DNA from: Rhodopseudomonas palustris
GTDB taxonomy: Bacteria; Pseudomonadota; Alphaproteobacteria; Rhizobiales; Xanthobacteraceae
Direction of reading: 5' to 3'
Assembly: GCA_016215605.1 (NCBI GenBank)
Contig: JACRJB010000078.1
Span: 1 to 64,000 of the forward strand
Length of the DNA: 64,000 bases
Shown here in pieces: positions 1 to 64,000 of this stretch. The notes beneath the pieces were generated by a model. The model saw only the letters and a list, made by a program, of their open reading frames with translations, was not told where the DNA came from and did not search any database. A program made the position numbers and the translations under genes. How positions within the stretch are numbered: the first letter of the stretch is position 1; each line of letters opens with the position of its first letter.

Positions 1-192
1 CTCTGCAGTTCTGCCGCAGTACTTCCGGAGGACGACGAGGCGCCGCCAGAGCTTGCAGGCACCCATCCGAACCCAACCCGTATCGTCTCATCGCAACCTC
101 CGTCGTTGAAGTGTTGCGACGACCGGTTGAATCCGCCCAGTCTTCCAGAGTGTTCGTTGCCACGCAGCAGCCTCGCCGCGCACACTCTTGGA

Positions 193-368
193 TACTGGAT
201 CACCCGCTTGCGCGGGTGATGACAGCTATGTTTGTGGTAATGCCTCAGACCAACCACCATCGTCATACGCGGGCTTGACCCGCGTATCCATCGCGCGCGT
301 CAGCGCGCGGACTCGATGGCCGGTGGTGCCAAGAGGATGGATTGCCGGGTCAAGCCCGGCAATGACGG
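193..368. repeat. Dispersed palindromic repeat in 5' gap (1-446)
   Basis: The first 446 bases hold no convincing gene. They contain a hairpin (199-220, arms ATCACCCGC / GCGGGTGAT) followed by an element running from CGTCATACGCGGG at 261 to CCCGGCAATGACGG at about 368, with internal palindromes at 266-286 and 341-363. Ends of the type GTCAT...ATGAC recur in the other repeats of this window. I infer a REP/BIME-like dispersed element lying downstream of the minus-strand protease-like gene. Bases 1-190 show nothing I can interpret. Confidence 0.6.
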
Positions 369-446
369 CTGAGGTTGGGCGAAGCCTCACCTCCATCTCG
401 ACCGACTCATCATTTGCACAAGGAGACCAAGCGCCGGACCACAGCC

Positions 447-1412
447 TCAATGCAGCCGCGGCCCCTTCAAAAATTTCGCGCGGTCCGATGAATGCAGCAC
501 GACGTCGAAGGTGGCGCCGCCGCTGAACAGCGTCAGCGGGACCTCGACGCCGGCGCTGCCGAGCGCCCAGACCTTGCGATAGAAATCCGCCTCGCCGGTC
601 ACCTTGGCGCCGCCGACGGCGAGGACCACGTCGCCGCTCTTCAATTCGGCGCGGGCGGCAGGCCCCTTCGGCGCAATTCCGACGACGACGACCTTGTCCT
701 CGATCTCGGTCGAATACAGCCCGAGCCACGGCCGCGGCGGCTTGTCGACCCGGCCGAATTTGCGCAGGTCGCCGAGCACCGGCTTCAACAGATCGATCGG
801 CACCATCATGTTGTAGTGATCGTCGCTGCCGCTGCGCTCGATCTGCAGCGAGCCGATGCCGATCAGCTCACCGCTCGACGACAGCAGAGCGGTGCCGCCC
901 CAATTCGGATGCGACGGCTCGGTGAAGATCGCATCGTCGAGCAGATATTCCCAATAGCCGGCGAATTCCTGCCGTGCCGCGATCCGTCCGGCGACCGAGC
1001 GGATCCGGCCGCCGACGCCGCCGATGATGACGCGATCGCCGGTCTTCGCCGCGCTGGAATTGCCGAACGGCAGCGGCGGCAGGTCGATCGCCCCGAGCGC
1101 CTGCACCAGGCCGAGGCCGCTCTCCGGGTCGAAGCCGAGCGCGTGGCCCTCGACCACCCGGCCGTCGCCGAGATGCAGCCAGACCGCCTCGGCCTCGGTG
1201 ATGAGATAGCCGATCGTCAGCAGCAGGCCGTCGTCGATCAGCACGGCGTTGCCGGCACGCTCGGTGCCGAGCGTGTTGGCCGTGTACGCATCGGACGGAA
1301 TGATGGCGTGCAGACCGACCACCGCGGACAGCGCGCGGTCGAGATCGAACGGGAAATCCGCGGCGCGTGGCCGGATCGCGGCCGGCACATTCCATTCGGG
1401 CAAGGAAGGCAT
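447..1412 (-). CDS. S1C/HtrA-like protein with PDZ domain and degenerate catalytic triad
   Basis: The protein has 321 residues from an ATG preceded by AGGAG. The N-terminal two thirds align by eye with the trypsin-like fold of DegP/HtrA, and the C-terminal 100 residues (from PRPWLGLYSTEI onward, with GPAARAELKSGDVVLAVGG) form a PDZ domain. The usual LTNNHV histidine motif reads LTIGYL, the DxxSDIAL aspartate motif reads DPESGLGL, and the GNSGG serine motif reads NWGGTAL. His, Asp and Ser are therefore all replaced. No clear signal peptide follows the chosen start. I infer a non-proteolytic scaffold or sensor rather than an active protease. An alternative alignment around the serine could weaken this. 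Family confidence is good; function is unknown. Confidence 0.75.
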   Translation of the reverse strand: MPSLPEWNVPAAIRPRAADFPFDLDRALSAVVGLHAIIPSDAYTANTLGTERAGNAVLIDDGLLLTIGYLITEAEAVWLHLGDGRVVEGHALGFDPESGLGLVQALGAIDLPPLPFGNSSAAKTGDRVIIGGVGGRIRSVAGRIAARQEFAGYWEYLLDDAIFTEPSHPNWGGTALLSSSGELIGIGSLQIERSGSDDHYNMMVPIDLLKPVLGDLRKFGRVDKPPRPWLGLYSTEIEDKVVVVGIAPKGPAARAELKSGDVVLAVGGAKVTGEADFYRKVWALGSAGVEVPLTLFSGGATFDVVLHSSDRAKFLKGPRLH

Positions 1413-1520
1413 CCGGCGTCTCCTGTTCAGCAGATCGGGCCGAACAGGAAATATCGGAGCCCGTGCCCCCGATTGCAAGCCGGGCGCGGCAATCGCCGCG
1501 CACGCCGGTCAGATAGGCCG

Positions 1521-2510
1521 TCAGCCCTGCTTGTGGATCCCCGAATTCTGCACGACCTTGCGCCAGCTTTCGGTCTCGGCCTGCATCATCGCGCCGAACT
1601 GCGCCGCATCGCCGTGCAGCGCGATCGCGCCGAGCTCGGCGATGCGCTGCTTGATCACCGAATCATCCAGCGCGGCGTTGATGGCGCGGTTGAGCCGGTC
1701 GATCACCTCCGCCGGCGTGCCGTGCGGCGCGCCGACGCCGTAGAACGAACTGGTCTGATACTCCGGCAGCGTGTCGCTGATCGGCGGCACCTCGGGCAGC
1801 ACCGCGGAGCGCTCGCGCGTGGTGACGCCGAGCGCGCGGATCTTGCCGGCCTTCACCAGCTCGAACGACGACGTCACATTGTCGAACATCGCCTGGATCT
1901 GGCCGGACATCAGATCGGTGAGACCGGGCGCCGAGCCGCGATACGGCACATGCACCAGATTGACGCCGGCGAGCGACTTGAACAGCTCGCCCGACAGATG
2001 CAGCGAAGTGCCGATGCCGGAGGAGCCGACGCTGATCTTGCCGGGATTGGCCTTCGCATAGGCGATGAATTCGGCGACGGTGGTCGCCGGAATGTCGTTG
2101 TTGACCACCAGCACCAGCGGAATGCGGGCGACGCCGGCGACCGGCGCGATGCTCTTGGCGAAATCGAACGGCAGCGTGCGATCGAACGAGGCGTTGATCG
2201 CATTCGCGGTGCTGGTCAGCAGCAGGGTGTAACCGTCGGCCGGCGATGCGATCACCGCCTGGGTGCCGATCGTGCTGCCGGCGCCGGGCTTGTTCTCGAC
2301 CACGAAGGTTTGACCCAGCGCCTCCGACAGATGCTGGCACACCATCCGCGACAGCACGTCGGTCGCCCCGCCGGCCGCGTAGGGCACGATCCAACGCACC
2401 GGATGCGTGGGGTAGCTCGACGCGTCGGCGAAGGCCGGCATCGCCTTGGCGCCGAACAAGGCGGCAGCGGCGCCGGCGGCCGAACCGAGAAAGGCTCTCT
2501 TGCTGATCAT
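1521..2510 (-). CDS. Tripartite tricarboxylate transporter (Bug/TctC family) substrate-binding protein
   Basis: The protein has 329 residues from the third of three consecutive ATG codons, which lies 6 nt after GGAG; the first ATG (2516) is also possible. The N-terminus carries KR, a hydrophobic stretch rich in Ala and Gly, and a likely cleavage after MPAFA, so it is periplasmic. The mature protein begins YPTHPVRWIVPYAAGG and contains ENKPGAGSTIGT, VGSSGIGTSLHLSGELFK and VPYRGSAP, all typical of the Bug family. These proteins bind carboxylates for TctAB permeases. No tctA or tctB is adjacent, so it is an orphan receptor, common in this bacterial group. The ligand cannot be predicted. Confidence 0.9.
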   Translation of the reverse strand: MISKRAFLGSAAGAAAALFGAKAMPAFADASSYPTHPVRWIVPYAAGGATDVLSRMVCQHLSEALGQTFVVENKPGAGSTIGTQAVIASPADGYTLLLTSTANAINASFDRTLPFDFAKSIAPVAGVARIPLVLVVNNDIPATTVAEFIAYAKANPGKISVGSSGIGTSLHLSGELFKSLAGVNLVHVPYRGSAPGLTDLMSGQIQAMFDNVTSSFELVKAGKIRALGVTTRERSAVLPEVPPISDTLPEYQTSSFYGVGAPHGTPAEVIDRLNRAINAALDDSVIKQRIAELGAIALHGDAAQFGAMMQAETESWRKVVQNSGIHKQG

Positions 2511-2799
2511 CATCATCTCCGATCGGGAGGAATTGTGCTGCAGAGATATCGCAGTCCGGCGCGCTCGGCATGCGAATGCGGCAATGTTGGTAAAGGCCGT
2601 CGAAGCGCGACCCGCGAGAGTCGGGGCCATCGGCTGCCGATAAGCCGGCGTTAATCCCGCTTTCCTACACTCGCCGGGAGGCGGGCTGCCGGCGCATGGC
2701 GAGCGCGGCATGGCCGACATCTCCGCTCGCGGCCGGGCTTCGCGCCCGGCGGCAACACGGTTAACGAAACCTTCCAGCCGGCGACGCAAGGTTGCAGCC

Positions 2800-4041
2800 A
2801 TGACCGACTTTGCCATCGCGGCCGCCCCCTCCCCGGTGACGGCGCCTCGGCTGCGAGCGCTGCAGCTCGCGCTGCTGTGGTTCCTCGGCGCCAGCGGCGC
2901 GATCGTGTTCATCGAGCCGAGCCCGTACGAATTCGCCATTCTGCTGTCGGTCGTGCTGTTCCTCGCCTCCGGCCTGCGGATCACGCCGGCGCTGATCGTG
3001 CCGATCGCGCTCTTGATCGGCGTCGAATTCGGCTACACCGTCGGCGCCAGCGCGCTGCTCGACGATCCGATCATCCTGAACTGGCTGCTGACGTCGTGGT
3101 ACATGGCGATCACCGCGATCTTCTTCGCGCTGGTGTCGCTGCAGGACACCGGCGATCGGATCGAGGCGCTCGCCAAAGGCTATATGGTCGGCGGCCTGCT
3201 CGCGTCGCTGGCCGGAATCGCCGGCTATTTCCACCTGATCCCCGGCGCCGACGATCTGCTGACCTACGCCGGACGCGCGCGCGGCACCTTCAAGGATCCG
3301 AACGTGCTCGGCGCGTTCCTGATCTTCCCGGCGGTCTACGCGCTGCAGCGGGTGATCGAAGGCTCGTTCTGGAGCGCGGTGCGCAACGCGATCGCCTTCG
3401 GCATCATCGCGCTGGCGATCTTCCTGGCGTTTTCGCGCGCGGCGTGGGGCACGCTCGCGGGCGCCTCCGTGCTGATGATCGCGCTGATGTTCGTCACCGC
3501 GCCGACCCAGCAGCGCCGACTGCGGATCGTACTGCTGGCGATGCTGGCCGGCGTGCTGCTGATCGCCGCGATCGCCGTGCTGCTGTCGTTCGACCGGATC
3601 GATGCGATCTTCAAGGAGCGCGCCAGTTTGGCGCAGCCCTATGACAGCGGCCGGTTCGGCCGGTTCGGCCGGCATCTGCTCGGCGCCGGCATGGCGCTGG
3701 ACTATCCGACCGGGATCGGCCCGCTGCAGTTCCGGCGGTTCTTTCCCGAGGACACCCACAACTCGTTCCTGAACGCCTTCATGTCCGGCGGCTGGATCAG
3801 CGGTATCCTGTATCCCGCTCTGGTGTTCATCACCGCCGCCTACGGGCTGCGCAACGTCTTCGTCCGCACGCCGTGGCAGCGCACCTACATCGCCATCGTC
3901 GCGACCATGATCGTAACCTTACTCGAAAGCTTCATCATCGATACCGACCATTGGCGGCACTATTTCATGCTGCTCGGCTTGACCTGGGGCGTCGCAATTG
4001 CGAGCAGTCGGATCCGGTTCCAGAGCAACGCCAGCCCCTGA
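2800..4041 (+). CDS. O-antigen ligase/polymerase-like membrane protein (Wzy/WaaL/ExoQ type)
   Basis: The protein has 413 residues, with the start placed at the ATG opening MTDFAIAAAP because upstream sequence lacks hydrophobic character. It is almost entirely membrane segments (about ten to twelve), with a larger loop around FKERASLAQPYDSGRFGRFG and the signature PTGIGPLQFRRFFPEDTHNSFLNAF. That G-x-G-P-x-Q-F / DTHNS-FL pattern is characteristic of the Wzy_C/O-antigen ligase family. It probably joins or polymerises undecaprenyl-linked glycans at the periplasmic face of the inner membrane. It sits directly upstream of a galE and near export and flippase genes, which supports a polysaccharide role. 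Ligase and polymerase cannot be told apart from sequence. Confidence 0.85.
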   Translation: MTDFAIAAAPSPVTAPRLRALQLALLWFLGASGAIVFIEPSPYEFAILLSVVLFLASGLRITPALIVPIALLIGVEFGYTVGASALLDDPIILNWLLTSWYMAITAIFFALVSLQDTGDRIEALAKGYMVGGLLASLAGIAGYFHLIPGADDLLTYAGRARGTFKDPNVLGAFLIFPAVYALQRVIEGSFWSAVRNAIAFGIIALAIFLAFSRAAWGTLAGASVLMIALMFVTAPTQQRRLRIVLLAMLAGVLLIAAIAVLLSFDRIDAIFKERASLAQPYDSGRFGRFGRHLLGAGMALDYPTGIGPLQFRRFFPEDTHNSFLNAFMSGGWISGILYPALVFITAAYGLRNVFVRTPWQRTYIAIVATMIVTLLESFIIDTDHWRHYFMLLGLTWGVAIASSRIRFQSNASP

Positions 4042-4081
4042 GCTCCGCTCATCCGCGGACGTCAGTTCCGAGAAGCCCGAC

Positions 4082-5065
4082 ATGGACAAGCACATTCTCG
4101 TCACCGGCGGTGCCGGCTATATCGGCAGCCACATGACGCTGGCGCTTCAGGCCGCCGGCGAACGGCCGCTGGTGATCGACGATCTCTCCGCCGGGCTGCG
4201 CAGCGCCGTCCCCGCGGGCGTGCCGCTGCTGCAGGGCTCGGTCGGCGACGCCGCCTTCGTCGGCGGGGTGATGGACAGCCATCCGATCGGCGCGATCATC
4301 CATTTCGCGGCCAGCGTCGTGGTCCCCGAATCCGTCGCGAACCCGCTCGCTTATTATCGCAACAACACCGCCAATGCGCGCACGCTGATCGACTGCGCGG
4401 TGCAGCGCGGCGTTCCGCACTTCGTCTTCTCGTCGACCGCGGCGGTGTATGGCGAGCCCGATCGCAATCCGATCGGCGAGGACCAGGCGACGCAGCCGAT
4501 CAATCCCTACGGCCGCTCCAAGCTGATGGTGGAATGGATGCTCGACGACGTCGCCCGCGCCCATCCGCTGAGCTACGCGGCGCTGCGCTACTTCAACGTC
4601 GCCGGCGCCGACCCCGACGGCCGCGCCGGCCAGTCGTCCCCCAACGCCACCCATCTGATCAAGATCGCCGTGCAGGCCGCGCTCGGCAAGCGCGACGGCC
4701 TCGACGTGTTCGGCACCGACTATCCGACCACGGACGGCTCGTGCGTGCGCGACTACGTCCATGTCAGCGATCTCGTCGCCGCGCATCTCGACGCGCTGCG
4801 CTATCTGCGCAGCGGACAGTCGAGCGTCACCTGCAACATCGGCTACGCCAACGGCTATTCGGTGCTCGAAGTGATCGACGTGGTGAAGCGCGTCTCCGGC
4901 GTCGACTTCCCGGTCCGCATCAAAGGCCGCCGCGCCGGCGACCCGGCCGCGCTGGTCGCGTCGAACGCGCGGGCGAAAACGCTGCTCGGCTGGACGCCGC
5001 GCTACGACGATCTGGAGACGATCGTACGGCACGCGCTGGCCTGGGAACGCCGGTTGCCGGCCTGA
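4082..5065 (+). CDS. galE: UDP-glucose 4-epimerase
   Basis: The protein has 327 residues. It starts MDKHILVTGGAGYIGSHM, giving the NAD-binding GGAGYIGS Rossmann motif. The catalytic SST (FSSTAAVYGEP) and YGRSK (YxxxK) are present, followed by the NVAGADPDGRAGQ and CVRDYVHVSDL motifs of GalE. It interconverts UDP-glucose and UDP-galactose in the cytoplasm, supplying galactosyl donors for the neighbouring polysaccharide genes. It lies 40 bp after the ligase-like gene in the same direction and is likely co-transcribed. The start was chosen at the ATG preceded by GAGAAG. Epimerases acting on N-acetylated sugars look similar, so substrate range is inferred. Confidence 0.93.
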   Translation: MDKHILVTGGAGYIGSHMTLALQAAGERPLVIDDLSAGLRSAVPAGVPLLQGSVGDAAFVGGVMDSHPIGAIIHFAASVVVPESVANPLAYYRNNTANARTLIDCAVQRGVPHFVFSSTAAVYGEPDRNPIGEDQATQPINPYGRSKLMVEWMLDDVARAHPLSYAALRYFNVAGADPDGRAGQSSPNATHLIKIAVQAALGKRDGLDVFGTDYPTTDGSCVRDYVHVSDLVAAHLDALRYLRSGQSSVTCNIGYANGYSVLEVIDVVKRVSGVDFPVRIKGRRAGDPAALVASNARAKTLLGWTPRYDDLETIVRHALAWERRLPA

Positions 5066-5305
5066 CCGCGACCGACCGCGGCGCTGCGTCATCCCGGAAC
5101 GACGAGCGCGGCCGGCACAGAATTGTCACAGCGCGGCACATTCGGACGAAATCATCGACCTTGTTTTCACCACACGGTTAACCGTTTTACCTTGTTGAAC
5201 GGAAACGGTTAAGTCGCGATTGCAAGCCCATTAAGATTGGCTAAGTGTTCGATTTGAATGCTCGGACAAACTGTCTCGAACCTGTGGCGATCAACGGAAG
5301 TCGCA

Positions 5306-6223
5306 ATGCTCCACGTGGAACCTGCCGGCCTTCGGCCGAATCTTTCGCGCAGCGATCGGCGAGATTCGGATCGCCGGGTCGCGCCGTTTGCGATTCCGGA
5401 CGGCGTCGTCGATCTGCCGTTCGGCGAGCGCCGCGTCGCGGGCGAGCGCCGGCGCAATCGATTCCTGCAATGGAAGCGCAACATCATCGGCGGCCTGCCG
5501 ATCGTCGTCGCCGACCGCGTCGAGACCGCGAAGGTGATGGTCGACGAAGCGCTGAAGCGGCGCGGGCTGTGGCGCTATCCCGCCTACATGACGTCGACCA
5601 ACGGCGAAGTCACCTATCGTTGCGCGGTCGATCCGTCCGAACATGCGATGTTTCTGCAGGCCGATGCGATCCACGCCGACGGCATGCCGCACGTGTTCGT
5701 GTCGCGGTTCAAATGCGACGTGCCGTTGCCGGAGCGCGTCGCCACCACCGATCTGTTCCACGACGTGGCGCGCGAGGCGAGCGCGCGCGGCGCGACGATG
5801 TTCATGCTCGGCGCCGACGAGGCCTCCAACCATCGCGCGACCGAATGGGTCAGAAAGAACTATCCGAACGTGCGGCTGGTCGGGCGCCGCAACGGCTACT
5901 TCGCCAATGAGGCGGAAGAGATCGCGGCCTGCCGGCGAATCGCCGAGCTCGCTCCCGACATCCTCTGGGTGTCGATGGGCGTGCCGCGCGAGCAGCGGTT
6001 CATCGGGCGGAATCGCCATCGGCTCACCACCGTCGGCGTGATCAAGACGTCGGGCGGCCTGTTCGACTTCCTGGCCGGATCGAAGCCGCGCGCGCCGGTG
6101 TGGATGCAGCGCGTCGGCCTGGAATGGCTGTGGCGGATGGCGCTCGAGCCGCGCCGGCTCGGCATGCGCTATCTCAAGACCAATCCTTACGCGATGTATC
6201 TGCTGCTGACCAAGACGCGGTGA
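5306..6223 (+). CDS. WecG/TagA/CpsF family glycosyltransferase (GT26)
   Basis: The protein has 305 residues from an ATG with GGAAG upstream; an in-frame start at 5258 is possible. The first 60 residues are charged and specific to this protein. The GT26 core begins at IIGGLPIVVADR and includes the ADAIHADGMPHVF segment with the conserved Asp, LPERVATTDLF, a Rossmann-like FMLGADEASN, DILWVSMGVPREQRFI, and the C-terminal GGLFDFLAGSKPRAP ... GLEWLWRMALEPRRLGMRYL. Family members transfer ManNAc(A), glucose or related sugars onto polyprenol-linked intermediates at the inner membrane. It lies about 240 bp after galE within the polysaccharide locus. The sugar is not predictable. Confidence 0.9.
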   Translation: MLHVEPAGLRPNLSRSDRRDSDRRVAPFAIPDGVVDLPFGERRVAGERRRNRFLQWKRNIIGGLPIVVADRVETAKVMVDEALKRRGLWRYPAYMTSTNGEVTYRCAVDPSEHAMFLQADAIHADGMPHVFVSRFKCDVPLPERVATTDLFHDVAREASARGATMFMLGADEASNHRATEWVRKNYPNVRLVGRRNGYFANEAEEIAACRRIAELAPDILWVSMGVPREQRFIGRNRHRLTTVGVIKTSGGLFDFLAGSKPRAPVWMQRVGLEWLWRMALEPRRLGMRYLKTNPYAMYLLLTKTR

Positions 6224-6340
6224 TTAGTTCCGGCCGTTGGCCTGGAGCAGAACGATCTGTCTTCGAATCGAAATCCTGCTCTGCTTCGCTCGCAGCATGA
6301 TCTTGTCAGACGGCCGGCATCCGTTTTTCGGGCTCATGCC

Positions 6341-7483
6341 CTAGCGTGGCTGCATCAAGACGCGGATCGCATCGGGATCGAGCGATCCCGTCTTTGGATC
6401 GACGAGGCCAAAGCCCTGGTTCAGTTCCCAATGCGTCCAGCCCCAGCAATTGGCCTCTGCTGAATCGACCACCGAGCCGATCCACCGCAGCCGACTATCC
6501 TTGGGTGCGGCCTCCTTCAGCACGCCGAACTCGTTGATGATCAGCGGTCGGGAATACTTCTCCTGCCATGCGACGGCCGGCAGCAGCTGGCGCGCGATGT
6601 ACTGGCCCGGCGCGGACTGCTCGATGGCCCGGTCCAGCTCCTGCAACGAACGCTCGCGACCGAGCGCTGCGAGATCCTTCCGGATCGCTTCGACGTCCGG
6701 ATCGTCGCGCCGTATCGGAAATGGCAGCCCGCGGATCGCACTCAGGGGATCTGCCGGATCCCAATGGCCCTGATGTGTGAACACCATCGGATCGTAGACG
6801 TGAATGGCGTAGACGACGTTCTGATCGGCGAGCGGCTGAAATTCGGGAAGCGAGTCGGCACGCTGCCAATTGGTGGGGCCGACGATCAGGGTCGTCTTCG
6901 GCAGCAGAGACCGCACGAACGCGGCGAGATCCTGGACTTCGCTGCGCCAGCGATCGGGGGAGATGTCCGGTTCGTTGAGCAGCTCGGCGAAGATCAGATC
7001 CGTCGGATGCTTCCGGATGACGCCCGCGAGGTTCTTCCAGCCATCGTGCAGCGCCTCCAGCGCGGCGCGCGGCTCGCTGCGATGCAGCCGACCAAATCTG
7101 TCGGAGGGATGCATGTCGACGGAGACGTGAAAGCCGAGCGCCGTCAGTTCGGTCAGCGCGGCATCGACCTTGATGAGCTGTGCTCTGACGACGTCCTCCG
7201 GGCTGAACGCGCGCATGACCAGTTCCGCCGACACCGGCAGACGCACATGGGTCATCCCCGCCTGACGAACGGCGCGGAGCAGCGACGCGCTCGGCGGTAG
7301 CGATTTCGGACCGTCGGTCCATCCCGAGACATTGACGCCGCGGGCGAGCGCCACGAGGGCCGACCGGGGAACGCCCGACGACGGCCCCACGCAAGGCGCC
7401 GCTGCCTGCGATCCGGCTGAACAGAGCGAAGCGATCAGCAGAAGCGGCAACCCGAGCGCGCTCCGGGCGAGCGAACGGCGCAT
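6341..7483 (-). CDS. Secreted glycoside hydrolase family 5 (cellulase-like)
   Basis: The protein has 380 residues when started at the ATG opening the signal peptide MRRSLARSALGLPLLLIASL, with likely cleavage after SQAAA. A TTG start at 7552, overlapping the stop of the upstream gene, would add 23 residues before the signal and seems less likely. The GH5 (beta/alpha)8 hallmarks are present: RLPVS, VSVDMHP, the acid/base Glu171 in LLNEPD, IHVYDP, and the nucleophile Glu317 in IINEFGV, then WGWTHWELNQGFG. It probably cleaves or trims the locus-encoded beta-glucan in the periplasm. It lies immediately after the chain-length gene on the same strand. Similar glycanases are common in exopolysaccharide loci. 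Confidence 0.88.
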   Translation of the reverse strand: MRRSLARSALGLPLLLIASLCSAGSQAAAPCVGPSSGVPRSALVALARGVNVSGWTDGPKSLPPSASLLRAVRQAGMTHVRLPVSAELVMRAFSPEDVVRAQLIKVDAALTELTALGFHVSVDMHPSDRFGRLHRSEPRAALEALHDGWKNLAGVIRKHPTDLIFAELLNEPDISPDRWRSEVQDLAAFVRSLLPKTTLIVGPTNWQRADSLPEFQPLADQNVVYAIHVYDPMVFTHQGHWDPADPLSAIRGLPFPIRRDDPDVEAIRKDLAALGRERSLQELDRAIEQSAPGQYIARQLLPAVAWQEKYSRPLIINEFGVLKEAAPKDSRLRWIGSVVDSAEANCWGWTHWELNQGFGLVDPKTGSLDPDAIRVLMQPR

Positions 7484-7548
7484 GTCGAATGAAGCCGGTG
7501 CTCGCCGTCCCGGACGGCCATGGCCCCCGTCAGCACCGGACGCGCTGA

Positions 7549-9684
7549 TCAACTGGCGAGCCTCGCTTTGGCGGTTTCGTTCGCCGCCGAGGTCGGCATG
7601 TCCATGCGATTCACGACGACGCCGATCGGCGCATGACCGAAGTGCGACAACTTGGCCCTGGCCTCGAGCACCATGGCAGGGTCCGTGACGGCCTCGTCGA
7701 ACACCAGCAGATTGAAGTCCGCCCGTCCTGAAATCGTCGCCACGTCCGGCTGTTCCGCAAGCGATGGAGCGTCGATCAGAACCAGATCGAATTCACGACG
7801 AATGTCGCCTTCCCCCGAAGCGTCGGTTGCGACGGCGCTCATCACACGGAGAAGGGAAGCGACGGTCGTCTTCAAGGTTCGAACCGCACCTTGCTCCTTT
7901 CCGCCGGTCTGGCTGCCTCTGAGCATCGCTCGGTCCGAGATGACCTCGATGACGACGCTGAGGAGGCCACGATCGATGGCGGCTGCGTTCAACGCGCGGG
8001 CGACGGAGCTCTTGCCGTCACCGACACCCGGCGACGTCACCAGAACAATCCGGCCGCGCTGGGCTGGATCAGCGCCAATCGCGTTGACGACATCGCCGAC
8101 ATAGTCGCGGAGGTCCACCGCCTGCTCGCGCAGCGCCTGTTTGCCGGGCTTCACAAGCGGACCGGACAGATCGGGAATCCGCGCCAGCACCGGCAGATTG
8201 GGCGACGGCGGCACCTCGGGCGTTGCGTCGCTCGACGGGAGAGTTTCGGCGCTGGCGGCGGAGCGTTCGTCGCCACCGACGTCGACGACTTCCTCGGTCC
8301 CGGACGACAACGATTCGAGAATCGCAACGATCGCGGTGGCGGCGAGAATAGAGGCGATCACGAGCGCGACCAGAAGCAAGGCCAACGACGGTCGGGTGGG
8401 CCGGGTCGGCGGCGTCGCAAACGACGCCACCTTGGTCTGCGTCGCCTGCAGCAGGCGCTGCTGGTTGGTGGCGTTGTAGCGGGACAGAAACTGCTCGTAG
8501 ATGCTCCGGTTGGCGTCGGCCTCGCGCTGCAGTTCCTGCAGCTTCACGGCGGCCTCGCCGTCCACCAGCATCTCGCCTTCCAGCGCCTTCAACTGCTGTT
8601 CCAGCACCTTCTGCTGCTCGAGCATGGCCTCGTAGTCGGACTTTGCGCTCGCCACGTTCCGTTTGCGCTCGGCCTCGATCTGACGGTCGAGTTCCACAAG
8701 CTGATTGGACGAAATCACGAGATCCGGGTGTCGGTCGCCGAGAACCGCGCGCTTCTGCGCGATCTGGTCGTTCAACTGCGAGCGTTGCGCCCGCAGGATG
8801 CTCAACAGGTCGGACTTGGAGCCCGCCGATCCGTCCAGATTGGTCTTGAGGTCGCGCTGCGCCTGGTCGTAACGACTCTTCGCTTCCTCCGTCCGCAGAC
8901 GCGCGGTCGACGCCTGCTGTGACAGCTCGGTGACCCGCAACTGGCGCGTGGTGCTCTCACGGCCGGCATTGACGATCCGATAGCGCGTCTTGAACGCGGC
9001 GACCGCGTCTTCGGAGGCCCTCAGCTTCTCGCTCAGCCCCTTCATGCGGCTGTTGAGCCAAACCGCGGCCTCATCTGCCGCAGCGGTGCGCACCTGAGTC
9101 TGGCTCGTCACGAAGGCTTCGGCGATCGCATTCGCGTAGGAAGCGGCACGCTCCGGATCCTTGGAAACGAAGGTCATCGCGATCACGTAGGTGACGCCGC
9201 GACGCGAAATCTCGAGGTGCTTGCGGAATTTTTCCAGAACGCGCGACGGATCGGTCTCGTCGCCGGCGATCTCGCGATCGTTCGCGACCTTGAGCTTCTC
9301 GACCAGCGGCCGGAGAAAGCCATCGGATTTCGCAATCTCGATCAGGCTCTGCAGCGCGGCCGCATCCTGACCGATCCCCGGCAGCACCTCCTGATCGGTG
9401 GTGACCCGCTGCTCTCGGGGATCAACGACGACGAGCGCCGTTGCGGCGTACCTCACTGGAATCATCCAGAGCACGAGCACGCCGAGGGCGAACAGCATCA
9501 CCGCCAACGAGGCGATCTTCCTCCCGTTCCGGCGCGCGAAGCGCGTGACGCCGGCTGCCGTGATACTGCCTGTGATCTTGGCGCGTTGGCCGAGAGCGGC
9601 CAGATCGCCCGGGCTTTCCCACGATGACGGCGCTTCACGCGCAGTGCGGCTTGCCGTGCCTTGGCCTGCCGGTCTACCGAACAT
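7549..9684 (-). CDS. Wzz/Wzc-like polysaccharide co-polymerase with BY-kinase-type ATPase domain
   Basis: The protein has 711 residues with the ATG preceded by GGAG at 7 nt. It has a membrane segment near residue 65 (IASLAVMLFALGVLVLWMI), a Wzz domain, long coiled-coil stretches rich in Gln, Glu and Arg, a second membrane segment (LALLLVALVIASILAATAIV), and a C-terminal P-loop domain. Walker A is SPGVGDGKSS and Walker B is FDLVLIDAPS. The Walker A' position reads VVIEVIS instead of an LLIDxD type, and the C-terminus has no tyrosine cluster. It probably controls chain length or export of the polysaccharide but may lack tyrosine autokinase activity. It is transcribed divergently from the glycosyltransferase at 9990. 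Confidence 0.87.
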   Translation of the reverse strand: MFGRPAGQGTASRTAREAPSSWESPGDLAALGQRAKITGSITAAGVTRFARRNGRKIASLAVMLFALGVLVLWMIPVRYAATALVVVDPREQRVTTDQEVLPGIGQDAAALQSLIEIAKSDGFLRPLVEKLKVANDREIAGDETDPSRVLEKFRKHLEISRRGVTYVIAMTFVSKDPERAASYANAIAEAFVTSQTQVRTAAADEAAVWLNSRMKGLSEKLRASEDAVAAFKTRYRIVNAGRESTTRQLRVTELSQQASTARLRTEEAKSRYDQAQRDLKTNLDGSAGSKSDLLSILRAQRSQLNDQIAQKRAVLGDRHPDLVISSNQLVELDRQIEAERKRNVASAKSDYEAMLEQQKVLEQQLKALEGEMLVDGEAAVKLQELQREADANRSIYEQFLSRYNATNQQRLLQATQTKVASFATPPTRPTRPSLALLLVALVIASILAATAIVAILESLSSGTEEVVDVGGDERSAASAETLPSSDATPEVPPSPNLPVLARIPDLSGPLVKPGKQALREQAVDLRDYVGDVVNAIGADPAQRGRIVLVTSPGVGDGKSSVARALNAAAIDRGLLSVVIEVISDRAMLRGSQTGGKEQGAVRTLKTTVASLLRVMSAVATDASGEGDIRREFDLVLIDAPSLAEQPDVATISGRADFNLLVFDEAVTDPAMVLEARAKLSHFGHAPIGVVVNRMDMPTSAANETAKARLAS

Positions 9685-9900
9685 AGGAACGCTCCACACA
9701 ACCGACCCACGGCGATACTGATCACAAAGTAAAGAACTACGGTTAACTACCGGTTACGGCGCAAAACGGCGCGCAAGCTTAGCAAACCGTTAATCCGCGG
9801 GCCGATTGCGGGCGCTTCCGCCGGCGGCGGCGCAGCATCGCATTAACCGCTTCTTCGAGAACTCCCCCATGAAACATTCGGAAACGTATAAAACGCGACG

Positions 9901-9917
9901 AAGTGTGTAGTACACTT
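9901..9917. promoter_or_regulatory. Inverted repeat in divergent promoter region
   Basis: Bases 9685-9989 separate the divergent chain-length gene and the GT4 gene. They contain AAGTGT-N5-ACACTT, a perfect 6-bp inverted repeat, about 73 bp before the GT4 start. It could be an operator for a dimeric regulator controlling both directions. No regulator gene is nearby and the assignment is tentative. Confidence 0.3.
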
Positions 9918-9989
9918 TTCATTAACCAGCGGCGCAAACGCGGCGATGTCGACAGTGGAAACGCAAGCGAGTTGCGGAAGATTGTGACC

Positions 9990-11195
9990 ATGACAATCAC
10001 CACAAAGGCCCGAGGCGAGCACGTTGCTGTTCGCGCGAACGATGCCCCGGCGCGGCAGTTTTCCTCGTCGCGCGATACGTCGCTGGTTCCGGCGACGCGC
10101 GCGCGCGTGCTGCTGATCCAGACCCAGGCCGAGAACGCCGGCGCGCAGGAAATCTCGCGACTGGTCGGCGCCGGCCTCGCGACGCGCGGCTACGACGTCC
10201 ACAATCTGTTCTTCTTCCGGCAGTCGCGCTCGTTCGACGAGCCGGCGCAGACCACCTACTGCGCGCCGCGCCGGCCCGGCGATCCGCTGTCGTTCGTCCG
10301 CTTCCTCGGGTCGTTGCACAGCCGCATCCGACGGCTCCGGCCCGACGTCGTTCTGACGTTTCAGCACTACGGCAATTCGATCGGCGGTCTGGTCGCGCGG
10401 CTGGCAGGCCCGGCGCCGGTGATCGCCAATCAGGTCTCGGCGCGGCTGACGATGCCGGCCTGGCTGCGCGGCGTCGACCGGATCATGGGCCAGCTCGGAA
10501 TTTTCAAGACTATCACGGTGAATTCGCACGACATGCTGCGCGATTACTCGCGCTATCCCGAAGCCTATCGCCGGCGGCTGACGCACGTCCCGCACGGCTT
10601 CGATCAGAAGCACGCGACACTGTCGAAAGCCGAGGCAAGGCGGCAGTTCGGGCTGAAGCCGGACGCGATCATTCTCGGCTCGGCGGCGCGGCTGCACCCG
10701 CTCAAGCAGCTCGATGCGGCGATCCGCGTGCTGGCGCAGCGGCCGGACTGGACGCTGGCGCTGGCCGGCCAGGGGCCGGACGAACCACGGCTGCGCGAAC
10801 TCGCCGGTCAGCTCGGCGTGTCCGACCGGGTGACGTTCGTCGGCGAGATCTCTCCGGAGCAGGTCGCCAATTTCCTCGCCTGCCTCGACGTCTTCGTGTT
10901 TCCGTCGCTCGCCGAGACGTTCGGCCTCGCCGCCGTCGAGGCCGCCCATGCCGGGGTGCCGGTGGTCGCCAACGATCTGCCGGTGCTGCGCGAGGTGCTG
11001 TCGTATCAGGGCGTGCCGGCGGCGATGTTCGTCGACGCCAGCGACACCGCCGCGATGGCGACGGCGATCGCCCGGGTGCTCGGCGACGATGCGCTCGGCG
11101 CGCAGCTTCGCCACGCGGGCGACGGCTTGAAGACGCGCTATTCGGTCGACGCGATGGTCGACGAATATGTTCGCCTGATCGAGGAGGCGCTGTGA
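9990..11195 (+). CDS. Glycosyltransferase family 4
   Basis: The protein has 401 residues from the ATG of MTITTKARG with GGAAG about 9 nt upstream. The first 35 residues are probably disordered. The N-terminal Rossmann domain starts ARVLLIQTQAENAGAQEISR, and the GT-B C-domain has ILGSAARLHPLKQLDAAI, VTFVGEI, and the nucleotide-sugar binding PSLAETFGLAAVEAAHAGVP, i.e. the E-x7-E motif. It probably adds a sugar to the lipid-linked repeat unit at the cytoplasmic face of the inner membrane. It is followed after 28 bp by the GINT1-like gene on the same strand, so the two are likely an operon. Donor and acceptor are unknown. Confidence 0.9.
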   Translation: MTITTKARGEHVAVRANDAPARQFSSSRDTSLVPATRARVLLIQTQAENAGAQEISRLVGAGLATRGYDVHNLFFFRQSRSFDEPAQTTYCAPRRPGDPLSFVRFLGSLHSRIRRLRPDVVLTFQHYGNSIGGLVARLAGPAPVIANQVSARLTMPAWLRGVDRIMGQLGIFKTITVNSHDMLRDYSRYPEAYRRRLTHVPHGFDQKHATLSKAEARRQFGLKPDAIILGSAARLHPLKQLDAAIRVLAQRPDWTLALAGQGPDEPRLRELAGQLGVSDRVTFVGEISPEQVANFLACLDVFVFPSLAETFGLAAVEAAHAGVPVVANDLPVLREVLSYQGVPAAMFVDASDTAAMATAIARVLGDDALGAQLRHAGDGLKTRYSVDAMVDEYVRLIEEAL

Positions 11196-11223
11196 ACCAG
11201 GCAACGAACGGGGAGAACGGGCC

Positions 11224-12744
11224 GTGATCGTGGAGCTTCGCTTCGACGACCAGCGTCCGCGCCGTTGGATGCGCCACCTGATCGCTTTGCTCGGCTCCGC
11301 CGAACGCGCGCTGCAGATCGTCTGGGTGCGGACCGACGCGAGCCGGCCGGCGGGCCTCGAATCCCTGCTCGAGATCGAGCGGATGCTGCTCCGGCGTGGC
11401 CGATCCTGCGGTGCGGACGCCGATCCCGCGCTGAAGAGCGAAGGCCGTCTGCCGCTGCAGAAGGCCGACATCGTCGTCGACTTCACCGCCGTGCCGCGCG
11501 ATCCGTCGCATTCCGCCCGGCTCTATCTTCGTCCGCTGTTCAACGGCGCCGCCGGAGAGGATGCGGCGCTCGCCGCAATCGTGGGCGGCGATCTGCCGAT
11601 GATCGAGATCTGCGACGAAGTGAGCGGCAGCATCGTCTGGTCCGGACAACCCTCGGCAGAGATCGCCGACGGCCTCGGCGGCGCGCTCGACACCGTGATG
11701 GCGCGCACCGGGACGTTGCTGACGGGCGTGATCGAATCCGGCCCGCGCCAGTCCACGGCGCGCCGATCGATCCCCACCGGCGGAATCCGTTCGCCGGCGC
11801 CCTACGTGCTGCGCAGCCTGGCGTCCTGCTGCGTCAAGCGGATCTATCGGCTGTGCTGCTATTCACCGCACTGGCGGATCGGATGGCGGCACACCGACGA
11901 CGCCGGGATCTGGAACAGCGGCGACCTCTCCGGCCCCGGCTGGCGCGCGGTGCCGAGCCCCGCCAATCGCTTCTACGCCGACCCGTTTCCGATCACCTGG
12001 AAGGGCCGCACCTTCGTGTTCGTCGAAGAGCTCGATCATCACGTCGGCAAGGGGACGATCGCGGCGATCGAATTCGGCGACCACGGGCCGATCGGCAAGG
12101 CGATCCCGGTGCTCGAAGAGCCGTGGCATCTGTCCTATCCGTTCCTGATCGTGCACGACGACGAGCTCTGGATGATTCCCGAGAGCAGCGTGACGCACGA
12201 CGTCACCATCTACAAATGCGTACGGTTTCCGGATCGCTGGGAGCGGCACGCGACGCTGTTGTCCGGGGTGGAACTGGCCGACGCCACCATCGTCCAGCAC
12301 GACGGGCGGCACTACATGTTCGGCGCGACGCGCGACGGCGCGGGCGGCTATTCCGATACGCTGTCGATCTACCATGCCGACGATCTGTTCGGGCGGTGGA
12401 CGCCGCATGCGCAACGGCCGGCGCTGGTCGATCGCGCCAGCACCCGGCCCGCCGGCCACTTCGTCCGCCGCAACGGCCGATTGTGGCGGCCGGTGCAGGA
12501 TTGCACCCACGGTTACGGCGGCGCGCTCGGCCTCGCCGAAATCACCGCTCTGTCGCCGACGGAGTTCGCCCAGACGGTGCACCACACCATCGCGCCGGGG
12601 CCGCGCTGGCCCGGCCGCAAGCTGCACACGCTCAATCGCTGCGGCCGGCTCGAACTGATCGACGGCACCATCATCCAGCCGAAGATCGAGGCGCTGCGGC
12701 TCCCGGACAAGCTCGGCGATCCGGCCGAAGCGCGCGGAAGCTGA
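11224..12744 (+). CDS. GINT1-like / beta-propeller glycosyl-transfer protein
   Basis: The protein has 506 residues from a GTG start preceded by GGGGAG at 8 nt. The N-terminal 150 residues are weakly conserved. From about residue 215 there is a five-bladed propeller-like repeat pattern: NRFYADPFPITWKGRTFVFVEE, WHLSYPFLIVHDDELWMIPES, LADATIVQHDGRHYMF, and RPAGHFVRRNGRLWRPVQDC. This resembles the N-terminal domain of glucosamine inositolphosphorylceramide transferase 1 and GH43-like proteins, a pattern I recall from rhizobial polysaccharide loci. It probably modifies a glycan in the cytoplasm. It shares an operon with the preceding GT4. The reaction is not established. Confidence 0.7.
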   Translation: MIVELRFDDQRPRRWMRHLIALLGSAERALQIVWVRTDASRPAGLESLLEIERMLLRRGRSCGADADPALKSEGRLPLQKADIVVDFTAVPRDPSHSARLYLRPLFNGAAGEDAALAAIVGGDLPMIEICDEVSGSIVWSGQPSAEIADGLGGALDTVMARTGTLLTGVIESGPRQSTARRSIPTGGIRSPAPYVLRSLASCCVKRIYRLCCYSPHWRIGWRHTDDAGIWNSGDLSGPGWRAVPSPANRFYADPFPITWKGRTFVFVEELDHHVGKGTIAAIEFGDHGPIGKAIPVLEEPWHLSYPFLIVHDDELWMIPESSVTHDVTIYKCVRFPDRWERHATLLSGVELADATIVQHDGRHYMFGATRDGAGGYSDTLSIYHADDLFGRWTPHAQRPALVDRASTRPAGHFVRRNGRLWRPVQDCTHGYGGALGLAEITALSPTEFAQTVHHTIAPGPRWPGRKLHTLNRCGRLELIDGTIIQPKIEALRLPDKLGDPAEARGS

Positions 12745-12761
12745 GACGACGGCGCGGCGCG

Positions 12762-13121
12762 TCAGCGCCGCGGCAACCACCGCGCCAGCAGCCAGCCGAC
12801 GATCAGCCCGAAGCTGCCGCCGGACAATTTCACGCCGGCATCGAACAGCCGACCGTGCCGCGAGGGCTCCAGCACCTGCAGGACTTCGAACAGCGCCGCC
12901 GCACCGAGCACCACCGCCGCCGCGAACAGGATGTGCCGCGGATAGGCCGCCACGAACAAACCACCGACCAAAGCGAAGGCGAGAAACCGCTCGATCGACG
13001 GCGGCCATCCGGTCGTCGGCCGCAGACCGAGCGGGCTCAGCGTCGCCATCGCGATCGCCGCCAGACACAGCCACGCCGCTCCACGCAACAGGGTCTCGTA
13101 CCTCATCGCAAATTCGTTCAT
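12762..13121 (-). CDS. VanZ-like small membrane protein
   Basis: The protein has 119 residues and four predicted membrane segments. The segments include LCLAAIAMATLSPLGLRP near the start, IERFLAFALVGGLFVAAY, and LFEVLQVLEPSRHGRLFDAGVKLSGG. The SP-x-E/H-x-x-AF and E-x-x-Q...R-x-x-x-x-D-x-x-x-N/S-x-x-G arrangement is that of the VanZ family. It is convergent with the GINT1-like gene, 17 bp after its stop. VanZ-like proteins often sit in exopolysaccharide loci, but their biochemical role is unclear. The ATG at 13106 is an alternative start. Confidence 0.7.
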   Translation of the reverse strand: MNEFAMRYETLLRGAAWLCLAAIAMATLSPLGLRPTTGWPPSIERFLAFALVGGLFVAAYPRHILFAAAVVLGAAALFEVLQVLEPSRHGRLFDAGVKLSGGSFGLIVGWLLARWLPRR

Positions 13122-13371
13122 CGGCGTCTCGCTTGCGCTGGATCGCGTATGGTTAACATGCTGGCAATCTCGCTGCTGCTAGACGATCCGGAACTGCGGC
13201 ACAGTCTTAACCTCACACGCAATTATCATTTCGAATTTTCTCGATCTGCTGTCAGATAGAGTAAGTTGTCGTCGCACGCCAGCGCCCCGACCGGACATGG
13301 TTGATCGGCGACCAGCGAGCACACGCGGACCTCCGACGATATCCGCTGAAGTGTCGCACCGGCTAGGTTGA

Positions 13372-14727
13372 GTGAAAGTGAAATTCAGCGTCGCGATCGG
13401 GAAATTCATCGGGCTTCGCCACAACTCGACGGTCCGCGCGATGACCGGCGCGTTCGCGTTGCGCGTAGGCATCACCGTGGTGAACCTGGCCCTGGTGACG
13501 CTCGCCGCGCGCATGCTGAGCCGGCACGATTTCGGAACGTATTCGATGCTGTTCAGCGCCGCCGGCCTGCTCAGCGTCGTCGCGACTTTCGGCCAGCAGA
13601 TCTTCATCATGCGCGCGTGGAGCGAATTCGGCTCCGCCGGCGACGAGAACATGCTGAAGGGCGCGATGACCTTCAGCGCCGCCGCCTGCATCGCCGGTGC
13701 GGTGCTGGTCGGTCTGCCGTTCTTCCTGTGGTTCGCCGCCGAGCACGAGACGATCCTGGCGCTGTCCGCCACCCTCTATCTGGTCTGCTACTCGCTGATG
13801 CTGACCTCGGCGCACGTGACGCGCAGCGCGGTCGGCGTCGGCGTCGGTGACGGCCTCACTTATCTGCTGGTGGCAGTGTGCCCGATCGTCTACCTGATCG
13901 GCTGCTACGTGCTGGGCATTTCGATCGAGATCCACCGCATCTTTCTGGCGATGGCGGGCGCCTCCGCCTTCACCGTGCTGGTGCAGATGACGATGCTGCG
14001 GCGCCGGGTGCAGGTGCTGTATCCGACGATGGGTCGGGCCGGCTCGACCTTCGAGCTACGAACCTGGATCGCGCGGTCCGCCAAGCTGTGGGTCTCCGCC
14101 GCGCTGGAAGCCGCCAATCAATACGCCGACGTGGTGATCATCGGTTATCTGACCACGCCCTCGATCGCCGGCGCGTATTTTGTGACGACCCGGATCGCCA
14201 ACGCCTTTGCGATGGCGACCGGCGCCGTCTACATCTTCTCGACCCGGCATTTTCCGAATCTGTACTACAACCGGCAATATCGTCAGCTCGACAGCCTGCT
14301 CGACTCGGTGGCGCTGGTGACGCTGACGATCGTCGTCGGGGGCCTGCTGGTCGTGCTCGGCGGCGGACATTGGATCCTGTACGCCTTCAATCCCGACTAC
14401 GTGTCGTATTACGGCGCGCTGGCGCTGCTCACCGCGGGCACCGCCGCCGTCGCCGCCTCCGGCCCGTCGGGTTCGATCCTGATGCTGACCGGACACGAGG
14501 GGCGTTATCTCGCCATCATCGGTGGCACCGTGCTGATGCGCGCGGTCGGCTTCTTCGTGCTGATCCCGCTGTTCGGCATCCCCGGCGCGGTGGGGGCGAC
14601 GACGATCTCGTTCATCACGATGGCGCTGCTGCTGCGCAGCTCCGCGATCGGCGCGACGGGGATCGACGGCTCGGTGCTGCGGCTGCTGCGACGGCGGCGG
14701 CGCAGCATGGCATTGCCGGTGGAGTAG
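13372..14727 (+). CDS. Oligosaccharide flippase (Wzx/RfbX-like)
   Basis: The protein has 451 residues from a GTG start and about twelve membrane segments. The features fit the polysaccharide biosynthesis/MOP superfamily: an N-terminal amphipathic segment, VVNLALVTLAARMLSRHDFGTYSMLFS, and the mid-protein motif EAANQYADVVIIGYLTTPSIAGAYF. It would flip undecaprenyl-pyrophosphate-linked repeat units across the inner membrane. Its last codons contain the GGAG ribosome binding site of the next gene (start 14733), so the pair is an operon, as expected for Wzx and Wzy partners. The 250 bp upstream (13122-13371) show no gene. Confidence 0.87.
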   Translation: MKVKFSVAIGKFIGLRHNSTVRAMTGAFALRVGITVVNLALVTLAARMLSRHDFGTYSMLFSAAGLLSVVATFGQQIFIMRAWSEFGSAGDENMLKGAMTFSAAACIAGAVLVGLPFFLWFAAEHETILALSATLYLVCYSLMLTSAHVTRSAVGVGVGDGLTYLLVAVCPIVYLIGCYVLGISIEIHRIFLAMAGASAFTVLVQMTMLRRRVQVLYPTMGRAGSTFELRTWIARSAKLWVSAALEAANQYADVVIIGYLTTPSIAGAYFVTTRIANAFAMATGAVYIFSTRHFPNLYYNRQYRQLDSLLDSVALVTLTIVVGGLLVVLGGGHWILYAFNPDYVSYYGALALLTAGTAAVAASGPSGSILMLTGHEGRYLAIIGGTVLMRAVGFFVLIPLFGIPGAVGATTISFITMALLLRSSAIGATGIDGSVLRLLRRRRRSMALPVE

Positions 14728-14732
14728 CCATC

Positions 14733-16361
14733 ATGGCGTCCGCCCCATCCATCGACACCGCAATTTCCGGCCATTCAAGGGCGGTCCTTCCGACCACGAA
14801 CACGAATCTGAGCGGCTACCAAGACGTCATCGTGACGATCGTCATCGGCACCGTTTCGACCGCGTTTGCGCCGATCCTGCACGCGGTCAATCCGGCGCTG
14901 GCGATCGTCGTGCAAACGTTGGTCGCAGCCGCCACGATGGCCGCCGTCCCGAGCTGTGCGCCGGCGATCGCCGTCTACATCCTGCTGTTCCAGAACGTCT
15001 TCGTGTCGATCCTGTCGCCCTGGATCGCAAATCCATCCGAGCTCGAGTTCATCAAGGGCTACAACTTCCTCAACTGCTCGGTGATGTGGCTGATCGCGCT
15101 CGGACGCTACGCGACGCAACGCCACGCTTATGGACCGGTCGTCAATCGACTGATGCTCGGAAGCACCTTCGTGCTGGCCGTGGTCGGCATTTATTTTCTG
15201 ATGGGCCTCCAGCGCGACCCGCTGGCCGCATCGATCTATCTGCGCAACATCGTGCTGCCGATCTTCCTGTTTCAGCTGTCGCTGCTGTCGGCGTCGACGC
15301 AGGCGATCCGGCTGACCCGCACCGTCGTCGCGATCGGAGTCATCTTCATCGTCTGCGGCTACGTCGAACTGCTCGCCCGTGATTTCTGGCTGCACATCAC
15401 CAACGGCTACGCGTACTGGCAGTTCGACGAGATCAAGGCCACGGCCTCCGGCGTCTGGGAACGTGAGATGCGCGCGACCGGGCGCGTCATCGCCAGCCTG
15501 AAGGATCGCTTCACCTTCGGATTTCTCAACACACCGCTGCTGGATGGCCTCGGTTTGTCGGAGGTCATGCGCATCTTCGGGCCGAACATCAGTGCGATCA
15601 GCTACGCCTATGGCGTCGCGTTCTTCATTCTCTTCCTGACGTCCGCCGGCCGGCCGTTGCTGGCGGCAGCGGCGCTTCCTCTCGTGGTGATGTGCGGCGT
15701 CAAAGGCGCGCTGATCACTTTGGTGTTCGTCGGCGTCGCCTGGCTCGCGACCCGACTGATCGGCGCATCGATCACCTTCGCGCTGGCGCTGGCCGGACTC
15801 GCCGGCTACGTGGCGTTCGGCATTCAGCTCGGCCTCAGGATCGGCGATTATCACGTTCTCGGATTCATGGGCGGCCTGAACGGATTTCTCGCCTCTCCGC
15901 TCGGTCGATCCTTGGGCGACGGCGGCAATCTGGCCGGCGACTTTGCCTCGATCGACTGGAGCGCGGCGCAGCAATCCGGCGCCGTGGACGGCGCGGTCGA
16001 AAGCGCGGTCGGCGTGCTGCTCTACCAAATGGGCGTGGCCGCGCTGGTGCCGCTCGGCTTCTACTTTCTCGCCGCGTTCAAGAGCTGGCAGTACTATGCA
16101 AGATCAGGCCTGTTGATGCAGGGCTTCGCGGCGTATGGAACCCTGGTCGTGCTCGTCAACGGCATTTTCCAGGAAGAGGCGCTGTTCGCCCCACCGGCGC
16201 TCGGCCTGATGATGTGGCTGACCGGTCTCGTGATCGGCAATGCCGCGCGTGCGGAGGTGCCGTACGAGTTTGCGTCGATCCCGGAAGGACGGCTCGACGC
16301 GGCGGCCGTTGCGGCAAGCGCCGACCGAAGCGCGGCTTACGATTCGCCGATGTCGCGATAG
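14733..16361 (+). CDS. Wzy-like polysaccharide polymerase (multi-pass membrane protein)
   Basis: The protein has 542 residues. The ATG lies 8 nt after a GGAG placed in the end of the flippase gene. It has about ten to twelve membrane segments, with large soluble loops at roughly residues 215-275 (ITNGYAYWQFDEIKATASG...) and 380-420 (SPLGRSLGDGGNLAGDFAS). The topology and position after a flippase suggest a Wzy-type polymerase, although sequence motifs are weak. It ends with a hydrophilic Ala/Asp-rich tail. The last 25 bp overlap the 3' end of the convergent flavin reductase gene at 16337. The function is inferred mainly from context. Confidence 0.7.
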   Translation: MASAPSIDTAISGHSRAVLPTTNTNLSGYQDVIVTIVIGTVSTAFAPILHAVNPALAIVVQTLVAAATMAAVPSCAPAIAVYILLFQNVFVSILSPWIANPSELEFIKGYNFLNCSVMWLIALGRYATQRHAYGPVVNRLMLGSTFVLAVVGIYFLMGLQRDPLAASIYLRNIVLPIFLFQLSLLSASTQAIRLTRTVVAIGVIFIVCGYVELLARDFWLHITNGYAYWQFDEIKATASGVWEREMRATGRVIASLKDRFTFGFLNTPLLDGLGLSEVMRIFGPNISAISYAYGVAFFILFLTSAGRPLLAAAALPLVVMCGVKGALITLVFVGVAWLATRLIGASITFALALAGLAGYVAFGIQLGLRIGDYHVLGFMGGLNGFLASPLGRSLGDGGNLAGDFASIDWSAAQQSGAVDGAVESAVGVLLYQMGVAALVPLGFYFLAAFKSWQYYARSGLLMQGFAAYGTLVVLVNGIFQEEALFAPPALGLMMWLTGLVIGNAARAEVPYEFASIPEGRLDAAAVAASADRSAAYDSPMSR

Positions 16362-16858
16362 TCGCCGCGCCAATACGCCAGCGCCTGCGGGCCGTCGCCG
16401 AGACGGACCGCTTCGACCCGGCCGATGACGAGCGCGTGGCTGTTCCAGTCCATGATGCTGTCGACCGTGCAGTCGATCGCCGCCATCGCGTCGACCAGCA
16501 GCGGCGCCCCGGTGACCAGCTCGATCCAATCGCCGACGTCGTAGCGTTCGGCGCCGCGCACGCCGTGGCGGCCGGCGAAGCGATCCGCGAGTTCTCGATG
16601 CCCGGCGGCGAGGATGTTGACGCCGAACGCCCCGTGATCGCGCAGCACCGGCAGCACCGAGCAGCTCCGATTGATGCAGACGATCAGCGACGGCGGCTCG
16701 ACCGAGAGCGAACTGACCGACGTGACGGTGATGCCGTTGCGCTCCTCGCCCTGCCCGCTGGTGACGATGCTGACGCCGCCGGCGAGCTGGCGCATCGCGG
16801 CCTTGAAGCTGTCCGCCGCGGCGGAGACCGGGTGAATCGCTGGCGGTCGCGCGTTCAT
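16337..16858 (-). CDS. Flavin reductase-like (HpaC/FMN-binding split barrel) protein
   Basis: The protein has 173 residues. MRQLAGGVSIVTSGQ, ITVTSVSSLSVEPPSLIVCINRSC, FGVNILAAGHRELADRFAG and the C-terminal WNSHALVIGRVEAVR match the short-chain flavin reductase family that supplies reduced FMN or FAD to two-component monooxygenases. Its ATG overlaps the TGA of the metA-like gene (ATGA), so translation is coupled to methionine biosynthesis. No flavin monooxygenase is adjacent. Possible partners are a sulfonate monooxygenase elsewhere or the unusual flavoprotein at 28919-30145. The partner is inference only. Confidence 0.88.
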   Translation of the reverse strand: MNARPPAIHPVSAAADSFKAAMRQLAGGVSIVTSGQGEERNGITVTSVSSLSVEPPSLIVCINRSCSVLPVLRDHGAFGVNILAAGHRELADRFAGRHGVRGAERYDVGDWIELVTGAPLLVDAMAAIDCTVDSIMDWNSHALVIGRVEAVRLGDGPQALAYWRGDYRDIGES

Positions 16859-17856
16859 GACCGGCTCGCGATCGAGGACAGCCAGTTGCGGAACAGCGTC
16901 GTCGCGGTGGCGTCGATGTCGTCGGCGACGCCGGGCCGCAGCGTCAGCTTCGGCAGCCTGCCGATCATGGCGGGATCGCGATTGCGTTCGGCGTCGGAGC
17001 GCAGCGCGTGCAGCGCGGCTTCGGTCGCGGCGTCGAAATAGGCCACCGGAATCTCCGGATAATCGTCGCGCTCGCCAGTGAGGAAGCGGCCGATGTCGCG
17101 CAGATATTCCCGCTGCAGCGAGGCGACGTCGTATTCGGGATGGCCCTGGAAGAACACGAAGCGGCTGCGGCCCTCGCGCGCGAAGATGTCGACGCCGGCG
17201 TCCTCCGCCCGGGTCAGCACCCGATATCCGCCGGCCGCGAGCGTGTCGGCGGCCAGATCGTTCAGCCGCGAATGCGGCACCCGCATCGGCGACGGCAGAT
17301 CGGCCAGCAGTTCGTCGTCCTGCACCGGTTCGCCGGCATAGACGCCCGAACACTTGCGCGGCAGCCGGCGGCGCTCGATGCCGTCCAGATGCAGCACCGC
17401 GGCGTGCGCGGCGAGGCAGGACCAGATCGTCGATCGCGTATTGGCCTCGGCCCAGTCGACCAGCGCGCGCAACTCGTCCCAATAGGGCTCGCGCTGCAGT
17501 GTCGCCGCGCGCGGCTCGGCGCCGGTGACGATCAGGCCGTCGAGCCTGGAATGCTGCAATTCGTCGATGTCCGCATACAGGCTGTCGATGTGCTGCCGCG
17601 CGGCCGGCGAACGCTGCACCGAGCGCAGCGCGAAGCAGCGCAGCCGCACCGGCCGATCGCCCGACCCCGCCCTGAGCAGCCGCATGAACTGCCGTTCGGT
17701 GGCGCGCATCGCGGCGTCGCCCATATTGTTGACCAGGCCGATCTCGAGCACCTTGCCGCGTTCGCCGACGTGCCGCGCTCCGCCGTCGTCGGTCAGGCGC
17801 GCCGGCGCCAGCGTCGGGCTGTCGATGGCGTCGGCGTTGTCGAACAGCAGGGTCAT
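16855..17856 (-). CDS. metA: Homoserine O-acyltransferase, MetA family
   Basis: The protein has 333 residues from the ATG of MTLLFDNADAID, with GAGG 5 nt upstream. It has VLEIGLVNNMGDAAMRATERQF, IVTGAEP, a nucleophile Cys in TIWSCLAAHAAVLHLDG, and the His of FFQGHPEYD, which with a Glu form the HTS-type catalytic machinery. It acylates homoserine for sulfhydrylation. Succinyl or acetyl specificity cannot be judged by eye, though its pairing with an O-acylhomoserine sulfhydrylase is typical of Alphaproteobacteria. Compared with E. coli MetA the region before the nucleophile is divergent (EPRAATLQREPYW). It begins 14 bp after the metZ-like stop and overlaps the flavin reductase start. Confidence 0.85.
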   Translation of the reverse strand: MTLLFDNADAIDSPTLAPARLTDDGGARHVGERGKVLEIGLVNNMGDAAMRATERQFMRLLRAGSGDRPVRLRCFALRSVQRSPAARQHIDSLYADIDELQHSRLDGLIVTGAEPRAATLQREPYWDELRALVDWAEANTRSTIWSCLAAHAAVLHLDGIERRRLPRKCSGVYAGEPVQDDELLADLPSPMRVPHSRLNDLAADTLAAGGYRVLTRAEDAGVDIFAREGRSRFVFFQGHPEYDVASLQREYLRDIGRFLTGERDDYPEIPVAYFDAATEAALHALRSDAERNRDPAMIGRLPKLTLRPGVADDIDATATTLFRNWLSSIASRS

Positions 17857-17870
17857 GCCGCCTCGCCGCG

Positions 17871-19175
17871 CTATTCCGCCGCCAGCAGGCGCGGCTGCTG
17901 ACCGCTCGCCCGCGCCAGCGCCTGATCGAGGTCCTCGATGATGTCGGAGATGTGCTCGATGCCGATCGACAGCCGGATGGTTTCCGGCAGCACGCCGGCG
18001 ACGCGCTGCTGCTCCGCCGACATCTGGCGATGCGTCGTCGAGGCCGGATGGCACGCCAGCGACTTGGCGTCGCCGATATTGACCAGCCGGGTGATCAGCT
18101 TCAACGCATCGTAGAACGTCTTGCCGGCTTCCATGCCGCCCTTGATGCCGAAGGTGAACAGCGACGACGCCTGGCCGCCGAGATATTTCTGCACCAGCTC
18201 GTAATACGGGCTGTCCGGAAAGCCGGTGTAGTTGACCCAGGCGACGCGCGGGTCGTCCTTGAGGAATTCGGCGACCTTGCGGGCGTTCTCGACGTGCCGC
18301 TCCATCCGCAGCGCCACCGTCTCGATGCCCTGCAGCAGCAGGAAGGCGTTGAACGGCGACAGCACCGATCCCATCGTGCGCTGATAGATGCTGCGGGCGC
18401 GCTCGATGTAGGCGGTCGGCCCGAACCGCTCGGCATAGACCATGCCGTGATAGGAATGATCGGGCTGATTGAACGCCGGGAAGCGCTGCGGCTGCGCCGC
18501 CCAGTCGAACCGGCCGCTGTCGACGATCGCGCCGCCGAGCGTGGTGCCGTGGCCGCCGAGGAACTTGGTCAGCGAATGCACCACGATGTCGGCGCCGTAG
18601 TCGATCGGCTTCAGCAGGATCGGCGTCGCCACCGTGTTGTCGACGATCAGCGGCACGCCGTGACGATGCGCCACTTCGGCGATCGCCTCGATGTCGCAGA
18701 CATTGCCGGCGGGGTTGCCGATGGTCTCGCAGAACACCGCGCGGGTGTCGTCGTCGATCAGCCGCTCGATCGCGTCGGGCCGGTCGCTGTCGGCGAACCG
18801 TCCATGGATGCCCTGCCGCGGCAGGATGTGCGACAGCAGCGTGTGGGTGGTGCCGTAGAGCTGCGGCACCGAAACGATGTTGCCGCCGTGATCGGCGACG
18901 TTGACGAAGGCGTAGTGCAGCGCCGCCTGGCCGCTGGCGACCGCCAGCGCACCGACGCCGCCCTCGAGTTCGGCGACGCGCTTTTCCAGCACCGCGCTGG
19001 TCGGATTGGCGATCCGCGAGTAGCGATAGCCTTCGGTCTCGAGATTGAACAAGGCCGCGCCGTGATCGGCGCTGTCGAACGCGTAGGATGCGGTCTGATA
19101 GATCGGAACCGCGACCGCCTTGGTGGTCGGATCGGGTTCGTAGCCGGCGTGAATGGCAATCGTCTCGTTGCGCAT
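17871..19175 (-). CDS. O-acetyl/O-succinylhomoserine sulfhydrylase (Cys/Met metabolism PLP enzyme)
   Basis: The protein has 434 residues, with GGAGGTGA five bases before the ATG. It opens MRNETIAIHAGYEPDPTTKA and contains the Cys/Met PLP-fold motifs: VPIYQTASYAFDSADHGAALFNLE, NPTSAVLEKRVAELEGG, EANGNPAG-type CETIGNPAG, and the PLP lysine in HSLTKFLGGHGTT. Length and motifs fit MetY/MetZ enzymes that make homocysteine from an O-acylhomoserine and sulfide. It heads the operon metZ-metA-flavin reductase. The 270 bp upstream lie between divergent starts. I looked for a SAM-II riboswitch there without a convincing result. Confidence 0.9.
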   Translation of the reverse strand: MRNETIAIHAGYEPDPTTKAVAVPIYQTASYAFDSADHGAALFNLETEGYRYSRIANPTSAVLEKRVAELEGGVGALAVASGQAALHYAFVNVADHGGNIVSVPQLYGTTHTLLSHILPRQGIHGRFADSDRPDAIERLIDDDTRAVFCETIGNPAGNVCDIEAIAEVAHRHGVPLIVDNTVATPILLKPIDYGADIVVHSLTKFLGGHGTTLGGAIVDSGRFDWAAQPQRFPAFNQPDHSYHGMVYAERFGPTAYIERARSIYQRTMGSVLSPFNAFLLLQGIETVALRMERHVENARKVAEFLKDDPRVAWVNYTGFPDSPYYELVQKYLGGQASSLFTFGIKGGMEAGKTFYDALKLITRLVNIGDAKSLACHPASTTHRQMSAEQQRVAGVLPETIRLSIGIEHISDIIEDLDQALARASGQQPRLLAAE

Positions 19176-19448
19176 GGGCTCACCTCCGCATCGCCGAGAC
19201 TGCATTTGACGCGCAATCCGCCGGCATCTTCCTAGCTAAAGCGGAGATCTTTATTCGACAACTTCTTTCAAAGATGACTGCAAACTAACCCTAATTTCAG
19301 ATGAGAAATCGATTACAATTTGAATCAAATTTGTCCGATCCGATTTGTTTACCTTGCGGACGATTTGTCCCTGCCGCCGCAATCGATCTTCAGTCGCATT
19401 CGAGTAAGTTGTGACGACAATTCTCACGATGTTGTCGGACCGGCGCAG

Positions 19449-21263
19449 ATGAACATCCAAGCAAGACCCGCGACGGCGGAGGCGATGCCGAGCAAACGCG
19501 CGCAGCCTTCGGTGGCCAAGAGCTGGCTGAAGGCGATCGAGCTCACTGCGCGGATCGAAGCCGAGCCGCAGCGGCTGCTCGCGTCGGTGATCGACGAATG
19601 GGCCGGCAGCGCGCCCGAGCGGCCCGCGGTCCTGTCCGATCGCGACTCGTTCAGCTACGCGGATCTGGCGCAGCGCATCAATCGCTATGCGCGCTGGGCG
19701 CTGGCGAACGGGATCGGCATCGGCGATTCCGTGGCCGTGCTGATGCCGAACCGGCCGGACACGCTGGCGGCCTGGCTCGGCATCACCAAGGTCGGCGGCG
19801 TCGCGGCGCTGATCAATACCCAGCTGATCGGCGCTTCGCTGGCGCATTGCATCGACATCGCGCAGCCGAACCACATCATCGTCGCGGACGAACTGGACGA
19901 CGCCTTCACCGGCGCTCGCGCGCACCTCGCATCGACGCCGCGGGTTTGGACGCAGGGCGGCGAGGACGGCTCGATCGACCTTGCGCTGGCAGCGCTCGCG
20001 GGCGACGCGCTGGCGCCGCACGAGCGCCGCGACGTCTCGATCGACGATTTGGCGCTGCTGATCTACACCTCCGGCACCACCGGGCTGCCGAAGGCGGCGC
20101 GCGTGACGCATCGCCGGGTGATGAGCTGGGCCGGCTGGTTCGCCGGACTCACCGACGCGACGCCGGACGACCGGATGTACAATTGCCTGCCGATCTATCA
20201 CAGCGTCGGCGGCGTGGTCGCGACCGGCAGCATGCTGATCGCCGGCGGCTCGGTGGTGATCGCGGAAAAATTCTCGGCGAGCCGGTTCTGGGACGACATC
20301 GTCCGCTGGGACTGCACGCTGTTTCAATATATCGGCGAACTCTGCCGCTACCTGTTGCAGGCGCCGCCGTCGGCGCGCGACACCCAGCACCGGCTGCGGC
20401 TGTGCTGCGGCAACGGCTTGCGCGGCGAGATCTGGGAGCCGTTCCAGGCGCGCTTCGCAATTCCGCGGATCCTCGAATTCTACGCCTCCACCGAGGGCAA
20501 TTTCTCGCTGTACAATGTCGAGGGCAAGCCCGGCGCGATCGGCCGCATCCCGTCGTTCCTGGCGCATCGCTTTCCGGCCGCGATCGTCAAGTTCGACGTC
20601 GCCTCCGGTCTTCCGCTGCGCGACGACAACGGCCTGTGCATCCGCTGCGCGCGCGGCGAGCCGGGCGAGGCGATCGGCCGGATCGGCGGCGCCGCCGACA
20701 GCGGCGGCCGGTTCGAGGGCTACACCAGCCAGGCCGAGAGCGACAAGAAGGTGCTGCGCAACGTGTTCGCCGACGGCGACGCCTGGTTCCGCACCGGCGA
20801 TCTGATGATGCTGGACGACAAGGGCTTCTTTCATTTCGTCGACCGGATCGGCGACACGTTCCGCTGGAAGGGCGAGAACGTCGCCGCGAGCGAGGTCGCC
20901 GAAACCATCGCCGCCTGCCCCGGCGTGATCGACGCCAGCGTCTATGGCGTGAGCGTGCCGCACAATGACGGCCGCGCCGGCATGGCCGCGCTGGTGGCCG
21001 ATGCGCGCTTCGACGTCGCGGCTCTGTATCGCCATCTCGCCGACCGGCTGCCGGCCTATGCGCGGCCGCTGTTCGTCCGGATCCGGCCGGCGCTGGAGAT
21101 CACCGGCACCTTCAAGCAGAAGAAGCAGGACCTGATCGACGACGGCTTCGATCCCGATCGGGTGAGCGATCCGCTGTATGTCGCTGATCCGGCGACCGGC
21201 AGCTATACCGCGCTGGATGCAGCAACCTATCGACGGATCGTCAACGGAGAGGTGAGAGTCTGA
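19449..21263 (+). CDS. FATP-type (very-long-chain) acyl-CoA synthetase
   Basis: The protein has 604 residues from the ATG of MNIQARPATAE. Adenylation motifs are present: LIYTSGTTGLPKAARVTH (A3), EFYASTEGNFSLYN (A5), WFRTGDLM (A7), FVDRIGDTFRWKGENVAASEV (A8, with the FATP-typical TFRWKGEN), and a late lysine in ITGTFKQKKQDL (A10). FATP/SLC27-like enzymes activate long or branched carboxylic acids to CoA thioesters in the cytoplasm or at the membrane. The stop overlaps the ATG of the aminotransferase gene (TGATG), so the two are coupled. It is divergent from metZ. It is the first gene of the putative carrier-protein cluster, perhaps providing or salvaging the acyl substrate. Confidence 0.87.
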   Translation: MNIQARPATAEAMPSKRAQPSVAKSWLKAIELTARIEAEPQRLLASVIDEWAGSAPERPAVLSDRDSFSYADLAQRINRYARWALANGIGIGDSVAVLMPNRPDTLAAWLGITKVGGVAALINTQLIGASLAHCIDIAQPNHIIVADELDDAFTGARAHLASTPRVWTQGGEDGSIDLALAALAGDALAPHERRDVSIDDLALLIYTSGTTGLPKAARVTHRRVMSWAGWFAGLTDATPDDRMYNCLPIYHSVGGVVATGSMLIAGGSVVIAEKFSASRFWDDIVRWDCTLFQYIGELCRYLLQAPPSARDTQHRLRLCCGNGLRGEIWEPFQARFAIPRILEFYASTEGNFSLYNVEGKPGAIGRIPSFLAHRFPAAIVKFDVASGLPLRDDNGLCIRCARGEPGEAIGRIGGAADSGGRFEGYTSQAESDKKVLRNVFADGDAWFRTGDLMMLDDKGFFHFVDRIGDTFRWKGENVAASEVAETIAACPGVIDASVYGVSVPHNDGRAGMAALVADARFDVAALYRHLADRLPAYARPLFVRIRPALEITGTFKQKKQDLIDDGFDPDRVSDPLYVADPATGSYTALDAATYRRIVNGEVRV

Positions 21264-22210
21264 TGACCCAGGATACTCTTGAAGCCCGCTCTGTCCGCGC
21301 CGACACGGCCGCGGCCGCGTCGCCGCGCAGCCGCGTCGTCGCCCCGGCCGTCGCTCCGGTCGCCTACTCGTCCACATGGACGTTCTTCGAAGGGGCCTGG
21401 CACGACGGCAACGTCCCGATCATGGGGCCGCGCACGCATGCGGCCTGGCTCGGCTCGATGGTGTTCGACGGCGCGCGCGCGTTCGAGGGCGTGACGCCAG
21501 ACCTCGACAAACACATTGCGCGGGTCAACTGGTCGGCGACCAACTTCAAGCTGAAGCCGATGATCGACGAAGCGACCTGGCACGGCCTGGTGCAGGACGG
21601 ACTGAAGCGCTTCGGCCCCAATGCCGAGGTCTACATCCGGCCGATGTATTGGGCGCAGAACGGCTCGGGCGGCGGCGTGCTGTTCGATCCGGAGACGACC
21701 AACTGGTGCCTGTGCATCTACGAAGCGCCGATGCCGAAACCGACCGGCCTGTCGATCACGCTGTCGCCTTTCCGCAAGCCGAGCGCCGATTGCGCGGTGG
21801 TCGACGCCAAAGCGGGCTGCCTGTATCCGAACAATTCGCGCGCGATGATCGAGGCGCAGAGCCGCGGCTTCGCCAACTGCCTGATGCGCGACATGCTCGG
21901 CAACATCGCCGAACTCGGCAATTCCAACATCTTCATGGCCAAGGACGGCGTGGTCTACACCCCGGCCCCGAACGGCACCTTCCTCAACGGCGTGACACGG
22001 CAGCGCGTCGTCGACCTGCTCCGCGGCGACGGCGTCAGCGTCGTCGAAACCACGCTGAGCTATCGCGACTTCGAGACCGCCGACGAGATCTTCGCCAGCG
22101 GCAATTTCGCCAAGGTGCAGCCGATCATCCGCATCGACGACCGCACGCTGCAGCCGGGCCCGTTCTTCACCCGCGCCAGGAAACTGTATTGGGAATTCGC
22201 GCACGGGTGA
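21263..22210 (+). CDS. Branched-chain amino acid aminotransferase-like PLP enzyme (class IV)
   Basis: The protein has 315 residues, with its start overlapping the preceding stop codon. It has YIRPMYWAQNGSGG, the PLP lysine in VVDAKAGCLYPNNSRAMIEAQ, NIAELGNSNIFMAKDG, TFLNGVTRQRVVDLL and EIFASGNFAKVQPI, matching fold-type IV aminotransferases (IlvE/D-amino acid aminotransferase/ADC lyase). The first 30 residues are an extension without motif. It probably interconverts a 2-oxo acid and an amino acid. Translational coupling to an acyl-activating enzyme suggests a specialised role rather than housekeeping leucine synthesis. Substrate is unknown. Confidence 0.85.
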   Translation: MTQDTLEARSVRADTAAAASPRSRVVAPAVAPVAYSSTWTFFEGAWHDGNVPIMGPRTHAAWLGSMVFDGARAFEGVTPDLDKHIARVNWSATNFKLKPMIDEATWHGLVQDGLKRFGPNAEVYIRPMYWAQNGSGGGVLFDPETTNWCLCIYEAPMPKPTGLSITLSPFRKPSADCAVVDAKAGCLYPNNSRAMIEAQSRGFANCLMRDMLGNIAELGNSNIFMAKDGVVYTPAPNGTFLNGVTRQRVVDLLRGDGVSVVETTLSYRDFETADEIFASGNFAKVQPIIRIDDRTLQPGPFFTRARKLYWEFAHG

Positions 22211-22257
22211 GAAACATCGACCTTCGTCAGCTCATCGCTTCGAGGCACTCACCCCGT

Positions 22258-22334
22258 TATTGCGAGCGAAGCGAAGCAATCCAGCTCCGTGCACTGCGCT
22301 GGATTGCTTCGTCGCTTCGCTCCTCGCAATGACG
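22258..22334. repeat. Palindromic repeat, type B (GCGAAGCAATCCA)
   Basis: The arms CGTTATTGCGAGCGAAGCGAAG... and ...TTCGTCGCTTCGCTCCTCGCAATGACG flank a centre AATCCA...TGGATT. A second copy lies at 37064-37146. It lies in the gap between the convergent aminotransferase and ThDP-enzyme genes, where it can form a long hairpin on either strand and may act as a bidirectional terminator or mRNA stabiliser. Confidence 0.75.
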
Positions 22335-22365
22335 ATGTGGCAGCGGCGACGACAGCATCAGGCCA

Positions 22366-22476
22366 GTCATTCCGGGGCGCGCGAAGCGCGAACCCGGAAT
22401 CTCGAGATGTTCATCTGCCGTCTTCACCAACGTCTGGATTCCGGTTCGCTCACTGCGTGAGCGCCCCGGAATGACG
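22366..22476. repeat. Palindromic repeat, type C (CATTCCGGGGCGC)
   Basis: GTCATTCCGGGGCGCGCGAAG... at one end is complementary to ...TGAGCGCCCCGGAATGACGG at the other, with a second inner pair CCGGAATC/GATTCCGG. It fills the remainder of the gap 22211-22513 between convergent genes. The same family recurs at 27706-27913. Confidence 0.75.
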
Positions 22477-22513
22477 GTGCTTGTGGGGCGTGAAAGCGCC
22501 GGGTCGCGCGGCC

Positions 22514-24193
22514 TCACGCCTTCTCCAGCGCGGTCTTGCGGATCGCCGACAGCGTCGCGCCCGGCAGGATCGCATCCGGGTCGATCTTGAGGCCGATGAT
22601 CGACGGCAGGCCGGAGGCGCGTGCCGCGGCGAAGGCGGCCGGGAAATCCGCGGTCTTGTCGACATTCGCGCCGAAGCCGCCGAACGCGCGGGCATAGGCG
22701 GCGAAGTCCGGATTGTGAAGCTCGGTGGCGGCGACCCGCCCGGGGAATTCGCGCTCCTGATGCATCCGGATCGTGCCGTACATGCCGTTGTCGCAGACCA
22801 CGACGATGATCGGCAGCCGATACTGCACGGCGATCGCGAACTCCTGTCCGCTCATCAGGAAATCGCCGTCGCCGTTGACCGACAGCACCAGCCGCTCCGG
22901 ATGCAGCCGCTGCATCGCGATCGCGGCCGGCATGCCGTAGCCCATCGAAGCCGAGGTCGGCGCGATGTGGGTCATGTAGTTGCGGAAGCGATAGAACCGG
23001 TGAATCCACGACGCGTAGTTGCCGGCGCCGTTGCACAGGATGGTGTCGGTCGGCACGTTGTCGCGCAGCCAGGTCATCACCTCGCCGAGATTGACGTCGC
23101 CGGGCTGCGGCGTCGCGGTCTCGGTCCAGGCGAGATACTCGGCATGCGCCGCATCCGCCACCGCGAGCCACCCCGGCCGCGCCGCAATGTCGAGCTTCGC
23201 CAGCGCCGCGACGAAGCGTGCCGGCGTGGCGTGGACCGCCAGCTGCGGCCGATACACCCGGCCGAGTTCCTCGGCGCCGGGATGAATGTGCACCAGCTTG
23301 GTGAGCGGCGTGGGACTGTCGAGCAGCGCATAGCCCTGCGACGGAATTTCACCGAGCCGCCCGCCGACCAGCACCAACAGATCCGCCGCCTTGGCGCGCG
23401 CCACCAGCTTCGGATTCGGCCCGAGGCCGAGATCGCCGGCGTAGCGCGGATGCAGCGGATCGAACAGCGTGCCACGGCGATAGCTGGTCGCCACCGGCAG
23501 TCCGGTGCGCGTCGCGATCGCCTCGATCTGCTCGCGCGCCTGCAGGCTCCAGCGGCTGCCGCCGAGCACGATCAGCGGCCGCTCGGCGCCGGCGAGCAGC
23601 GCCGCGAGCTCGGCCATCTCCTCGTCCCCGGGCGAGGTCTCGACCGGCTTGAACGCCGGCGCGTTCGCCACCGTGACGCGCTCGCTCAGCACATCCTTCG
23701 GCAGCGCGATCACCACCGGGCCGGGCCGGCCGCTGGTCGCCGTGTAGAACGCGCGCGACACCAGCTCGGTGACGCGTTCCGGATCGTCGATCTCGGTGGT
23801 CCATTTCGTCATGCTGCCGAACACGGCGCGATAGTCGAGTTCCTGGAACGCCTCGCGCTCCTTCACGCCGCGCTCGACCTGACCGACGAATAGGATCATC
23901 GGCGTCGAGTCCTGCTTCGCGACGTGAATGCCGGCCGACGCGTTGGTGGCGCCGGGGCCGCGGGTGACGAAGCAGATGCCGGGCTGGCCGGTCGCCTTGC
24001 CGATCGCCTCCGCCATCATCGCGGCGCCGCCTTCATGGCGGCAGACGGTGATGGTGATGTCGCGGTCGCGCAGCGCGTTCAGCACCGGCAGGAAGCTCTC
24101 TCCCGGCACGCAGAACACGTGCTTGACGCCGTTGATCACCAATTGATCGACCAGCGCTTCGGCGGCGGTGCGGCTCTTCAGCGGTTGATGCAT
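22514..24193 (-). CDS. Thiamine diphosphate-dependent enzyme (acetolactate synthase-like)
   Basis: The protein has 559 residues, with AGGGAA six bases before the ATG. The N-terminal PYR domain has VFCVPGESFLPVLNAL and the catalytic Glu in CRHEGGAAMMAEA. The central domain includes RPLIVLGGSRWS. The C-terminal PP domain carries the ThDP motif NGDGDFLMSGQEFAIAV ending VVVCDNGMYG. Overall length and order match the acetolactate synthase/benzoylformate decarboxylase superfamily. The acetolactate-synthase family cannot be narrowed to a reaction here, and no small regulatory subunit is adjacent. It may make or decarboxylate a 2-oxo acid that the aminotransferase at 21263 uses. It is transcribed downstream of, and close to, the acetyltransferase-like gene. 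Confidence 0.88.
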   Translation of the reverse strand: MHQPLKSRTAAEALVDQLVINGVKHVFCVPGESFLPVLNALRDRDITITVCRHEGGAAMMAEAIGKATGQPGICFVTRGPGATNASAGIHVAKQDSTPMILFVGQVERGVKEREAFQELDYRAVFGSMTKWTTEIDDPERVTELVSRAFYTATSGRPGPVVIALPKDVLSERVTVANAPAFKPVETSPGDEEMAELAALLAGAERPLIVLGGSRWSLQAREQIEAIATRTGLPVATSYRRGTLFDPLHPRYAGDLGLGPNPKLVARAKAADLLVLVGGRLGEIPSQGYALLDSPTPLTKLVHIHPGAEELGRVYRPQLAVHATPARFVAALAKLDIAARPGWLAVADAAHAEYLAWTETATPQPGDVNLGEVMTWLRDNVPTDTILCNGAGNYASWIHRFYRFRNYMTHIAPTSASMGYGMPAAIAMQRLHPERLVLSVNGDGDFLMSGQEFAIAVQYRLPIIVVVCDNGMYGTIRMHQEREFPGRVAATELHNPDFAAYARAFGGFGANVDKTADFPAAFAAARASGLPSIIGLKIDPDAILPGATLSAIRKTALEKA

Positions 24194-24233
24194 GGCGTTT
24201 CCCTGATGATGGTCGGCGGTGATCGCGTCGGCG

Positions 24234-25109
24234 TCACGGCCCGTACAGCACGAGTTCGGTTTCGGCGAGGTCGGCGAGCCGCGGCGGATTGGGGCCCTTG
24301 AAGTATTTGCGGCCGCGCGTCTCGGAATAGACGCCGCGAAGCCCGTCGATCGGCGCGTTGGCGTCGACGATCAGCAGCGGACGGCCGCGCCGGAGCAGGA
24401 AACGCCCGAGCGCGCCGGCGCAGCGCACCAGCTCGGCGGTGTCGCGGCAATACACCAGTTGCATCCCCGGGGTCGGGAACCGGCCGTGCTTGATCCGCTT
24501 CGGCACCATGATGAACGGCATCGCTTCGTCACCGACCCGGCACAGCAGAGACAGGCAGCCGTAGTCGGCATGGCTGCGAAGCAGATCGAGATCGGCGGGC
24601 GGCAGCCCCGGGATCGCGGGTGACGCGGCGGTCACGATCTCGACGCGCATTCCCGGCTCGGTCCGCGACAACGCCGGCACCGCGAACATCATGCCGCTGC
24701 AATAGCGGCGGAAACCCTGCGCCTCGATGATCGGCCAGGTGTTCGCCGCGGGCGAGATGTTGACGTAGGTGACCTGCTTGTTCTTCTGCGCCATCGAGGT
24801 CAGCAGCGTCGCGTAATTGCGGAACTCCGGTTGGACGTACCAGCTCGACACGTTGCAGCGGATGGTCGGCTCGCCGGCCTCGATCCGTTGGGTGTAGAGC
24901 AGCAGCAGCACGCCGACCGGGCGGCCGCCGTTCTCGAGCAGATAGCCGTAGCGCGGGCAACCGGCCGGGATCTCGCGTTCGCTCTGGCGGTGCAGTCCAC
25001 GCAACCAGTAGTCGCGCGTGCGGCCGACGAAGCCGCGCGTCAGCAGTTCCGAAACCGCCTCGATATCGGCCTCGGCGATCTCGCGGCAGCGCACCTTGCG
25101 GGCTTCCAT
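24234..25109 (-). CDS. GNAT-like acyltransferase
   Basis: The protein has 291 residues. The N-terminal half reads as a GNAT fold: VRCREIAEADIEAVSELLTRGF, GVLLLLYTQR, NVSSWYVQPEFRNYATLLTSMA and NISPAANTWPIIEAQGFRRY. The C-terminal half (YGCLSLLCRVGDEAMPFIMV... to the end) may be a second, degenerate GNAT-like lobe. No LuxI signature (homoserine lactone synthase) is seen. The gene lies 40 bp upstream of the ThDP-enzyme gene on the same strand and is divergent from the carrier protein at 25216. It may acylate an amine of the pathway product. Substrate is unknown. Confidence 0.65.
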   Translation of the reverse strand: MEARKVRCREIAEADIEAVSELLTRGFVGRTRDYWLRGLHRQSEREIPAGCPRYGYLLENGGRPVGVLLLLYTQRIEAGEPTIRCNVSSWYVQPEFRNYATLLTSMAQKNKQVTYVNISPAANTWPIIEAQGFRRYCSGMMFAVPALSRTEPGMRVEIVTAASPAIPGLPPADLDLLRSHADYGCLSLLCRVGDEAMPFIMVPKRIKHGRFPTPGMQLVYCRDTAELVRCAGALGRFLLRRGRPLLIVDANAPIDGLRGVYSETRGRKYFKGPNPPRLADLAETELVLYGP

Positions 25110-25215
25110 CGTCGTTTACCAATCGACCCGATTTGAGAGCTCGGCGCGTAGATTCAATTCATCTTTGCGCCATATGGTAGTTGTCTCACGGATCGAGCTA
25201 GAAGGCGAAAAGTCG

Positions 25216-25461
25216 ATGTCTGTACGGTTAACAATTGTCGAGATGATGCAAGAGATCGCCGCCGAGCAAAACCGCAAATTGCCGGCGCTGACCGACGACC
25301 TCGTACTACACCAATCCGGCTTCGACTCGCTGTGCTTCGCCATCCTGGTCGCGCGGCTGGAAGATCAGCTCGGCGTCGATCCGTTCACCGCGGCCGACGA
25401 TGCGATCTTTCCGGTGACCCTGGGCGACTTCATCAAGGCGTACGAGAATGTCCCTGCGTGA
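25216..25461 (+). CDS. Free-standing acyl/peptidyl carrier protein 1
   Basis: The protein has 81 residues, acidic, starting MSVRLTIVEMMQEIAAEQ. It contains HQSGFDSLCFAILVARLEDQLG, in which the Ser of DSL is the expected 4'-phosphopantetheine site, and ends in a short helix (LGDFIKAYENV). It would carry an acyl or aminoacyl thioester in the cytoplasm. Its 3' end overlaps the next gene (AMP ligase) by 14 bp, so the pair is almost certainly translated together and the ligase is the likely loading enzyme. No phosphopantetheinyl transferase gene is present in the window. Confidence 0.85.
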   Translation: MSVRLTIVEMMQEIAAEQNRKLPALTDDLVLHQSGFDSLCFAILVARLEDQLGVDPFTAADDAIFPVTLGDFIKAYENVPA

Positions 25462-26830
25462 AATCACCGCGTTGCGGAATTATCTCGCAACCGGCTCGAG
25501 CGACCGCGCCCTCTCGGACGCGACCGACACCATCGCGATGAGCGAAATCGCACAGGCGACCGCACTCGGCGGCCGGCTGCGCGAGCTCGCCGGCCGCTCG
25601 GTGGTGCTGTCGCTGTCGACGCAACTGATCAGCGGCATCGCGATGATCGAGATCGACGGCGTGGCGCGGCAGATGCTGCTGTGTCCGCCCGATTTTGACA
25701 TGAAATACGCAGCCGATCTGATCGCCGACGCCCAGATCGACGCGGTCGTCACCGACGATCCGGCGCGCTGGCAGGACCTCGGCGTGCAGCTGATCGTGAC
25801 CGCCAGCTTGCCGCTGCAGCCGGCCGCGCCGGTCGAGCTGTCGCACACCACCAACTGGCTGATGCTGACCTCCGGCACCACCGGCGCGCCGAAGATCGTG
25901 GCGCACACGCTGGCGGCGCTGACCGGCGCAATCGTCGCCGATGGCCCCGCGAAGGGCGCGCCGCCGACCTGGGCGACGTTCTACGACATCCGCCGCTACG
26001 GCGGGTTGCAGATCTTTCTCCGCGCCGTGCTCGGCGGCGGCTCGATGGTGCTGTCCTCGCCCGGCGAGCCAATCGTCGATCATCTGGCGCGTCTCGCCGC
26101 GCGCGGCGTCACGCATATTTCCGGCACGCCGTCGCATTGGCGCAAGGCGCTGATGAGCGCCGCGCTCGCCAGTTTTCATCCGGACTATGTGCGCCTGTCC
26201 GGCGAGATCGCCGATCAGGCGGTGCTCGACAGCCTGCGCCGCGCGTTCCCCAGCGCTTCGATCGGCCACGCCTATGCGTCGACCGAGGCCGGCGTCGGCT
26301 TCGCCGTCAATGACGGCCGCGAGGGCTTCCCCGCGTCGATGATCGGCCCCGGCGCCAACGGCGTCGACATGAAGGTCGTCGACGGCTCGCTGCGGATCCG
26401 CTCGACGCGGACCGCCCACACTTATGTCGGCCGCAGCGCGCCGGCGCTGACCGACGCCGACGGCTTCGTCGACACCGGCGACATGGTCGAACTGCGCGAC
26501 GGCCGCTATTACTTCGTCGGCCGCCGTGACGGCATCATCAATGTCGGCGGCCTCAAGGTGCATCCCGAAGAGGTCGAAGCGGTGATCAATCGCCATCCCG
26601 CGGTGCGGATGTCGCGGATCCGCGCGCGGCGCAGCCCGATCACCGGCGCGCTGGTGGTCGCGGACGTCGTGCTCGCGAGCGTCTCCGATTCCGGTCGCAC
26701 CGGTGAGATCCGCGAGGCGATCCTCGCCGACTGCAAGCAGTCGCTGCCGCCGCACAAGCTGCCGGCGATGATCAACTTCGTCGACCGGCTCGACGTCACC
26801 GCCTCCGGCAAGCTGGCCCGTCATGCGTAA
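25448..26830 (+). CDS. AMP-forming acyl ligase (acyl-CoA/ACP synthetase family)
   Basis: The protein has 460 residues, shorter than typical ANL enzymes (about 500-550) because the N-terminal subdomain is reduced. Core motifs: MLTSGTTGAPKIVAHT (A3), HAYASTEAG (A5), DGFVDTGDMVEL (A7), FVGRRDGIINVGGLKVHPEEVE (A8), and the catalytic lysine in VTASGKLARH (A10). It would adenylate a carboxylate and transfer it to the phosphopantetheine of the overlapping carrier protein. The 14-bp overlap upstream and 8-bp overlap with the SDR downstream make a tight three-gene operon. The acid is not predictable from the residues I can read. Confidence 0.85.
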   Translation: MSLREITALRNYLATGSSDRALSDATDTIAMSEIAQATALGGRLRELAGRSVVLSLSTQLISGIAMIEIDGVARQMLLCPPDFDMKYAADLIADAQIDAVVTDDPARWQDLGVQLIVTASLPLQPAAPVELSHTTNWLMLTSGTTGAPKIVAHTLAALTGAIVADGPAKGAPPTWATFYDIRRYGGLQIFLRAVLGGGSMVLSSPGEPIVDHLARLAARGVTHISGTPSHWRKALMSAALASFHPDYVRLSGEIADQAVLDSLRRAFPSASIGHAYASTEAGVGFAVNDGREGFPASMIGPGANGVDMKVVDGSLRIRSTRTAHTYVGRSAPALTDADGFVDTGDMVELRDGRYYFVGRRDGIINVGGLKVHPEEVEAVINRHPAVRMSRIRARRSPITGALVVADVVLASVSDSGRTGEIREAILADCKQSLPPHKLPAMINFVDRLDVTASGKLARHA

Positions 26831-27554
26831 GGTCGTCGTCACCGGCGGCAGCCGCGGCATCGGGCTGGCGATCGCGCAGCGGCTCGCCGCCGCCGGCTAC
26901 GGCGTCGTCGCCGTGGCGCGGCGTGAAGGCGACGAGCTGAGCGCGGCGATCGCGGCCGCTGCGGCCGGCCCGGGCGCGATCCATTTCAAAGCGTTCGATC
27001 TCGGCGAGATCGACGCCATTCCCGATTTCGTCAAAGGCCTGCGGCAGGAATTCGGCTCGATCTACGGCTTGATCAACAACGCCGGCATCGGCACCGAGGG
27101 CGTGCTGGCGACGATGCACAACAGCCAGATCGAAGCGCTGATCCGCATCAACGTCACCTCGCCGGTGGTGCTGACCAAGTACATCGTCCGGCAGATGATG
27201 GCCGACGGCGGCGGACGGATCGTCAACATGTCGTCGATCATCGGCTCGACCGGCTACAACGGCCTGTCGGTCTATGGCGCCACCAAGGCGGCGGCGCTGG
27301 GCTTCACCCGCTCGCTGGCCCGCGAGGTCGGCCGGCTCGGCATCACCGTCAACGCGATCGCGCCGGGCTTCATCGACACCGAACTGACCAAGGGCCTCGC
27401 CGGCGAAGGCCGCGACAAGATCGCAGGCCGCAGCGCGCTGCGACGGCTGCCGGAGGTCGACGACGTCGCCCGCATGGTGGAGTATCTGCTCGGCGACGGC
27501 GGCCGCAACATCACCGGCGCAGTGCAGACCATCGACGCCGGGAACACGGCGTAG
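26823..27554 (+). CDS. Short-chain dehydrogenase/reductase (FabG-like)
   Basis: The protein has 243 residues. It has the NAD(P)-binding TGGSRGIG motif, NNAGIG, the catalytic Ser in NMSSIIGSTG, and Tyr/Lys in SVYGATKAAALGF, then NAIAPGFIDTE. The length and the C-terminal ITGAVQTIDAGNT are those of FabG-type 3-oxoacyl-ACP reductases. Its ATG lies inside the end of the ligase gene. With carrier protein 1 and the ligase it could reduce a carrier-bound 3-oxo or carbonyl intermediate. It is convergent with the amino acid:carrier-protein ligase gene across a repeat-filled gap. Confidence 0.88.
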   Translation: MRKVVVTGGSRGIGLAIAQRLAAAGYGVVAVARREGDELSAAIAAAAAGPGAIHFKAFDLGEIDAIPDFVKGLRQEFGSIYGLINNAGIGTEGVLATMHNSQIEALIRINVTSPVVLTKYIVRQMMADGGGRIVNMSSIIGSTGYNGLSVYGATKAAALGFTRSLAREVGRLGITVNAIAPGFIDTELTKGLAGEGRDKIAGRSALRRLPEVDDVARMVEYLLGDGGRNITGAVQTIDAGNTA

Positions 27555-27599
27555 CGTGCTGACGCGTTGAGTCCTCGCTGAGGCCTCCGCTCCGATCGC

Positions 27600-27913
27600 A
27601 GCGCGCTCCCTCTCCCGCTTTCGGGAGAGGGTTGGGGTGAGGGCGCACCAGGCAGTGAGTCAGCAATTCGCGAAGAGGTGCCCTTCCTCATCGTTCGTCG
27701 TTCCGGGGCGCGCGCAGCGCGAACCCGGAATCCATATCCCCTGGACTCGCGGTGATACAGAGGCGTTGCAGCAACCGTGCTTCAACGCAACGGCAGGGAA
27801 TATGGATTCCGGGCCTGCGCTGCTGCGCAGCGCATCCCGGAATGGCAACTGAGAGGTTGGTGTACTCGGACGAGATTCCGGGTTCGCTCGCTACGCGAGC
27901 GCCCCGGAATGAC
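27600..27913. repeat. Compound palindromic repeats (type C and CTCCCTCTCCCGC hairpin)
   Basis: The gap 27555-27944 between convergent genes holds no gene. It starts with CTCCCTCTCCCGCTTTCGGGAGAGGG (27605-27630), a strong hairpin. From 27706 to 27913 it holds a type C element (GTTCCGGGGCGCGCG...GCGCCCCGGAATGAC) split by an inner CCGGAAT-bounded unit around 27797-27846. Both strands would form stable hairpins after the SDR and the aminoacyl ligase genes. Confidence 0.7.
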
Positions 27914-27944
27914 AAACGCTGAGACTGAGGCTCAGTCCGCGGAC

Positions 27945-28883
27945 TTACAGCTCCAGCATCTCCCGCACCTTCGCCGGCCACGCCGCCGTGTCGATACCGT
28001 GGGTGGCGAACAGCGCCACCGCGAGGCGGTCCATGCCGAAGGCGACGCAGCCGGTGTGGGCCGGCTGGCCGTCGGCATCCTCGATGCCCCAGGTGACGCC
28101 GAAATGCTCGCGGTGATAGTTGAAGCTCATGCAGGCGGTCGGCTGCTCTTCCGAGCGCAGCGGCACCAGCAGTTCGAACTTCAGCGCCTGCTGCTGCTGG
28201 CTGATCGCCTTCATCTGGCCGACGCGGCCGAAGAACGGATCGGAGGCGGTGTCGACGCGGAACGCCAGGCCGAGATCGCGGGCGATCGCCTGCGCCTTGC
28301 CCATCCAGCGCTCGCGGAACGCGGCGACGTCCTGCGGCGCGCCGATGCAGACATATTCGCGCATCCGGAACGACTGCAGCCGGTCGAGATGCTTCGAGGG
28401 CTCGCGACGGAAGCAATCGGCGGCGACGTCGAAGCGCAGGCCGCCGGCCGGCAGCGGGCCGCGGCTGGCGGCGATCGGATACACCGGATAGCAGGCCGCC
28501 GGCGACAGCACGAGATCGGCCGGCGACAGCGACGTGGTCCAGTCGCCGCCGGCGTCGAACCGGCTCACCGCCGAATTGATCTCCTGCTCGGTGCCGTGCA
28601 GACCGCAGACGCAGCCCAGCAGGTTGGGGAAGCTCTTCAGATAGCCGGACTTCTCGAGCTGCGCCCGGCTCATCACCGGCGGGAACCGCATCACCTCGGT
28701 GCCGGTCTCGCGATGCCGCGAGATCAGCGCCGCGAGCTTCTCGACGACGCCCTCGTACAGCGCGGTCCGGGCATAGACGCCGTCGGCCCCCATGCGGTGA
28801 AACAGATGCTCGACCAGATGGTCGAGCGCATCGACCGGCTGCGCTTGGGTGTCGGACGGAGCCTTGCGGATCGCGACGTTCAT
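27945..28883 (-). CDS. Amino acid--[carrier protein] ligase (class II seryl-tRNA-synthetase-like)
   Basis: The protein has 312 residues, with GGAGG seven bases before the ATG. It resembles the catalytic core of atypical SerRS but has no tRNA-binding domain. Motif 2/3-like segments are DVAADCFRREPSKHLDRLQSF with MREYVCIG, and TGCVAFGMDRLAVALF. Cys131, Glu176 and Cys279 fall exactly where I recall the zinc ligands of the characterised Bradyrhizobium Gly:CP ligase Bll0957, which adenylates glycine (or alanine) and loads it on a carrier protein instead of tRNA. It sits 35 bp after an acyl-CoA-dehydrogenase-like gene, close to carrier protein 2. The amino acid used here is inferred from homology. 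Confidence 0.88.
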   Translation of the reverse strand: MNVAIRKAPSDTQAQPVDALDHLVEHLFHRMGADGVYARTALYEGVVEKLAALISRHRETGTEVMRFPPVMSRAQLEKSGYLKSFPNLLGCVCGLHGTEQEINSAVSRFDAGGDWTTSLSPADLVLSPAACYPVYPIAASRGPLPAGGLRFDVAADCFRREPSKHLDRLQSFRMREYVCIGAPQDVAAFRERWMGKAQAIARDLGLAFRVDTASDPFFGRVGQMKAISQQQQALKFELLVPLRSEEQPTACMSFNYHREHFGVTWGIEDADGQPAHTGCVAFGMDRLAVALFATHGIDTAAWPAKVREMLEL

Positions 28884-28918
28884 GAGGTGGCCTCCTCGAT
28901 CGATCGTTGATGTTGAAA

Positions 28919-30145
28919 TCAGTCGTGCAGGCTCGCCGGCACCGCGCTCATCAGGCTGGCGGTGGCGATATTGGCGAGGATGCGGTCGTTGTTGATCATC
29001 AGCGGCGCCGACAGCACGTCGCGCAGATGACGGCCGACGGTGAAGTCGCCGTCGTTGCGATAGCCCGACAGGCCGCAGGCGCGCATCGCGCTCATCACCG
29101 TCGCCACCGCGAGGTCGGAGGCTTCGACCTTCAGCAGGTTGATCGCCGACTGGAACTCCAGCGAGCCGAGGCCGCGATCGTCGTACTGGTGCGCCGCATA
29201 GGTGTCGAGATTGGCGGAGATCAGCGCGCGCAGCTTCAGCAGCGACATCTTCGCGCTGTTGTAGTGCGCCGCGCCCGGCGGCATCTGGCCGCCGGCGCCG
29301 CGCGCCGCCTTGCGGATGAAGGCCTGCGCCCGCTCCACCGAGGCCGCCGCGATGCCGGCCCAGGCCGACGACCACGACAGATGCGCCACCGGCGTCATGG
29401 TCTGCGCGTGGATGCGATCATACGGCTCCGCGAACACCTGGGCGGCGAGGCCGTTGGCCTTCAGCTCGAAGCCGGCGCTGCAGGTGCCGCGCATGCCGAG
29501 CGTCTCCCAGCCCAGCGTCGGCGTCAGCGTGTAGTTTTCCTTGGTGAACACCACCAGCACCTGATCCGACGCCGCCGCGTCGTTGGCGCGGCGGGCGATG
29601 GTCATCACGCCGTCGGCCTCGGCGCCGTAGGAAATCACGGTGGCGTTGCGGAGCAGCGACACGCGCTCGGCGGTGACTTCGACCGCCGCGGCGCTGGCGC
29701 GGATGTTGCCGCCGTTGTTGCCCTCGGTGGTCGACGACGCCAGCAGCATCTGCTCGCCGGCGATCCGCCGCATCAATTGTTCGTGCCAGGCGCTGCCTCG
29801 GCCGTGCCGCACCAGGCAGGCGACCTTGGTCTGGTGCATCGCGACGATCATCGCGGTCGAGGCGCAGGCGCGCCCCAGCGTGTAGCACATCTCGGTGACG
29901 TCGTGGATCGTGGCGCCCTCGCCGCCGAATTCGACCGGAATCTGCGCGCCCAGCAGGCCGTGCTCGCGCGCGGCCTCGATCGCGGCGCGCGGAAACCGCG
30001 AGTCCTTGTCGACGTTCTCGGCGTCCGCGGCGGCGATCGCCGCGACCTGTGCCACGCGCTGCGACAGCGGGACAGATTCGCGCCGGAATGGGACGGTGGT
30101 GTCCATTGTGACTTCGCGGGCGCTGTGATCGGTGATGATGGCCAT
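28919..30145 (-). CDS. Acyl-CoA dehydrogenase-fold flavoprotein, catalytic Glu not found
   Basis: The protein has 408 residues. The order of an N-terminal helical domain (HGLLGAQIPVEFGGEGATI), a beta domain (LASSTTEGNNGGNIRA, LGMRGTCSAGFEL) and a C-terminal helical domain (MRACGLSGYRNDGDFTVGRHLRDVLSAP) matches acyl-CoA dehydrogenases. After the conserved RD the usual QIYEGTNEIQ reads LMINNDRILA, so the standard catalytic Glu is missing; the alternative position used by isovaleryl-CoA dehydrogenase also seems to be Ala. It may therefore be an oxidase or a monooxygenase of this fold. It is upstream of the aminoacyl ligase on the same strand and divergent from carrier protein 2, so it could act on an aminoacyl thioester. 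Confidence 0.82.
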   Translation of the reverse strand: MAIITDHSAREVTMDTTVPFRRESVPLSQRVAQVAAIAAADAENVDKDSRFPRAAIEAAREHGLLGAQIPVEFGGEGATIHDVTEMCYTLGRACASTAMIVAMHQTKVACLVRHGRGSAWHEQLMRRIAGEQMLLASSTTEGNNGGNIRASAAAVEVTAERVSLLRNATVISYGAEADGVMTIARRANDAAASDQVLVVFTKENYTLTPTLGWETLGMRGTCSAGFELKANGLAAQVFAEPYDRIHAQTMTPVAHLSWSSAWAGIAAASVERAQAFIRKAARGAGGQMPPGAAHYNSAKMSLLKLRALISANLDTYAAHQYDDRGLGSLEFQSAINLLKVEASDLAVATVMSAMRACGLSGYRNDGDFTVGRHLRDVLSAPLMINNDRILANIATASLMSAVPASLHD

Positions 30146-30437
30146 GGCTTCAGACGCTCCTCGGGGCTTACACGGACGACATCGCGCGACGGCGTTGGTA
30201 GTCTGCGCCGCTCTGTCGTCGGCAATTGCGCTCGCAAGCTATGGAGCGCGCCCGTCCGCGTCGACAACTTTCAAAGTGAATCAATTTGGATTCGAATCCG
30301 ACGGTTAATCCCACCTTGCCCGAATAGCGAAGATTCTCGGGGTTCCCGTTAGCGTTAAAATTCGAATGGCCGCCGCGGACAAACTGCCGCAATTGTTTCG
30401 GTAATGTTTCTGCGATTACATCGCGAGTGAAAACGAC

Positions 30438-30461
30438 GTTCGCGACTGATCAGTTCGCGAC
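30438..30461. promoter_or_regulatory. Direct repeat GTTCGCGAC in divergent intergenic region
   Basis: The 350 bp between the flavoprotein gene and carrier protein 2 (30146-30495) show no gene. Near the carrier protein start they hold GTTCGCGAC twice with a 15-bp period (30438-30446 and 30453-30461), possibly a regulator site. The evidence is only the repetition and position. Confidence 0.25.
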
Positions 30462-30495
30462 GAGGAACGAGTGAACGGACGATCAGGAGGTCGCG

Positions 30496-30765
30496 ATGCA
30501 GGGTGCGGACGCCACGGTTCAGAACAAGATCCTCACGCTGGTCGAATCGATCCTGGCGCAGAATGCGATCGCGGGCGCGGTGAAGCCCGATACCCGCCTC
30601 GCCGACGCCGGCCTCACTTCGATGGAGATGGTCAACCTGATGCTCGGCGTCGAAGCGGCGTTCGACATGACGCTGCCGCAGTCCGACATCACCCCCGAGA
30701 ACTTCACCTCCGTCGAAACGATCGAGCGCCTCGTTCTGCGGCGGCTGCAGATGCAGGCCGCGTGA
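30496..30765 (+). CDS. Free-standing carrier protein 2
   Basis: The protein has 89 residues from an ATG preceded by AGGAGG. It is helical and acidic, with LADAGLTSMEMVNLMLGVEAAF, where the Ser of LTSMEM is the phosphopantetheine site. The LTSMEM form differs from the DSL form of carrier protein 1. It lies next to the flavoprotein and amino acid:carrier-protein ligase genes, an arrangement consistent with a dedicated partner for aminoacylation. A cupin gene follows after 62 bp in the same direction. Confidence 0.87.
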   Translation: MQGADATVQNKILTLVESILAQNAIAGAVKPDTRLADAGLTSMEMVNLMLGVEAAFDMTLPQSDITPENFTSVETIERLVLRRLQMQAA

Positions 30766-30827
30766 TCGCGCCGGACACCAATCGATCAGCACAGTCAACG
30801 TAGCACATCCGACCAGGAGCCGACCCG

Positions 30828-31283
30828 ATGCCCACGAACCTGATCCTCACCTCCAAGACCGATGTCGAACTGAAGCCGGCGCCGATCGAGCCGTCGTGGA
30901 TCATCGAGGGCAACCCGACCGCGACCAACGCGACGCTGTCGCGCAGCGCCGACGGCATGGCCTCGACGATCATCTGGCAGTGCACCGAAGGCAAGTTCGA
31001 GTGGCACTACGACATCGACGAGACCATCTGCATTCTCGAAGGCTCGGTGGTGATCGAGAGCGAAGGCATGCCGGCGACCCGCTATGGGCCGGGCGACGTG
31101 ATCTTCTTCAAGGACGGCGCCAGCGCGCGCTGGCACGTCGAAGGCCATATCCGCAAGATCGCGTTCTGCCGTCGCACCCAGCCCAAACTGATCGGTCTGG
31201 GGATCCGCGTCGCCGCCAAGCTGCGCTCGCTGCTGCTGCCGTCGAAGCAGCGCCAGGTGCAGTCGCTGCTCGGCGCCAACTAA
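30828..31283 (+). CDS. Cupin-domain protein (EutQ/DUF861-like)
   Basis: The protein has 151 residues. The cupin core has the segments WQCTEGKFEWHYDIDETICILEG (motif 1 with HYDIDE) and YGPGDVIFFKDGASARWHV (motif 2, GPGD...W-H). A C-terminal extension of about 40 residues, basic and possibly amphipathic (LIGLGIRVAAKLRSLLLPSK), is unusual for small cupins. It may bind a metal and act as a tailoring enzyme or binding protein for a carrier-bound amino acid. It follows carrier protein 2 in the same operon. The reaction is unknown. Confidence 0.75.
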   Translation: MPTNLILTSKTDVELKPAPIEPSWIIEGNPTATNATLSRSADGMASTIIWQCTEGKFEWHYDIDETICILEGSVVIESEGMPATRYGPGDVIFFKDGASARWHVEGHIRKIAFCRRTQPKLIGLGIRVAAKLRSLLLPSKQRQVQSLLGAN

Positions 31284-31331
31284 GCCGTCCGGCTCTTGCC
31301 GGAATCAAAGCTGGCCCGCGCCATCAGCACA

Positions 31332-31437
31332 CCCTCATGGTGAGGAGGCGCGCAGCGCCGTCTCGAACCATGTGCCGCCGGCAGTGCGCTATCCATCCTT
31401 CGAGCCGCCCCGCTTCGGCGGGCTCCTCGGGATGACG
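31332..31437. repeat. Palindromic repeat, type A, copy 1
   Basis: This is a reverse-orientation copy of a 105-107 bp element with outer half CCTCATGGTGAGGAGGCGCG and inner arms GAGCCGCCCCGCTTCGGCGG. It lies in the gap 31284-31724, which otherwise shows no gene; a short pyrimidine/purine stretch around 31500-31550 was not interpretable. Other copies are at 32361, 36474 and 51122. Confidence 0.75.
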
Positions 31438-31724
31438 GCTCAGTGCCTTCGGCAAGGCCGGATCGCCTCAATCGAGCGATGAAGCGCTTCAAACCACCGT
31501 GACGAGCGATTGCATGACGATCAGGCGGGCCCGCGCGGTCCGCCCTTTTTGTCTGTGGCGATCAGCAGCGCCGGCGCGGAACTCACATCCGCCAGATCCG
31601 CCTCGCCGACATCCCGCCAGCCGATGTGGAGGGCGAAAGTAGGATTGATTTGCCGCAAAGCCTGAAGCTGCTGATTCTGGCATTCGACACTGCGAAAGTC
31701 GTATTGTAACGCAGCGGGACGACG

Positions 31725-32309
31725 ATGGGGTTCAATCTCGGCAGGACTGGCAGACCGTCGATTCTCGCGGTCGTGTATTCGGATGGCGCGGCCGCCTGCC
31801 GTATGATCTCGGACCTCGGCTACCGGCTGCGCGACGCCGGCGTCGCGGTCGCCGGCATCGTCCCCTATCACGCGACGCGCGACGGCACGCCGCGCTGCGA
31901 CATGGAGGTCGAGGAACTCGCCTCTCGCATCATCCTGCAGCTCGCCGAGGACCAGACGCCGCAGTCGACCGGATGCCGGGTCGATCCGGCCGCGATGCAG
32001 GATGCCGCCGCGCTGATCGCGTCCGCGTTTCAGAAGTGCCCGGAACTGCTGATCGTCAACAAGTTCGGCAAGCTCGAAGCCGACGGCGGCGGGCTCGGCG
32101 ACGTCATCACCGAGGCGGTCGATCTCGGCATTCCGGTCGTGGTCGGGGTTCCGGAGCGGCACATCAAGCGCTGGCGCGAATTCACCAACGGCCTCGCCGA
32201 AGAGGCGATGATCGATTCGCCGCGCGTGCAGCAATGGCTGGCGCGGCGCGGCCTGGCGGCTCAGCGCGTGCGTAGCAGCGCCGAGCCGATGCTGAACTCC
32301 GCGGCCTAG
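31725..32309 (+). CDS. DUF2478-family protein
   Basis: The protein has 194 residues. SILAVVYSDGAAACRMISDLGYRLRDAGVAVAGIVPYH, STGCRVDPAAMQDAAALI and ELLIVNKFGKLEADGGGLGDVI match DUF2478, a probable NTP-binding relative of the THEP1/nucleotide-triphosphatase type, and the D/NKFGK motif recalls a GTPase NKxD-like site. In several nitrogen fixers this family occurs near nif or molybdate genes. Here it points toward fixX (convergent, 278 bp away with a repeat between). Its role in nitrogen fixation is an inference from position. Confidence 0.75.
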   Translation: MGFNLGRTGRPSILAVVYSDGAAACRMISDLGYRLRDAGVAVAGIVPYHATRDGTPRCDMEVEELASRIILQLAEDQTPQSTGCRVDPAAMQDAAALIASAFQKCPELLIVNKFGKLEADGGGLGDVITEAVDLGIPVVVGVPERHIKRWREFTNGLAEEAMIDSPRVQQWLARRGLAAQRVRSSAEPMLNSAA

Positions 32310-32360
32310 AGTCATTCATGGCTTGACTGAAACGATCCGACCTTGCCGAAGGCACAGAGT

Positions 32361-32465
32361 CCTCATCCTGAGGAGCCCGGCGAAGCCGGGCGTCTCGAAG
32401 GATGGGCGACGCATTCGGCTGCGGCCATGGTTCGAGACGGCGCTGCGCGCCTCCTCACCATGAGG
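32361..32465. repeat. Palindromic repeat, type A, copy 2
   Basis: CCTCATCCTGAGGAGCCCGG... to ...CTCCTCACCATGAGG, with inner CGAAGCCGGGCG and GTTCGAGACGGCGC units. It lies between the convergent DUF2478 gene and fixX. As a strong hairpin it may end both transcripts. Confidence 0.75.
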
Positions 32466-32587
32466 ATGTGCGTGTGGTAGGAGTTACGGATCTTCAGCTC
32501 CGATTCGATCGGAAGCTGAATGGCTCCAGAAACGTGGATACCCGGGACGAGCCCGGGCACGACGCACTCTTTGAAAGTCGTGGAAAC

Positions 32588-32884
32588 CTACCCGAATTTG
32601 AACAGCACGCCGTAGCCGCCGCGCGGGTAGTTCCACTCGATGTCGCCGTTGCCTTCGGCGATCACCCGGCAGGTGCCGCACTCGACGCAGCCGTCGGGCG
32701 TCACTTCGACCTGGCCGTTGGAATTCAGCTCGTAGCAATGCGCCGGGCACACTTTCAGCAGCGCCAGCAGCGCCGGCGACGGCTTGGTGTGCGGCTTCAC
32801 TTTGATGTGAGCGTTGCCGACGTCGACCAGATAGCGGTTCTGGAACAGCTTGTCTTCGACTCGAATGGGGGCTTCCGTCGTCAT
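32588..32884 (-). CDS. fixX: FixX ferredoxin-like protein
   Basis: The protein has 98 residues. It has [11 protein letters not shown] near residue 45 and [13 protein letters not shown] near 66, giving cysteines for a 4Fe-4S cluster as in FixX. It ends with the [13 protein letters not shown] motif of FixX/EtfB-linked ferredoxins. It is the last gene of the fixABCX operon and passes electrons from FixABC to the FeS pool or ferredoxin that feeds nitrogenase. It begins 40 bp after the fixC stop. Confidence 0.93.
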
Positions 32885-32924
32885 TGTCTGGCTCTCCGCA
32901 CTTGAGATTGTCGATGTTGCCCGC

Positions 32925-34232
32925 TCACCGCCACGCCCGCGCGAAGCGGAAGGCGTCGCCGAACAGGCCGCCCCACGATCGCGCCGACACGAACGACTTG
33001 ATGGTGACCTTCTCCTTCTCGACCTTCGGCGTGCCGTCGACCCGCACGAAGTTCTGCAGCGCCTTGTTGATCAGCTGCGGATAGGTCAGGAAGAAGTTCT
33101 GCGACTGGATGTGCATCAGATCCGGCATATCCTTGTACTTCTTCAGATCCTTGATGACGAAAGAGTCGTCGAGCATCTTCTTGTAGAGCGCGAGATTGTC
33201 CTTGGTCATCGGATCCTTGCGCGACTTGACCTGGAAGATCGCCTCGCCGGCGATCCGGCCGGAGGTCATCGCCAGGTTGGAGCCTTCGCGATGCAGCGCG
33301 TTGTTGAGCTGCGCCGCGTCGCCGACCACCACCCAGCCGTCGCCGAACAGTTGCGGGATCGCCTTGTAGCCGCCCTCGGGGATGAGGTGGCCGGCATATT
33401 CCTTGACCTCGGAGCCTTCGATCAGCGGCGCGATCGAGGGATGTTTCTTGAAGCGGTCGAGCAGATCGTAGGGCGTCTCGCCGGTCTTCTGGAAATCGGC
33501 GACCAGGCAGCCGATGCCGATCGAGACCGATTCCTTGTTGGCGTAGAGGAAGCCCATGCCGGTCATGCCGCGGGAGATGGTGCCCGCCGCCTCGATCACC
33601 ACGCCCTCGTCGCCCTTCAGGTTGAAGCGCGCCTCGATGGTCTCGCGCGGCAGGAAGTGCATCTCCTTGACCGCGAGCGCGACGTTGTCCGGCGACGGAC
33701 GCTCGCGCAGGTCGGCCTTGGTGCCGAGCAGGCCGTTGACGCCCTCGGCCAGCACCACGACGTCGGCGTGGACCTCGCCGCCCTCGCGATCGGTGATGAC
33801 GCCGATCACCTTGCCATAGGCGTCCTTGACCAGTTCCTTGACGGTGGTCTCGCACAGCACGATCGCGCCGGCTTCCTGCACCTGGCTGGAAAACCACTTG
33901 TCGAACTGGGCGCGGATGATGGTGTAGCGGTTCGGCTTCTCTTCGTTGAAGTCGTCCGAGCGATAATGCAACCCGGTATGCGACCGTTCGTCCATCATCC
34001 AGAACCGCTGCTCGACGAGATGACGCTCGAGCGGCGCATCCTCGCGGAAGTTCGGGATCAGCTTCTCCAGCATGTCGGCGTAGAGAATTGCGCCCTGGAC
34101 GTTCTTCGAGCCGGGATATTCACCGCGCTCGATCTGCAGCACCTTCATGCCGCGTTTGGCCATCGTCAGCGCGGCGGCGTTTCCGGCCATGCCGGCGCCG
34201 ACCACGATCGCGTCGAAACGTTCCTCGATCAT
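32925..34232 (-). CDS. fixC: Electron transfer flavoprotein-quinone-type oxidoreductase FixC
   Basis: The protein has 435 residues with GGAG before the ATG. FAD binding is shown by [20 protein letters not shown] and a second FAD motif at [21 protein letters not shown]. It also has [18 protein letters not shown] and the C-terminal KQLIN-type segments of the ETF-QO family. FixC likely accepts electrons bifurcated by FixAB and supports low-potential reduction of ferredoxin, while quinone accepts the high-potential electrons. The gene is 11 bp after fixB and 40 bp before fixX in a tight operon. Confidence in family and context is high. Confidence 0.95.
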
Positions 34233-34243
34233 GGCGAACTCCT

Positions 34244-35350
34244 TCAGCTTGCGATGCGATCGCGGGTGTGCGGCGAAAGCCGCTTGCGGAATGCTTCCGT
34301 CAGCGCCGGCAGCAGGCGGATCGCGTCGGTGACCAGCGCGAGATGCGCGAAGTCGAAGATCGGCGCGTTCTTGTCGGTGTTGATGGCGACGATCAGATCG
34401 GCGCCGTCGACGCCGACGCGGTGCTGGATCGCGCCGGAAATGCCGGCGGCGATGTACAGCTTCGGCCGGATGGTCTTGCCGGTCTGGCCGATCTGGCGGT
34501 CGGCCGAGACCCAGCCCTTCTGCACCAGCGGCCGCGAGCAGCCATATTCGGCGCCGAGCACGCCGGCGAGCTGCCGCACCAGCTGGAAGTTCTCCAGCGA
34601 GTTGAGCCCCATGCCGCCGGCGACGACGATGTCGGCGTAAGCGAGGTTCGAGGTCGCCTTGTCGCGGTCGGGCACGAACGCCAGAATCTTGGTGACGATA
34701 TCGGCCTCGACCATGCCGAGCGGGAATTCGATGATGCGGCCGACCGGCTTCTCGACGCGCTCCGGCATCTCCATCACCCGCGGCCGCACGGTCGCCATCT
34801 GCGGCCGGAAGTTCAGCGTGTAGATCGTGCACAGCAGCGAGCCGCCGAAGGTCGGCCGGGTCGCGGCGAGCGAATTGTCGCTGTCGACCTCGAGTTCGGT
34901 GCAGTCCGCGGTGAGGCCGGTCAGCAGCGTAGTGGCGACGGCGCCGGCGAGATCGCGGCCGAGCGTGGTGGCGCCGAGCAGCAGGATCTCCGGCTTGTAG
35001 GTGTTGACCAGATCGGTCAGCGCCTTGGTGTAGGATTCGTTGCGATAGTCGGTCAGCACGTCATCGGCGACGATGTAAGCGAGGTCGGCGCCGTAGCAGA
35101 ACGCTTCCGCCGCCGCGGCGCGGGTCGCTTCGCCGGCCGGGCCGATCACCACGGCGGCGAGTTCGACGCCGAGCTTGTCGGCGAGCCGGCGGCCGGAGCC
35201 CATCAGCTCCCACGACACCGGATGGACGTGGCCGCGCTCCTGCTCGACGAACACCCAGACGTGTTTGTACTGCTTGAAGTGTTCGGACAGCTCTTTCTTG
35301 GCGTTCGCACGCCCGGCGGGCGGCGTGGCGGGCTTTGCTGGCTGGCTCAT
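34244..35350 (-). CDS. fixB: Electron transfer flavoprotein alpha subunit FixB
   Basis: The protein has 368 residues. It carries a 20-25 residue N-terminal extension, then [20 protein letters not shown]. The C-terminal FAD domain has [46 protein letters not shown] and [16 protein letters not shown], typical of ETF-alpha. It pairs with FixA to bind FAD and drive electron bifurcation from NADH. It starts 24 bp after the fixA stop. It is part of the NifA-controlled fixABCX operon inferred from the promoter in front of fixA. Confidence 0.95.
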
Positions 35351-35374
35351 CGAAGCGGCTCTCTGTTGAAGGTG

Positions 35375-36220
35375 TCAGAATCCACGCGCAAGCTCGAACA
35401 TGTCGGCCTCGAGCTTCGGCCGCAGCTTGAAGATCTCGTCGATCAGCGCCTCGGCCGGCGGACGGCCGGCCGGCTCGACCACCACGGCCTTCTCGGATCG
35501 CGGGGTCGGCGCGAACACGCGCTTCACCACGGTCGGCGAGCCGCGCAGGCCGCATTTGGCGATATCCTCGACGCCGGCGTCCTGGGCGCTCCACTTCACC
35601 ACCTCGGCGCGCGCGGCGGTCAGTGCGTTCAGCATGGTGCCGCGGCGGACCTCGTTGGTGCCTTCGAGCATGGTGATCAGGCACGGCAGCCGGCTGCGCA
35701 GCACCTGGACGCCGCCTTCGGAGCGGCGCTCGACCTCGATGGTGCGGCCGGCGAGATCCAGCGACGACACCTTCGAGACGTAGGTGAGCTGCAGGAAGTC
35801 GAGCCGCTTGCAGATGCCGGGGCCGACCTGCGCGGTGTCGCCGTCGATGGTCTGCTTGCCGGTGAACACGATGTCGGGCGCGCCGAAGGTGGCGCCGATC
35901 TTGCGGATCGCGGCGGCGAGTGCGTAGCTGGTCGCCAGCGTGTCGGCGCCGGCGAAGAAACGGTCGGTCAGCAGCACCGCGCGATTGGCGCCGAAGGTGA
36001 GCGCCTTGCGCAAGCTGTCCTCGGCGGAGGGCGGGCCCATCGTCAGCACCGTGACCTCGCCGCCGAACTTGTCGCGCAGCCGCAGCGCCTCTTCGAGCGC
36101 GAACAGATCATACGGGTTGATGATCGTCGGGACGCCCTGGCGCATGATCGTGTTGGTGACCGGATGGACGCGGATCTGCGCCGAGTCCGGGACCTGCTTG
36201 ATACAGACGACGATATGCAT
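35375..36220 (-). CDS. fixA: Electron transfer flavoprotein beta subunit FixA
   Basis: The protein has 281 residues starting MHIVVCIKQVPDSAQIRVHP, the standard ETF-beta opening. It includes PYDLFALEEALRLRDKFGGEVTVLTMGP, LTDRFFAGADTLATSYALAAAI and TIDGDTAQVGPGICKRL, i.e. the ETF-beta FAD/AMP contact region. It is the first gene of fixABCX, whose role is bifurcating electron transfer to ferredoxin for nitrogenase. A -24/-12 promoter and NifA site lie upstream, so expression should be NifA and sigma-54 dependent. Confidence 0.95.
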   Translation of the reverse strand: MHIVVCIKQVPDSAQIRVHPVTNTIMRQGVPTIINPYDLFALEEALRLRDKFGGEVTVLTMGPPSAEDSLRKALTFGANRAVLLTDRFFAGADTLATSYALAAAIRKIGATFGAPDIVFTGKQTIDGDTAQVGPGICKRLDFLQLTYVSKVSSLDLAGRTIEVERRSEGGVQVLRSRLPCLITMLEGTNEVRRGTMLNALTAARAEVVKWSAQDAGVEDIAKCGLRGSPTVVKRVFAPTPRSEKAVVVEPAGRPPAEALIDEIFKLRPKLEADMFELARGF

Positions 36221-36271
36221 GGTGTGCTCCGCGCTTGCTGACACAAGGACATCAGCTGACACCGAGACATC

Positions 36272-36287
36272 AGCAAGCCTCGTACCA
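36272..36287 (-). promoter_or_regulatory. Sigma-54 promoter of fixABCX
   Basis: On the minus strand the sequence reads TGGTACGAGGCTTGCT, matching TGGCACG-N4-TTGCW with one mismatch (GTACG for GCACG). It is about 52 bp upstream of the fixA start, and the GG-to-GC spacing of 10 is kept. Confidence 0.75.
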
Positions 36288-36391
36288 ACTTTTCGGCCGG
36301 CAAAATGTGATCGTAAAAACAGCAACTTGCGTGTTGCCGCAGGGCGCGCCGAGGTCGCTGTGGATGAACGCGACCCGACAAGTGTGACACT

Positions 36392-36407
36392 TGTCAGGAA
36401 GGCGACA
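36392..36407 (-). promoter_or_regulatory. NifA upstream activator sequence for fixABCX
   Basis: TGT-CAGGAAGGCG-ACA is an exact TGT-N10-ACA site. It lies about 105 bp above the -24/-12 element, a normal distance for NifA looping. A second TGT-N10-ACA at 36306-36321 is too close to the promoter to be typical. Confidence 0.7.
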
Positions 36408-36473
36408 GCGGGTTGAATAGAAAGTCTGGGCGCTGGTTGGTGGAAGCGAAACGGCTTTCCGAAGGCACTGAAT

Positions 36474-36580
36474 CCTCATCCTGAGGAGCCCGGCAAAGCC
36501 GGGCGTCTCGAAGGATGGGGCGACGCGGCACCAGCGGCGCATGGTTCGAGACGGCGCTGCGCGCCTCCTCACCATGAGGT
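36474..36580. repeat. Palindromic repeat, type A, copy 3
   Basis: This is a direct copy of the element seen at 32361 and 51122 (CCTCATCCTGAGGAGCCC... CCTCCTCACCATGAGG). It lies between the nifW end and the fixA promoter, filling most of the gap 36221-36663, and may insulate the two operons. Confidence 0.75.
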
Positions 36581-36663
36581 TGTGGTTGCGGCAAGACGTG
36601 GATGGCCGAGACAAGCCCGGCCATGACGAAAGCGTAAAATGTTCTGCGAAAGTACGCGATCGG

Positions 36664-37020
36664 CTATTTCAGCGTGTCGAGCGAGACGAACGCCGGCCGA
36701 CGCGGCGACTTCGGCGCGACGGCATCCTTGAGTACCTTGAAAACGCGCTGATCGAGCGGCGACGAGGCGACGAAGTCGGCATAGGCGCGCTCCAGCACGG
36801 CCTTGCAACGCGCGGTCGCTTCGGCCACCGGCAGGCCGGCGAGATCCTCGCCGGCGAGATACTGCCCCATGCGCTTGAGGATGTGCAGCCGCGCGACATT
36901 GAGCAGCTTCGGGTCGTAGTCGACGCCGAGCAGCTGGAAGAACTCTTCCGCCGAACCGGCGCGCTGCAATTGGCCGACGATGTCAGTCGGCTCGGTGGTG
37001 GTCGCCAGGGACGCGCTCAT
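36664..37020 (-). CDS. nifW: Nitrogenase-stabilizing protein NifW
   Basis: The protein has 118 residues with GGAG six bases before the ATG. SAEEFFQLLGVDYDPKLLNVARLHILKRMGQYL and the following PVAEATARCKAVLERAYADFVASSP match NifW, a small homotrimeric protein that helps protect or mature the MoFe protein and homocitrate/FeMo-co delivery. It is last in the iscA-nifUSVW run, separated from nifV by a type B repeat, so transcription may be partly reduced. Confidence 0.92.
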   Translation of the reverse strand: MSASLATTTEPTDIVGQLQRAGSAEEFFQLLGVDYDPKLLNVARLHILKRMGQYLAGEDLAGLPVAEATARCKAVLERAYADFVASSPLDQRVFKVLKDAVAPKSPRRPAFVSLDTLK

Positions 37021-37063
37021 GTCACTCTCCTTCGGTTGTGTTTCGCGGCGCACCGCACAACTC

Positions 37064-37146
37064 CGTCATTGCGAGGAGCGAAGCGACGAAGCAATCCAGC
37101 CAAGTGTACGGCGCTTCTGGATTGCTTCGCTTCGCTCGCAATGACG
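37064..37146. repeat. Palindromic repeat, type B, copy 2
   Basis: CGTCATTGCGAGGAGCGAAGCGACGAAGCAATCCAG... pairs with ...GGATTGCTTCGCTTCGCTCGCAATGACGG. It is inserted inside the nif operon between nifV and nifW, where it may modulate nifW transcript level. Confidence 0.75.
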
Positions 37147-37183
37147 GGGGTAAGTGGACGCCATCCTGACCGACTCCGCCATC

Positions 37184-38365
37184 TCACGCGCAGTTCGGCA
37201 GCGTGCGGTCACAAACCTCACGCCAGATCGCCGTCAATGTCTCGTTTCCGACCGGCCCCTTGTTGGCGACCGCGTGCAGGCGCACCCGTGCCAGGATGCC
37301 CTGGGCTTCGTCCGCCGTCGCCGGCAGATTGAGCTTGGCGAGCGACGAAGTGATCGCCGACAGGCCGGAATGCTTGCCGATCACGATATGGTTGGAGCGG
37401 CCGAGCAGCCGCGGATCGAGCGACTGATAGGTGCGCTGATCCTTGAGCAGGCCGTCGACATGAATGCCGGATTCGTGGGTGAAGACGTGCTCGCCGACGA
37501 TCGCCTTGTTGAGCGGGATCGTGCGCGCCGCGGCCGCCGCCACCACGTCGGCGACGCGGCCGAGTTCCGACAGCACGATGCCGGTGTCGCGACCGTAGAG
37601 CTGCTTCAGCGCCACCGCGATTTCCTCGAGCGGCGCATTGCCGGCGCGCTCGCCGAGCCCGATCACGGTGACCGACGCGTGGGTGGCGCCGGCCTGCAGC
37701 GCCGCCAGCGTATTGGCGGTGGCGAGGCCGAGATCGTCGTGGCCGTGGAATTCCAGTTCGAGATCGGTGGTCGCGCGCAGCGACGCCATCAGTCTGTGAC
37801 TGCTGAACGGATCGAGCACGCTGAGCGTGTCGGCGATCCGGAACCGCCGCGCCCCCGCCGCCTTCGCGGTCGCGATCACTTCGGCCAGAAACTCCGGATC
37901 GGCGCGCGACGAATCCTCGCCGCCGACCGCGACGTCGAGCCCCTTGTCACGGGCATAGCCGACCACGCGCTTGACGGTCTCGATCGCGTTGGATCGCTTG
38001 CCGCCGAGCTTGGCGGCGATCTGCACATCCGACACCGGCACCGAGACGTTGACCATCGACACCCGCGACGCCAGCGCGGCGTCGACGTCCTCGGTGCGCA
38101 TCCGGCACCAGGCGATCGTCGTCAGCGGCAGACCGGCCGTGGCGATGGTGCGGATCGCCGCAATCTCGTCGGAGCCCATCGCCGGCGTGCCGGCCTCGAT
38201 TTCCGGCACGCCCGCCTGCGCCAGCGCGCAGGCGATCGCCAGTTTCTCGGCGGCGGAGAACGCGACGCCGGGCGCCTGTTCGCCGTCGCGCAGCGTAGTG
38301 TCGTTGAGCACGATCGGCGTCGCCGCCATCTTCGTTCCGGAAGCGGGTGCGGTGATATTAGGCAT
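37184..38365 (-). CDS. nifV: Homocitrate synthase NifV
   Basis: The protein has 393 residues from the ATG of [10 protein letters not shown]; a GTG two codons upstream (38371) is an alternative start. The TIM-barrel motifs of the LeuA/NifV family are present: [18 protein letters not shown], the [16 protein letters not shown] metal site, [13 protein letters not shown] and [12 protein letters not shown]. It condenses acetyl-CoA and 2-oxoglutarate to homocitrate, a FeMo-co component. It overlaps the end of nifS by 8 bp. The N-terminal 15 residues look like an extension relative to shorter NifV proteins. Confidence 0.94.
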
Positions 38366-39581
38366 GGGCACGCCCGAGCAAGGGCCCGGCCTCCACGTCG
38401 AACGGCGAAATCGCCCGCAGCTTCGCGACCACGCCGGGAATCACGGCCAGCGCGCGATCGATATCGGCGTCGGTGTTGTCGCGCGACAGCGAGAACCGCA
38501 CGCCGCCGCGCACCGTGTCCTCGGCGACCTTCATCGCCACTAGCACGTGCGACGGCTCGAACGAGCCGGTCGAACACGCCGATCCCATCGACGCCGCGAT
38601 CCCGGCGCGATCGAGCAGCGTGACGATCGCTTCGCTGTCGATATAGGAGAACGCGATGTTCGAGGTGTTGGGCAGCCGCTCGGCGCGGGCGCCGATCGCG
38701 ACGCAATGCTCGACCTGCGCGAGGATCTCGCGCTCCAGCCGGTCGCGTAGCCCGCGGACGCGGATGTCCTCGTCGGCCATCGCATCGGCGGCGAGTTCGG
38801 CCGCCATGCCGAGCCCGACGATGCCGGGCACGTTCTCGGTGCCGGCGCGGCGGCCGCGTTCGTGCTGGCCGCCCTTGACCTGCGGCTTGAAGGCGACGCC
38901 CTTGCGGACATACAGCGCGCCGATGCCTTTCGGCCCGTGCAGCTTGTGGCCGGACAACGACAGCATGTCGATCGCGGTGGACTGCAGCTCGATCGGGCAC
39001 TTGCCGACCGCCTGCACCGCGTCGGTGTGGAACAGCGCGCCGACCTCTTTGGCGAGTTCGGCCAGATCGGCGACCGGGTTGATCACGCCGGTCTCGTTGT
39101 TGGCCCACATCATCGACACCAGCGCGACGCGGTCCGACAGCGCCTCGCGATAGGCTGCGATGTCGAGCCGGCCCTGGCGGTCGACCGGAACGACGTGAAC
39201 GCGGATGCCCTTGTTCTTCTCCAGCCAGGCGCACAGCGACAGCACGGCCGGATGTTCGACCGCGGTGGTGATGATCTCGCGCCGCCGCGGCGCCGCTTCG
39301 AGTGCCGACAGGATCGCGGTGTTGGCGCTTTCGGTGCCGCCGGAGGTGAAGATCAGCTCGTGCGGCTGCGCGGCGCCGACCAGCGCCTGCAGCTGCTCGC
39401 GCGCGCGCTTCACCGCCATCGCGGCGTGCGCGCCGAGGGCGTGCTTCGACGACGGATTGCCGAAATAGCCGGAGAAATACGGCAGCATCGCATCGACCAC
39501 GCGCGGATCGGTGCGCGTCGTCGCATTGGCGTCGAGATAGACGAGGTGCGCCGGCTGCGGTTGAACGGGGGCCTGGCTCAT
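38358..39581 (-). CDS. nifS: Cysteine desulfurase NifS
   Basis: The protein has 407 residues. It opens with [23 protein letters not shown] and has [17 protein letters not shown], the PLP lysine in [17 protein letters not shown], and the active-site Cys in [17 protein letters not shown]. NifS removes sulfur from cysteine as persulfide for NifU-based cluster assembly. Its start codon overlaps the nifU stop (ATGA) and its end overlaps the nifV start, so the three are coupled. Confidence 0.95.
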
Positions 39582-40570
39582 GACACCGGCACCACGCGCA
39601 GCGGCCGGCCGAGCTTGTCGGCGAGCTTGGCCTGAACCCCGGACAGCGTCACCGAGGACAGCTGGCAGCCGACGCAATTGCCCGACAGCCGGACGTAGAC
39701 GATGTTGTCTTCGACACTGACGAGTTCACAGTCGCCGCCGTCGCGTCGCAGATGCGGCCGCAGCTCGTCGAGCGCTTCGGCGATCAGCGTCGTCTGCGAC
39801 GGCGCATCGACTCCGATCGCGGCGGGCGCGGCCGCGGGCGCCGGCCGCGGCGCGGCGGGCTTCGGCACGGCGCGCAGATGCGCCGGCGCCGCCTTGGCGG
39901 CGAAGATGTTGGTGGCCGGCTGCGGCGCGCCGTGCGGCTTCAGATCGATCGCGCGATGCTGCGTCGAGCCGAGCTGATAGGCTTCGCCGGACGCCATCAA
40001 CCCGTCCTCGACCATCTCGGCATTGACCCGCGCCAGCAGGCCTTCGACCTGCTTGAAGCACGAGCTGCAACTCCCGGCGGCCTTGGTGTAGTTCGTCACC
40101 TGCTCGATGCTGGTGAGCCGATTGAAGCGGATGGTGCGCTCGATCATCATCTGGCTGACGCCGAGGCATTTGCAGGACGGCGCCGCGTCCGCTTCGCTCA
40201 GCTCGGCGCTGCCGCGGTAAGCCGCGATCGCCTTCTGCAGCGCTTCGTAGCCCATCACCGCGCAGTACATCCGCTCCGGCGGCAGCCCGCCGAGATGGTC
40301 CGCGATGTCCGCGGCGCCGATGCCGGCGGCTTCGTCCAGCGTCCTGCCGGTGATCATGTCGGTGACGGCGGACGACGCGGCGATCGCCGAGCTGCAGCCG
40401 AACGCCTGAAACCGCGCCTGCTCGATCCGATCGGTCGACGGATCGATCTGCAGCATCAGCTTGACCGCATCGCCCCAGCGCAGCGTGCCGAACGAGCCGA
40501 CCGCATTGGCCTGCGGCAGAGCGCCCGCATTGCGCGGGCCGGCAACGAGTTCGTCGAGATGGTCGAGCAT
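39578..40570 (-). CDS. nifU: FeS scaffold protein NifU, first scaffold Cys replaced by Trp
   Basis: The protein has 330 residues in three domains: an IscU-like N-terminal domain (1-125), a central BFD-type 2Fe-2S domain with C133, C135, C168 and C171, and, after a Pro/Ala-rich linker (from about residue 200), a NFU-type C-terminal domain with NCVGC. The IscU-type cysteines align to C59 (FGCSSAIA) and C103 (YCAVMG), but the usual CGD cysteine is W32 (LRWGDAV, codon TGG). Asp34 is present. Loss of one of three scaffold ligands is unexpected for a functional NifU and should be rechecked. It precedes nifS with an ATGA overlap and follows the iscA-like gene. Confidence 0.93.
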   Translation of the reverse strand: MLDHLDELVAGPRNAGALPQANAVGSFGTLRWGDAVKLMLQIDPSTDRIEQARFQAFGCSSAIAASSAVTDMITGRTLDEAAGIGAADIADHLGGLPPERMYCAVMGYEALQKAIAAYRGSAELSEADAAPSCKCLGVSQMMIERTIRFNRLTSIEQVTNYTKAAGSCSSCFKQVEGLLARVNAEMVEDGLMASGEAYQLGSTQHRAIDLKPHGAPQPATNIFAAKAAPAHLRAVPKPAAPRPAPAAAPAAIGVDAPSQTTLIAEALDELRPHLRRDGGDCELVSVEDNIVYVRLSGNCVGCQLSSVTLSGVQAKLADKLGRPLRVVPVS

Positions 40571-40598
40571 GACGACGCTCCGTGGCTTGCAGAAGTCC

Positions 40599-40919
40599 TC
40601 AGCCGAACGACTTGCCGCAGCCGCATTTGTTCTCGGCGTTGGGATTGTCGAAGGTGAAACCGGAGCCTTCCAGGCTCTCCACGAAATCGATCGTCATGCC
40701 GTTGAGCAGCGGCTGGGAATCGGGATCGACGAACACCTTGACGCCGGCGGCTTCGACGACGGCGTCGTCGGAGCGCGGCTCGGGATCGAGACCGATCAGG
40801 TATTTGTATCCGGCGCAGCCGCCGGCCTCGACCATGACCCGAAGTCCGCCTTCTGTCTTGCCGGCGCGGGACATCGCAGCCTTGACGGCATTACCGGCTT
40901 GTTCAGTGAGAATGATCAT
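40599..40919 (-). CDS. A-type iron-sulfur carrier protein (IscA/HesB-like, nif-associated)
   Basis: The protein has 106 residues. It has the A-type cysteines C35 (EAGGCAGYKY), C99 and C101 (NKCGCGKSFG) in the order of IscA/SufA/HesB proteins. It probably carries iron or an FeS cluster to nif targets. It is the first gene of the iscA-nifU-nifS-nifV-nifW run, and a -24/-12 promoter plus NifA site lie upstream. Confidence 0.92.
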   Translation of the reverse strand: MIILTEQAGNAVKAAMSRAGKTEGGLRVMVEAGGCAGYKYLIGLDPEPRSDDAVVEAAGVKVFVDPDSQPLLNGMTIDFVESLEGSGFTFDNPNAENKCGCGKSFG

Positions 40920-40955
40920 GATCGGCCTCCGTGCGTTGGGTCCGACATGAGCAAT

Positions 40956-40971
40956 TGCAACCGCTGTGCCA
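40956..40971 (-). promoter_or_regulatory. Sigma-54 promoter of iscA-nifUSVW
   Basis: On the minus strand TGGCACAGCGGTTGCA matches TGGCACG-N4-TTGCW with one change (A for G). The element is about 37 bp above the iscA start codon and keeps GG/GC spacing. Confidence 0.75.
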
Positions 40972-41029
40972 GCTTGTGGCGACGCGGCAAAGCGCTGAAT
41001 TTACTACTAATTATGAAGGCGACCGGGAA

Positions 41030-41045
41030 TGTCGGGGTTACGACA
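41030..41045 (-). promoter_or_regulatory. NifA upstream activator sequence for iscA-nifUSVW
   Basis: TGT-CGGGGTTACG-ACA is an exact TGT-N10-ACA site about 60 bp upstream of the -24 element. It fits NifA control of the nifU operon. Confidence 0.7.
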
Positions 41046-41130
41046 TGGTCGCGAAGGCGACGGTTTCCGACAATCGCTCGCAGCTCACTCCAACATCAGG
41101 CTGCGCCTTCAGCCGCTGCATCGAAAACGG

Positions 41131-41247
41131 GTCGTCCCCGCGGAGGCGGGGACCCATAGCCCCTGGCCTCGCAAATCATCGAAGGCCTCTACCCAGGAGC
41201 CAATCGACAGGCTGCGGAGTATGGGTCCCCGCCTCCGCGGGGACGAC
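41131..41247. repeat. Palindromic repeat, type D (CGTCCCCGCGGAGGCGGGGACCCAT)
   Basis: GTCGTCCCCGCGGAGGCGGGGACCCAT at one end and ATGGGTCCCCGCCTCCGCGGGGACGAC at the other form a near-perfect 27-bp inverted repeat, each arm also internally palindromic. It lies just after the nifQ stop, so it may end the nifHDKENX...Q operon; the gap 40920-41268 otherwise holds only the promoter sites above. Confidence 0.8.
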
Positions 41248-41268
41248 ATACTTATAGGCCTCGCTCCG

Positions 41269-41988
41269 TCAGGACACGATCGTCGCCCGCAGTTCGATCT
41301 CGCGGCGGCGGCCGGCCATCCGACTTTCGCCGCTCTCGTCGCCGAAGCAGTCGGCGAAGTCGCCGCATTGCGTGCAGACCGGGGTGCTGCACATCACCAC
41401 GCCGTCGCCTTCGCTTTCGCAGAGCTTGCGATAGAAGAACCGCTTCCAGCGCATGTTGCGGGTGTTGTCGCGCGCCAGCGGCTCGAAATGCCGCAGCAGC
41501 AGCCGCGTCAGTTCGGTGCGGTCGCGCAGCCCGAGATCTTCCCAGAGGTGGTCCGGCTCCATCGCCCGGCGCGCCACCATCGCGGCGAGCCAGCGCCCGA
41601 CATCGCCCGACGTCGAGCGATGCGCGAGCAGCAGGTCGCGCACCATCGCGGCTTCCTCGTCGTCCTCCGGCTCGTCGGTGGCGAGCACCGACAGCAGCAC
41701 CGAGATGTGCGGGAACTGGGTGGTCACCAGCGCCGCGAAATCATCGGCGCCGAGTCCGCAGCGCTGGTTGATCGGGCCGGGCTCGGCCATCGCCGCCGCC
41801 AGGATCGAGGCCAGCACATGGCGATCGAAGGCGCGGTCGTCGTCGATCTGCGCCTCGGCCGGCACGCAGCCGGTCAGCGCACGATACACGATCGCCGGCG
41901 ACGACGCGAAGCCACACGCCGCGACGCGCAGCGGAAGCCCCGCCGCCGGCAACGCGCTCACCTGATCCTGTTTCGCCACGCCGATCAT
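41269..41988 (-). CDS. nifQ: Molybdenum-donor protein NifQ
   Basis: The protein has 239 residues from an ATG with AGGAA upstream. The C-terminal region RWKRFFYRKLCESEGDGVVMCSTPVCTQCGDFADCFG has the C-x-x-C-x-x-C-x5-C type cysteine cluster of NifQ, which binds a Mo-Fe-S unit and supplies molybdenum for FeMo-co. The N-terminal part (residues 1-150) is mostly helical. It is last in the long nifH operon, following ferredoxin III. Upstream in-frame sequence to 42129 is not homologous to NifQ, so the later start is preferred. Confidence 0.92.
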   Translation of the reverse strand: MIGVAKQDQVSALPAAGLPLRVAACGFASSPAIVYRALTGCVPAEAQIDDDRAFDRHVLASILAAAMAEPGPINQRCGLGADDFAALVTTQFPHISVLLSVLATDEPEDDEEAAMVRDLLLAHRSTSGDVGRWLAAMVARRAMEPDHLWEDLGLRDRTELTRLLLRHFEPLARDNTRNMRWKRFFYRKLCESEGDGVVMCSTPVCTQCGDFADCFGDESGESRMAGRRREIELRATIVS

Positions 41989-42047
41989 GATCAGTTCCTC
42001 CACGGCGTCGTCCGGCGAGGTTCGCCGGACAACGCACCGAACGAGAT

Positions 42048-42362
42048 CTAGAGTCCGAGTTCGCTGGCCTTGACGTGGGTCTGGCAATCCTTCGGGCAGA
42101 CCCGGTTGCAGGCCGAACAGCCGATGCAATTGCCGGCCTGGTCGAGCACCATCACCTTGCGGACGAATTCCTCGTCGTCATCGTCATCGTTCTCGAGGCT
42201 GCAGGCGACGAGTTCGCCGTCCTCGTTGACGCCCATCAGGTGCATCACGTCGCGCGAGCAGACCTTGTAGCAACGGCCGCAGCCGATGCACTTGGCGCCG
42301 TCGATCGCAGTGATGTAGGTCGGCTCCCACGGCTTGCCGTCGCGGGATGAAAAGATCGTCAT
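42048..42362 (-). CDS. fdxB: nif-specific ferredoxin III (2x[4Fe-4S])
   Basis: The protein has 104 residues with GGAGTG eight bases before the ATG. Two Cys clusters are seen: KCIGCGRCYKVCSRDV and NCIGCSACNRVCPKDCQTHV, with an acidic spacer (NDDDDDEEF) between. This is the ferredoxin III/FdxB type of nif clusters, a probable electron donor or FeMo-co assembly partner. It lies between nifX-associated genes and nifQ. Confidence 0.9.
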   Translation of the reverse strand: MTIFSSRDGKPWEPTYITAIDGAKCIGCGRCYKVCSRDVMHLMGVNEDGELVACSLENDDDDDEEFVRKVMVLDQAGNCIGCSACNRVCPKDCQTHVKASELGL

Positions 42363-42418
42363 GGCAATCACTCCTGGCGCGGCAATTTTCCGCGCGGTTC
42401 GGGCTGGCGCCGCGGCCG

Positions 42419-42625
42419 TCAGGCGGCCTTGGCTTCCAGTTCCTTCAAGGTTTTCCGCGCGGCTTCCAGCGCCGCATAGGCATCGTGGGTGTCCTGCGCC
42501 ACCGTCATGATGGTCTGCCAGTTGATCGGCAGCTCTTCCGACAGGTCGTGCAGATTCATCTTCATCGTCGTCGCCCGCGACGACAGTTTCTTGATTTCGG
42601 CTTTCAGCGTGTCGATGTCGGACAT
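42419..42625 (-). CDS. CCE_0567-family (DUF683) nif protein
   Basis: The protein has 68 residues, almost entirely two helices: MSDIDTLKAEIKKLSSRATTMKMNLHDLSEELPINWQTIM and a second coiled segment. It matches the small CCE_0567 metalloprotein family that follows nifX-associated DUF269 genes. It starts 13 bp after the DUF269 gene. Its exact role in nitrogenase maturation is not known. Confidence 0.85.
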   Translation of the reverse strand: MSDIDTLKAEIKKLSSRATTMKMNLHDLSEELPINWQTIMTVAQDTHDAYAALEAARKTLKELEAKAA

Positions 42626-42638
42626 CGTGTTGCTTCCT

Positions 42639-43100
42639 TCAATACGCCGCGACCTCGGGGAATTTCCGGATCATCTCGACGCCGGCGTCGACCAGCTTGT
42701 CCCCCTCCTCGGCGAGCTTGCCGAGATTGTCGAAGCCGAAGCGATGCACGTCGCGCATGTGCTTGTTGACGACGATCAGGCGGCCGGCGCTGAGGATCAT
42801 CCGGCCGAAGCCCTCGTGATGCATCTTCATCATCGGCGACACCATGATCTTGGTCTCGCGCTCGATCGACAGCGCCACCGCGTTGTAGAACAGCTCGAGC
42901 CGCCACAGCGTCTCCGGATCCGGATCGCCCATCAGCGGAATCTCGCGGCGCTTGGCCTTGTCGATGATGAACGGTTCGAGCAGCTTGAGATCGGACTTGT
43001 TCTCCCAGACGCCGTGGGTGTCCTGGGCGCGGAGCTGCTTCACCAGCTCCTTGACGAACAGCGAGTCGATCGCGGTGTCGGCAGTGGTCGCTTCGGTCAT
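42639..43100 (-). CDS. NifX-associated nitrogen fixation protein (DUF269)
   Basis: The protein has 153 residues, chosen from the ATG at 43100, one base after the nifX stop. [49 protein letters not shown] and [17 protein letters not shown] match DUF269, a conserved partner of NifX. It probably assists FeMo-co trafficking. It is embedded in the nifHDKENX operon. Confidence 0.9.
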
Positions 43101-43101
43101 G

Positions 43102-43500
43102 TCACACCTCGTCCGCAAAATCGAGCTTGCGCTCTTCGCCCTTCAGCAGCGCCTTGCGCAGCCACGGCGGCGGCACGCCGCGCAGCACGCCCTGCAGCTT
43201 GACGATCAGTTCGGTGATCGGCTCAGGCTGCGCCAGCTTCAGCGGGTGCACCTGCACCGCGACGACGCGCGCCGCGCCGGAGCCGCCGATCGCCGCGCAA
43301 TACACGATCGCGCAATCGCGGATGGCGTCGATCTTCGCCGCCAGCTTGTCCTCGTTGCCGTCCTCTTTCTCCTCGGCGAACTGCACCGCCTCGACGAAGC
43401 GGTAGTCGTCCGGGGTGACTTCGTAGATGGCGATGTTCCGCGCCCAGCCGAAATGCGCGTCGACGCGCTTCAGATCCTGGGTGGCAAAAGCGACCTTCAT
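43102..43500 (-). CDS. nifX: FeMo cofactor-binding/carrier protein NifX
   Basis: The protein has 132 residues with GGAGG before the [31 protein letters not shown] and [30 protein letters not shown]-type sequence match the NifX/NafY fold, which transiently holds NifB-co or FeMo-co precursor. It follows nifN by 46 bp and is next to DUF269. Confidence 0.93.
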
Positions 43501-43546
43501 GCCGCGCCTCCGTTGCTGTGCATCGACAGTCTCCTTCGCTTCCGAA

Positions 43547-44920
43547 CTAATGAGCCGTAGCCGGCGCATCGACCTGATCCGGATCGACGGCGGCGGAGCG
43601 CCACGCGTCGACATCCGGCTCCTTGATGTTGGCAATGAACAGATTTCCGATCGCGAAGATCAGATCGCGGGTGCCGCGATAGCCGACCGCGACCTGATGC
43701 GCCGCGCCGAGCCGATCGAACATCGGAATGCCGACGCGGAACAGCGGCACGCCGAGCCGCTCCGATGCCTGGCGGCCGTGCGAATGCGTGACCAGCAGAT
43801 CGCAATCCTCGGCGCGGGTCTCCAGATCCTCCAGATCGCCGATCAGCACCTCGTCGCTCGGCACCTGCGCCAGCGCGGGCGAATTGGTCGTCGTCACCGC
43901 GGCGGCGACGCTGCAGCCCATGTCGGCGAGCCAGCCGCCGATGTTGAGCAGCATGTCGGGCTCGGCGCCGATCGCGATCTGCTTGCCGCCGAAATAGAAG
44001 TGGCCGTCGAGCATGGCGTCGACCAGCTGGCTGCGCTGCCGGCGATATTTTTGCGGCACCGGACGGCCGCTGATCTTCGCCAGCGTCGCCACCAGCTCGT
44101 CGCTCGCCGCCAGTCCGGTGAGCCGCTGCAGCAGCGTGAACGGCACGCCGGCCTTGGCTTCGAGCGCGGCCGCGGCCTTGCGCATCTGCTCGCCGAGCGC
44201 GAGCGTGTGCCCGGCGCGTCCCATCGCCGCGACCTCGGCGACCGAGACGCCGCCATGGGTGGTCGGGGTGAAATCGTCCGGCAGATGGCCGTCGAGCGAG
44301 CCGGAGATATCCGGCAGGAAGGTCGGCACGAGGCCGAACGCCTCGATGATGTCACGCAGCTCGTCGATGTCGCCCGGCGTCAGATGGCTGCCCGCCAGCA
44401 CGTTGAGCTTCGCGGGATCGCGCGCCGCGCCGGGCGCCGGCCCCTCGACCAGCACGTCGACGATCTTGGCGACCGTGGCGGCGAAACCGTCCTCGAACGC
44501 GCCCTTGAAGTCCGGCGTCGAAACCGGCACCAGCGCGACGTTGGCGAGTTCGGGATGATTGCCGCGCACCACCTTGATGAAGCCGTCGAGATCGTCGCCT
44601 TTGATCTCGGTGACGCCCGTGGTGCAGATCCCGATCACGTCCGGCTTGGTCCGGCCGACGATGTTGACGATCGCCTGCTCGACGTTCTCGAAGCCGCCGA
44701 GCACGGTCGCGACTTCGCTCATCGCCGTGGTCTGCATCGGAATCGATTCGCGGAAGTGGCGCACGAACAGCACCAGGCCGAACGAGGTGCAGCCCTGCGA
44801 GCCGTGCAGCAGCGGCATCGCATTGCGCAGGCCCATGAAGGCCAGCGCCGCGCCGAGCGGCTGACTCATCCGCAGCGGATTGACGGTGCAGGACTTGGTC
44901 TGGGTGACGATCTTGGCCAT
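43547..44920 (-). CDS. nifN: FeMo-co assembly scaffold subunit NifN
   Basis: The protein has 457 residues. It starts MAKIVTQTKSCTVNPLRMSQPLGAAL and shares NifK-type motifs: MPLLHGSQGCTSFGLVLFVRHF, TTAMSEVATVLGG, GICTTGVTEIKGDD and YRRQRSQLVDAMLDGHFYFGGKQIAIGAEPD. With NifE it forms the scaffold where NifB-co becomes FeMo-co. It is 10 bp after nifE. The last 30 residues are Asp/Ala-rich. Confidence 0.95.
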   Translation of the reverse strand: MAKIVTQTKSCTVNPLRMSQPLGAALAFMGLRNAMPLLHGSQGCTSFGLVLFVRHFRESIPMQTTAMSEVATVLGGFENVEQAIVNIVGRTKPDVIGICTTGVTEIKGDDLDGFIKVVRGNHPELANVALVPVSTPDFKGAFEDGFAATVAKIVDVLVEGPAPGAARDPAKLNVLAGSHLTPGDIDELRDIIEAFGLVPTFLPDISGSLDGHLPDDFTPTTHGGVSVAEVAAMGRAGHTLALGEQMRKAAAALEAKAGVPFTLLQRLTGLAASDELVATLAKISGRPVPQKYRRQRSQLVDAMLDGHFYFGGKQIAIGAEPDMLLNIGGWLADMGCSVAAAVTTTNSPALAQVPSDEVLIGDLEDLETRAEDCDLLVTHSHGRQASERLGVPLFRVGIPMFDRLGAAHQVAVGYRGTRDLIFAIGNLFIANIKEPDVDAWRSAAVDPDQVDAPATAH

Positions 44921-44930
44921 CGCCCTCTCC

Positions 44931-46397
44931 TCACGCCACCCGCGCGGCGGGCATCGCCGCGGCGGCGCTTTGCGCAGCGTCCGCCGCATTTGCAGCGTCG
45001 GCGCGGGCTTCCCAAGTGACTTCTTCCCACGGCGGCGCCGAGCGGACCTGATCCCAGATCGGGTTCGACAGCGCCTTGTCGATCTGCCGCACCATCTCGA
45101 CGATGCCGACATAGCCGCAATAGGCGTAAGAGCGCTCCTGGTTGATATCCATCCAGGGCATCCGCGCCTTCAGCGCGACGAATTGCGAGCGGCCGCCCGA
45201 CAGCATGATGTCGGCCTGCGCCTCTTTCAGCATCTTGTACATTTCGCGCGGCCGCAGATCGTCGATCAGGTGGACGTCGGGGCTCATCTCCTTGAGCCGC
45301 TCCTTGTCTTCCTTGGTCGACTTCTTGACGCTGGTGCCGACGATCGTCAGGCCGGCTTCCTGCAGCGCCAGCACCACCGACCACGACTTCACGCCGCCGG
45401 TGATCAGCAGCACCTTCTTGCCTTCGAGCCGCGGCGTGTAGGCCTTGATGGCGGCCCAGGCCTTGGCCTCCTCGCGGGCGATCAGCGCCTCGACGCGGTC
45501 CATCAGCTCCGGATCGGCGCCGCGCGCGATCAGCAGCCGGGCGATCTGGCGCAGCGATTCCGAGGTGTCGCTGATGCCGTAGAACGAGCCTTCGAAATAA
45601 GGAATGCCGTAGCGCTCTTCCATTTTCCGCGCGACGTTGATCATCGCGGTCGAGCACACCATCATGGCGGCGCGGGCGCGATGCGACTGCGCCACTTCGT
45701 GATAACGAGCGTCGCCCGACAGGCAGGACAGGATACGGATGCCGAGCTCGTCGAGCGGCGGCTTCACCTGCCACAGCTCGCCGGCGACGTTGTATTCGCC
45801 GATGATGTTGATGTCGTAGGGGGTCGTGACTTCCGGCTCCTGGGTGCCGATCACGTAGTCGAGCATCGCCTCGCCGGCGAGCTTGTTGCCGAGATTCTTC
45901 GGGCCGACGAAACCCGGCGCGATGATCGGGATGCAGGGCTTGCCGAATTTCTCGGCCGCCACCTTGCAGACCGCGACGATATCGTCGCCCATCATCGCCG
46001 GCACGCAGGTCTGATACACGAACACCGCGGGCGGATCGTATTTCGCGATGATTTCCCTGATCGACCGGAACAGCCGCTTCTCGCCGCCGAACACCACGTC
46101 GTTCTCGCTCATGTCGGTGGTGAAGCCGGTGCGATACAGCTTCGAGCCCGACGACTTCACGCCGCGATTGTCCCAGGACGAGCCTTCGCAGGCGATCGGG
46201 CCGTGCACCAGATGGGCGACGTCGACGATCGGCTGCAGCGCGATCTTGGCGCCGTCGAAGGCGCAGCCACCGGCCGCGCCACCGGGCTGCAGCGGTTTGC
46301 TGCAGCCCTTCTTGCGTTGCTTCTCGGACTTGACCTGATTGGTCGCACAGCCGGGCTCGTTGAAGACATCTTGAATCTTGTCTGCGAGGCGGCTCAT
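44931..46397 (-). CDS. nifE: FeMo-co assembly scaffold subunit NifE
   Basis: The protein has 488 residues with GGAG before the [62 protein letters not shown] and [24 protein letters not shown] align with NifE, the NifD paralogue. Together with NifN it receives NifB-co, molybdenum and homocitrate. It follows nifK after 51 bp without an obvious separate promoter. It has a C-terminal Ala-rich tail ([11 protein letters not shown]) of no known role. Confidence 0.95.
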
Positions 46398-46448
46398 GCG
46401 GCGCTCCTGAGGATCAGGTGGTCCGAGACGTTGTCATCGTCTTCGGCA

Positions 46449-48008
46449 TCAACGGATGATGTCGAAGCTGAGGTCGGTCTTGCCGGCGATGTTGGTCGCC
46501 TTGTCCATCTCGTCGAAGATCTTGTCGAGGATCTTGACCAGGACGTTCATCGTGCCCTGATAGCCCCAGATCGGCGAGCGGTGGTGATGGTGGCGATCGA
46601 ACACCGGGAAGCCCATGCGGATCAGCGGCGTGCCGGTGTCGCGCTCGAGATACTTGCCGTAGGTGTTGCCGATCATGAAGTCGACCGGCTCGGTGAACAG
46701 CAGCGAGCGCAGGTGCCAGAGATCCTTGCCGGCGTAGACTTTGCAGTTCACGCCGAACGGCGAGCTGTCGAGCAGCGCCTGCACCTTGGCTTCCCAGGTC
46801 TTGTTGCCGTTGGTGGCGAGGATGTGGGTCGGTTCGCCGCCGAGTTCGAGGATGAATTCGGCCAGGCCGTAGCACAGGTCGGGATCGCCGAAGATCGCGA
46901 ACTTCTTGCCGTGGATGTGCGCCGAGGAGTCGCCGATGGCGTCGACCAGCCGGCCGCGCTCCTTGGTCAGCGCCTCGGGGATCGCCTTGCCGGTGATCCG
47001 CGAGATCGCCTGCAGGAAGCGGTCGGTGCCGGTGATGCCGATCGGGGAGTTGAACGCGACCACTTCCTGGCCGTGCGCCGCGATCGTCGCCAGGGTCTTC
47101 TCGGTGCAGAATTCCTGCATCGAGATCGTCGCCTTGGCGTGGATGGCGTTGGCGGCCTGCTCCAGCGTGGTGCCGCCGTCGTACATCCGGAACTCGCCGT
47201 CCGCCGGGGTGTCCCAGACGTCGCTGTTGTCGCCGAAGATGGTGTAGTCGACGCCCATCAGCTCGAAGATGCGCTTGACTTCACGGATGTTGCCGACGGT
47301 GTTGCCGTCGAAGCCGCCCAGGAAGTTGACCGACTCGTTGGGCTTGCGCTCGAGCTTCTCGACGGTGCCGGACTTGCCGTCCCAGAAGTGCTCGACCACG
47401 CCCTTCATGACGTTGTCGTAGCCGGTGATGTGGCTGCCGACGAACGCCGGGGTGTGGGCGTAGGTGACGTCGAAGTCCTGCGGGACCGAGCCCTTTTCCT
47501 TGGCGTTCTTGATGAAGGCGTTGAGGTCGTCGCCGATCACCTCGGCCATGCAGGTGGTCGAGACCGCGATCATCTTCGGCTTGTACAGCGCGTAGGAATT
47601 CGCCAGGCCGTCGATCATGTTGTTGAGGCCGCCGAACACCGCGGCGTCTTCGGTCATCGACGAGGAGACGCAGGAGGTCGGCTCCTTGAAGTGGCGCGAG
47701 AAGTGGCTGCGATAGTAGGCGACGCAGCCCTGCGAGCCGTGCACGAACGGCAGGGTCTTTTCGAAGCCGACCGCGGCGAACACCGCGCCGAGCGGCTGGC
47801 AGGCCTTGGCCGGGTTGATGACCAGGGCTTCACGAGCGAAGTTCTTCTCCTGATATTCCTTGGTCTTGGTCCAGTCCGACACCCGCGCGACTTCAGCCTC
47901 GCCCACGGAATTTTCGAACTGCTTGCGCTTGTTGTCCATCATGTCCGCGTATTCGGGCTGATGGAAGAGATCGAAGTGATCCCGGATCTTTTCTGCGGTC
48001 TCGGTCAT
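46449..48008 (-). CDS. nifK: Nitrogenase MoFe protein beta subunit NifK
   Basis: The protein has 519 residues. The P-cluster ligands appear in [33 protein letters not shown] and [13 protein letters not shown], and the C-terminal [18 protein letters not shown] region is typical of NifK. It starts [23 protein letters not shown]. It forms the alpha2-beta2 MoFe protein with NifD. It follows nifD by 91 bp in the nifH operon. Confidence 0.97.
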
Positions 48009-48099
48009 GGTGATGTTCTTTCCCAAGAAATTCGGGGACACGGGGCTTCCGGTGGATCGCACCGGAAGCCTGTGTGCGAGTGGGTTCAGCTCCGAACGT

Positions 48100-49563
48100 T
48101 CAGCTCCAAGGTGCCTTGGTCAGCTTCCAGATCGGGGCGTTGATGGCGATGTCCATGTCGCGGGCGAAGATGGCGAAGCCGTCGTAGCCGTGATACGGGC
48201 CGGAATAGTCCCACGAGTGCATCTGGCGGAACGGCACACCCATCTTCTGGAAGATGTACTTTTCCTTGATGCCGGAGCCGACCAGATCGGGCCGGACCTT
48301 CTCGACGAACTTCTCGAATTCGTAGCCGGTGACGTCGTCGTAGATCAGCGTGCCGTCCTTCACGTAGTGGGTGGTGCGCTGATAGTCGTCGTTGTGGCCG
48401 AATTCATAGCCGGTGCCGACCACTTCCATGCCGAGGTCTTCGTAGGCGCCGATGACGTGGCGCGGACGCAGGCCGCCGACGTAGAGCATGACCTTCTTGC
48501 CTTCGAGGCGCGGACGATAGCGATCGACGATCGCCTGCATCCGCGGCTTGTACTTGGCGATGACGCGCTCGGCGCCTTCCTTGATCTTGTCGTCGAACTT
48601 CGACGCGATCTCGCGCAGCGAGGCTTCGATCTTGGTCGGGCCGAAGAAGTTGTACTCGACCCACGGGATCCCGAACTTCTCTTCCATGTGCCGCGTGATG
48701 TAGTTCATCGAGCGGTAGCAGTGCAGGATGTTCAGCTTCGCCTTCGGGGTGTTCTCCAGCTCGGCGATGGTGCCGTCGCCCGACCACTGCGCGATCACGC
48801 GCAGACCCATTTCCTCGAGCAGGATGCGCGAGGCCCAGGCGTCGCCGCCGATGTTGTAGTCGCCGATGATCGCGACGTCGTACGGGGTCGATTCGAAGGT
48901 GGCGACCTTGTCGCCGGCCTTGTCGAACACCCAGTCGCGGATCACGTCGTTGGCGATGTGATGGCCGAGCGACTGCGACACGCCGCGGAAGCCTTCGCAG
49001 CGCACCGGGATGATCGGCTTGCCGTCGTACTGCTTGGTCTTGGCCTTGGAGACCGCCTCGATGTCGTCGCCGATCAGACCGATCGGGCATTCCGACTGCA
49101 CGGAAATGCCGCGGTTCAGCGGGAACAGCTCCTGGATCTCGTCGATGATCTTGCCGAGCTTCTTGTCGCCACCGAAGACGATGTCCTTCTCCTGGAAATC
49201 GGAGGTGAACTGCATCGTGCCGAAGGTGTCGATGCCGGTGTTGCCCTTGTAGTAGTTGCGGCGCGAACCCCAGGAATACTGGCCGCAGCCGACCGGGCCA
49301 TGGCTGATGTGGACCATGTCCTTGATCGGACCCCACACCACGCCCTTCGAGCCGGCGTAGGCGCAGCCGCGGATCGTCATCACGCCGGGGATCGACTTGA
49401 TGTTGGACTTGACCGAGCACTCGGCCTTCTCGGCCTCGTAGCTGTTGAGGTGCTTGGCGCGACGCTTGGCGGACTTGTCCGGATAGGCTTCCAGGACTTC
49501 GCCGATCAGCTTCTTGTTGCGTTCCTTGATGTCCGCGGGGGATTCTGCGACTGCGGTGCTCAT
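48100..49563 (-). CDS. nifD: Nitrogenase MoFe protein alpha subunit NifD
   Basis: The protein has 487 residues. P-cluster cysteines lie in [33 protein letters not shown] and [12 protein letters not shown]. The FeMo-co ligands are the Cys in [12 protein letters not shown] and His in [18 protein letters not shown]. This is a standard Mo-nitrogenase alpha subunit with no VnfD or AnfD features. It lies 65 bp after nifH. Confidence 0.97.
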
Positions 49564-49628
49564 CGTTGTTCCTCGTTTGGGGGCCGCCGGGGAGCCGGCC
49601 GCGCGAGGCGGCCGGCCCGGCTGATGGA

Positions 49629-50582
<954 letters not shown>

Positions 50583-50677
50583 TCATTCCCGTTAAACCGT
50601 CGCACGGCTCAGAAGTGGATGTTGCCCTTCGCAAGTGGCTGCTCAGCCAACATCCCTCGCCTTGCTGATCCCTGTTT

Positions 50678-50693
50678 TGCAACGACCGTGCCA
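50678..50693 (-). promoter_or_regulatory. Sigma-54 promoter of nifH operon
   Basis: On the minus strand TGGCACGGTCGTTGCA is a perfect TGGCACG-N4-TTGCA -24/-12 element, about 150 bp above the nifH start. Confidence 0.9.
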
Positions 50694-50763
50694 AACTTCG
50701 AATCGTTCGAAAAAGCGTGCATTTACGTGCGGATAGCGTCCGATCCAGTAAATCGTACGGAGA

Positions 50764-50779
50764 TGTTTCAAATCCGACA
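50764..50779 (-). promoter_or_regulatory. NifA upstream activator sequence 1 of nifH
   Basis: TGT-TTCAAATCCG-ACA, an exact TGT-N10-ACA, lies about 72 bp above the -24 element, normal for NifA. Confidence 0.8.
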
Positions 50780-50813
50780 TCGCAGCTCCGCGGCCGACAT
50801 CGCGAGGTATGGC

Positions 50814-50829
50814 TGTTGGAAACGAAACA
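50814..50829 (-). promoter_or_regulatory. NifA upstream activator sequence 2 of nifH
   Basis: TGT-TGGAAACGAA-ACA, a second exact TGT-N10-ACA, is 50 bp farther upstream, close to five helical turns from the first, so two NifA oligomers could bind on one face. Confidence 0.75.
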
Positions 50830-50956
50830 ACTGATACCGGCGGCGAGGACAACAGGACTCTCTCGCAACTCGAACAGAGTGCGGCATCACCTCCCGCGCG
50901 CACGGCGGGGCGACCGCGAATGGAATATCGAGGACGATAGCGCCGGAGCGCTCTTC

Positions 50957-51293
50957 ACCCTCCCCTGGAGGGGGAGGGTCGGCATGTAGCGTGCGAAGCG
51001 CGTTACATGCCGGGGTGGGGTGAGCCGCGGGCACAGCGGATGAACTCTTCGCCAACCCACCCGCTCGCTAAGCGGTTGATCATTCGATTGAAGCGACACA
51101 GCCATTCGAGATGCACTGAATCCTCATCCTGAGGAGCCCGGCGAAGCCGGGCGTCTCGAAGGATGGGGCGACGCATCGCCTGCGGCGCATGGTTCGAGAC
51201 GGCGCTGCGCGCCTCCTCACCATGAGGTTTTGCCTGTGGTCAGCGTTCCACCCCGCTCGCTACGTGAGCGACCCTTACCCTCCAGGGGAGGGT
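50957..51293. repeat. Composite palindromic repeat region between SIR2-like gene and nifH promoter
   Basis: The gap 50529-51348 has no gene. A CACCCTCCCCTGGAGGGGGAGGGT unit at about 50957 and CCTCCAGGGGAGGGTGA at about 51278 look like the ends of one inverted-repeat element. A type A element (next entry) sits between them, giving a nested arrangement. It lies between the nifB operon end and the nifH control region. Confidence 0.6.
51122..51227. repeat. Palindromic repeat, type A, copy 4
   Basis: CCTCATCCTGAGGAGCCCGG ... CGCCTCCTCACCATGAGG, nearly identical to copies at 32361 and 36474. It lies inside the composite repeat 50957-51293. Confidence 0.75.
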
Positions 51294-51348
51294 GATCCAC
51301 GCCGCGACAAGCAGCGGGTCCGACACATCGGGATATGTCGGAGAGTTA

Positions 51349-52260
51349 CTACGCCGGCAGGCTCTGGCCCTGCAGCATCGGGGCGAGCGCCGCGACGAAC
51401 TTCGCCAGCGGCCATTCGATCCGCTGGATGTTCTGCTCTTCGAGGAAACGCTCCTCGTTGCGGGTCGGCGTGTCCGGCAGCACCGCCCAATGCAGCGCCG
51501 AGGAGCGCTTCATGATCTGACGCGCGAACAGCCGATCGAGCTGGTTGTCGAAGCGGCAGCCGAGGAACAGGAAGTGCCGGTCGCGGCGCAGCTCCTGCAC
51601 CGCGATCGGAATCGGGGTCTGGATGTCGATCTCGGTCAGGACTTCGACAAAGTCGCTGTCGGACACCAGATAGTTCGCGGCCGGCGCGAACGAGCCGAGC
51701 GGCTGATACAGCAGCGTCGCCCAGGCGCGGGCTTCGTCCGGCATCGGCGCGTAGAGCGGCATGTCGTCGGGATTGCCGCCGTCGGCGACGATGCTCGGAT
51801 CGGGTTCGGTCACTTCGCTGCCGTCGGGGCGATAGTAGTTGACCCAGCGGCCGTGATGCTCGGTCTGGCTGACGCCCTGCGCCATGCCCCAATCGGCGCG
51901 GCGCGCGAATGCCTTCTGCGGGACGTCGTCGTACCAGGCGTGCACCAGCAGCGGCAGCGCCGGCAGGTCCGCCAGCATCCGGTGCAGCTGGTTCGGCGGA
52001 GCCGAGGCGCGGAAGGCGTCCGACATCAGCGACGACAGCGTCTTGCGGTGCTTGAAGTTCTCGATGTACTGCGCCGCGCCGGTGAGATTGGTGCGGACCT
52101 TGTGCGGCACCGTGGTCTTCGCGGTCAGCCTCGCGACCAGCTCCAGCGGCGTCGCCGGAATCGAAACGCTCTCGAGCGCCAGGGCGGCGCAGCCGAGATA
52201 GGGAATGACCTTGGCCTGCGCGAACGCTGCGGCGACGTCTTCGACAATCCGATCCGGCAT
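51349..52260 (-). CDS. SIR2-like domain protein in nif operon
   Basis: The protein has 303 residues from the ATG of MPDRIVEDVAAAF. KVIPYLGCAALALESVSIPATPLELVARL resembles the nucleotide-binding start of SIR2-like (SIR2_2) proteins, and the later FLFLGCRFDNQLDRLFARQIMKR matches their C-terminal portion. The usual GAGxS motif is replaced by LGCAAL, so deacylase activity is doubtful. It is the last gene of the operon that begins with ferredoxin and nifB and lies 11 bp after the small hypothetical gene. Its role in nitrogen fixation is not known to me; it may be NAD-linked regulation or metal-cluster maturation. Confidence 0.7.
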   Translation of the reverse strand: MPDRIVEDVAAAFAQAKVIPYLGCAALALESVSIPATPLELVARLTAKTTVPHKVRTNLTGAAQYIENFKHRKTLSSLMSDAFRASAPPNQLHRMLADLPALPLLVHAWYDDVPQKAFARRADWGMAQGVSQTEHHGRWVNYYRPDGSEVTEPDPSIVADGGNPDDMPLYAPMPDEARAWATLLYQPLGSFAPAANYLVSDSDFVEVLTEIDIQTPIPIAVQELRRDRHFLFLGCRFDNQLDRLFARQIMKRSSALHWAVLPDTPTRNEERFLEEQNIQRIEWPLAKFVAALAPMLQGQSLPA

Positions 52261-52271
52261 AGCAGTCTCCT

Positions 52272-52559
52272 TCACGACGCCCGCGAGGTCGCGGCGGCTT
52301 TGTGATGTGCGACGACCAGGCCGGTCGCCTGGGCAGGATTGCCGGTGATCGTCCAGCAGTGATCCGAACGATCGACCAGGTACAGGCTGAACCCCGGGCA
52401 GACGCGGAACGGCTGCTCGTGATCGACGTCGGAGGCGTCGCATTGGGTCAGCGACAGCGCCGGAAACTGCTGCCGCAGGTTTGCCACCAGTTTGCCGCAA
52501 GCTTCCGCGTCGCCGAGCAGCGCGTCCAGCCGGGTGAGATCGTCGGCGGAAAGCGCCAT
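52272..52559 (-). CDS. Small nif-cluster hypothetical protein
   Basis: The protein has 95 residues. LTRLDALLGDAEACGKLVANLRQQFPALSLTQCDASDV is followed by FRVCPGFSLYLVDRSDHCWTIT and a His-containing tail. Cysteines at several positions (C21, C40, C54, C68) could bind metal. It lies between nifT and the SIR2-like gene, two bases after nifT, so it is co-transcribed with them. I recall similar short proteins (DUF6129-like) in other nif clusters but am not certain. Confidence 0.7.
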   Translation of the reverse strand: MALSADDLTRLDALLGDAEACGKLVANLRQQFPALSLTQCDASDVDHEQPFRVCPGFSLYLVDRSDHCWTITGNPAQATGLVVAHHKAAATSRAS

Positions 52560-52561
52560 GA

Positions 52562-52768
52562 TCAGTTCAGCTTGCGGGCTTCGACGGTAATCGGCAGCCG
52601 GGTGTCCGCCGCCATCGCCGGCAGTTCGAGCTGCCAGCCATTCGCGAGCGTGACTTTACCGCCCCACAAGTCCGGGTTTTCCATATCGATAATCGCCTCT
52701 TCGAGATCCTTCTTGGCCACATAAGCGGACAGCTTGCCCGCCTCGGATCTGCGGATCATGACTTTCAT
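52562..52768 (-). CDS. nifT: NifT/FixU family protein
   Basis: The protein has 68 residues. MKVMIRRSEAGKLSAYVAKKDLEEAII, ENPDLWGGKVTLANGWQLELP match NifT (FixU), a small protein of nif operons with no clear required function. It lies between nifZ-2 and the small hypothetical gene. Confidence 0.9.
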   Translation of the reverse strand: MKVMIRRSEAGKLSAYVAKKDLEEAIIDMENPDLWGGKVTLANGWQLELPAMAADTRLPITVEARKLN

Positions 52769-52780
52769 CGATTCAAGTCC

Positions 52781-53038
52781 TTACGGTTGGCCGGCGAGCG
52801 ACGGCGCGAGCGGGGCGATTTCGTCTTCGAGACAACCGACGACGCGATTGTCCGCGAATTCAACCAGATAGACCGGGCGATTGGTCTCGGTGTGCAGCCC
52901 GATGCGGACGATCTCGCCGCGATCGCCGCTTTTCACCAGCAGCGCATCGAGCGGCTGGTCCGGAAAGCTGCCGTCGTTGAAGAGGTCGATCTCGGCGCGA
53001 ACCGGTTGACCCCATTGATATTTCGGCTCCGGACCCAT
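52781..53038 (-). CDS. nifZ: NifZ family protein, copy 2
   Basis: The protein has 85 residues. YQWGQPVRAEIDLFNDGSFPDQPLDALLVKSGDRGEIVRIG and VYLVEFADNRVVGCLEDEI match the NifZ domain. The ATG (53038) overlaps the stop of the preceding nifZ. NifZ is needed in other diazotrophs for P-cluster maturation in the MoFe protein. A GTG one codon upstream is an alternative start. Two consecutive nifZ genes are present here. Confidence 0.9.
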   Translation of the reverse strand: MGPEPKYQWGQPVRAEIDLFNDGSFPDQPLDALLVKSGDRGEIVRIGLHTETNRPVYLVEFADNRVVGCLEDEIAPLAPSLAGQP

Positions 53039-53337
53039 CACGCTACCTCCTGCGCGGCGGGCTGTCCGGCTTCCGCCGATACCAGCTCCTTGCGCTTCAT
53101 GCCGACGATGCGGCCCTGCGCGACGAAGTCGACGCCGTAGATGTAGAACTGCTGCAGGAAGGTGCCGATCGAGACGACGTAGCCCTCGTCGCCCTTCTTC
53201 ACCAACACGTCGCCGATTTCCTTGCCGGGAAAAGTGCCGTCGTTACGGACGTTGATCTTCGCCCGCACCTTCTGGCCGTAATCGAATTCCGGCGGCCCAT
53301 CGAGCTCGACGATGTCGCTGTCACGGCTGATGTTCAT
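53038..53337 (-). CDS. nifZ: NifZ family protein, copy 1
   Basis: The protein has 99 residues. PPEFDYGQKVRAKINVRNDGTFPGKEIGDVLVKKGDEGYVVSIG and FYIYGVDFVAQGRIVGMKRKEL are NifZ motifs, more complete at the C-terminus than the second copy. Its start overlaps the LRV gene stop and its end overlaps the second nifZ. The two copies have diverged beyond simple recent duplication. Confidence 0.9.
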   Translation of the reverse strand: MNISRDSDIVELDGPPEFDYGQKVRAKINVRNDGTFPGKEIGDVLVKKGDEGYVVSIGTFLQQFYIYGVDFVAQGRIVGMKRKELVSAEAGQPAAQEVA

Positions 53338-54140
53338 GGGGATGACTCCGTCACGGGCTTCGCATTGAGATGGGCCGGCCCTGATCGCGCCGGTCCGGTG
53401 AAGCCGGTGCGGCTGCAGACCAATTCGCGCACCAGCGGATCCGGATCGTCCAGCAGGTCGCTGAGTTCGTAGGTGTCGACGCGGCTCGCCACTTCGTAGC
53501 GAATCCGCCAGTCGGGATCGTCGATCATCGCCAGCAGCCGGCCGGGCGACATCCGCCGCGCCGCTTCGAGCCGGACGTCGCCGTCCTTGTCCATCGCCAT
53601 CTGCGCCAGCCATTCCGGGCCGATCCGGCGCGCGACCTCGCGGCGCACGCCGCTGTCCGGATCGAGCACCAGCAGCGGCAGCAGGCCTGGCGATGCGCGC
53701 CTCGCCACCACTTGGCGAACGTAATAGTCGCTGTCGTTGACCATCGGCCGCAGATCCTCGTCCGCCAGCACCGAGGCGATGCGGATTCGCACCTCGCGAT
53801 GCGGGTCGTTGCGCAGCGGCAGCAGATAGCGCTTCGGCAGACGCCGCGCCGCGCTCCAGCGCACCGTCTCGTCGGGGTCCTGTAACAGCCGCGGCAGCAG
53901 GAACACGGTGGCATAGCCGGCCGCGACCGCGCGGGTCTCGAAATACGGATGATCGAGATAGCCGTCGGCGAGCGCGCGATTCTGCTGAAAGAATCGCTCG
54001 ATGCGCCTGGCGTAGCGGTCCTGCACGCAGGCCTTCTTCAATTCGCAACGGCCCGCGGCCAGCAGTTCGCGGTGCGGGCAAGACGCGCAATCGACTTCAT
54101 TGCCTTGCCAGTCGCGGGCCTCGTCGATGTCAGTCGTCAT
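53334..54140 (-). CDS. LRV/FeS4 (leucine-rich repeat variant, 4Fe-4S) protein
   Basis: The protein has 268 residues. The N-terminus carries C18, C21, C32 and C38 (DCASCPHRELLAAGRCELKKAC), typical of the LRV FeS4 cluster. The rest is a string of about 24-residue LRV repeats such as DPHREVRIRIASVLADEDL, DSGVRREVARRIGPEWL and DGDVRLEAARRMSPGRL. It is known from nif/vnf clusters, first described in Azotobacter, and its function is unclear. It overlaps both neighbours (nifZ downstream and TPR upstream), so it is coupled to them. Confidence 0.88.
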   Translation of the reverse strand: MTTDIDEARDWQGNEVDCASCPHRELLAAGRCELKKACVQDRYARRIERFFQQNRALADGYLDHPYFETRAVAAGYATVFLLPRLLQDPDETVRWSAARRLPKRYLLPLRNDPHREVRIRIASVLADEDLRPMVNDSDYYVRQVVARRASPGLLPLLVLDPDSGVRREVARRIGPEWLAQMAMDKDGDVRLEAARRMSPGRLLAMIDDPDWRIRYEVASRVDTYELSDLLDDPDPLVRELVCSRTGFTGPARSGPAHLNAKPVTESSP

Positions 54141-54669
54141 CGACCTGCCCTATCCGTCGCCAGACGTCGTGCAGCACGCCGGCGTTGACCTTGTCGGAGG
54201 GATCGAGTTCGAGCAGCTTCTCGATCGCGGCGTGGCCTTCGTCGATGTCGCCGACCCGCATCCGCAGATAGGCGTAGGCCTTCAGCGCGAACAGATAGAA
54301 GCGCGGCAGGATCGCGGCGAAGCTGGAGAACTCGGCGTCGCAACGCCGGACCTTGCGCCAGTCGAGATCGAGACCATTGTCGCGCGCCGCCTTCGCCAGA
54401 CAGACTTCGGCGACGCGCAGCGCTTCGTCGAGCCGGCCTTTGTAGAAATAGAAGCGATACAGCCCGATCAGCACGGCGGCGTGATCCGGCGCCAGCGCCT
54501 GCGCCTCGCGCAGATGCTGCTCGGCAAGCGCGTCGCTCTGATAGTCGCGCCCGGCCAGCTCCAGATGCCGCTGCGCCTCGGCCGGCAGGCCCGCACCGAG
54601 CAACGCGCCGCCGAGCAACGCCTGCTCGGGTCCGGACATCGTCAACTCGCTGTGCAGGACATGCGGCAT
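54130..54669 (-). CDS. TPR-repeat nif-associated protein
   Basis: The protein has 179 residues from the ATG of MPHVLHSELTMSG. YQSDALAEQHLREAQALAPDHAAVLIGLYRFYFYKGRLDEAL and later LPRFYLFALKAYAYLRMRVGDIDEGHAAIEKLLELDPSDK are TPR-like helix pairs. It starts right after the HesB gene and overlaps the LRV gene by 11 bp. It may be a scaffold for nif FeS assembly. The start is chosen for GGAA at 8 nt and because the ATG farther in (MSGPEQ) would shorten the first helix. Confidence 0.8.
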   Translation of the reverse strand: MPHVLHSELTMSGPEQALLGGALLGAGLPAEAQRHLELAGRDYQSDALAEQHLREAQALAPDHAAVLIGLYRFYFYKGRLDEALRVAEVCLAKAARDNGLDLDWRKVRRCDAEFSSFAAILPRFYLFALKAYAYLRMRVGDIDEGHAAIEKLLELDPSDKVNAGVLHDVWRRIGQVDDD

Positions 54670-54670
54670 C

Positions 54671-55027
54671 TCAGAATTCCCGCAGTTGATGCAGATTGTG
54701 CCTCGGCGCCTCGACGGTGCCGCCGGAGCACTGGCAGCTCGACGGCTTCGGATCGTGGAAGATGAAGCCGCTCGACGTCGGCGTCTCCATGAAGTCCACC
54801 ACGACGCCTTGCAGCAGCTTGCAGCTGTCGTCGGGGATGAACAGCCGGAGATCGCCGTGTTCGACCACCTGATCGCCAGTCCGCGGCGATGCCTCGACGT
54901 CGAACGCGGCGGACAGGCCGGAGCAGCCACCGGAGGTGACGGCGAGGCGGAAGCCGCCGGCACCGCCGCTGAACCGGACCATCCGGCGAATGAACTTCTC
55001 GGCCGAGGGCGTCAGATTCAAGTCCAT
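54671..55027 (-). CDS. HesB/IscA-like iron-sulfur protein, nif-associated
   Basis: The protein has 118 residues. It has MDLNLTPSAEKFIRRMVRFSG, VTSGGCSGLSAAFDVEASP and SSGFIFHDPKPSSCQCSGG, i.e. the single mid Cys and C-terminal CxC of A-type carriers, with an extra C-terminal tail (PRHNLHQLREF). It is a second A-type carrier in the cluster besides the one at 40599. It lies 9 bp after a ferredoxin gene in the nifB operon and may deliver clusters to NifB. Confidence 0.88.
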   Translation of the reverse strand: MDLNLTPSAEKFIRRMVRFSGGAGGFRLAVTSGGCSGLSAAFDVEASPRTGDQVVEHGDLRLFIPDDSCKLLQGVVVDFMETPTSSGFIFHDPKPSSCQCSGGTVEAPRHNLHQLREF

Positions 55028-55036
55028 CGTCTCACC

Positions 55037-55258
55037 TCAAGCAGCGCTGGCGCGCGGGACGGAGTTGTCAATCACACAGGTGCCATCGACCGGGCACACC
55101 GCGACGCATTGCGGCACGTCGAAATGGCCAATGCATTCGGTGCACTTCGACGGATCGATCGTGAATACGCCGCGCTTCTCGGTAATCGCGACGTTCGGGC
55201 ATTCCGGCTCGCAGGCCGAGCAGGAGGTGCATTGCGATGCGACGATCTTGTAAGCCAT
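55037..55258 (-). CDS. 2x[4Fe-4S] ferredoxin (FdxN-like), after nifB
   Basis: The protein has 73 residues. [17 protein letters not shown] and [21 protein letters not shown] form two 4Fe-4S cysteine sets; the second is the spaced C-x-x-C-x8-C-x3-C form seen in nif-linked FdxN. It shares more than half its residues with the ferredoxin at 56991. It lies 18 bp after nifB. It probably supplies electrons to NifB or nitrogenase. Confidence 0.9.
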
Positions 55259-55276
55259 CGATGTGCCCGCCTCGGC

Positions 55277-56833
55277 TCAGCTTGCGACGAACGCGCCCTG
55301 ACGGATATCGGCATCGCCGCGGGCGACGTGGCGGATCTCCGACTTGCCGACGCGTTCGAGGTAATCCTTGAAATAGGCGATCACCGACTGCTCGATATAT
55401 TCGAACGCATAGGTCTCGACCGCCTCGATCCCGGCGCCGGCGAGCGAATCCTTCGGGCACAAACCGATCTTGGCGACCAGCACCGCAGTGCAATCGTTCA
55501 GCGCCTTCAGGATCGGCTCGATGCCGGCGTCGCTGGCGTAGCCGCCCTCGCAATACAGATCGACGCGGCGATGGCCGATGAACTTGGCACCCGCAGTCGA
55601 GACCTCGTAAATCTGGAATTCGTGGGCGTGGCCGAAATGCTCGTTGATCAGGCCGCCGCCCTTGGTGGCGATCGCGACCTGAATCTTGATGGTGGCGGTT
55701 TCGCCTTCGAGCTTCGCCAGTTCGCGCTGCTTGGCGACGGCGATGGCGTCACGCTCGGCCTCGACCTGGGCCTGATAGGCCTGGCGCGCGGCGAGATCGT
55801 ATTCGACCTCCATCTCCATCACCTTGTCGGTGGTGAATTCGGCGCTGCGGTCTTCGCCGAGCAGTCCGACCGCGTCGGCGCGGCACTGTCGGCAGTGCCG
55901 CATCATGTTCATTTCGCCTTCGCAGTCGTCCTGCAGCGCCTTGAGCTCCTGCGCGGTCGGGCCGCGCTGGCCGGTCAGGCCGAACACCGTGCCGTGTTCC
56001 GGCTCGGAGATCAGCGGCATGATGTTGTGCAGGAAGGCGCCGCGCGACTTCACCGCCTTGTTGACCTCGATCAGGTGCTTGTCGTTGATCCCGGGGATCA
56101 TCACCGAATTGACCTTCACCAGGATGCCGCGCGCGGTCAGCATCTCCAGACCGAGCAATTGCCGCTCGCTCAAAATCGTCGAGGCCTCGACGCCGGTGTA
56201 GCGGCGATGGTTGTAGAAGATCCACGGATAGATCTGCGCGCCGATCTCCGGATCCACCATGTTGATGGTGATGGTGACGTGATCGACATTCATCGCCGCG
56301 ATCTGCTCGACATAGTCGGGCAGCATCAAGCCGTTGGTCGACAGACACAGCTTGATGTCGGGCGCCGTCGCGGTGACCAGCTCGAAGGTCTTGAACGTCT
56401 TGGCCGGGTTCGCGAGCGCATCGCCCGGACCTGCGATGCCGAGTACGGTCATCTGCGGAATGGTGGAGGCGACCGCGACGACCTTGCGTGCCGCCTGCTC
56501 CGGCGTCAGCTTCTCGCTGACCACGCCGGGACGCGACTCGTTGGCACAATCGTATTTGCGATTGCAGTAGTTGCACTGGATGTTGCACGCCGGCGCGACC
56601 GCAACATGCATGCGGGCGAAATGGTGATGCGCCTGTTCGCTGTAGCAGGGATGGTTCTTCACCTTCTCCCAGACCTCGGCCGGCAGATCGCCCTGCCCTG
56701 CAGCCGAACCGCAACCCGACTTGCCGTTGCCGCCTGTCGTACTGCAGCCGCCCCGTGCCGCGCTCTTCCGTAATTCATCGAACGACGTCGCACCGGGCGC
56801 GCTGAAATCGTGCAGTTGCAGCAACTTGTTCAT
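55277..56833 (-). CDS. nifB: Nitrogenase cofactor radical SAM protein NifB
   Basis: The protein has 518 residues. The radical SAM motif is in [24 protein letters not shown] (C-x3-C-x2-C), followed by GPGDALANP and [11 protein letters not shown]. The C-terminal part (from about residue 390, [28 protein letters not shown]) is a fused NifX-like domain. Extra Cys in the N-terminal GGCSTTGG and KSGCGSAAG are typical of alphaproteobacterial NifB. It makes NifB-co from two 4Fe-4S clusters and SAM. The start is preceded by a weak GAGGAC. Confidence 0.96.
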
Positions 56834-56990
56834 GTCCGGTCCTCGTTCGATCGCCGCACGACCGGCGGCTTGTCCGTGGGATGTTGGCTGCAACCGGGCC
56901 GGCGGAATTCAGCGGCAATCCGCGGGCACGGCGATCCATCGAAGACGGCGTCCGACGGTCAAGGCGTCGGCCGTCTTTCTAATCGCCCAA

Positions 56991-57185
56991 TCAGGCCGGA
57001 ACGCAGGTGTTGTCGACTGGGCAAACCGCAACGCATTGCGGCTTGTCGAAGTGACCTTCGCATTCGGTGCACTTGACGGCGTCGATCACATAGGTGCCGC
57101 GCTTCATCGAGATCGCAGCGTTCGGACATTCGAATTCGCAGGCACCGCAGACGGTGCATTGAGAAGTGATGATCTTGTAGGCCAT
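56991..57185 (-). CDS. 2x[4Fe-4S] ferredoxin (FdxN-like), before nifB
   Basis: The protein has 64 residues with GGAG before the [20 protein letters not shown] and [25 protein letters not shown] give two 4Fe-4S clusters. It is the first gene of the nifB operon, 157 bp upstream of nifB, and carries the NifA-type promoter. It is a paralogue of the 55037 ferredoxin, so the two flank nifB. Confidence 0.9.
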
Positions 57186-57228
57186 GGATAGCTCCTGGGT
57201 ACGCAGACGTTGCGCCGAACAACTGTCT

Positions 57229-57244
57229 TTCAAGCCCCGTGCCA
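57229..57244 (-). promoter_or_regulatory. Sigma-54 promoter-like element of ferredoxin-nifB operon (atypical -12)
   Basis: The minus strand reads TGGCACGGGGCTTGAA. The -24 half is perfect, but the -12 half is TTGAA rather than TTGCA, a change in the usually invariant GC. Confidence 0.55.
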
Positions 57245-57317
57245 GTTGGCCTTGTGACTGATTTTAAAGAACTATTCTAAGACGGCGATGTGTCGGCGGT
57301 GTCGGGGGCCTGACACT

Positions 57318-57333
57318 TGTCGCAAGTCTGACA
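57318..57333 (-). promoter_or_regulatory. NifA upstream activator sequence of nifB operon
   Basis: TGT-CGCAAGTCTG-ACA is an exact TGT-N10-ACA site, 75 bp above the -24 element. It supports NifA control even though the -12 half is weak. Confidence 0.7.
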
Positions 57334-57356
57334 GGTCCAACAGGGGCCCGGAATCG

Positions 57357-57398
57357 AAGAGAGCTTCGGTCTGAGTCGATCAGAACCGAAGCTCTCTT
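57357..57398 (-). terminator. Hairpin after nifA
   Basis: AAGAGAGCTTCGGT (57357-57370) and ACCGAAGCTCTCTT (57385-57398) are perfect 14-bp inverted arms with a 14-base loop, about 115 bp beyond the nifA stop. A U-run is not clear, so it may be a stabilising or Rho-assisted terminator. It sits just upstream of the nifB operon sites in the gap 57186-57512. Confidence 0.6.
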
Positions 57399-57512
57399 GT
57401 CTTGATACGCTTGTGAATGCGAACCAGTACCGACTTGATCTGGCAGCGCGCCAACATCCGGGTTCGGCGCGCGTGCTAGCGCGGACCAGCGACCGCTGCG
57501 CGCGCAAGCACC

Positions 57513-59264
<1,752 letters not shown>

Positions 59265-59557
59265 TGGCTATCTCCATTGCTCCTGAGCCATCCCCCTTTA
59301 GTTCCGGAGCATTGCGGGATTGTGTATGATCCTCAATCAGATGTCGTGCTCAATGTGGCTGCATCAATGAGGAAGTTGATAGCTATGACTGCACAGTTCG
59401 TCGCCAGAGCGGAAGTGTATGAATATGCGCTGATTACTTAGCTACCATCGAAAATGGTAACCGCGCGCATTGATGCAGCGCAAAATAGACGGCCTAAAAG
59501 ACACGCAGGCCGCGCCACAAAGACGCCACGCGACCGAACTAATTGCGAACTATTCGC

Positions 59558-60427
59558 TTAAACGCGCTGGCCGCCGTTGATGTGGATTTCTTCGCCGGTG
59601 ACATAGCTGGCGGCATCCGAGCAGAGAAAGAACATCACTTTCGCGACTTCTTCCGGTGTCCCGATACGGCGCATCGGGATCGTCGGCGCCAGCATCGCCT
59701 CGGTTTCCGGCGACAGAATGTCAGTCTTGATCTCGCCCGGCGCGATCGCGTTCACGCGTATGCCGTAGGGGGCGTAGTCGTGCGCCATCTCACGGGTCAG
59801 GCAAGTCAGCGCCGCCTTCGACGTCGCATAGGCGCTGCCCGCGAAGGGGTGCACGCGCGAGCCGACGATCGAGGTGACGTTGACGATCGAGCCCTGACCG
59901 GCGCGCAGCTCGTCGAACAGGCCCTGCGCCAGCATCACCGGCGCCAACAGGTTGACGTGGAACACGCTCATCCAGGTCCCGACCGGCGTGTTCAGCGACG
60001 TCAGCCGCTCGCCTTCCGCGCTCTTCGGCGAGATCGCCGCGTTGTTGATCAGAGCGCTGAGCGGTCCGCCCCCGAGCTTCTCCTTCAGTTCGTCGATGGC
60101 CCGCGGCAGCGCCCGATGATCCGCCAGTTCGACCGCGACGTGGTTTTCCATGCCGGTCGCCCATGGACAGCGATCATCGGCAAACGGCTGGCGCGAACAG
60201 GTGATGATTCGCCATCCGGCGTCGGAAAACAGCTTGCCGGTGGCGTGGCCGATGCCGCGGGAGGCGCCGGTCAGCACCAACGTCTTCTGCTTGCCCGAGC
60301 GTGCCTCGCGCTGATCGTTGTGAAACGGACAGGCGCCACCGGCGGGCGCCGTGCCGGGTCCGTGCGACTCCAGTCCATGTGCGCCCGGATGTCCTGGCCG
60401 TTCGGCCTGCAACGGCTCGCTGTGCAC
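59558..60427 (-). CDS. fixR: Short-chain dehydrogenase FixR
   Basis: The protein has 289 residues from a GTG start with a perfect GGAGG 6 nt upstream. The NAD(P) motif is TGASRGIGHATG, the catalytic Ser is in VTSIVGSRVHP, and Tyr/Lys are in AYATSKAAL, then NAIAPGEIKTDIL. The C-terminus ends VTGEEIHINGGQRV. The N-terminal 45 residues before the Rossmann fold are specific. It precedes nifA on the same strand, the fixR-nifA arrangement of Bradyrhizobium. The gap 59265-59557 holds no gene. FixR's enzymatic role in nitrogen fixation is not known. Confidence 0.88.
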   Translation of the reverse strand: MHSEPLQAERPGHPGAHGLESHGPGTAPAGGACPFHNDQREARSGKQKTLVLTGASRGIGHATGKLFSDAGWRIITCSRQPFADDRCPWATGMENHVAVELADHRALPRAIDELKEKLGGGPLSALINNAAISPKSAEGERLTSLNTPVGTWMSVFHVNLLAPVMLAQGLFDELRAGQGSIVNVTSIVGSRVHPFAGSAYATSKAALTCLTREMAHDYAPYGIRVNAIAPGEIKTDILSPETEAMLAPTIPMRRIGTPEEVAKVMFFLCSDAASYVTGEEIHINGGQRV

Positions 60428-60462
60428 GGGCGACCTCCATCGCTTTGTTTCAAACAACGACT

Positions 60463-60478
60463 TGCATGAAATGGGCCA
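60463..60478 (-). promoter_or_regulatory. Sigma-54 promoter-like element of fixR-nifA
   Basis: The minus strand reads TGGCCCATTTCATGCA, with GG and GC at the correct 10-base spacing but several mismatches to TGGCACG-N4-TTGCA. It is about 36 bp above the fixR start. Bradyrhizobium fixR-nifA has a comparable promoter; a RegR-like box may lie at 60500-60514. The gap 60428-60700 contains no gene. Confidence 0.5.
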
Positions 60479-60700
60479 ACGAAAATTCCGTAGGCGCGAC
60501 AGGCGCATTGCCACACTCAGTTGCCAGCCAATGTCACTAGACCGACACGGCAGCACCCGACATCGCGACAAAGCGTGGTGTTCCCGACAGCGGCGATAGC
60601 ACTCTGCGGTACTCACCGGCGCTTTGCGACGATTTCGGACATGGTCCGAGCCTTGCTTTGCTGCCGGCAAGACCTCCCATCGCGATAGCCGAGAAGCCGG

Positions 60701-61552
60701 ATGCATCAACCGATCAACACCCGCCGCCGCTTCGCGATCGTGCTCGGCACCAGTGAGATCGCCTCGGCCGTGGCGATGCATCTGCATCGCGCCGGCTACG
60801 GCGTGGTGATGTCGCACGATCCGTTTCCGCCGGTGATCCGCCGCAAGATGGCGTTTCACGATGCGCTGTACGGCGACCCGATCTCGGTCGACGGCGTCAC
60901 CGGCATCCGCGCCGATGATGGCGTGCAGATCCTCAAGGGCCTGCGCCACTCTCGCCACATCCAGGTCAGCTGGCTGGCGCTAGTCGACCTACTCTCGGTT
61001 CGTTCGGTCGATGTCCTCGTCGACGCGCGGCTGCAGAAGCACCGCGTCACCCCCGACCTACGCCGGCTGGCGGGGCTGACGATCGGCCTCGGCCCGGGAT
61101 TTTCGACACAGGTGAATTGCGACGTCGCAATCGAAACTCGCCCCGGTCGCAGCGGCCTGCTGGTCGCGCAAGGCTGGACCGACGCCCCTGATGGCATCGC
61201 CAGCCCGCTCGGCGATGCGGGGGCGGAGCGCTTCCAGTATTCGCAAGCGAGCGGCCGCTGGCACACGGCCGTCGAGATCGGCAGCCGAGTGTTCAAGGGC
61301 TTCGTGCTCGGCCATCTCTCCGGGGACGCCGTGCGCGCGCCGTGCGACGGCATCGTCCGCGGCATCGCCCGGGACGGCAGCGAAGTCCCGGCCAAGGTCA
61401 AGTTGCTGGAGATCGATCCGCGCGGCCGCCACGCGCAATGGACCGGGATCGACAGCCGCGGCCGGACGATCGCCGATGCCGTCGGACGGGCCGTGGTTAC
61501 ACAGCCGGTGTCGACCACTAGCCACGGGGCCGAGCCGTTCGAGCCGGTGTAG
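60701..61552 (+). CDS. EF2563/YqeB-like protein (molybdenum hydroxylase-linked family)
   Basis: The protein has 283 residues. FAIVLGTSEIASAVAMHLHRAGYGVVMSHDP, PPVIRRKMAFHDALYG, SVDVLVDARLQKHR, LTIGLGPGFSTQVNCDVAIETRPG and the C-terminal FVLGHLSGDAVRAPCDGIVRG with LLEIDPRG resemble the EF2563/YqeB family associated with selenium-dependent molybdenum hydroxylase maturation. The first 40 residues form a Rossmann-like opening. It is divergent from fixR and convergent with feoB. A role in molybdenum handling near nitrogenase is plausible but only inferred. Confidence 0.7.
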   Translation: MHQPINTRRRFAIVLGTSEIASAVAMHLHRAGYGVVMSHDPFPPVIRRKMAFHDALYGDPISVDGVTGIRADDGVQILKGLRHSRHIQVSWLALVDLLSVRSVDVLVDARLQKHRVTPDLRRLAGLTIGLGPGFSTQVNCDVAIETRPGRSGLLVAQGWTDAPDGIASPLGDAGAERFQYSQASGRWHTAVEIGSRVFKGFVLGHLSGDAVRAPCDGIVRGIARDGSEVPAKVKLLEIDPRGRHAQWTGIDSRGRTIADAVGRAVVTQPVSTTSHGAEPFEPV

Positions 61553-61570
61553 CCCAGCCGCGTCAGACGG

Positions 61571-63451
61571 CTAGCCGGCGCCGAACGCCACGGCGACGTT
61601 GTAGGTGATCAGGCTCGCGACATAAGCCAGCGCGAACATGTAGATGAAGGTGACGCCCATCCAGCGCCAGCTTCCGGTCTCGCGCTTGATCACCGCCAGC
61701 GTCGAGGCGCATTGCGGCGCGAACACGAACCAGGCAAGCAGCGACAGTGCGGTGGCCAGACTCCATTTGGTGGTGAGGACCTGCCCGATCTGCTCGGCGG
61801 CCTCCTTACCGCCTTCGATCGCATAGACAGTGCCGAGCGCCGCCACCGCGACCTCGCGCGCAGCCATCCCCGGGATCAGCGCCACCGCGATCTGCCAGTT
61901 GAAGCCCAGCGGCGCCAGCACCGGCTCGATCGCATGACCGATGATCGAGGCCAGGCTGTAGTCGATCGCCGGTCCAGTGGCGCCGGCCGGAGGGCGCGGG
62001 AACGAAGCCAGAAACCAGATCAGCACCATCATCGAGAAGATCGTGGTGCCGGCGCGCTGCAGGAACATCTTGGCGCGGATGTAGATGCCGATCGCAACGC
62101 TCTTCAGCCGCGGCAGCTTGTAGTCGGGCAATTCCAGCATGAACGGCGCCGGCTCGTAATCGCGCCACATGAAGAATTTGATCAGCGCCGACACCGCCAG
62201 CGCGCTGGTGATGCCGGCCGTGTAGAGGCCGAACATCACCAGCCCCTGGAGGTTGATCCAGCCGAACACCTGCTTGGCCGGGATGAAGGCGGAGATGATC
62301 AGGGTGTAGACCGGAATCCGAGCCGAACAGGTCATCAGCGGCGCGATCAGGATCGTTGTCAGCCGGTCGCGGCGATTGTCGATCACCCGCGTCGACATGA
62401 TGCCGGGGATCGCGCAGGCGAAGCTCGACAGCAGCGGAATGAAGGCGCGGCCGTGCAGCCCGGCGCCGCCCATGATGCGGTCCATCAGGAACGCGGCGCG
62501 GGCCATGTAGCCGAAATCTTCCAGCAGCAGGATAAACAGGAAGATGATGATGATCTGCGGCAGGAACACGATGACGCTGCCGACGCCGGAGATCACGCCG
62601 TTCTGCAGGAAGCTCTGCAGCAAGCCTTCCGGGAGGGTGGCGCGGACGAAATCGCCGAGCGCTTCGAAGCCGCCCGAAATCAGCTCCATCAGCGGCTGCG
62701 CCCAGGTGAACACCGCCTGGAACATCACGAACAAAATCAGAAACAGGATCGCGAGGCCCGCCACCGGATGCAGGACGACGGAATCGACCTTTGCCGTCAG
62801 CGTATGGGGCCGGGCCGGCAGGCTGACGCAGTCGGTGATGATCTGGTCGGCCTCGCGCTGCAGAGCGCGCAGCTCAGCGGTGGTCAGCGGCCGCCAGCCG
62901 CTCGTCACGGGCGCGGTTCCGATCTGCGCCGCGAATTCGTCGGTCCGCTTCAGCAGATCGACGGTGCCGCCCTTGCGCACCGCGATCGAAGTCACGACCG
63001 GAATGCCGAGCCGCTCGGACAGCTTTTCGAGATCGACCGTGACGCCGCGGCGCATCGCGATGTCGTACATGTTGAGCACGAGCATCAGCGGCCGGCCGGT
63101 GGCCTTGAGCTCGAGCATCAGCCGGAAGGTCAGCCGGAGATTGGTGGTATCGGCGACGCAGAGCACCAGATCCGGCACCACCTCGCCCGACCTTCGGCCA
63201 AGCACGACGTCCCGGGTGATCTCCTCGTCCGGACTGCGGCCACGCAGCGAATAGGTGCCGGGCAGGTCGAGGATGCTGACGGTGCGACCGCCCGGCGTCG
63301 TGAACACGCCCGCCTTACGTTCGACGGTGACGCCGGGGTAATTCGCAACCTTCTGACGGCTCCCGGTCAACGCATTGAACAGCGAAGTCTTGCCGCTGTT
63401 CGGCGTTCCCACCAGCGCGAGATTGAAGGGCTGACTCTCGATCGAGCTCAT
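61571..63451 (-). CDS. feoB: Ferrous iron transporter FeoB
   Basis: The protein has 626 residues. The N-terminal GTPase has G1 VGTPNSGKTSLFNALTG, G3 DLPGTYSL, and G4-like LNMYD. The spacer domain is followed by the membrane core: LLLEDFGYMARAAFLMDR, the conserved SSFACAIPGIMSTR and PLMTCSARIPVY gate segments, and C-terminal CAST-like FAPQCASTL. It imports Fe(II) into the cytoplasm, which nitrogenase assembly needs. It begins 10 bp after the feoA stop. It is shorter than E. coli FeoB (about 770 residues), as in many Alphaproteobacteria. Confidence 0.96.
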   Translation of the reverse strand: MSSIESQPFNLALVGTPNSGKTSLFNALTGSRQKVANYPGVTVERKAGVFTTPGGRTVSILDLPGTYSLRGRSPDEEITRDVVLGRRSGEVVPDLVLCVADTTNLRLTFRLMLELKATGRPLMLVLNMYDIAMRRGVTVDLEKLSERLGIPVVTSIAVRKGGTVDLLKRTDEFAAQIGTAPVTSGWRPLTTAELRALQREADQIITDCVSLPARPHTLTAKVDSVVLHPVAGLAILFLILFVMFQAVFTWAQPLMELISGGFEALGDFVRATLPEGLLQSFLQNGVISGVGSVIVFLPQIIIIFLFILLLEDFGYMARAAFLMDRIMGGAGLHGRAFIPLLSSFACAIPGIMSTRVIDNRRDRLTTILIAPLMTCSARIPVYTLIISAFIPAKQVFGWINLQGLVMFGLYTAGITSALAVSALIKFFMWRDYEPAPFMLELPDYKLPRLKSVAIGIYIRAKMFLQRAGTTIFSMMVLIWFLASFPRPPAGATGPAIDYSLASIIGHAIEPVLAPLGFNWQIAVALIPGMAAREVAVAALGTVYAIEGGKEAAEQIGQVLTTKWSLATALSLLAWFVFAPQCASTLAVIKRETGSWRWMGVTFIYMFALAYVASLITYNVAVAFGAG

Positions 63452-63461
63452 CGCGCAATCG

Positions 63462-63743
63462 TCACATCAATACGACGGCCATCGCCTCGCGTCGCCGGAC
63501 AGCGATCGTGATGTTGTCCACGCGGACGGCGATCGGATCGCGACCGATGATCCCTTCGTGCAGTACTTCGACCTTGGCGCCTTCGACAAAACCCAGCTCG
63601 ATCAACCGGCTTTCCAGCTCTACCGGCTGCAGCGCGGACGCCACCCGCTGGGAATCGATCGCCTGGACGACGCCCCGATAGCCGCGCCGCGCATTCCCGA
63701 GAAGAATGGGTTGGTGGCCGTTGTGATGCAGGTTTGAGGTCAT
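63462..63743 (-). CDS. feoA: Ferrous iron transport protein FeoA
   Basis: The protein has 93 residues from the ATG of MTSNLHHNG; a TTG five codons upstream is possible. ESRLIELGFVEGAKVEVLHEGIIGRDPIAVRVDNITIAVRRREA is the SH3-like FeoA domain that regulates FeoB. It precedes feoB on the same strand. The 257 bp upstream to the window edge hold an Irr-box-like site and no gene. Confidence 0.92.
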   Translation of the reverse strand: MTSNLHHNGHQPILLGNARRGYRGVVQAIDSQRVASALQPVELESRLIELGFVEGAKVEVLHEGIIGRDPIAVRVDNITIAVRRREAMAVVLM

Positions 63744-63803
63744 TGCCCGTTCTTCCAATCGCGGCTGCGGAGGTCAAGAGATTGAGCCCTGTGCCGCTCC
63801 GAG

Positions 63804-63820
63804 TTTAGAACGATTGTAAC
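63804..63820. promoter_or_regulatory. Irr/ICE-like iron control site upstream of feoAB
   Basis: TTTAGAA-CGA-TTGTAAC resembles the palindromic Irr/ICE consensus TTTAGAA-N3-TTCTAAA (as I recall it), with two mismatches in the second half. It is about 60 bp upstream of the feoA start. It would fit iron-dependent control by Irr in Bradyrhizobium-type bacteria. Confidence 0.5.
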
Positions 63821-64000
63821 AGGCGCTAACAATTCGCATCTAAGCTGGAACCGACCCGTTTTGGATTGATCCAGCACAAATCCCGCGGCGATTTCGGACC
63901 GTTTCTCATTCCGATCGTCACTGACCGCCGAGGACGGGGCGAGCAGCGATCTCACGGCGCCCGAGCCGTGCAGTTTTGTAAACCATGCGTTGTGAATACG

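What the first reader, a model, noticed from the sequence alone, without database searches (positions are those of the whole stretch)
19449..31283. Candidate dissociated carrier-protein biosynthetic cluster with two loading systems
The sequence shows two free-standing carrier proteins (25216 with a DSL serine, 30496 with an LTSMEM serine). Each lies next to a different activating enzyme: an AMP ligase overlapping carrier 1, and a class II synthetase-like amino acid:carrier-protein ligase near carrier 2. An SDR, an acyl-CoA-dehydrogenase-fold flavoprotein, an aminotransferase, a ThDP enzyme, a FATP-type synthetase, a GNAT-like protein and a cupin surround them. There is no modular NRPS or PKS. 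Inference: one branch loads an acid on carrier 1 and reduces it, the other loads a small amino acid on carrier 2 and oxidises it, and the GNAT-like or another enzyme joins or releases them. I know of no named product for this gene set.
Basis: partly seen in the sequence, partly recalled or inferred. Interest (0 to 1): 0.78.

Follow-up and report, generated by a model that had tools for sequence, protein, structure and literature searches.

The report
Two-carrier biosynthesis cluster in Rhodopseudomonas and Bradyrhizobium
A set of about ten to thirteen genes, including two small carrier proteins each with its own loading enzyme, is kept or lost together in Bradyrhizobium-type bacteria and sits side by side in Rhodopseudomonas, so it is very probably one undescribed pathway that makes a small molecule, perhaps from an amino acid, a second acid and a fatty acid.

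Summary
Observation confirmed: all eleven genes are in place, with two free-standing carriers (CP1, CP2) and two different loaders. The key inference, one system, was tested and holds in the main genus: of 117 Bradyrhizobium-type genomes 77 have the CP1 ligase, 76 the CP2 ligase, 74 both, 38 neither, though the blocks are often far apart (1.4 Mb in one finished genome). On an rpoB tree of 100 of them 96 tips agree; 0 of 2000 simulations reach that. Core: FATP, CP1, AMP ligase, SDR, tandem GNAT, aa:CP ligase, flavoprotein, CP2, usually OAHS and MetA; aminotransferase, ThDP enzyme and cupin are optional. The CP2 pair is orthologous to Bll0957 and its carrier, solved structures without a pathway in what I could read. 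The flavoprotein lacks the acyl-CoA dehydrogenase Glu in 113 of 113 rows. Against: outside this genus the CP1 block also occurs without the CP2 ligase (five genomes). Product unknown; chemistry after loading is inferred. New variant of a known kind.

The parts
16855..17856 (-). MetA-like homoserine O-acyltransferase
   Evidence: NF003776 470 bits, cut-off 358; PF04204; in 12 of 12 linked Bradyrhizobium-type copies at 41-45%, 5 of 8 split pairs
17871..19175 (-). O-acetylhomoserine sulfhydrylase family PLP enzyme (OAHS)
   Evidence: TIGR01326 620 bits, cut-off 495 (the equivalog NF004757 is below its cut-off, 671 of 790); in 12 of 12 linked copies at 73-75%, 5 of 8 split pairs
19449..21263 (+). 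FATP-type long-chain acyl-CoA synthetase; directly before CP1 in the Bradyrhizobium-type loci examined except L145, L149 and L152 (not so in the window)
   Evidence: NF006134; gene order
21263..22210 (+). class IV (branched-chain type) aminotransferase, frequent but optional
   Evidence: NF009896; 8 of 12 linked copies, 5 of 8 split pairs
22514..24193 (-). ThDP-dependent enzyme, optional
   Evidence: NF006052; 3 of 7 Rhodopseudomonas loci, L154 and L155 at 57-62%, 4 of 12 linked copies at only 37-38%
24234..25109 (-). tandem GNAT-fold acyltransferase candidate, core
   Evidence: model pLDDT 78, fold matches; in 77 of 117 genomes of the genus, all 74 with both ligases among them
25216..25461 (+). 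carrier protein 1 (CP1), Ser38 in DSL
   Evidence: PF00550; D37 S38 L39 at 97% or more of 41 rows
25448..26830 (+). AMP-forming ligase, presumed CP1 loader
   Evidence: PF00501/PF13193; Y179 D180 R182 R183 Y184 G185 G186 at 97% or more of 40 rows
26823..27554 (+). FabG-like SDR
   Evidence: PF13561; TIGR01830 195 bits, below its cut-off 297.75
27945..28883 (-). amino acid:[carrier protein] ligase, orthologue of Bll0957
   Evidence: NF005479 489 bits; PDB 3mey 609 bits over 311 residues
28919..30145 (-). acyl-CoA-dehydrogenase-fold flavoprotein without the canonical Glu
   Evidence: PF02771, PF00441; Glu columns hold I/V and A/S/G/C in 113 of 113 rows; Foldseek first rows DszC, KijD3, nitrososynthase, sequence searches put dehydrogenases first
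30496..30765 (+). carrier protein 2 (CP2), Ser42 in LTSMEM, orthologue of the Bll0957 partner
   Evidence: PDB 4h2s_C 105 bits
30828..31283 (+). cupin (EutQ-like), optional
   Evidence: PF05899; 7 of 7 Rhodopseudomonas loci, 2 of 12 linked copies

Best explanation
The region is one biosynthetic gene cluster built on two free-standing carrier proteins. Supported by orthology: the aa:CP ligase adenylates glycine (or alanine) and loads it on CP2. Inferred: the ACAD-fold flavoprotein oxidises the CP2-bound aminoacyl group at nitrogen or at the C-N bond; the AMP ligase loads a second small acid on CP1 and the SDR reduces it; FATP makes a long-chain acyl-CoA; the tandem GNAT forms the amide bond that joins or releases the arms; MetA-like plus OAHS supply O-acylhomoserine and perform a gamma-replacement that brings in a homoserine- or homocysteine-derived unit; aminotransferase and ThDP enzyme supply a keto or amino acid where present. 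The product would be a small acylated amino-acid derivative, perhaps N-oxidised. That the two blocks act in one pathway is about 0.9 likely in Rhodopseudomonas and Bradyrhizobium; any single step after loading is 0.2 to 0.5.
For: Co-occurrence in one genus: CP1 ligase 77, CP2 ligase 76, both 74, neither 38 of 117; the GNAT is in all 74 and in G119, G140, G165. In finished genome G024 the ligases lie 1.4 Mb apart. rpoB tree of 100 of 117: 96 concordant tips; 2000 Mk simulations, mean 61.3, maximum 88. 11 of 12 genomes with two CP1 ligase matches have two or more CP2 ligase matches. The best-kept linked copies hold the whole set in another order, and G371 of another family has eleven of the genes together (L154). 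Natural control: the divergent ligase subfamily (44-51% identity) is with the CP1 ligase in 0 of 11 genomes, the window's subfamily (60-94%) in 83 of 85 (counted by hand with identities; Fisher p 9e-13, not corrected for phylogeny). Orthology to Bll0957 and its carrier; Gly or Ala loading is stated in PMC5370406 section 7 (passage). In B. diazoefficiens bll0957, bll0958 (acd), metZ bll1105 and a BCAT-like bll7459 are in the list of 30 genes raised in a phaR mutant as RNA and protein (PMC10888616 Table 1, section read).
Against: The CP1 block occurs without the CP2 ligase in G114 (two copies), G115, G418, G477 and G549, so it has a use of its own or another partner there. By parsimony on the rpoB tree only 5 changes fall on the same branch, of 9 for the CP1 ligase and 11 for the CP2 ligase. 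OAHS and MetA track the rest less well (mirror-tree r 0.66-0.85, against 0.83-0.97 among the other eight) and are not beside the blocks in 3 of 8 split genomes. The flavoprotein model is weak (pLDDT 61) and sequence searches rank true dehydrogenases first. No product, no assay; the CP1 substrate is unknown. Whether bll1105 and bll7459 are the orthologues of the window's OAHS and AT4 was not tested.
Confidence: 0.72

Rival explanations
1. Two separate pathways that only happen to sit side by side in Rhodopseudomonas: the CP2 block for one amino-acid modification, the CP1 block for another.
For: CP1 block without the CP2 ligase in five genomes of other genera; in 57 of 74 genomes of the main genus no CP1 ligase lies within 5 kb of a CP2 ligase; only 5 coincident branch changes by parsimony.
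Against: Co-retention when apart (74 both, 5 single of 117); paired duplication; decayed copies (L147, L173, L174).
Confidence: 0.08
2. An N-hydroxylation/hydroxamate route: the ACAD-fold enzyme is a flavin monooxygenase that hydroxylates the nitrogen of glycyl-CP2, and the GNAT acylates it with the FATP-derived acyl-CoA to a lipohydroxamate, possibly a metal chelator or signal.
Against: Foldseek rows are close in score to ordinary dehydrogenases and the model is weak; sequence searches rank dehydrogenases first; the flavin reductase at 16337-16858 was found in 0 of 7 Rhodopseudomonas loci, of which L004, L005, L006 and L008 reach past its place; recurrent neighbours of the clusters were not annotated, so a transporter was neither found nor excluded.
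Confidence: 0.25
3. A triacsin/azaserine-like route: the amino acid is N-acylated by the GNAT and, on its carrier, dehydrogenated across the alpha carbon and nitrogen by the ACAD-fold enzyme, giving an imino-acyl-CP that other enzymes trap.
For: The same kinds of protein (N-acetyltransferase, AMP ligase, CP, acyl-CoA dehydrogenase) do this for hydrazinoacetic acid in triacsin and azaserine (PMC10445470, passages).
Against: No hydrazinoacetic-acid synthesis gene among the proteins scanned; the loader is a class II synthetase homologue; homology to AzsF or Tri22 was not tested.
Confidence: 0.25
4. A cell-surface decoration pathway: the CP-bound groups are handed to a polysaccharide, as proposed for the divergent aa:CP ligase system.
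For: Polysaccharide-type genes lie at about 2.8-16.4 kb, and the flippase-like one also lies near the cluster in L004, L005, L006 and L008; PMC2922099 note proposes it for the Atu2574 system.
Against: None of the window's polysaccharide genes labels a gene in the linked Bradyrhizobium-type, g3 or L154 loci; no DUF1839 family in the proteins scanned.
Confidence: 0.1

Closest known systems
Amino acid:[carrier protein] ligase Bll0957 and its carrier (Mocibob et al. 2010, 2013; papers not held, known here through PDB names and passages of PMC5370406 and PMC9437257)
   Same: Same ligase and carrier by orthology
   Different: The sources I could read give no pathway; here it is tied to eight or more further genes
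Atu2573/Atu2574-type aa:CP ligase cluster (DUF1839)
   Same: aa:CP ligase, CP and ACAD-fold flavoprotein together
   Different: 44-51% identity subfamily, other recurrent partners (c12, c16, c17), CP1 ligase in 0 of 11 genomes
Triacsin/azaserine hydrazinoacetyl-CP module (Tri22/29/30/31, AzsF/P/Q/S; PMC10445470, passages)
   Same: N-acyltransferase, AMP-forming ligase, free CP and ACAD-type enzyme act on a CP-bound small N-acid
   Different: No hydrazine genes among the proteins scanned; class II ligase; second carrier, FATP, OAHS and MetA
Mycobactin mbt-2 lipid transfer set (MbtK/L/M/N; recalled, only a search listing seen)
   Same: Fatty acid activation, CP, ACAD-type enzyme and GNAT
   Different: MbtN model matches at 38 bits against a cut-off of 700; amino acid loading by an aaRS homologue here
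Fusaric acid cluster (Fub5 homoserine acyltransferase, Fub7 OAHS homologue; recalled)
   Same: Homoserine acyltransferase plus OAHS homologue inside a natural product cluster
   Different: Fungal, PKS based; no shared carrier logic

Membership tests
Amino acid:[carrier protein] ligase (NF005479) | Score over the curated cut-off | tested here: met
   488.8 bits, cut-off 357
Amino acid:[carrier protein] ligase (NF005479) | Cognate carrier protein with phosphopantetheine serine nearby | tested here: met
   CP2 matches the Bll0957 partner 4h2s_C at 105 bits, though NF005480 gives only 44.9 bits against 72
Amino acid:[carrier protein] ligase (NF005479) | Loads Gly or Ala on the carrier in vitro | not testable with these tools
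   Reported for characterised members (PMC5370406 passage); Bll0957's own preference is recalled
Modular NRPS/PKS | Condensation or ketosynthase domains in the cluster | tested here: not met
   None among the families listed for the cluster proteins
Acyl-CoA dehydrogenase (alpha,beta) | ACAD fold and domains | tested here: met
   PF02771, PF00441 over cut-off; fold rows
Acyl-CoA dehydrogenase (alpha,beta) | Catalytic Glu at the MCAD or IVD position (positions recalled, placed by the alignments) | tested here: not met
   I/V in 113 of 113 and A/S/G/C in 113 of 113 rows
GNAT acyltransferase | Pfam GNAT domain by sequence | tested here: not met
   No family at E<=1
GNAT acyltransferase | GNAT fold | tested here: met
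Triacsin/azaserine-type module | Hydrazinoacetic acid synthesis genes | tested here: not met
   No such gene among the 13 cluster proteins scanned; the rest of the genome was not searched for them
NifA/sigma-54 regulated gene | -24/-12 promoter in the cluster | tested here: not met
   4 sites at up to 1 mismatch, all between 36 and 58 kb

The most novel reading that the evidence does not exclude
A new class of small metabolite, assembled from an oxidised carrier-bound glycine, a second carrier-bound acid, a fatty acyl group and a homoserine-derived unit by a fully dissociated two-carrier line with a tandem GNAT as the condensing enzyme, made by about two thirds of Bradyrhizobium-type species and tied to low-oxygen metabolism.
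Probability: 0.35. Interest if true: 0.82.

Novelty: new variant of a known kind. Interest (0 to 1): 0.62.

Why it matters
Bll0957 and its carrier have solved structures but, in the sources I could read, no pathway. This work places them in a gene set that is co-retained in 74 of 117 sampled genomes of a Bradyrhizobium-type genus and also lies together in Rhodopseudomonas. It names which genes to delete, predicts that deleting either ligase should abolish the same compound, and offers a tandem GNAT as a possible condensing enzyme between carriers.

Tried and rejected
NifA/sigma-54 control of the cluster: the four -24/-12-like sites all lie between 36 and 58 kb; one TGT-N10-ACA at 30405 before CP2 has no such promoter beside it. 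Rejected as unsupported.

Flavin reductase 16337-16858 as partner of the flavoprotein: 0 of 7 Rhodopseudomonas loci; only four of these (L004, L005, L006, L008) reach past its place. Left out of the cluster.

OAHS as the genome's only such enzyme: PF01053 has 10 rows over the cut-off in the own genome, one of them a fragment, so a plain housekeeping role is not forced, but is not excluded.

ThDP enzyme, cupin and DUF2478 as core: limited in spread. DUF2478 matched only in the Rhodopseudomonas set.

Plasmid-borne relatives: 66 plasmid records, all under 60% identity.

Papers: the library gave one paper for bll0957, bll0958, blr0955, blr0956, bll0956 or bll6282 and none for RPA4595 to RPA4600 (locus numbers guessed from recall). 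No title or abstract describing the cluster as a whole was seen in the listings; this does not cover subscription journals.

First script used a wrong frame for one polysaccharide gene; that row was dropped.

rpoB tree: of 117 genomes 17 were left out (4 without a match, 9 partial, and G136, G153, G178, G198 by my choice to fit the cap; these four have both ligases). The discordant genome G207 was among the partial ones, so 4 of the 5 discordant genomes are on the tree.


Full report
What is there. All eleven genes of the finding are real and in place; coordinates are in the parts list. The genome is 5.79 Mb in 78 contigs; the named relatives at 89-93% ligase identity are Rhodopseudomonas (L002-L008). 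The cluster lies between polysaccharide-type genes (to 16.4 kb) and fixXCBA with a nif region beyond (from 32.6 kb) (fix and nif names are recalled from the sequences, only fixX was scanned).

The two carriers. CP1 and CP2 are small (81 and 89 aa) with conserved serine regions. The CP2 loader matches Bll0957 (PDB 3mey) at 609 bits over 311 residues and CP2 matches its solved partner carrier (4h2s_C) at 105 bits. A review states that such ligases load Gly or Ala on the carrier thiol; it speaks of methanogens (PMC5370406, passage). The original paper was not held.

One system or two? Four tests. (1) Family sample: CP1 ligase (E<=1e-60) in 12 of 119, CP2 ligase over cut-off in 16 of 119, both in 10; in 7 of the 10 the two lie within about 1.3 kb. 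In the window's own genus 4 of the 5 genomes drawn have both and one (G089) neither. In 17 of the 74 a pair lies within 5 kb; in the other 57 none does, and in finished genome G024 the pair is 1.4 Mb apart. In draft genomes 'apart' can mean different contigs; the split loci that I fetched show no partner on the stretch. The GNAT is in 77 of 117, all 74 among them. CP1-only: G119 (in-frame stop; locus in decay), G165 (its other block has lost ligase and flavoprotein), G207 (truncated). CP2-only: G140 (partial ligase, GNAT in two pieces, no CP1 half) and G128 (divergent subfamily, 50%). (3) Phylogeny: rpoB from 100 of the 117. 96 of 100 tips agree; under a fitted two-state model 2000 simulations averaged 61.3 and never exceeded 88. 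rpoB is one gene, the tree is midpoint-rooted, and parsimony puts only 5 changes on the same branch, of 9 and 11. (4) Control subfamily: the divergent aa:CP ligase (44-51% identity) is with the CP1 ligase in 0 of 11 genomes; the window's subfamily (60-94%) in 83 of 85, the two exceptions being G140 (decayed) and G068 (66% complete). I counted these by hand, over-cut-off matches only, with identities; one search gives the Fisher value, which ignores phylogeny.

The full set. Linked copies in this genus (L134-L144, L148; 12 loci), at their best (L137, L138, L141), read SDR-AMP ligase-CP1-FATP-CP2 on one side and flavoprotein-aa:CP ligase-OAHS-MetA-GNAT-aminotransferase on the other, a different order from the window. 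Presence in those 12: CP1, AMP ligase, aa:CP ligase, flavoprotein, CP2, OAHS, MetA 12 each; FATP 11; SDR 10; GNAT 9; aminotransferase 8; ThDP 4 (37-38% identity, so perhaps another enzyme); cupin 2 (a row needs 35% identity and half the length, one hit per locus). Some of these copies are themselves worn (L134 and L144 have GNAT remnants, L136 none in the stretch). In G371, of another family, eleven of the genes lie together (L154). The eight core proteins vary in step (mirror-tree r 0.83-0.97); OAHS and MetA less so (0.66-0.85), and in the split genomes alone their values scatter from -0.26 to 0.83 on few points (not corrected for phylogeny).

Results against. The CP1 block is found without the CP2 ligase in G114 (two copies), G115 (88% complete), G418, G477 and G549; G115 and G477 keep FATP, SDR, GNAT, OAHS and MetA. 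So the CP1 block with GNAT may work alone in some lineages. Class sample n=337: CP1 ligase in 6, CP2 ligase over cut-off in 8, both in 3, the window genome counted.

Regulation. In a B. diazoefficiens phaR mutant at 0.5% O2, bll0957 and bll0958 (acd) have fold change 3.0 and log2 values 2.5 and 1.7 in the second column, with metZ bll1105 and a BCAT-like bll7459 in the same 30-gene table of genes raised as RNA and protein (PMC10888616, Table 1, section read). bll0957 is the ligase orthologue by PDB name; the other identities were not checked here. No sigma-54 promoter was found in the cluster.

Verdict. A real, conserved two-carrier gene set, not seen described in the listings of my ten paper searches; the product is unknown. 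New variant of a known kind.

Noticed in passing
1521-2516: TctC/Bug-type solute-binding protein (name recalled); relatives at 70-78% identity stand beside or near FATP in L119, L123, L145, L149, L152, L177 and L181: possible uptake partner, 17 kb away in the window.
   Followed up: partly
L127-L131, L146, L161-L163: A second, different carrier pathway: divergent aa:CP ligase, ACAD-fold flavoprotein and, in most, a CP, with recurrent genes c12 (342 aa), c16 (817 aa), c17 (583 aa); plasmid relatives are annotated beside DUF1839.
   Followed up: partly
L147, L173, L174: Three decaying copies of the cluster in G119, G165 and G140 that have lost different parts.
   Followed up: partly
L137-L144: Linked copies are often flanked by recurrent families c13 and c18, HlyD-like and ABC-exporter-like by eye; not annotated, function untested.
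   Followed up: no
L149, L152: A GNAT copy directly beside CP1 in G223 and G149, besides the copy near the aa:CP ligase.
   Followed up: no
16337-16858: RutF/HpaC-like flavin reductase next to the MetA-like gene, not found in the relatives' loci.
   Followed up: partly
30405-30420: TGT-N10-ACA (NifA-box-like, recalled) 75 bases before CP2 without a -24/-12 element.
   Followed up: partly
31725-32309: DUF2478 gene between the cupin and fixX, present in all 7 Rhodopseudomonas loci examined.
   Followed up: no
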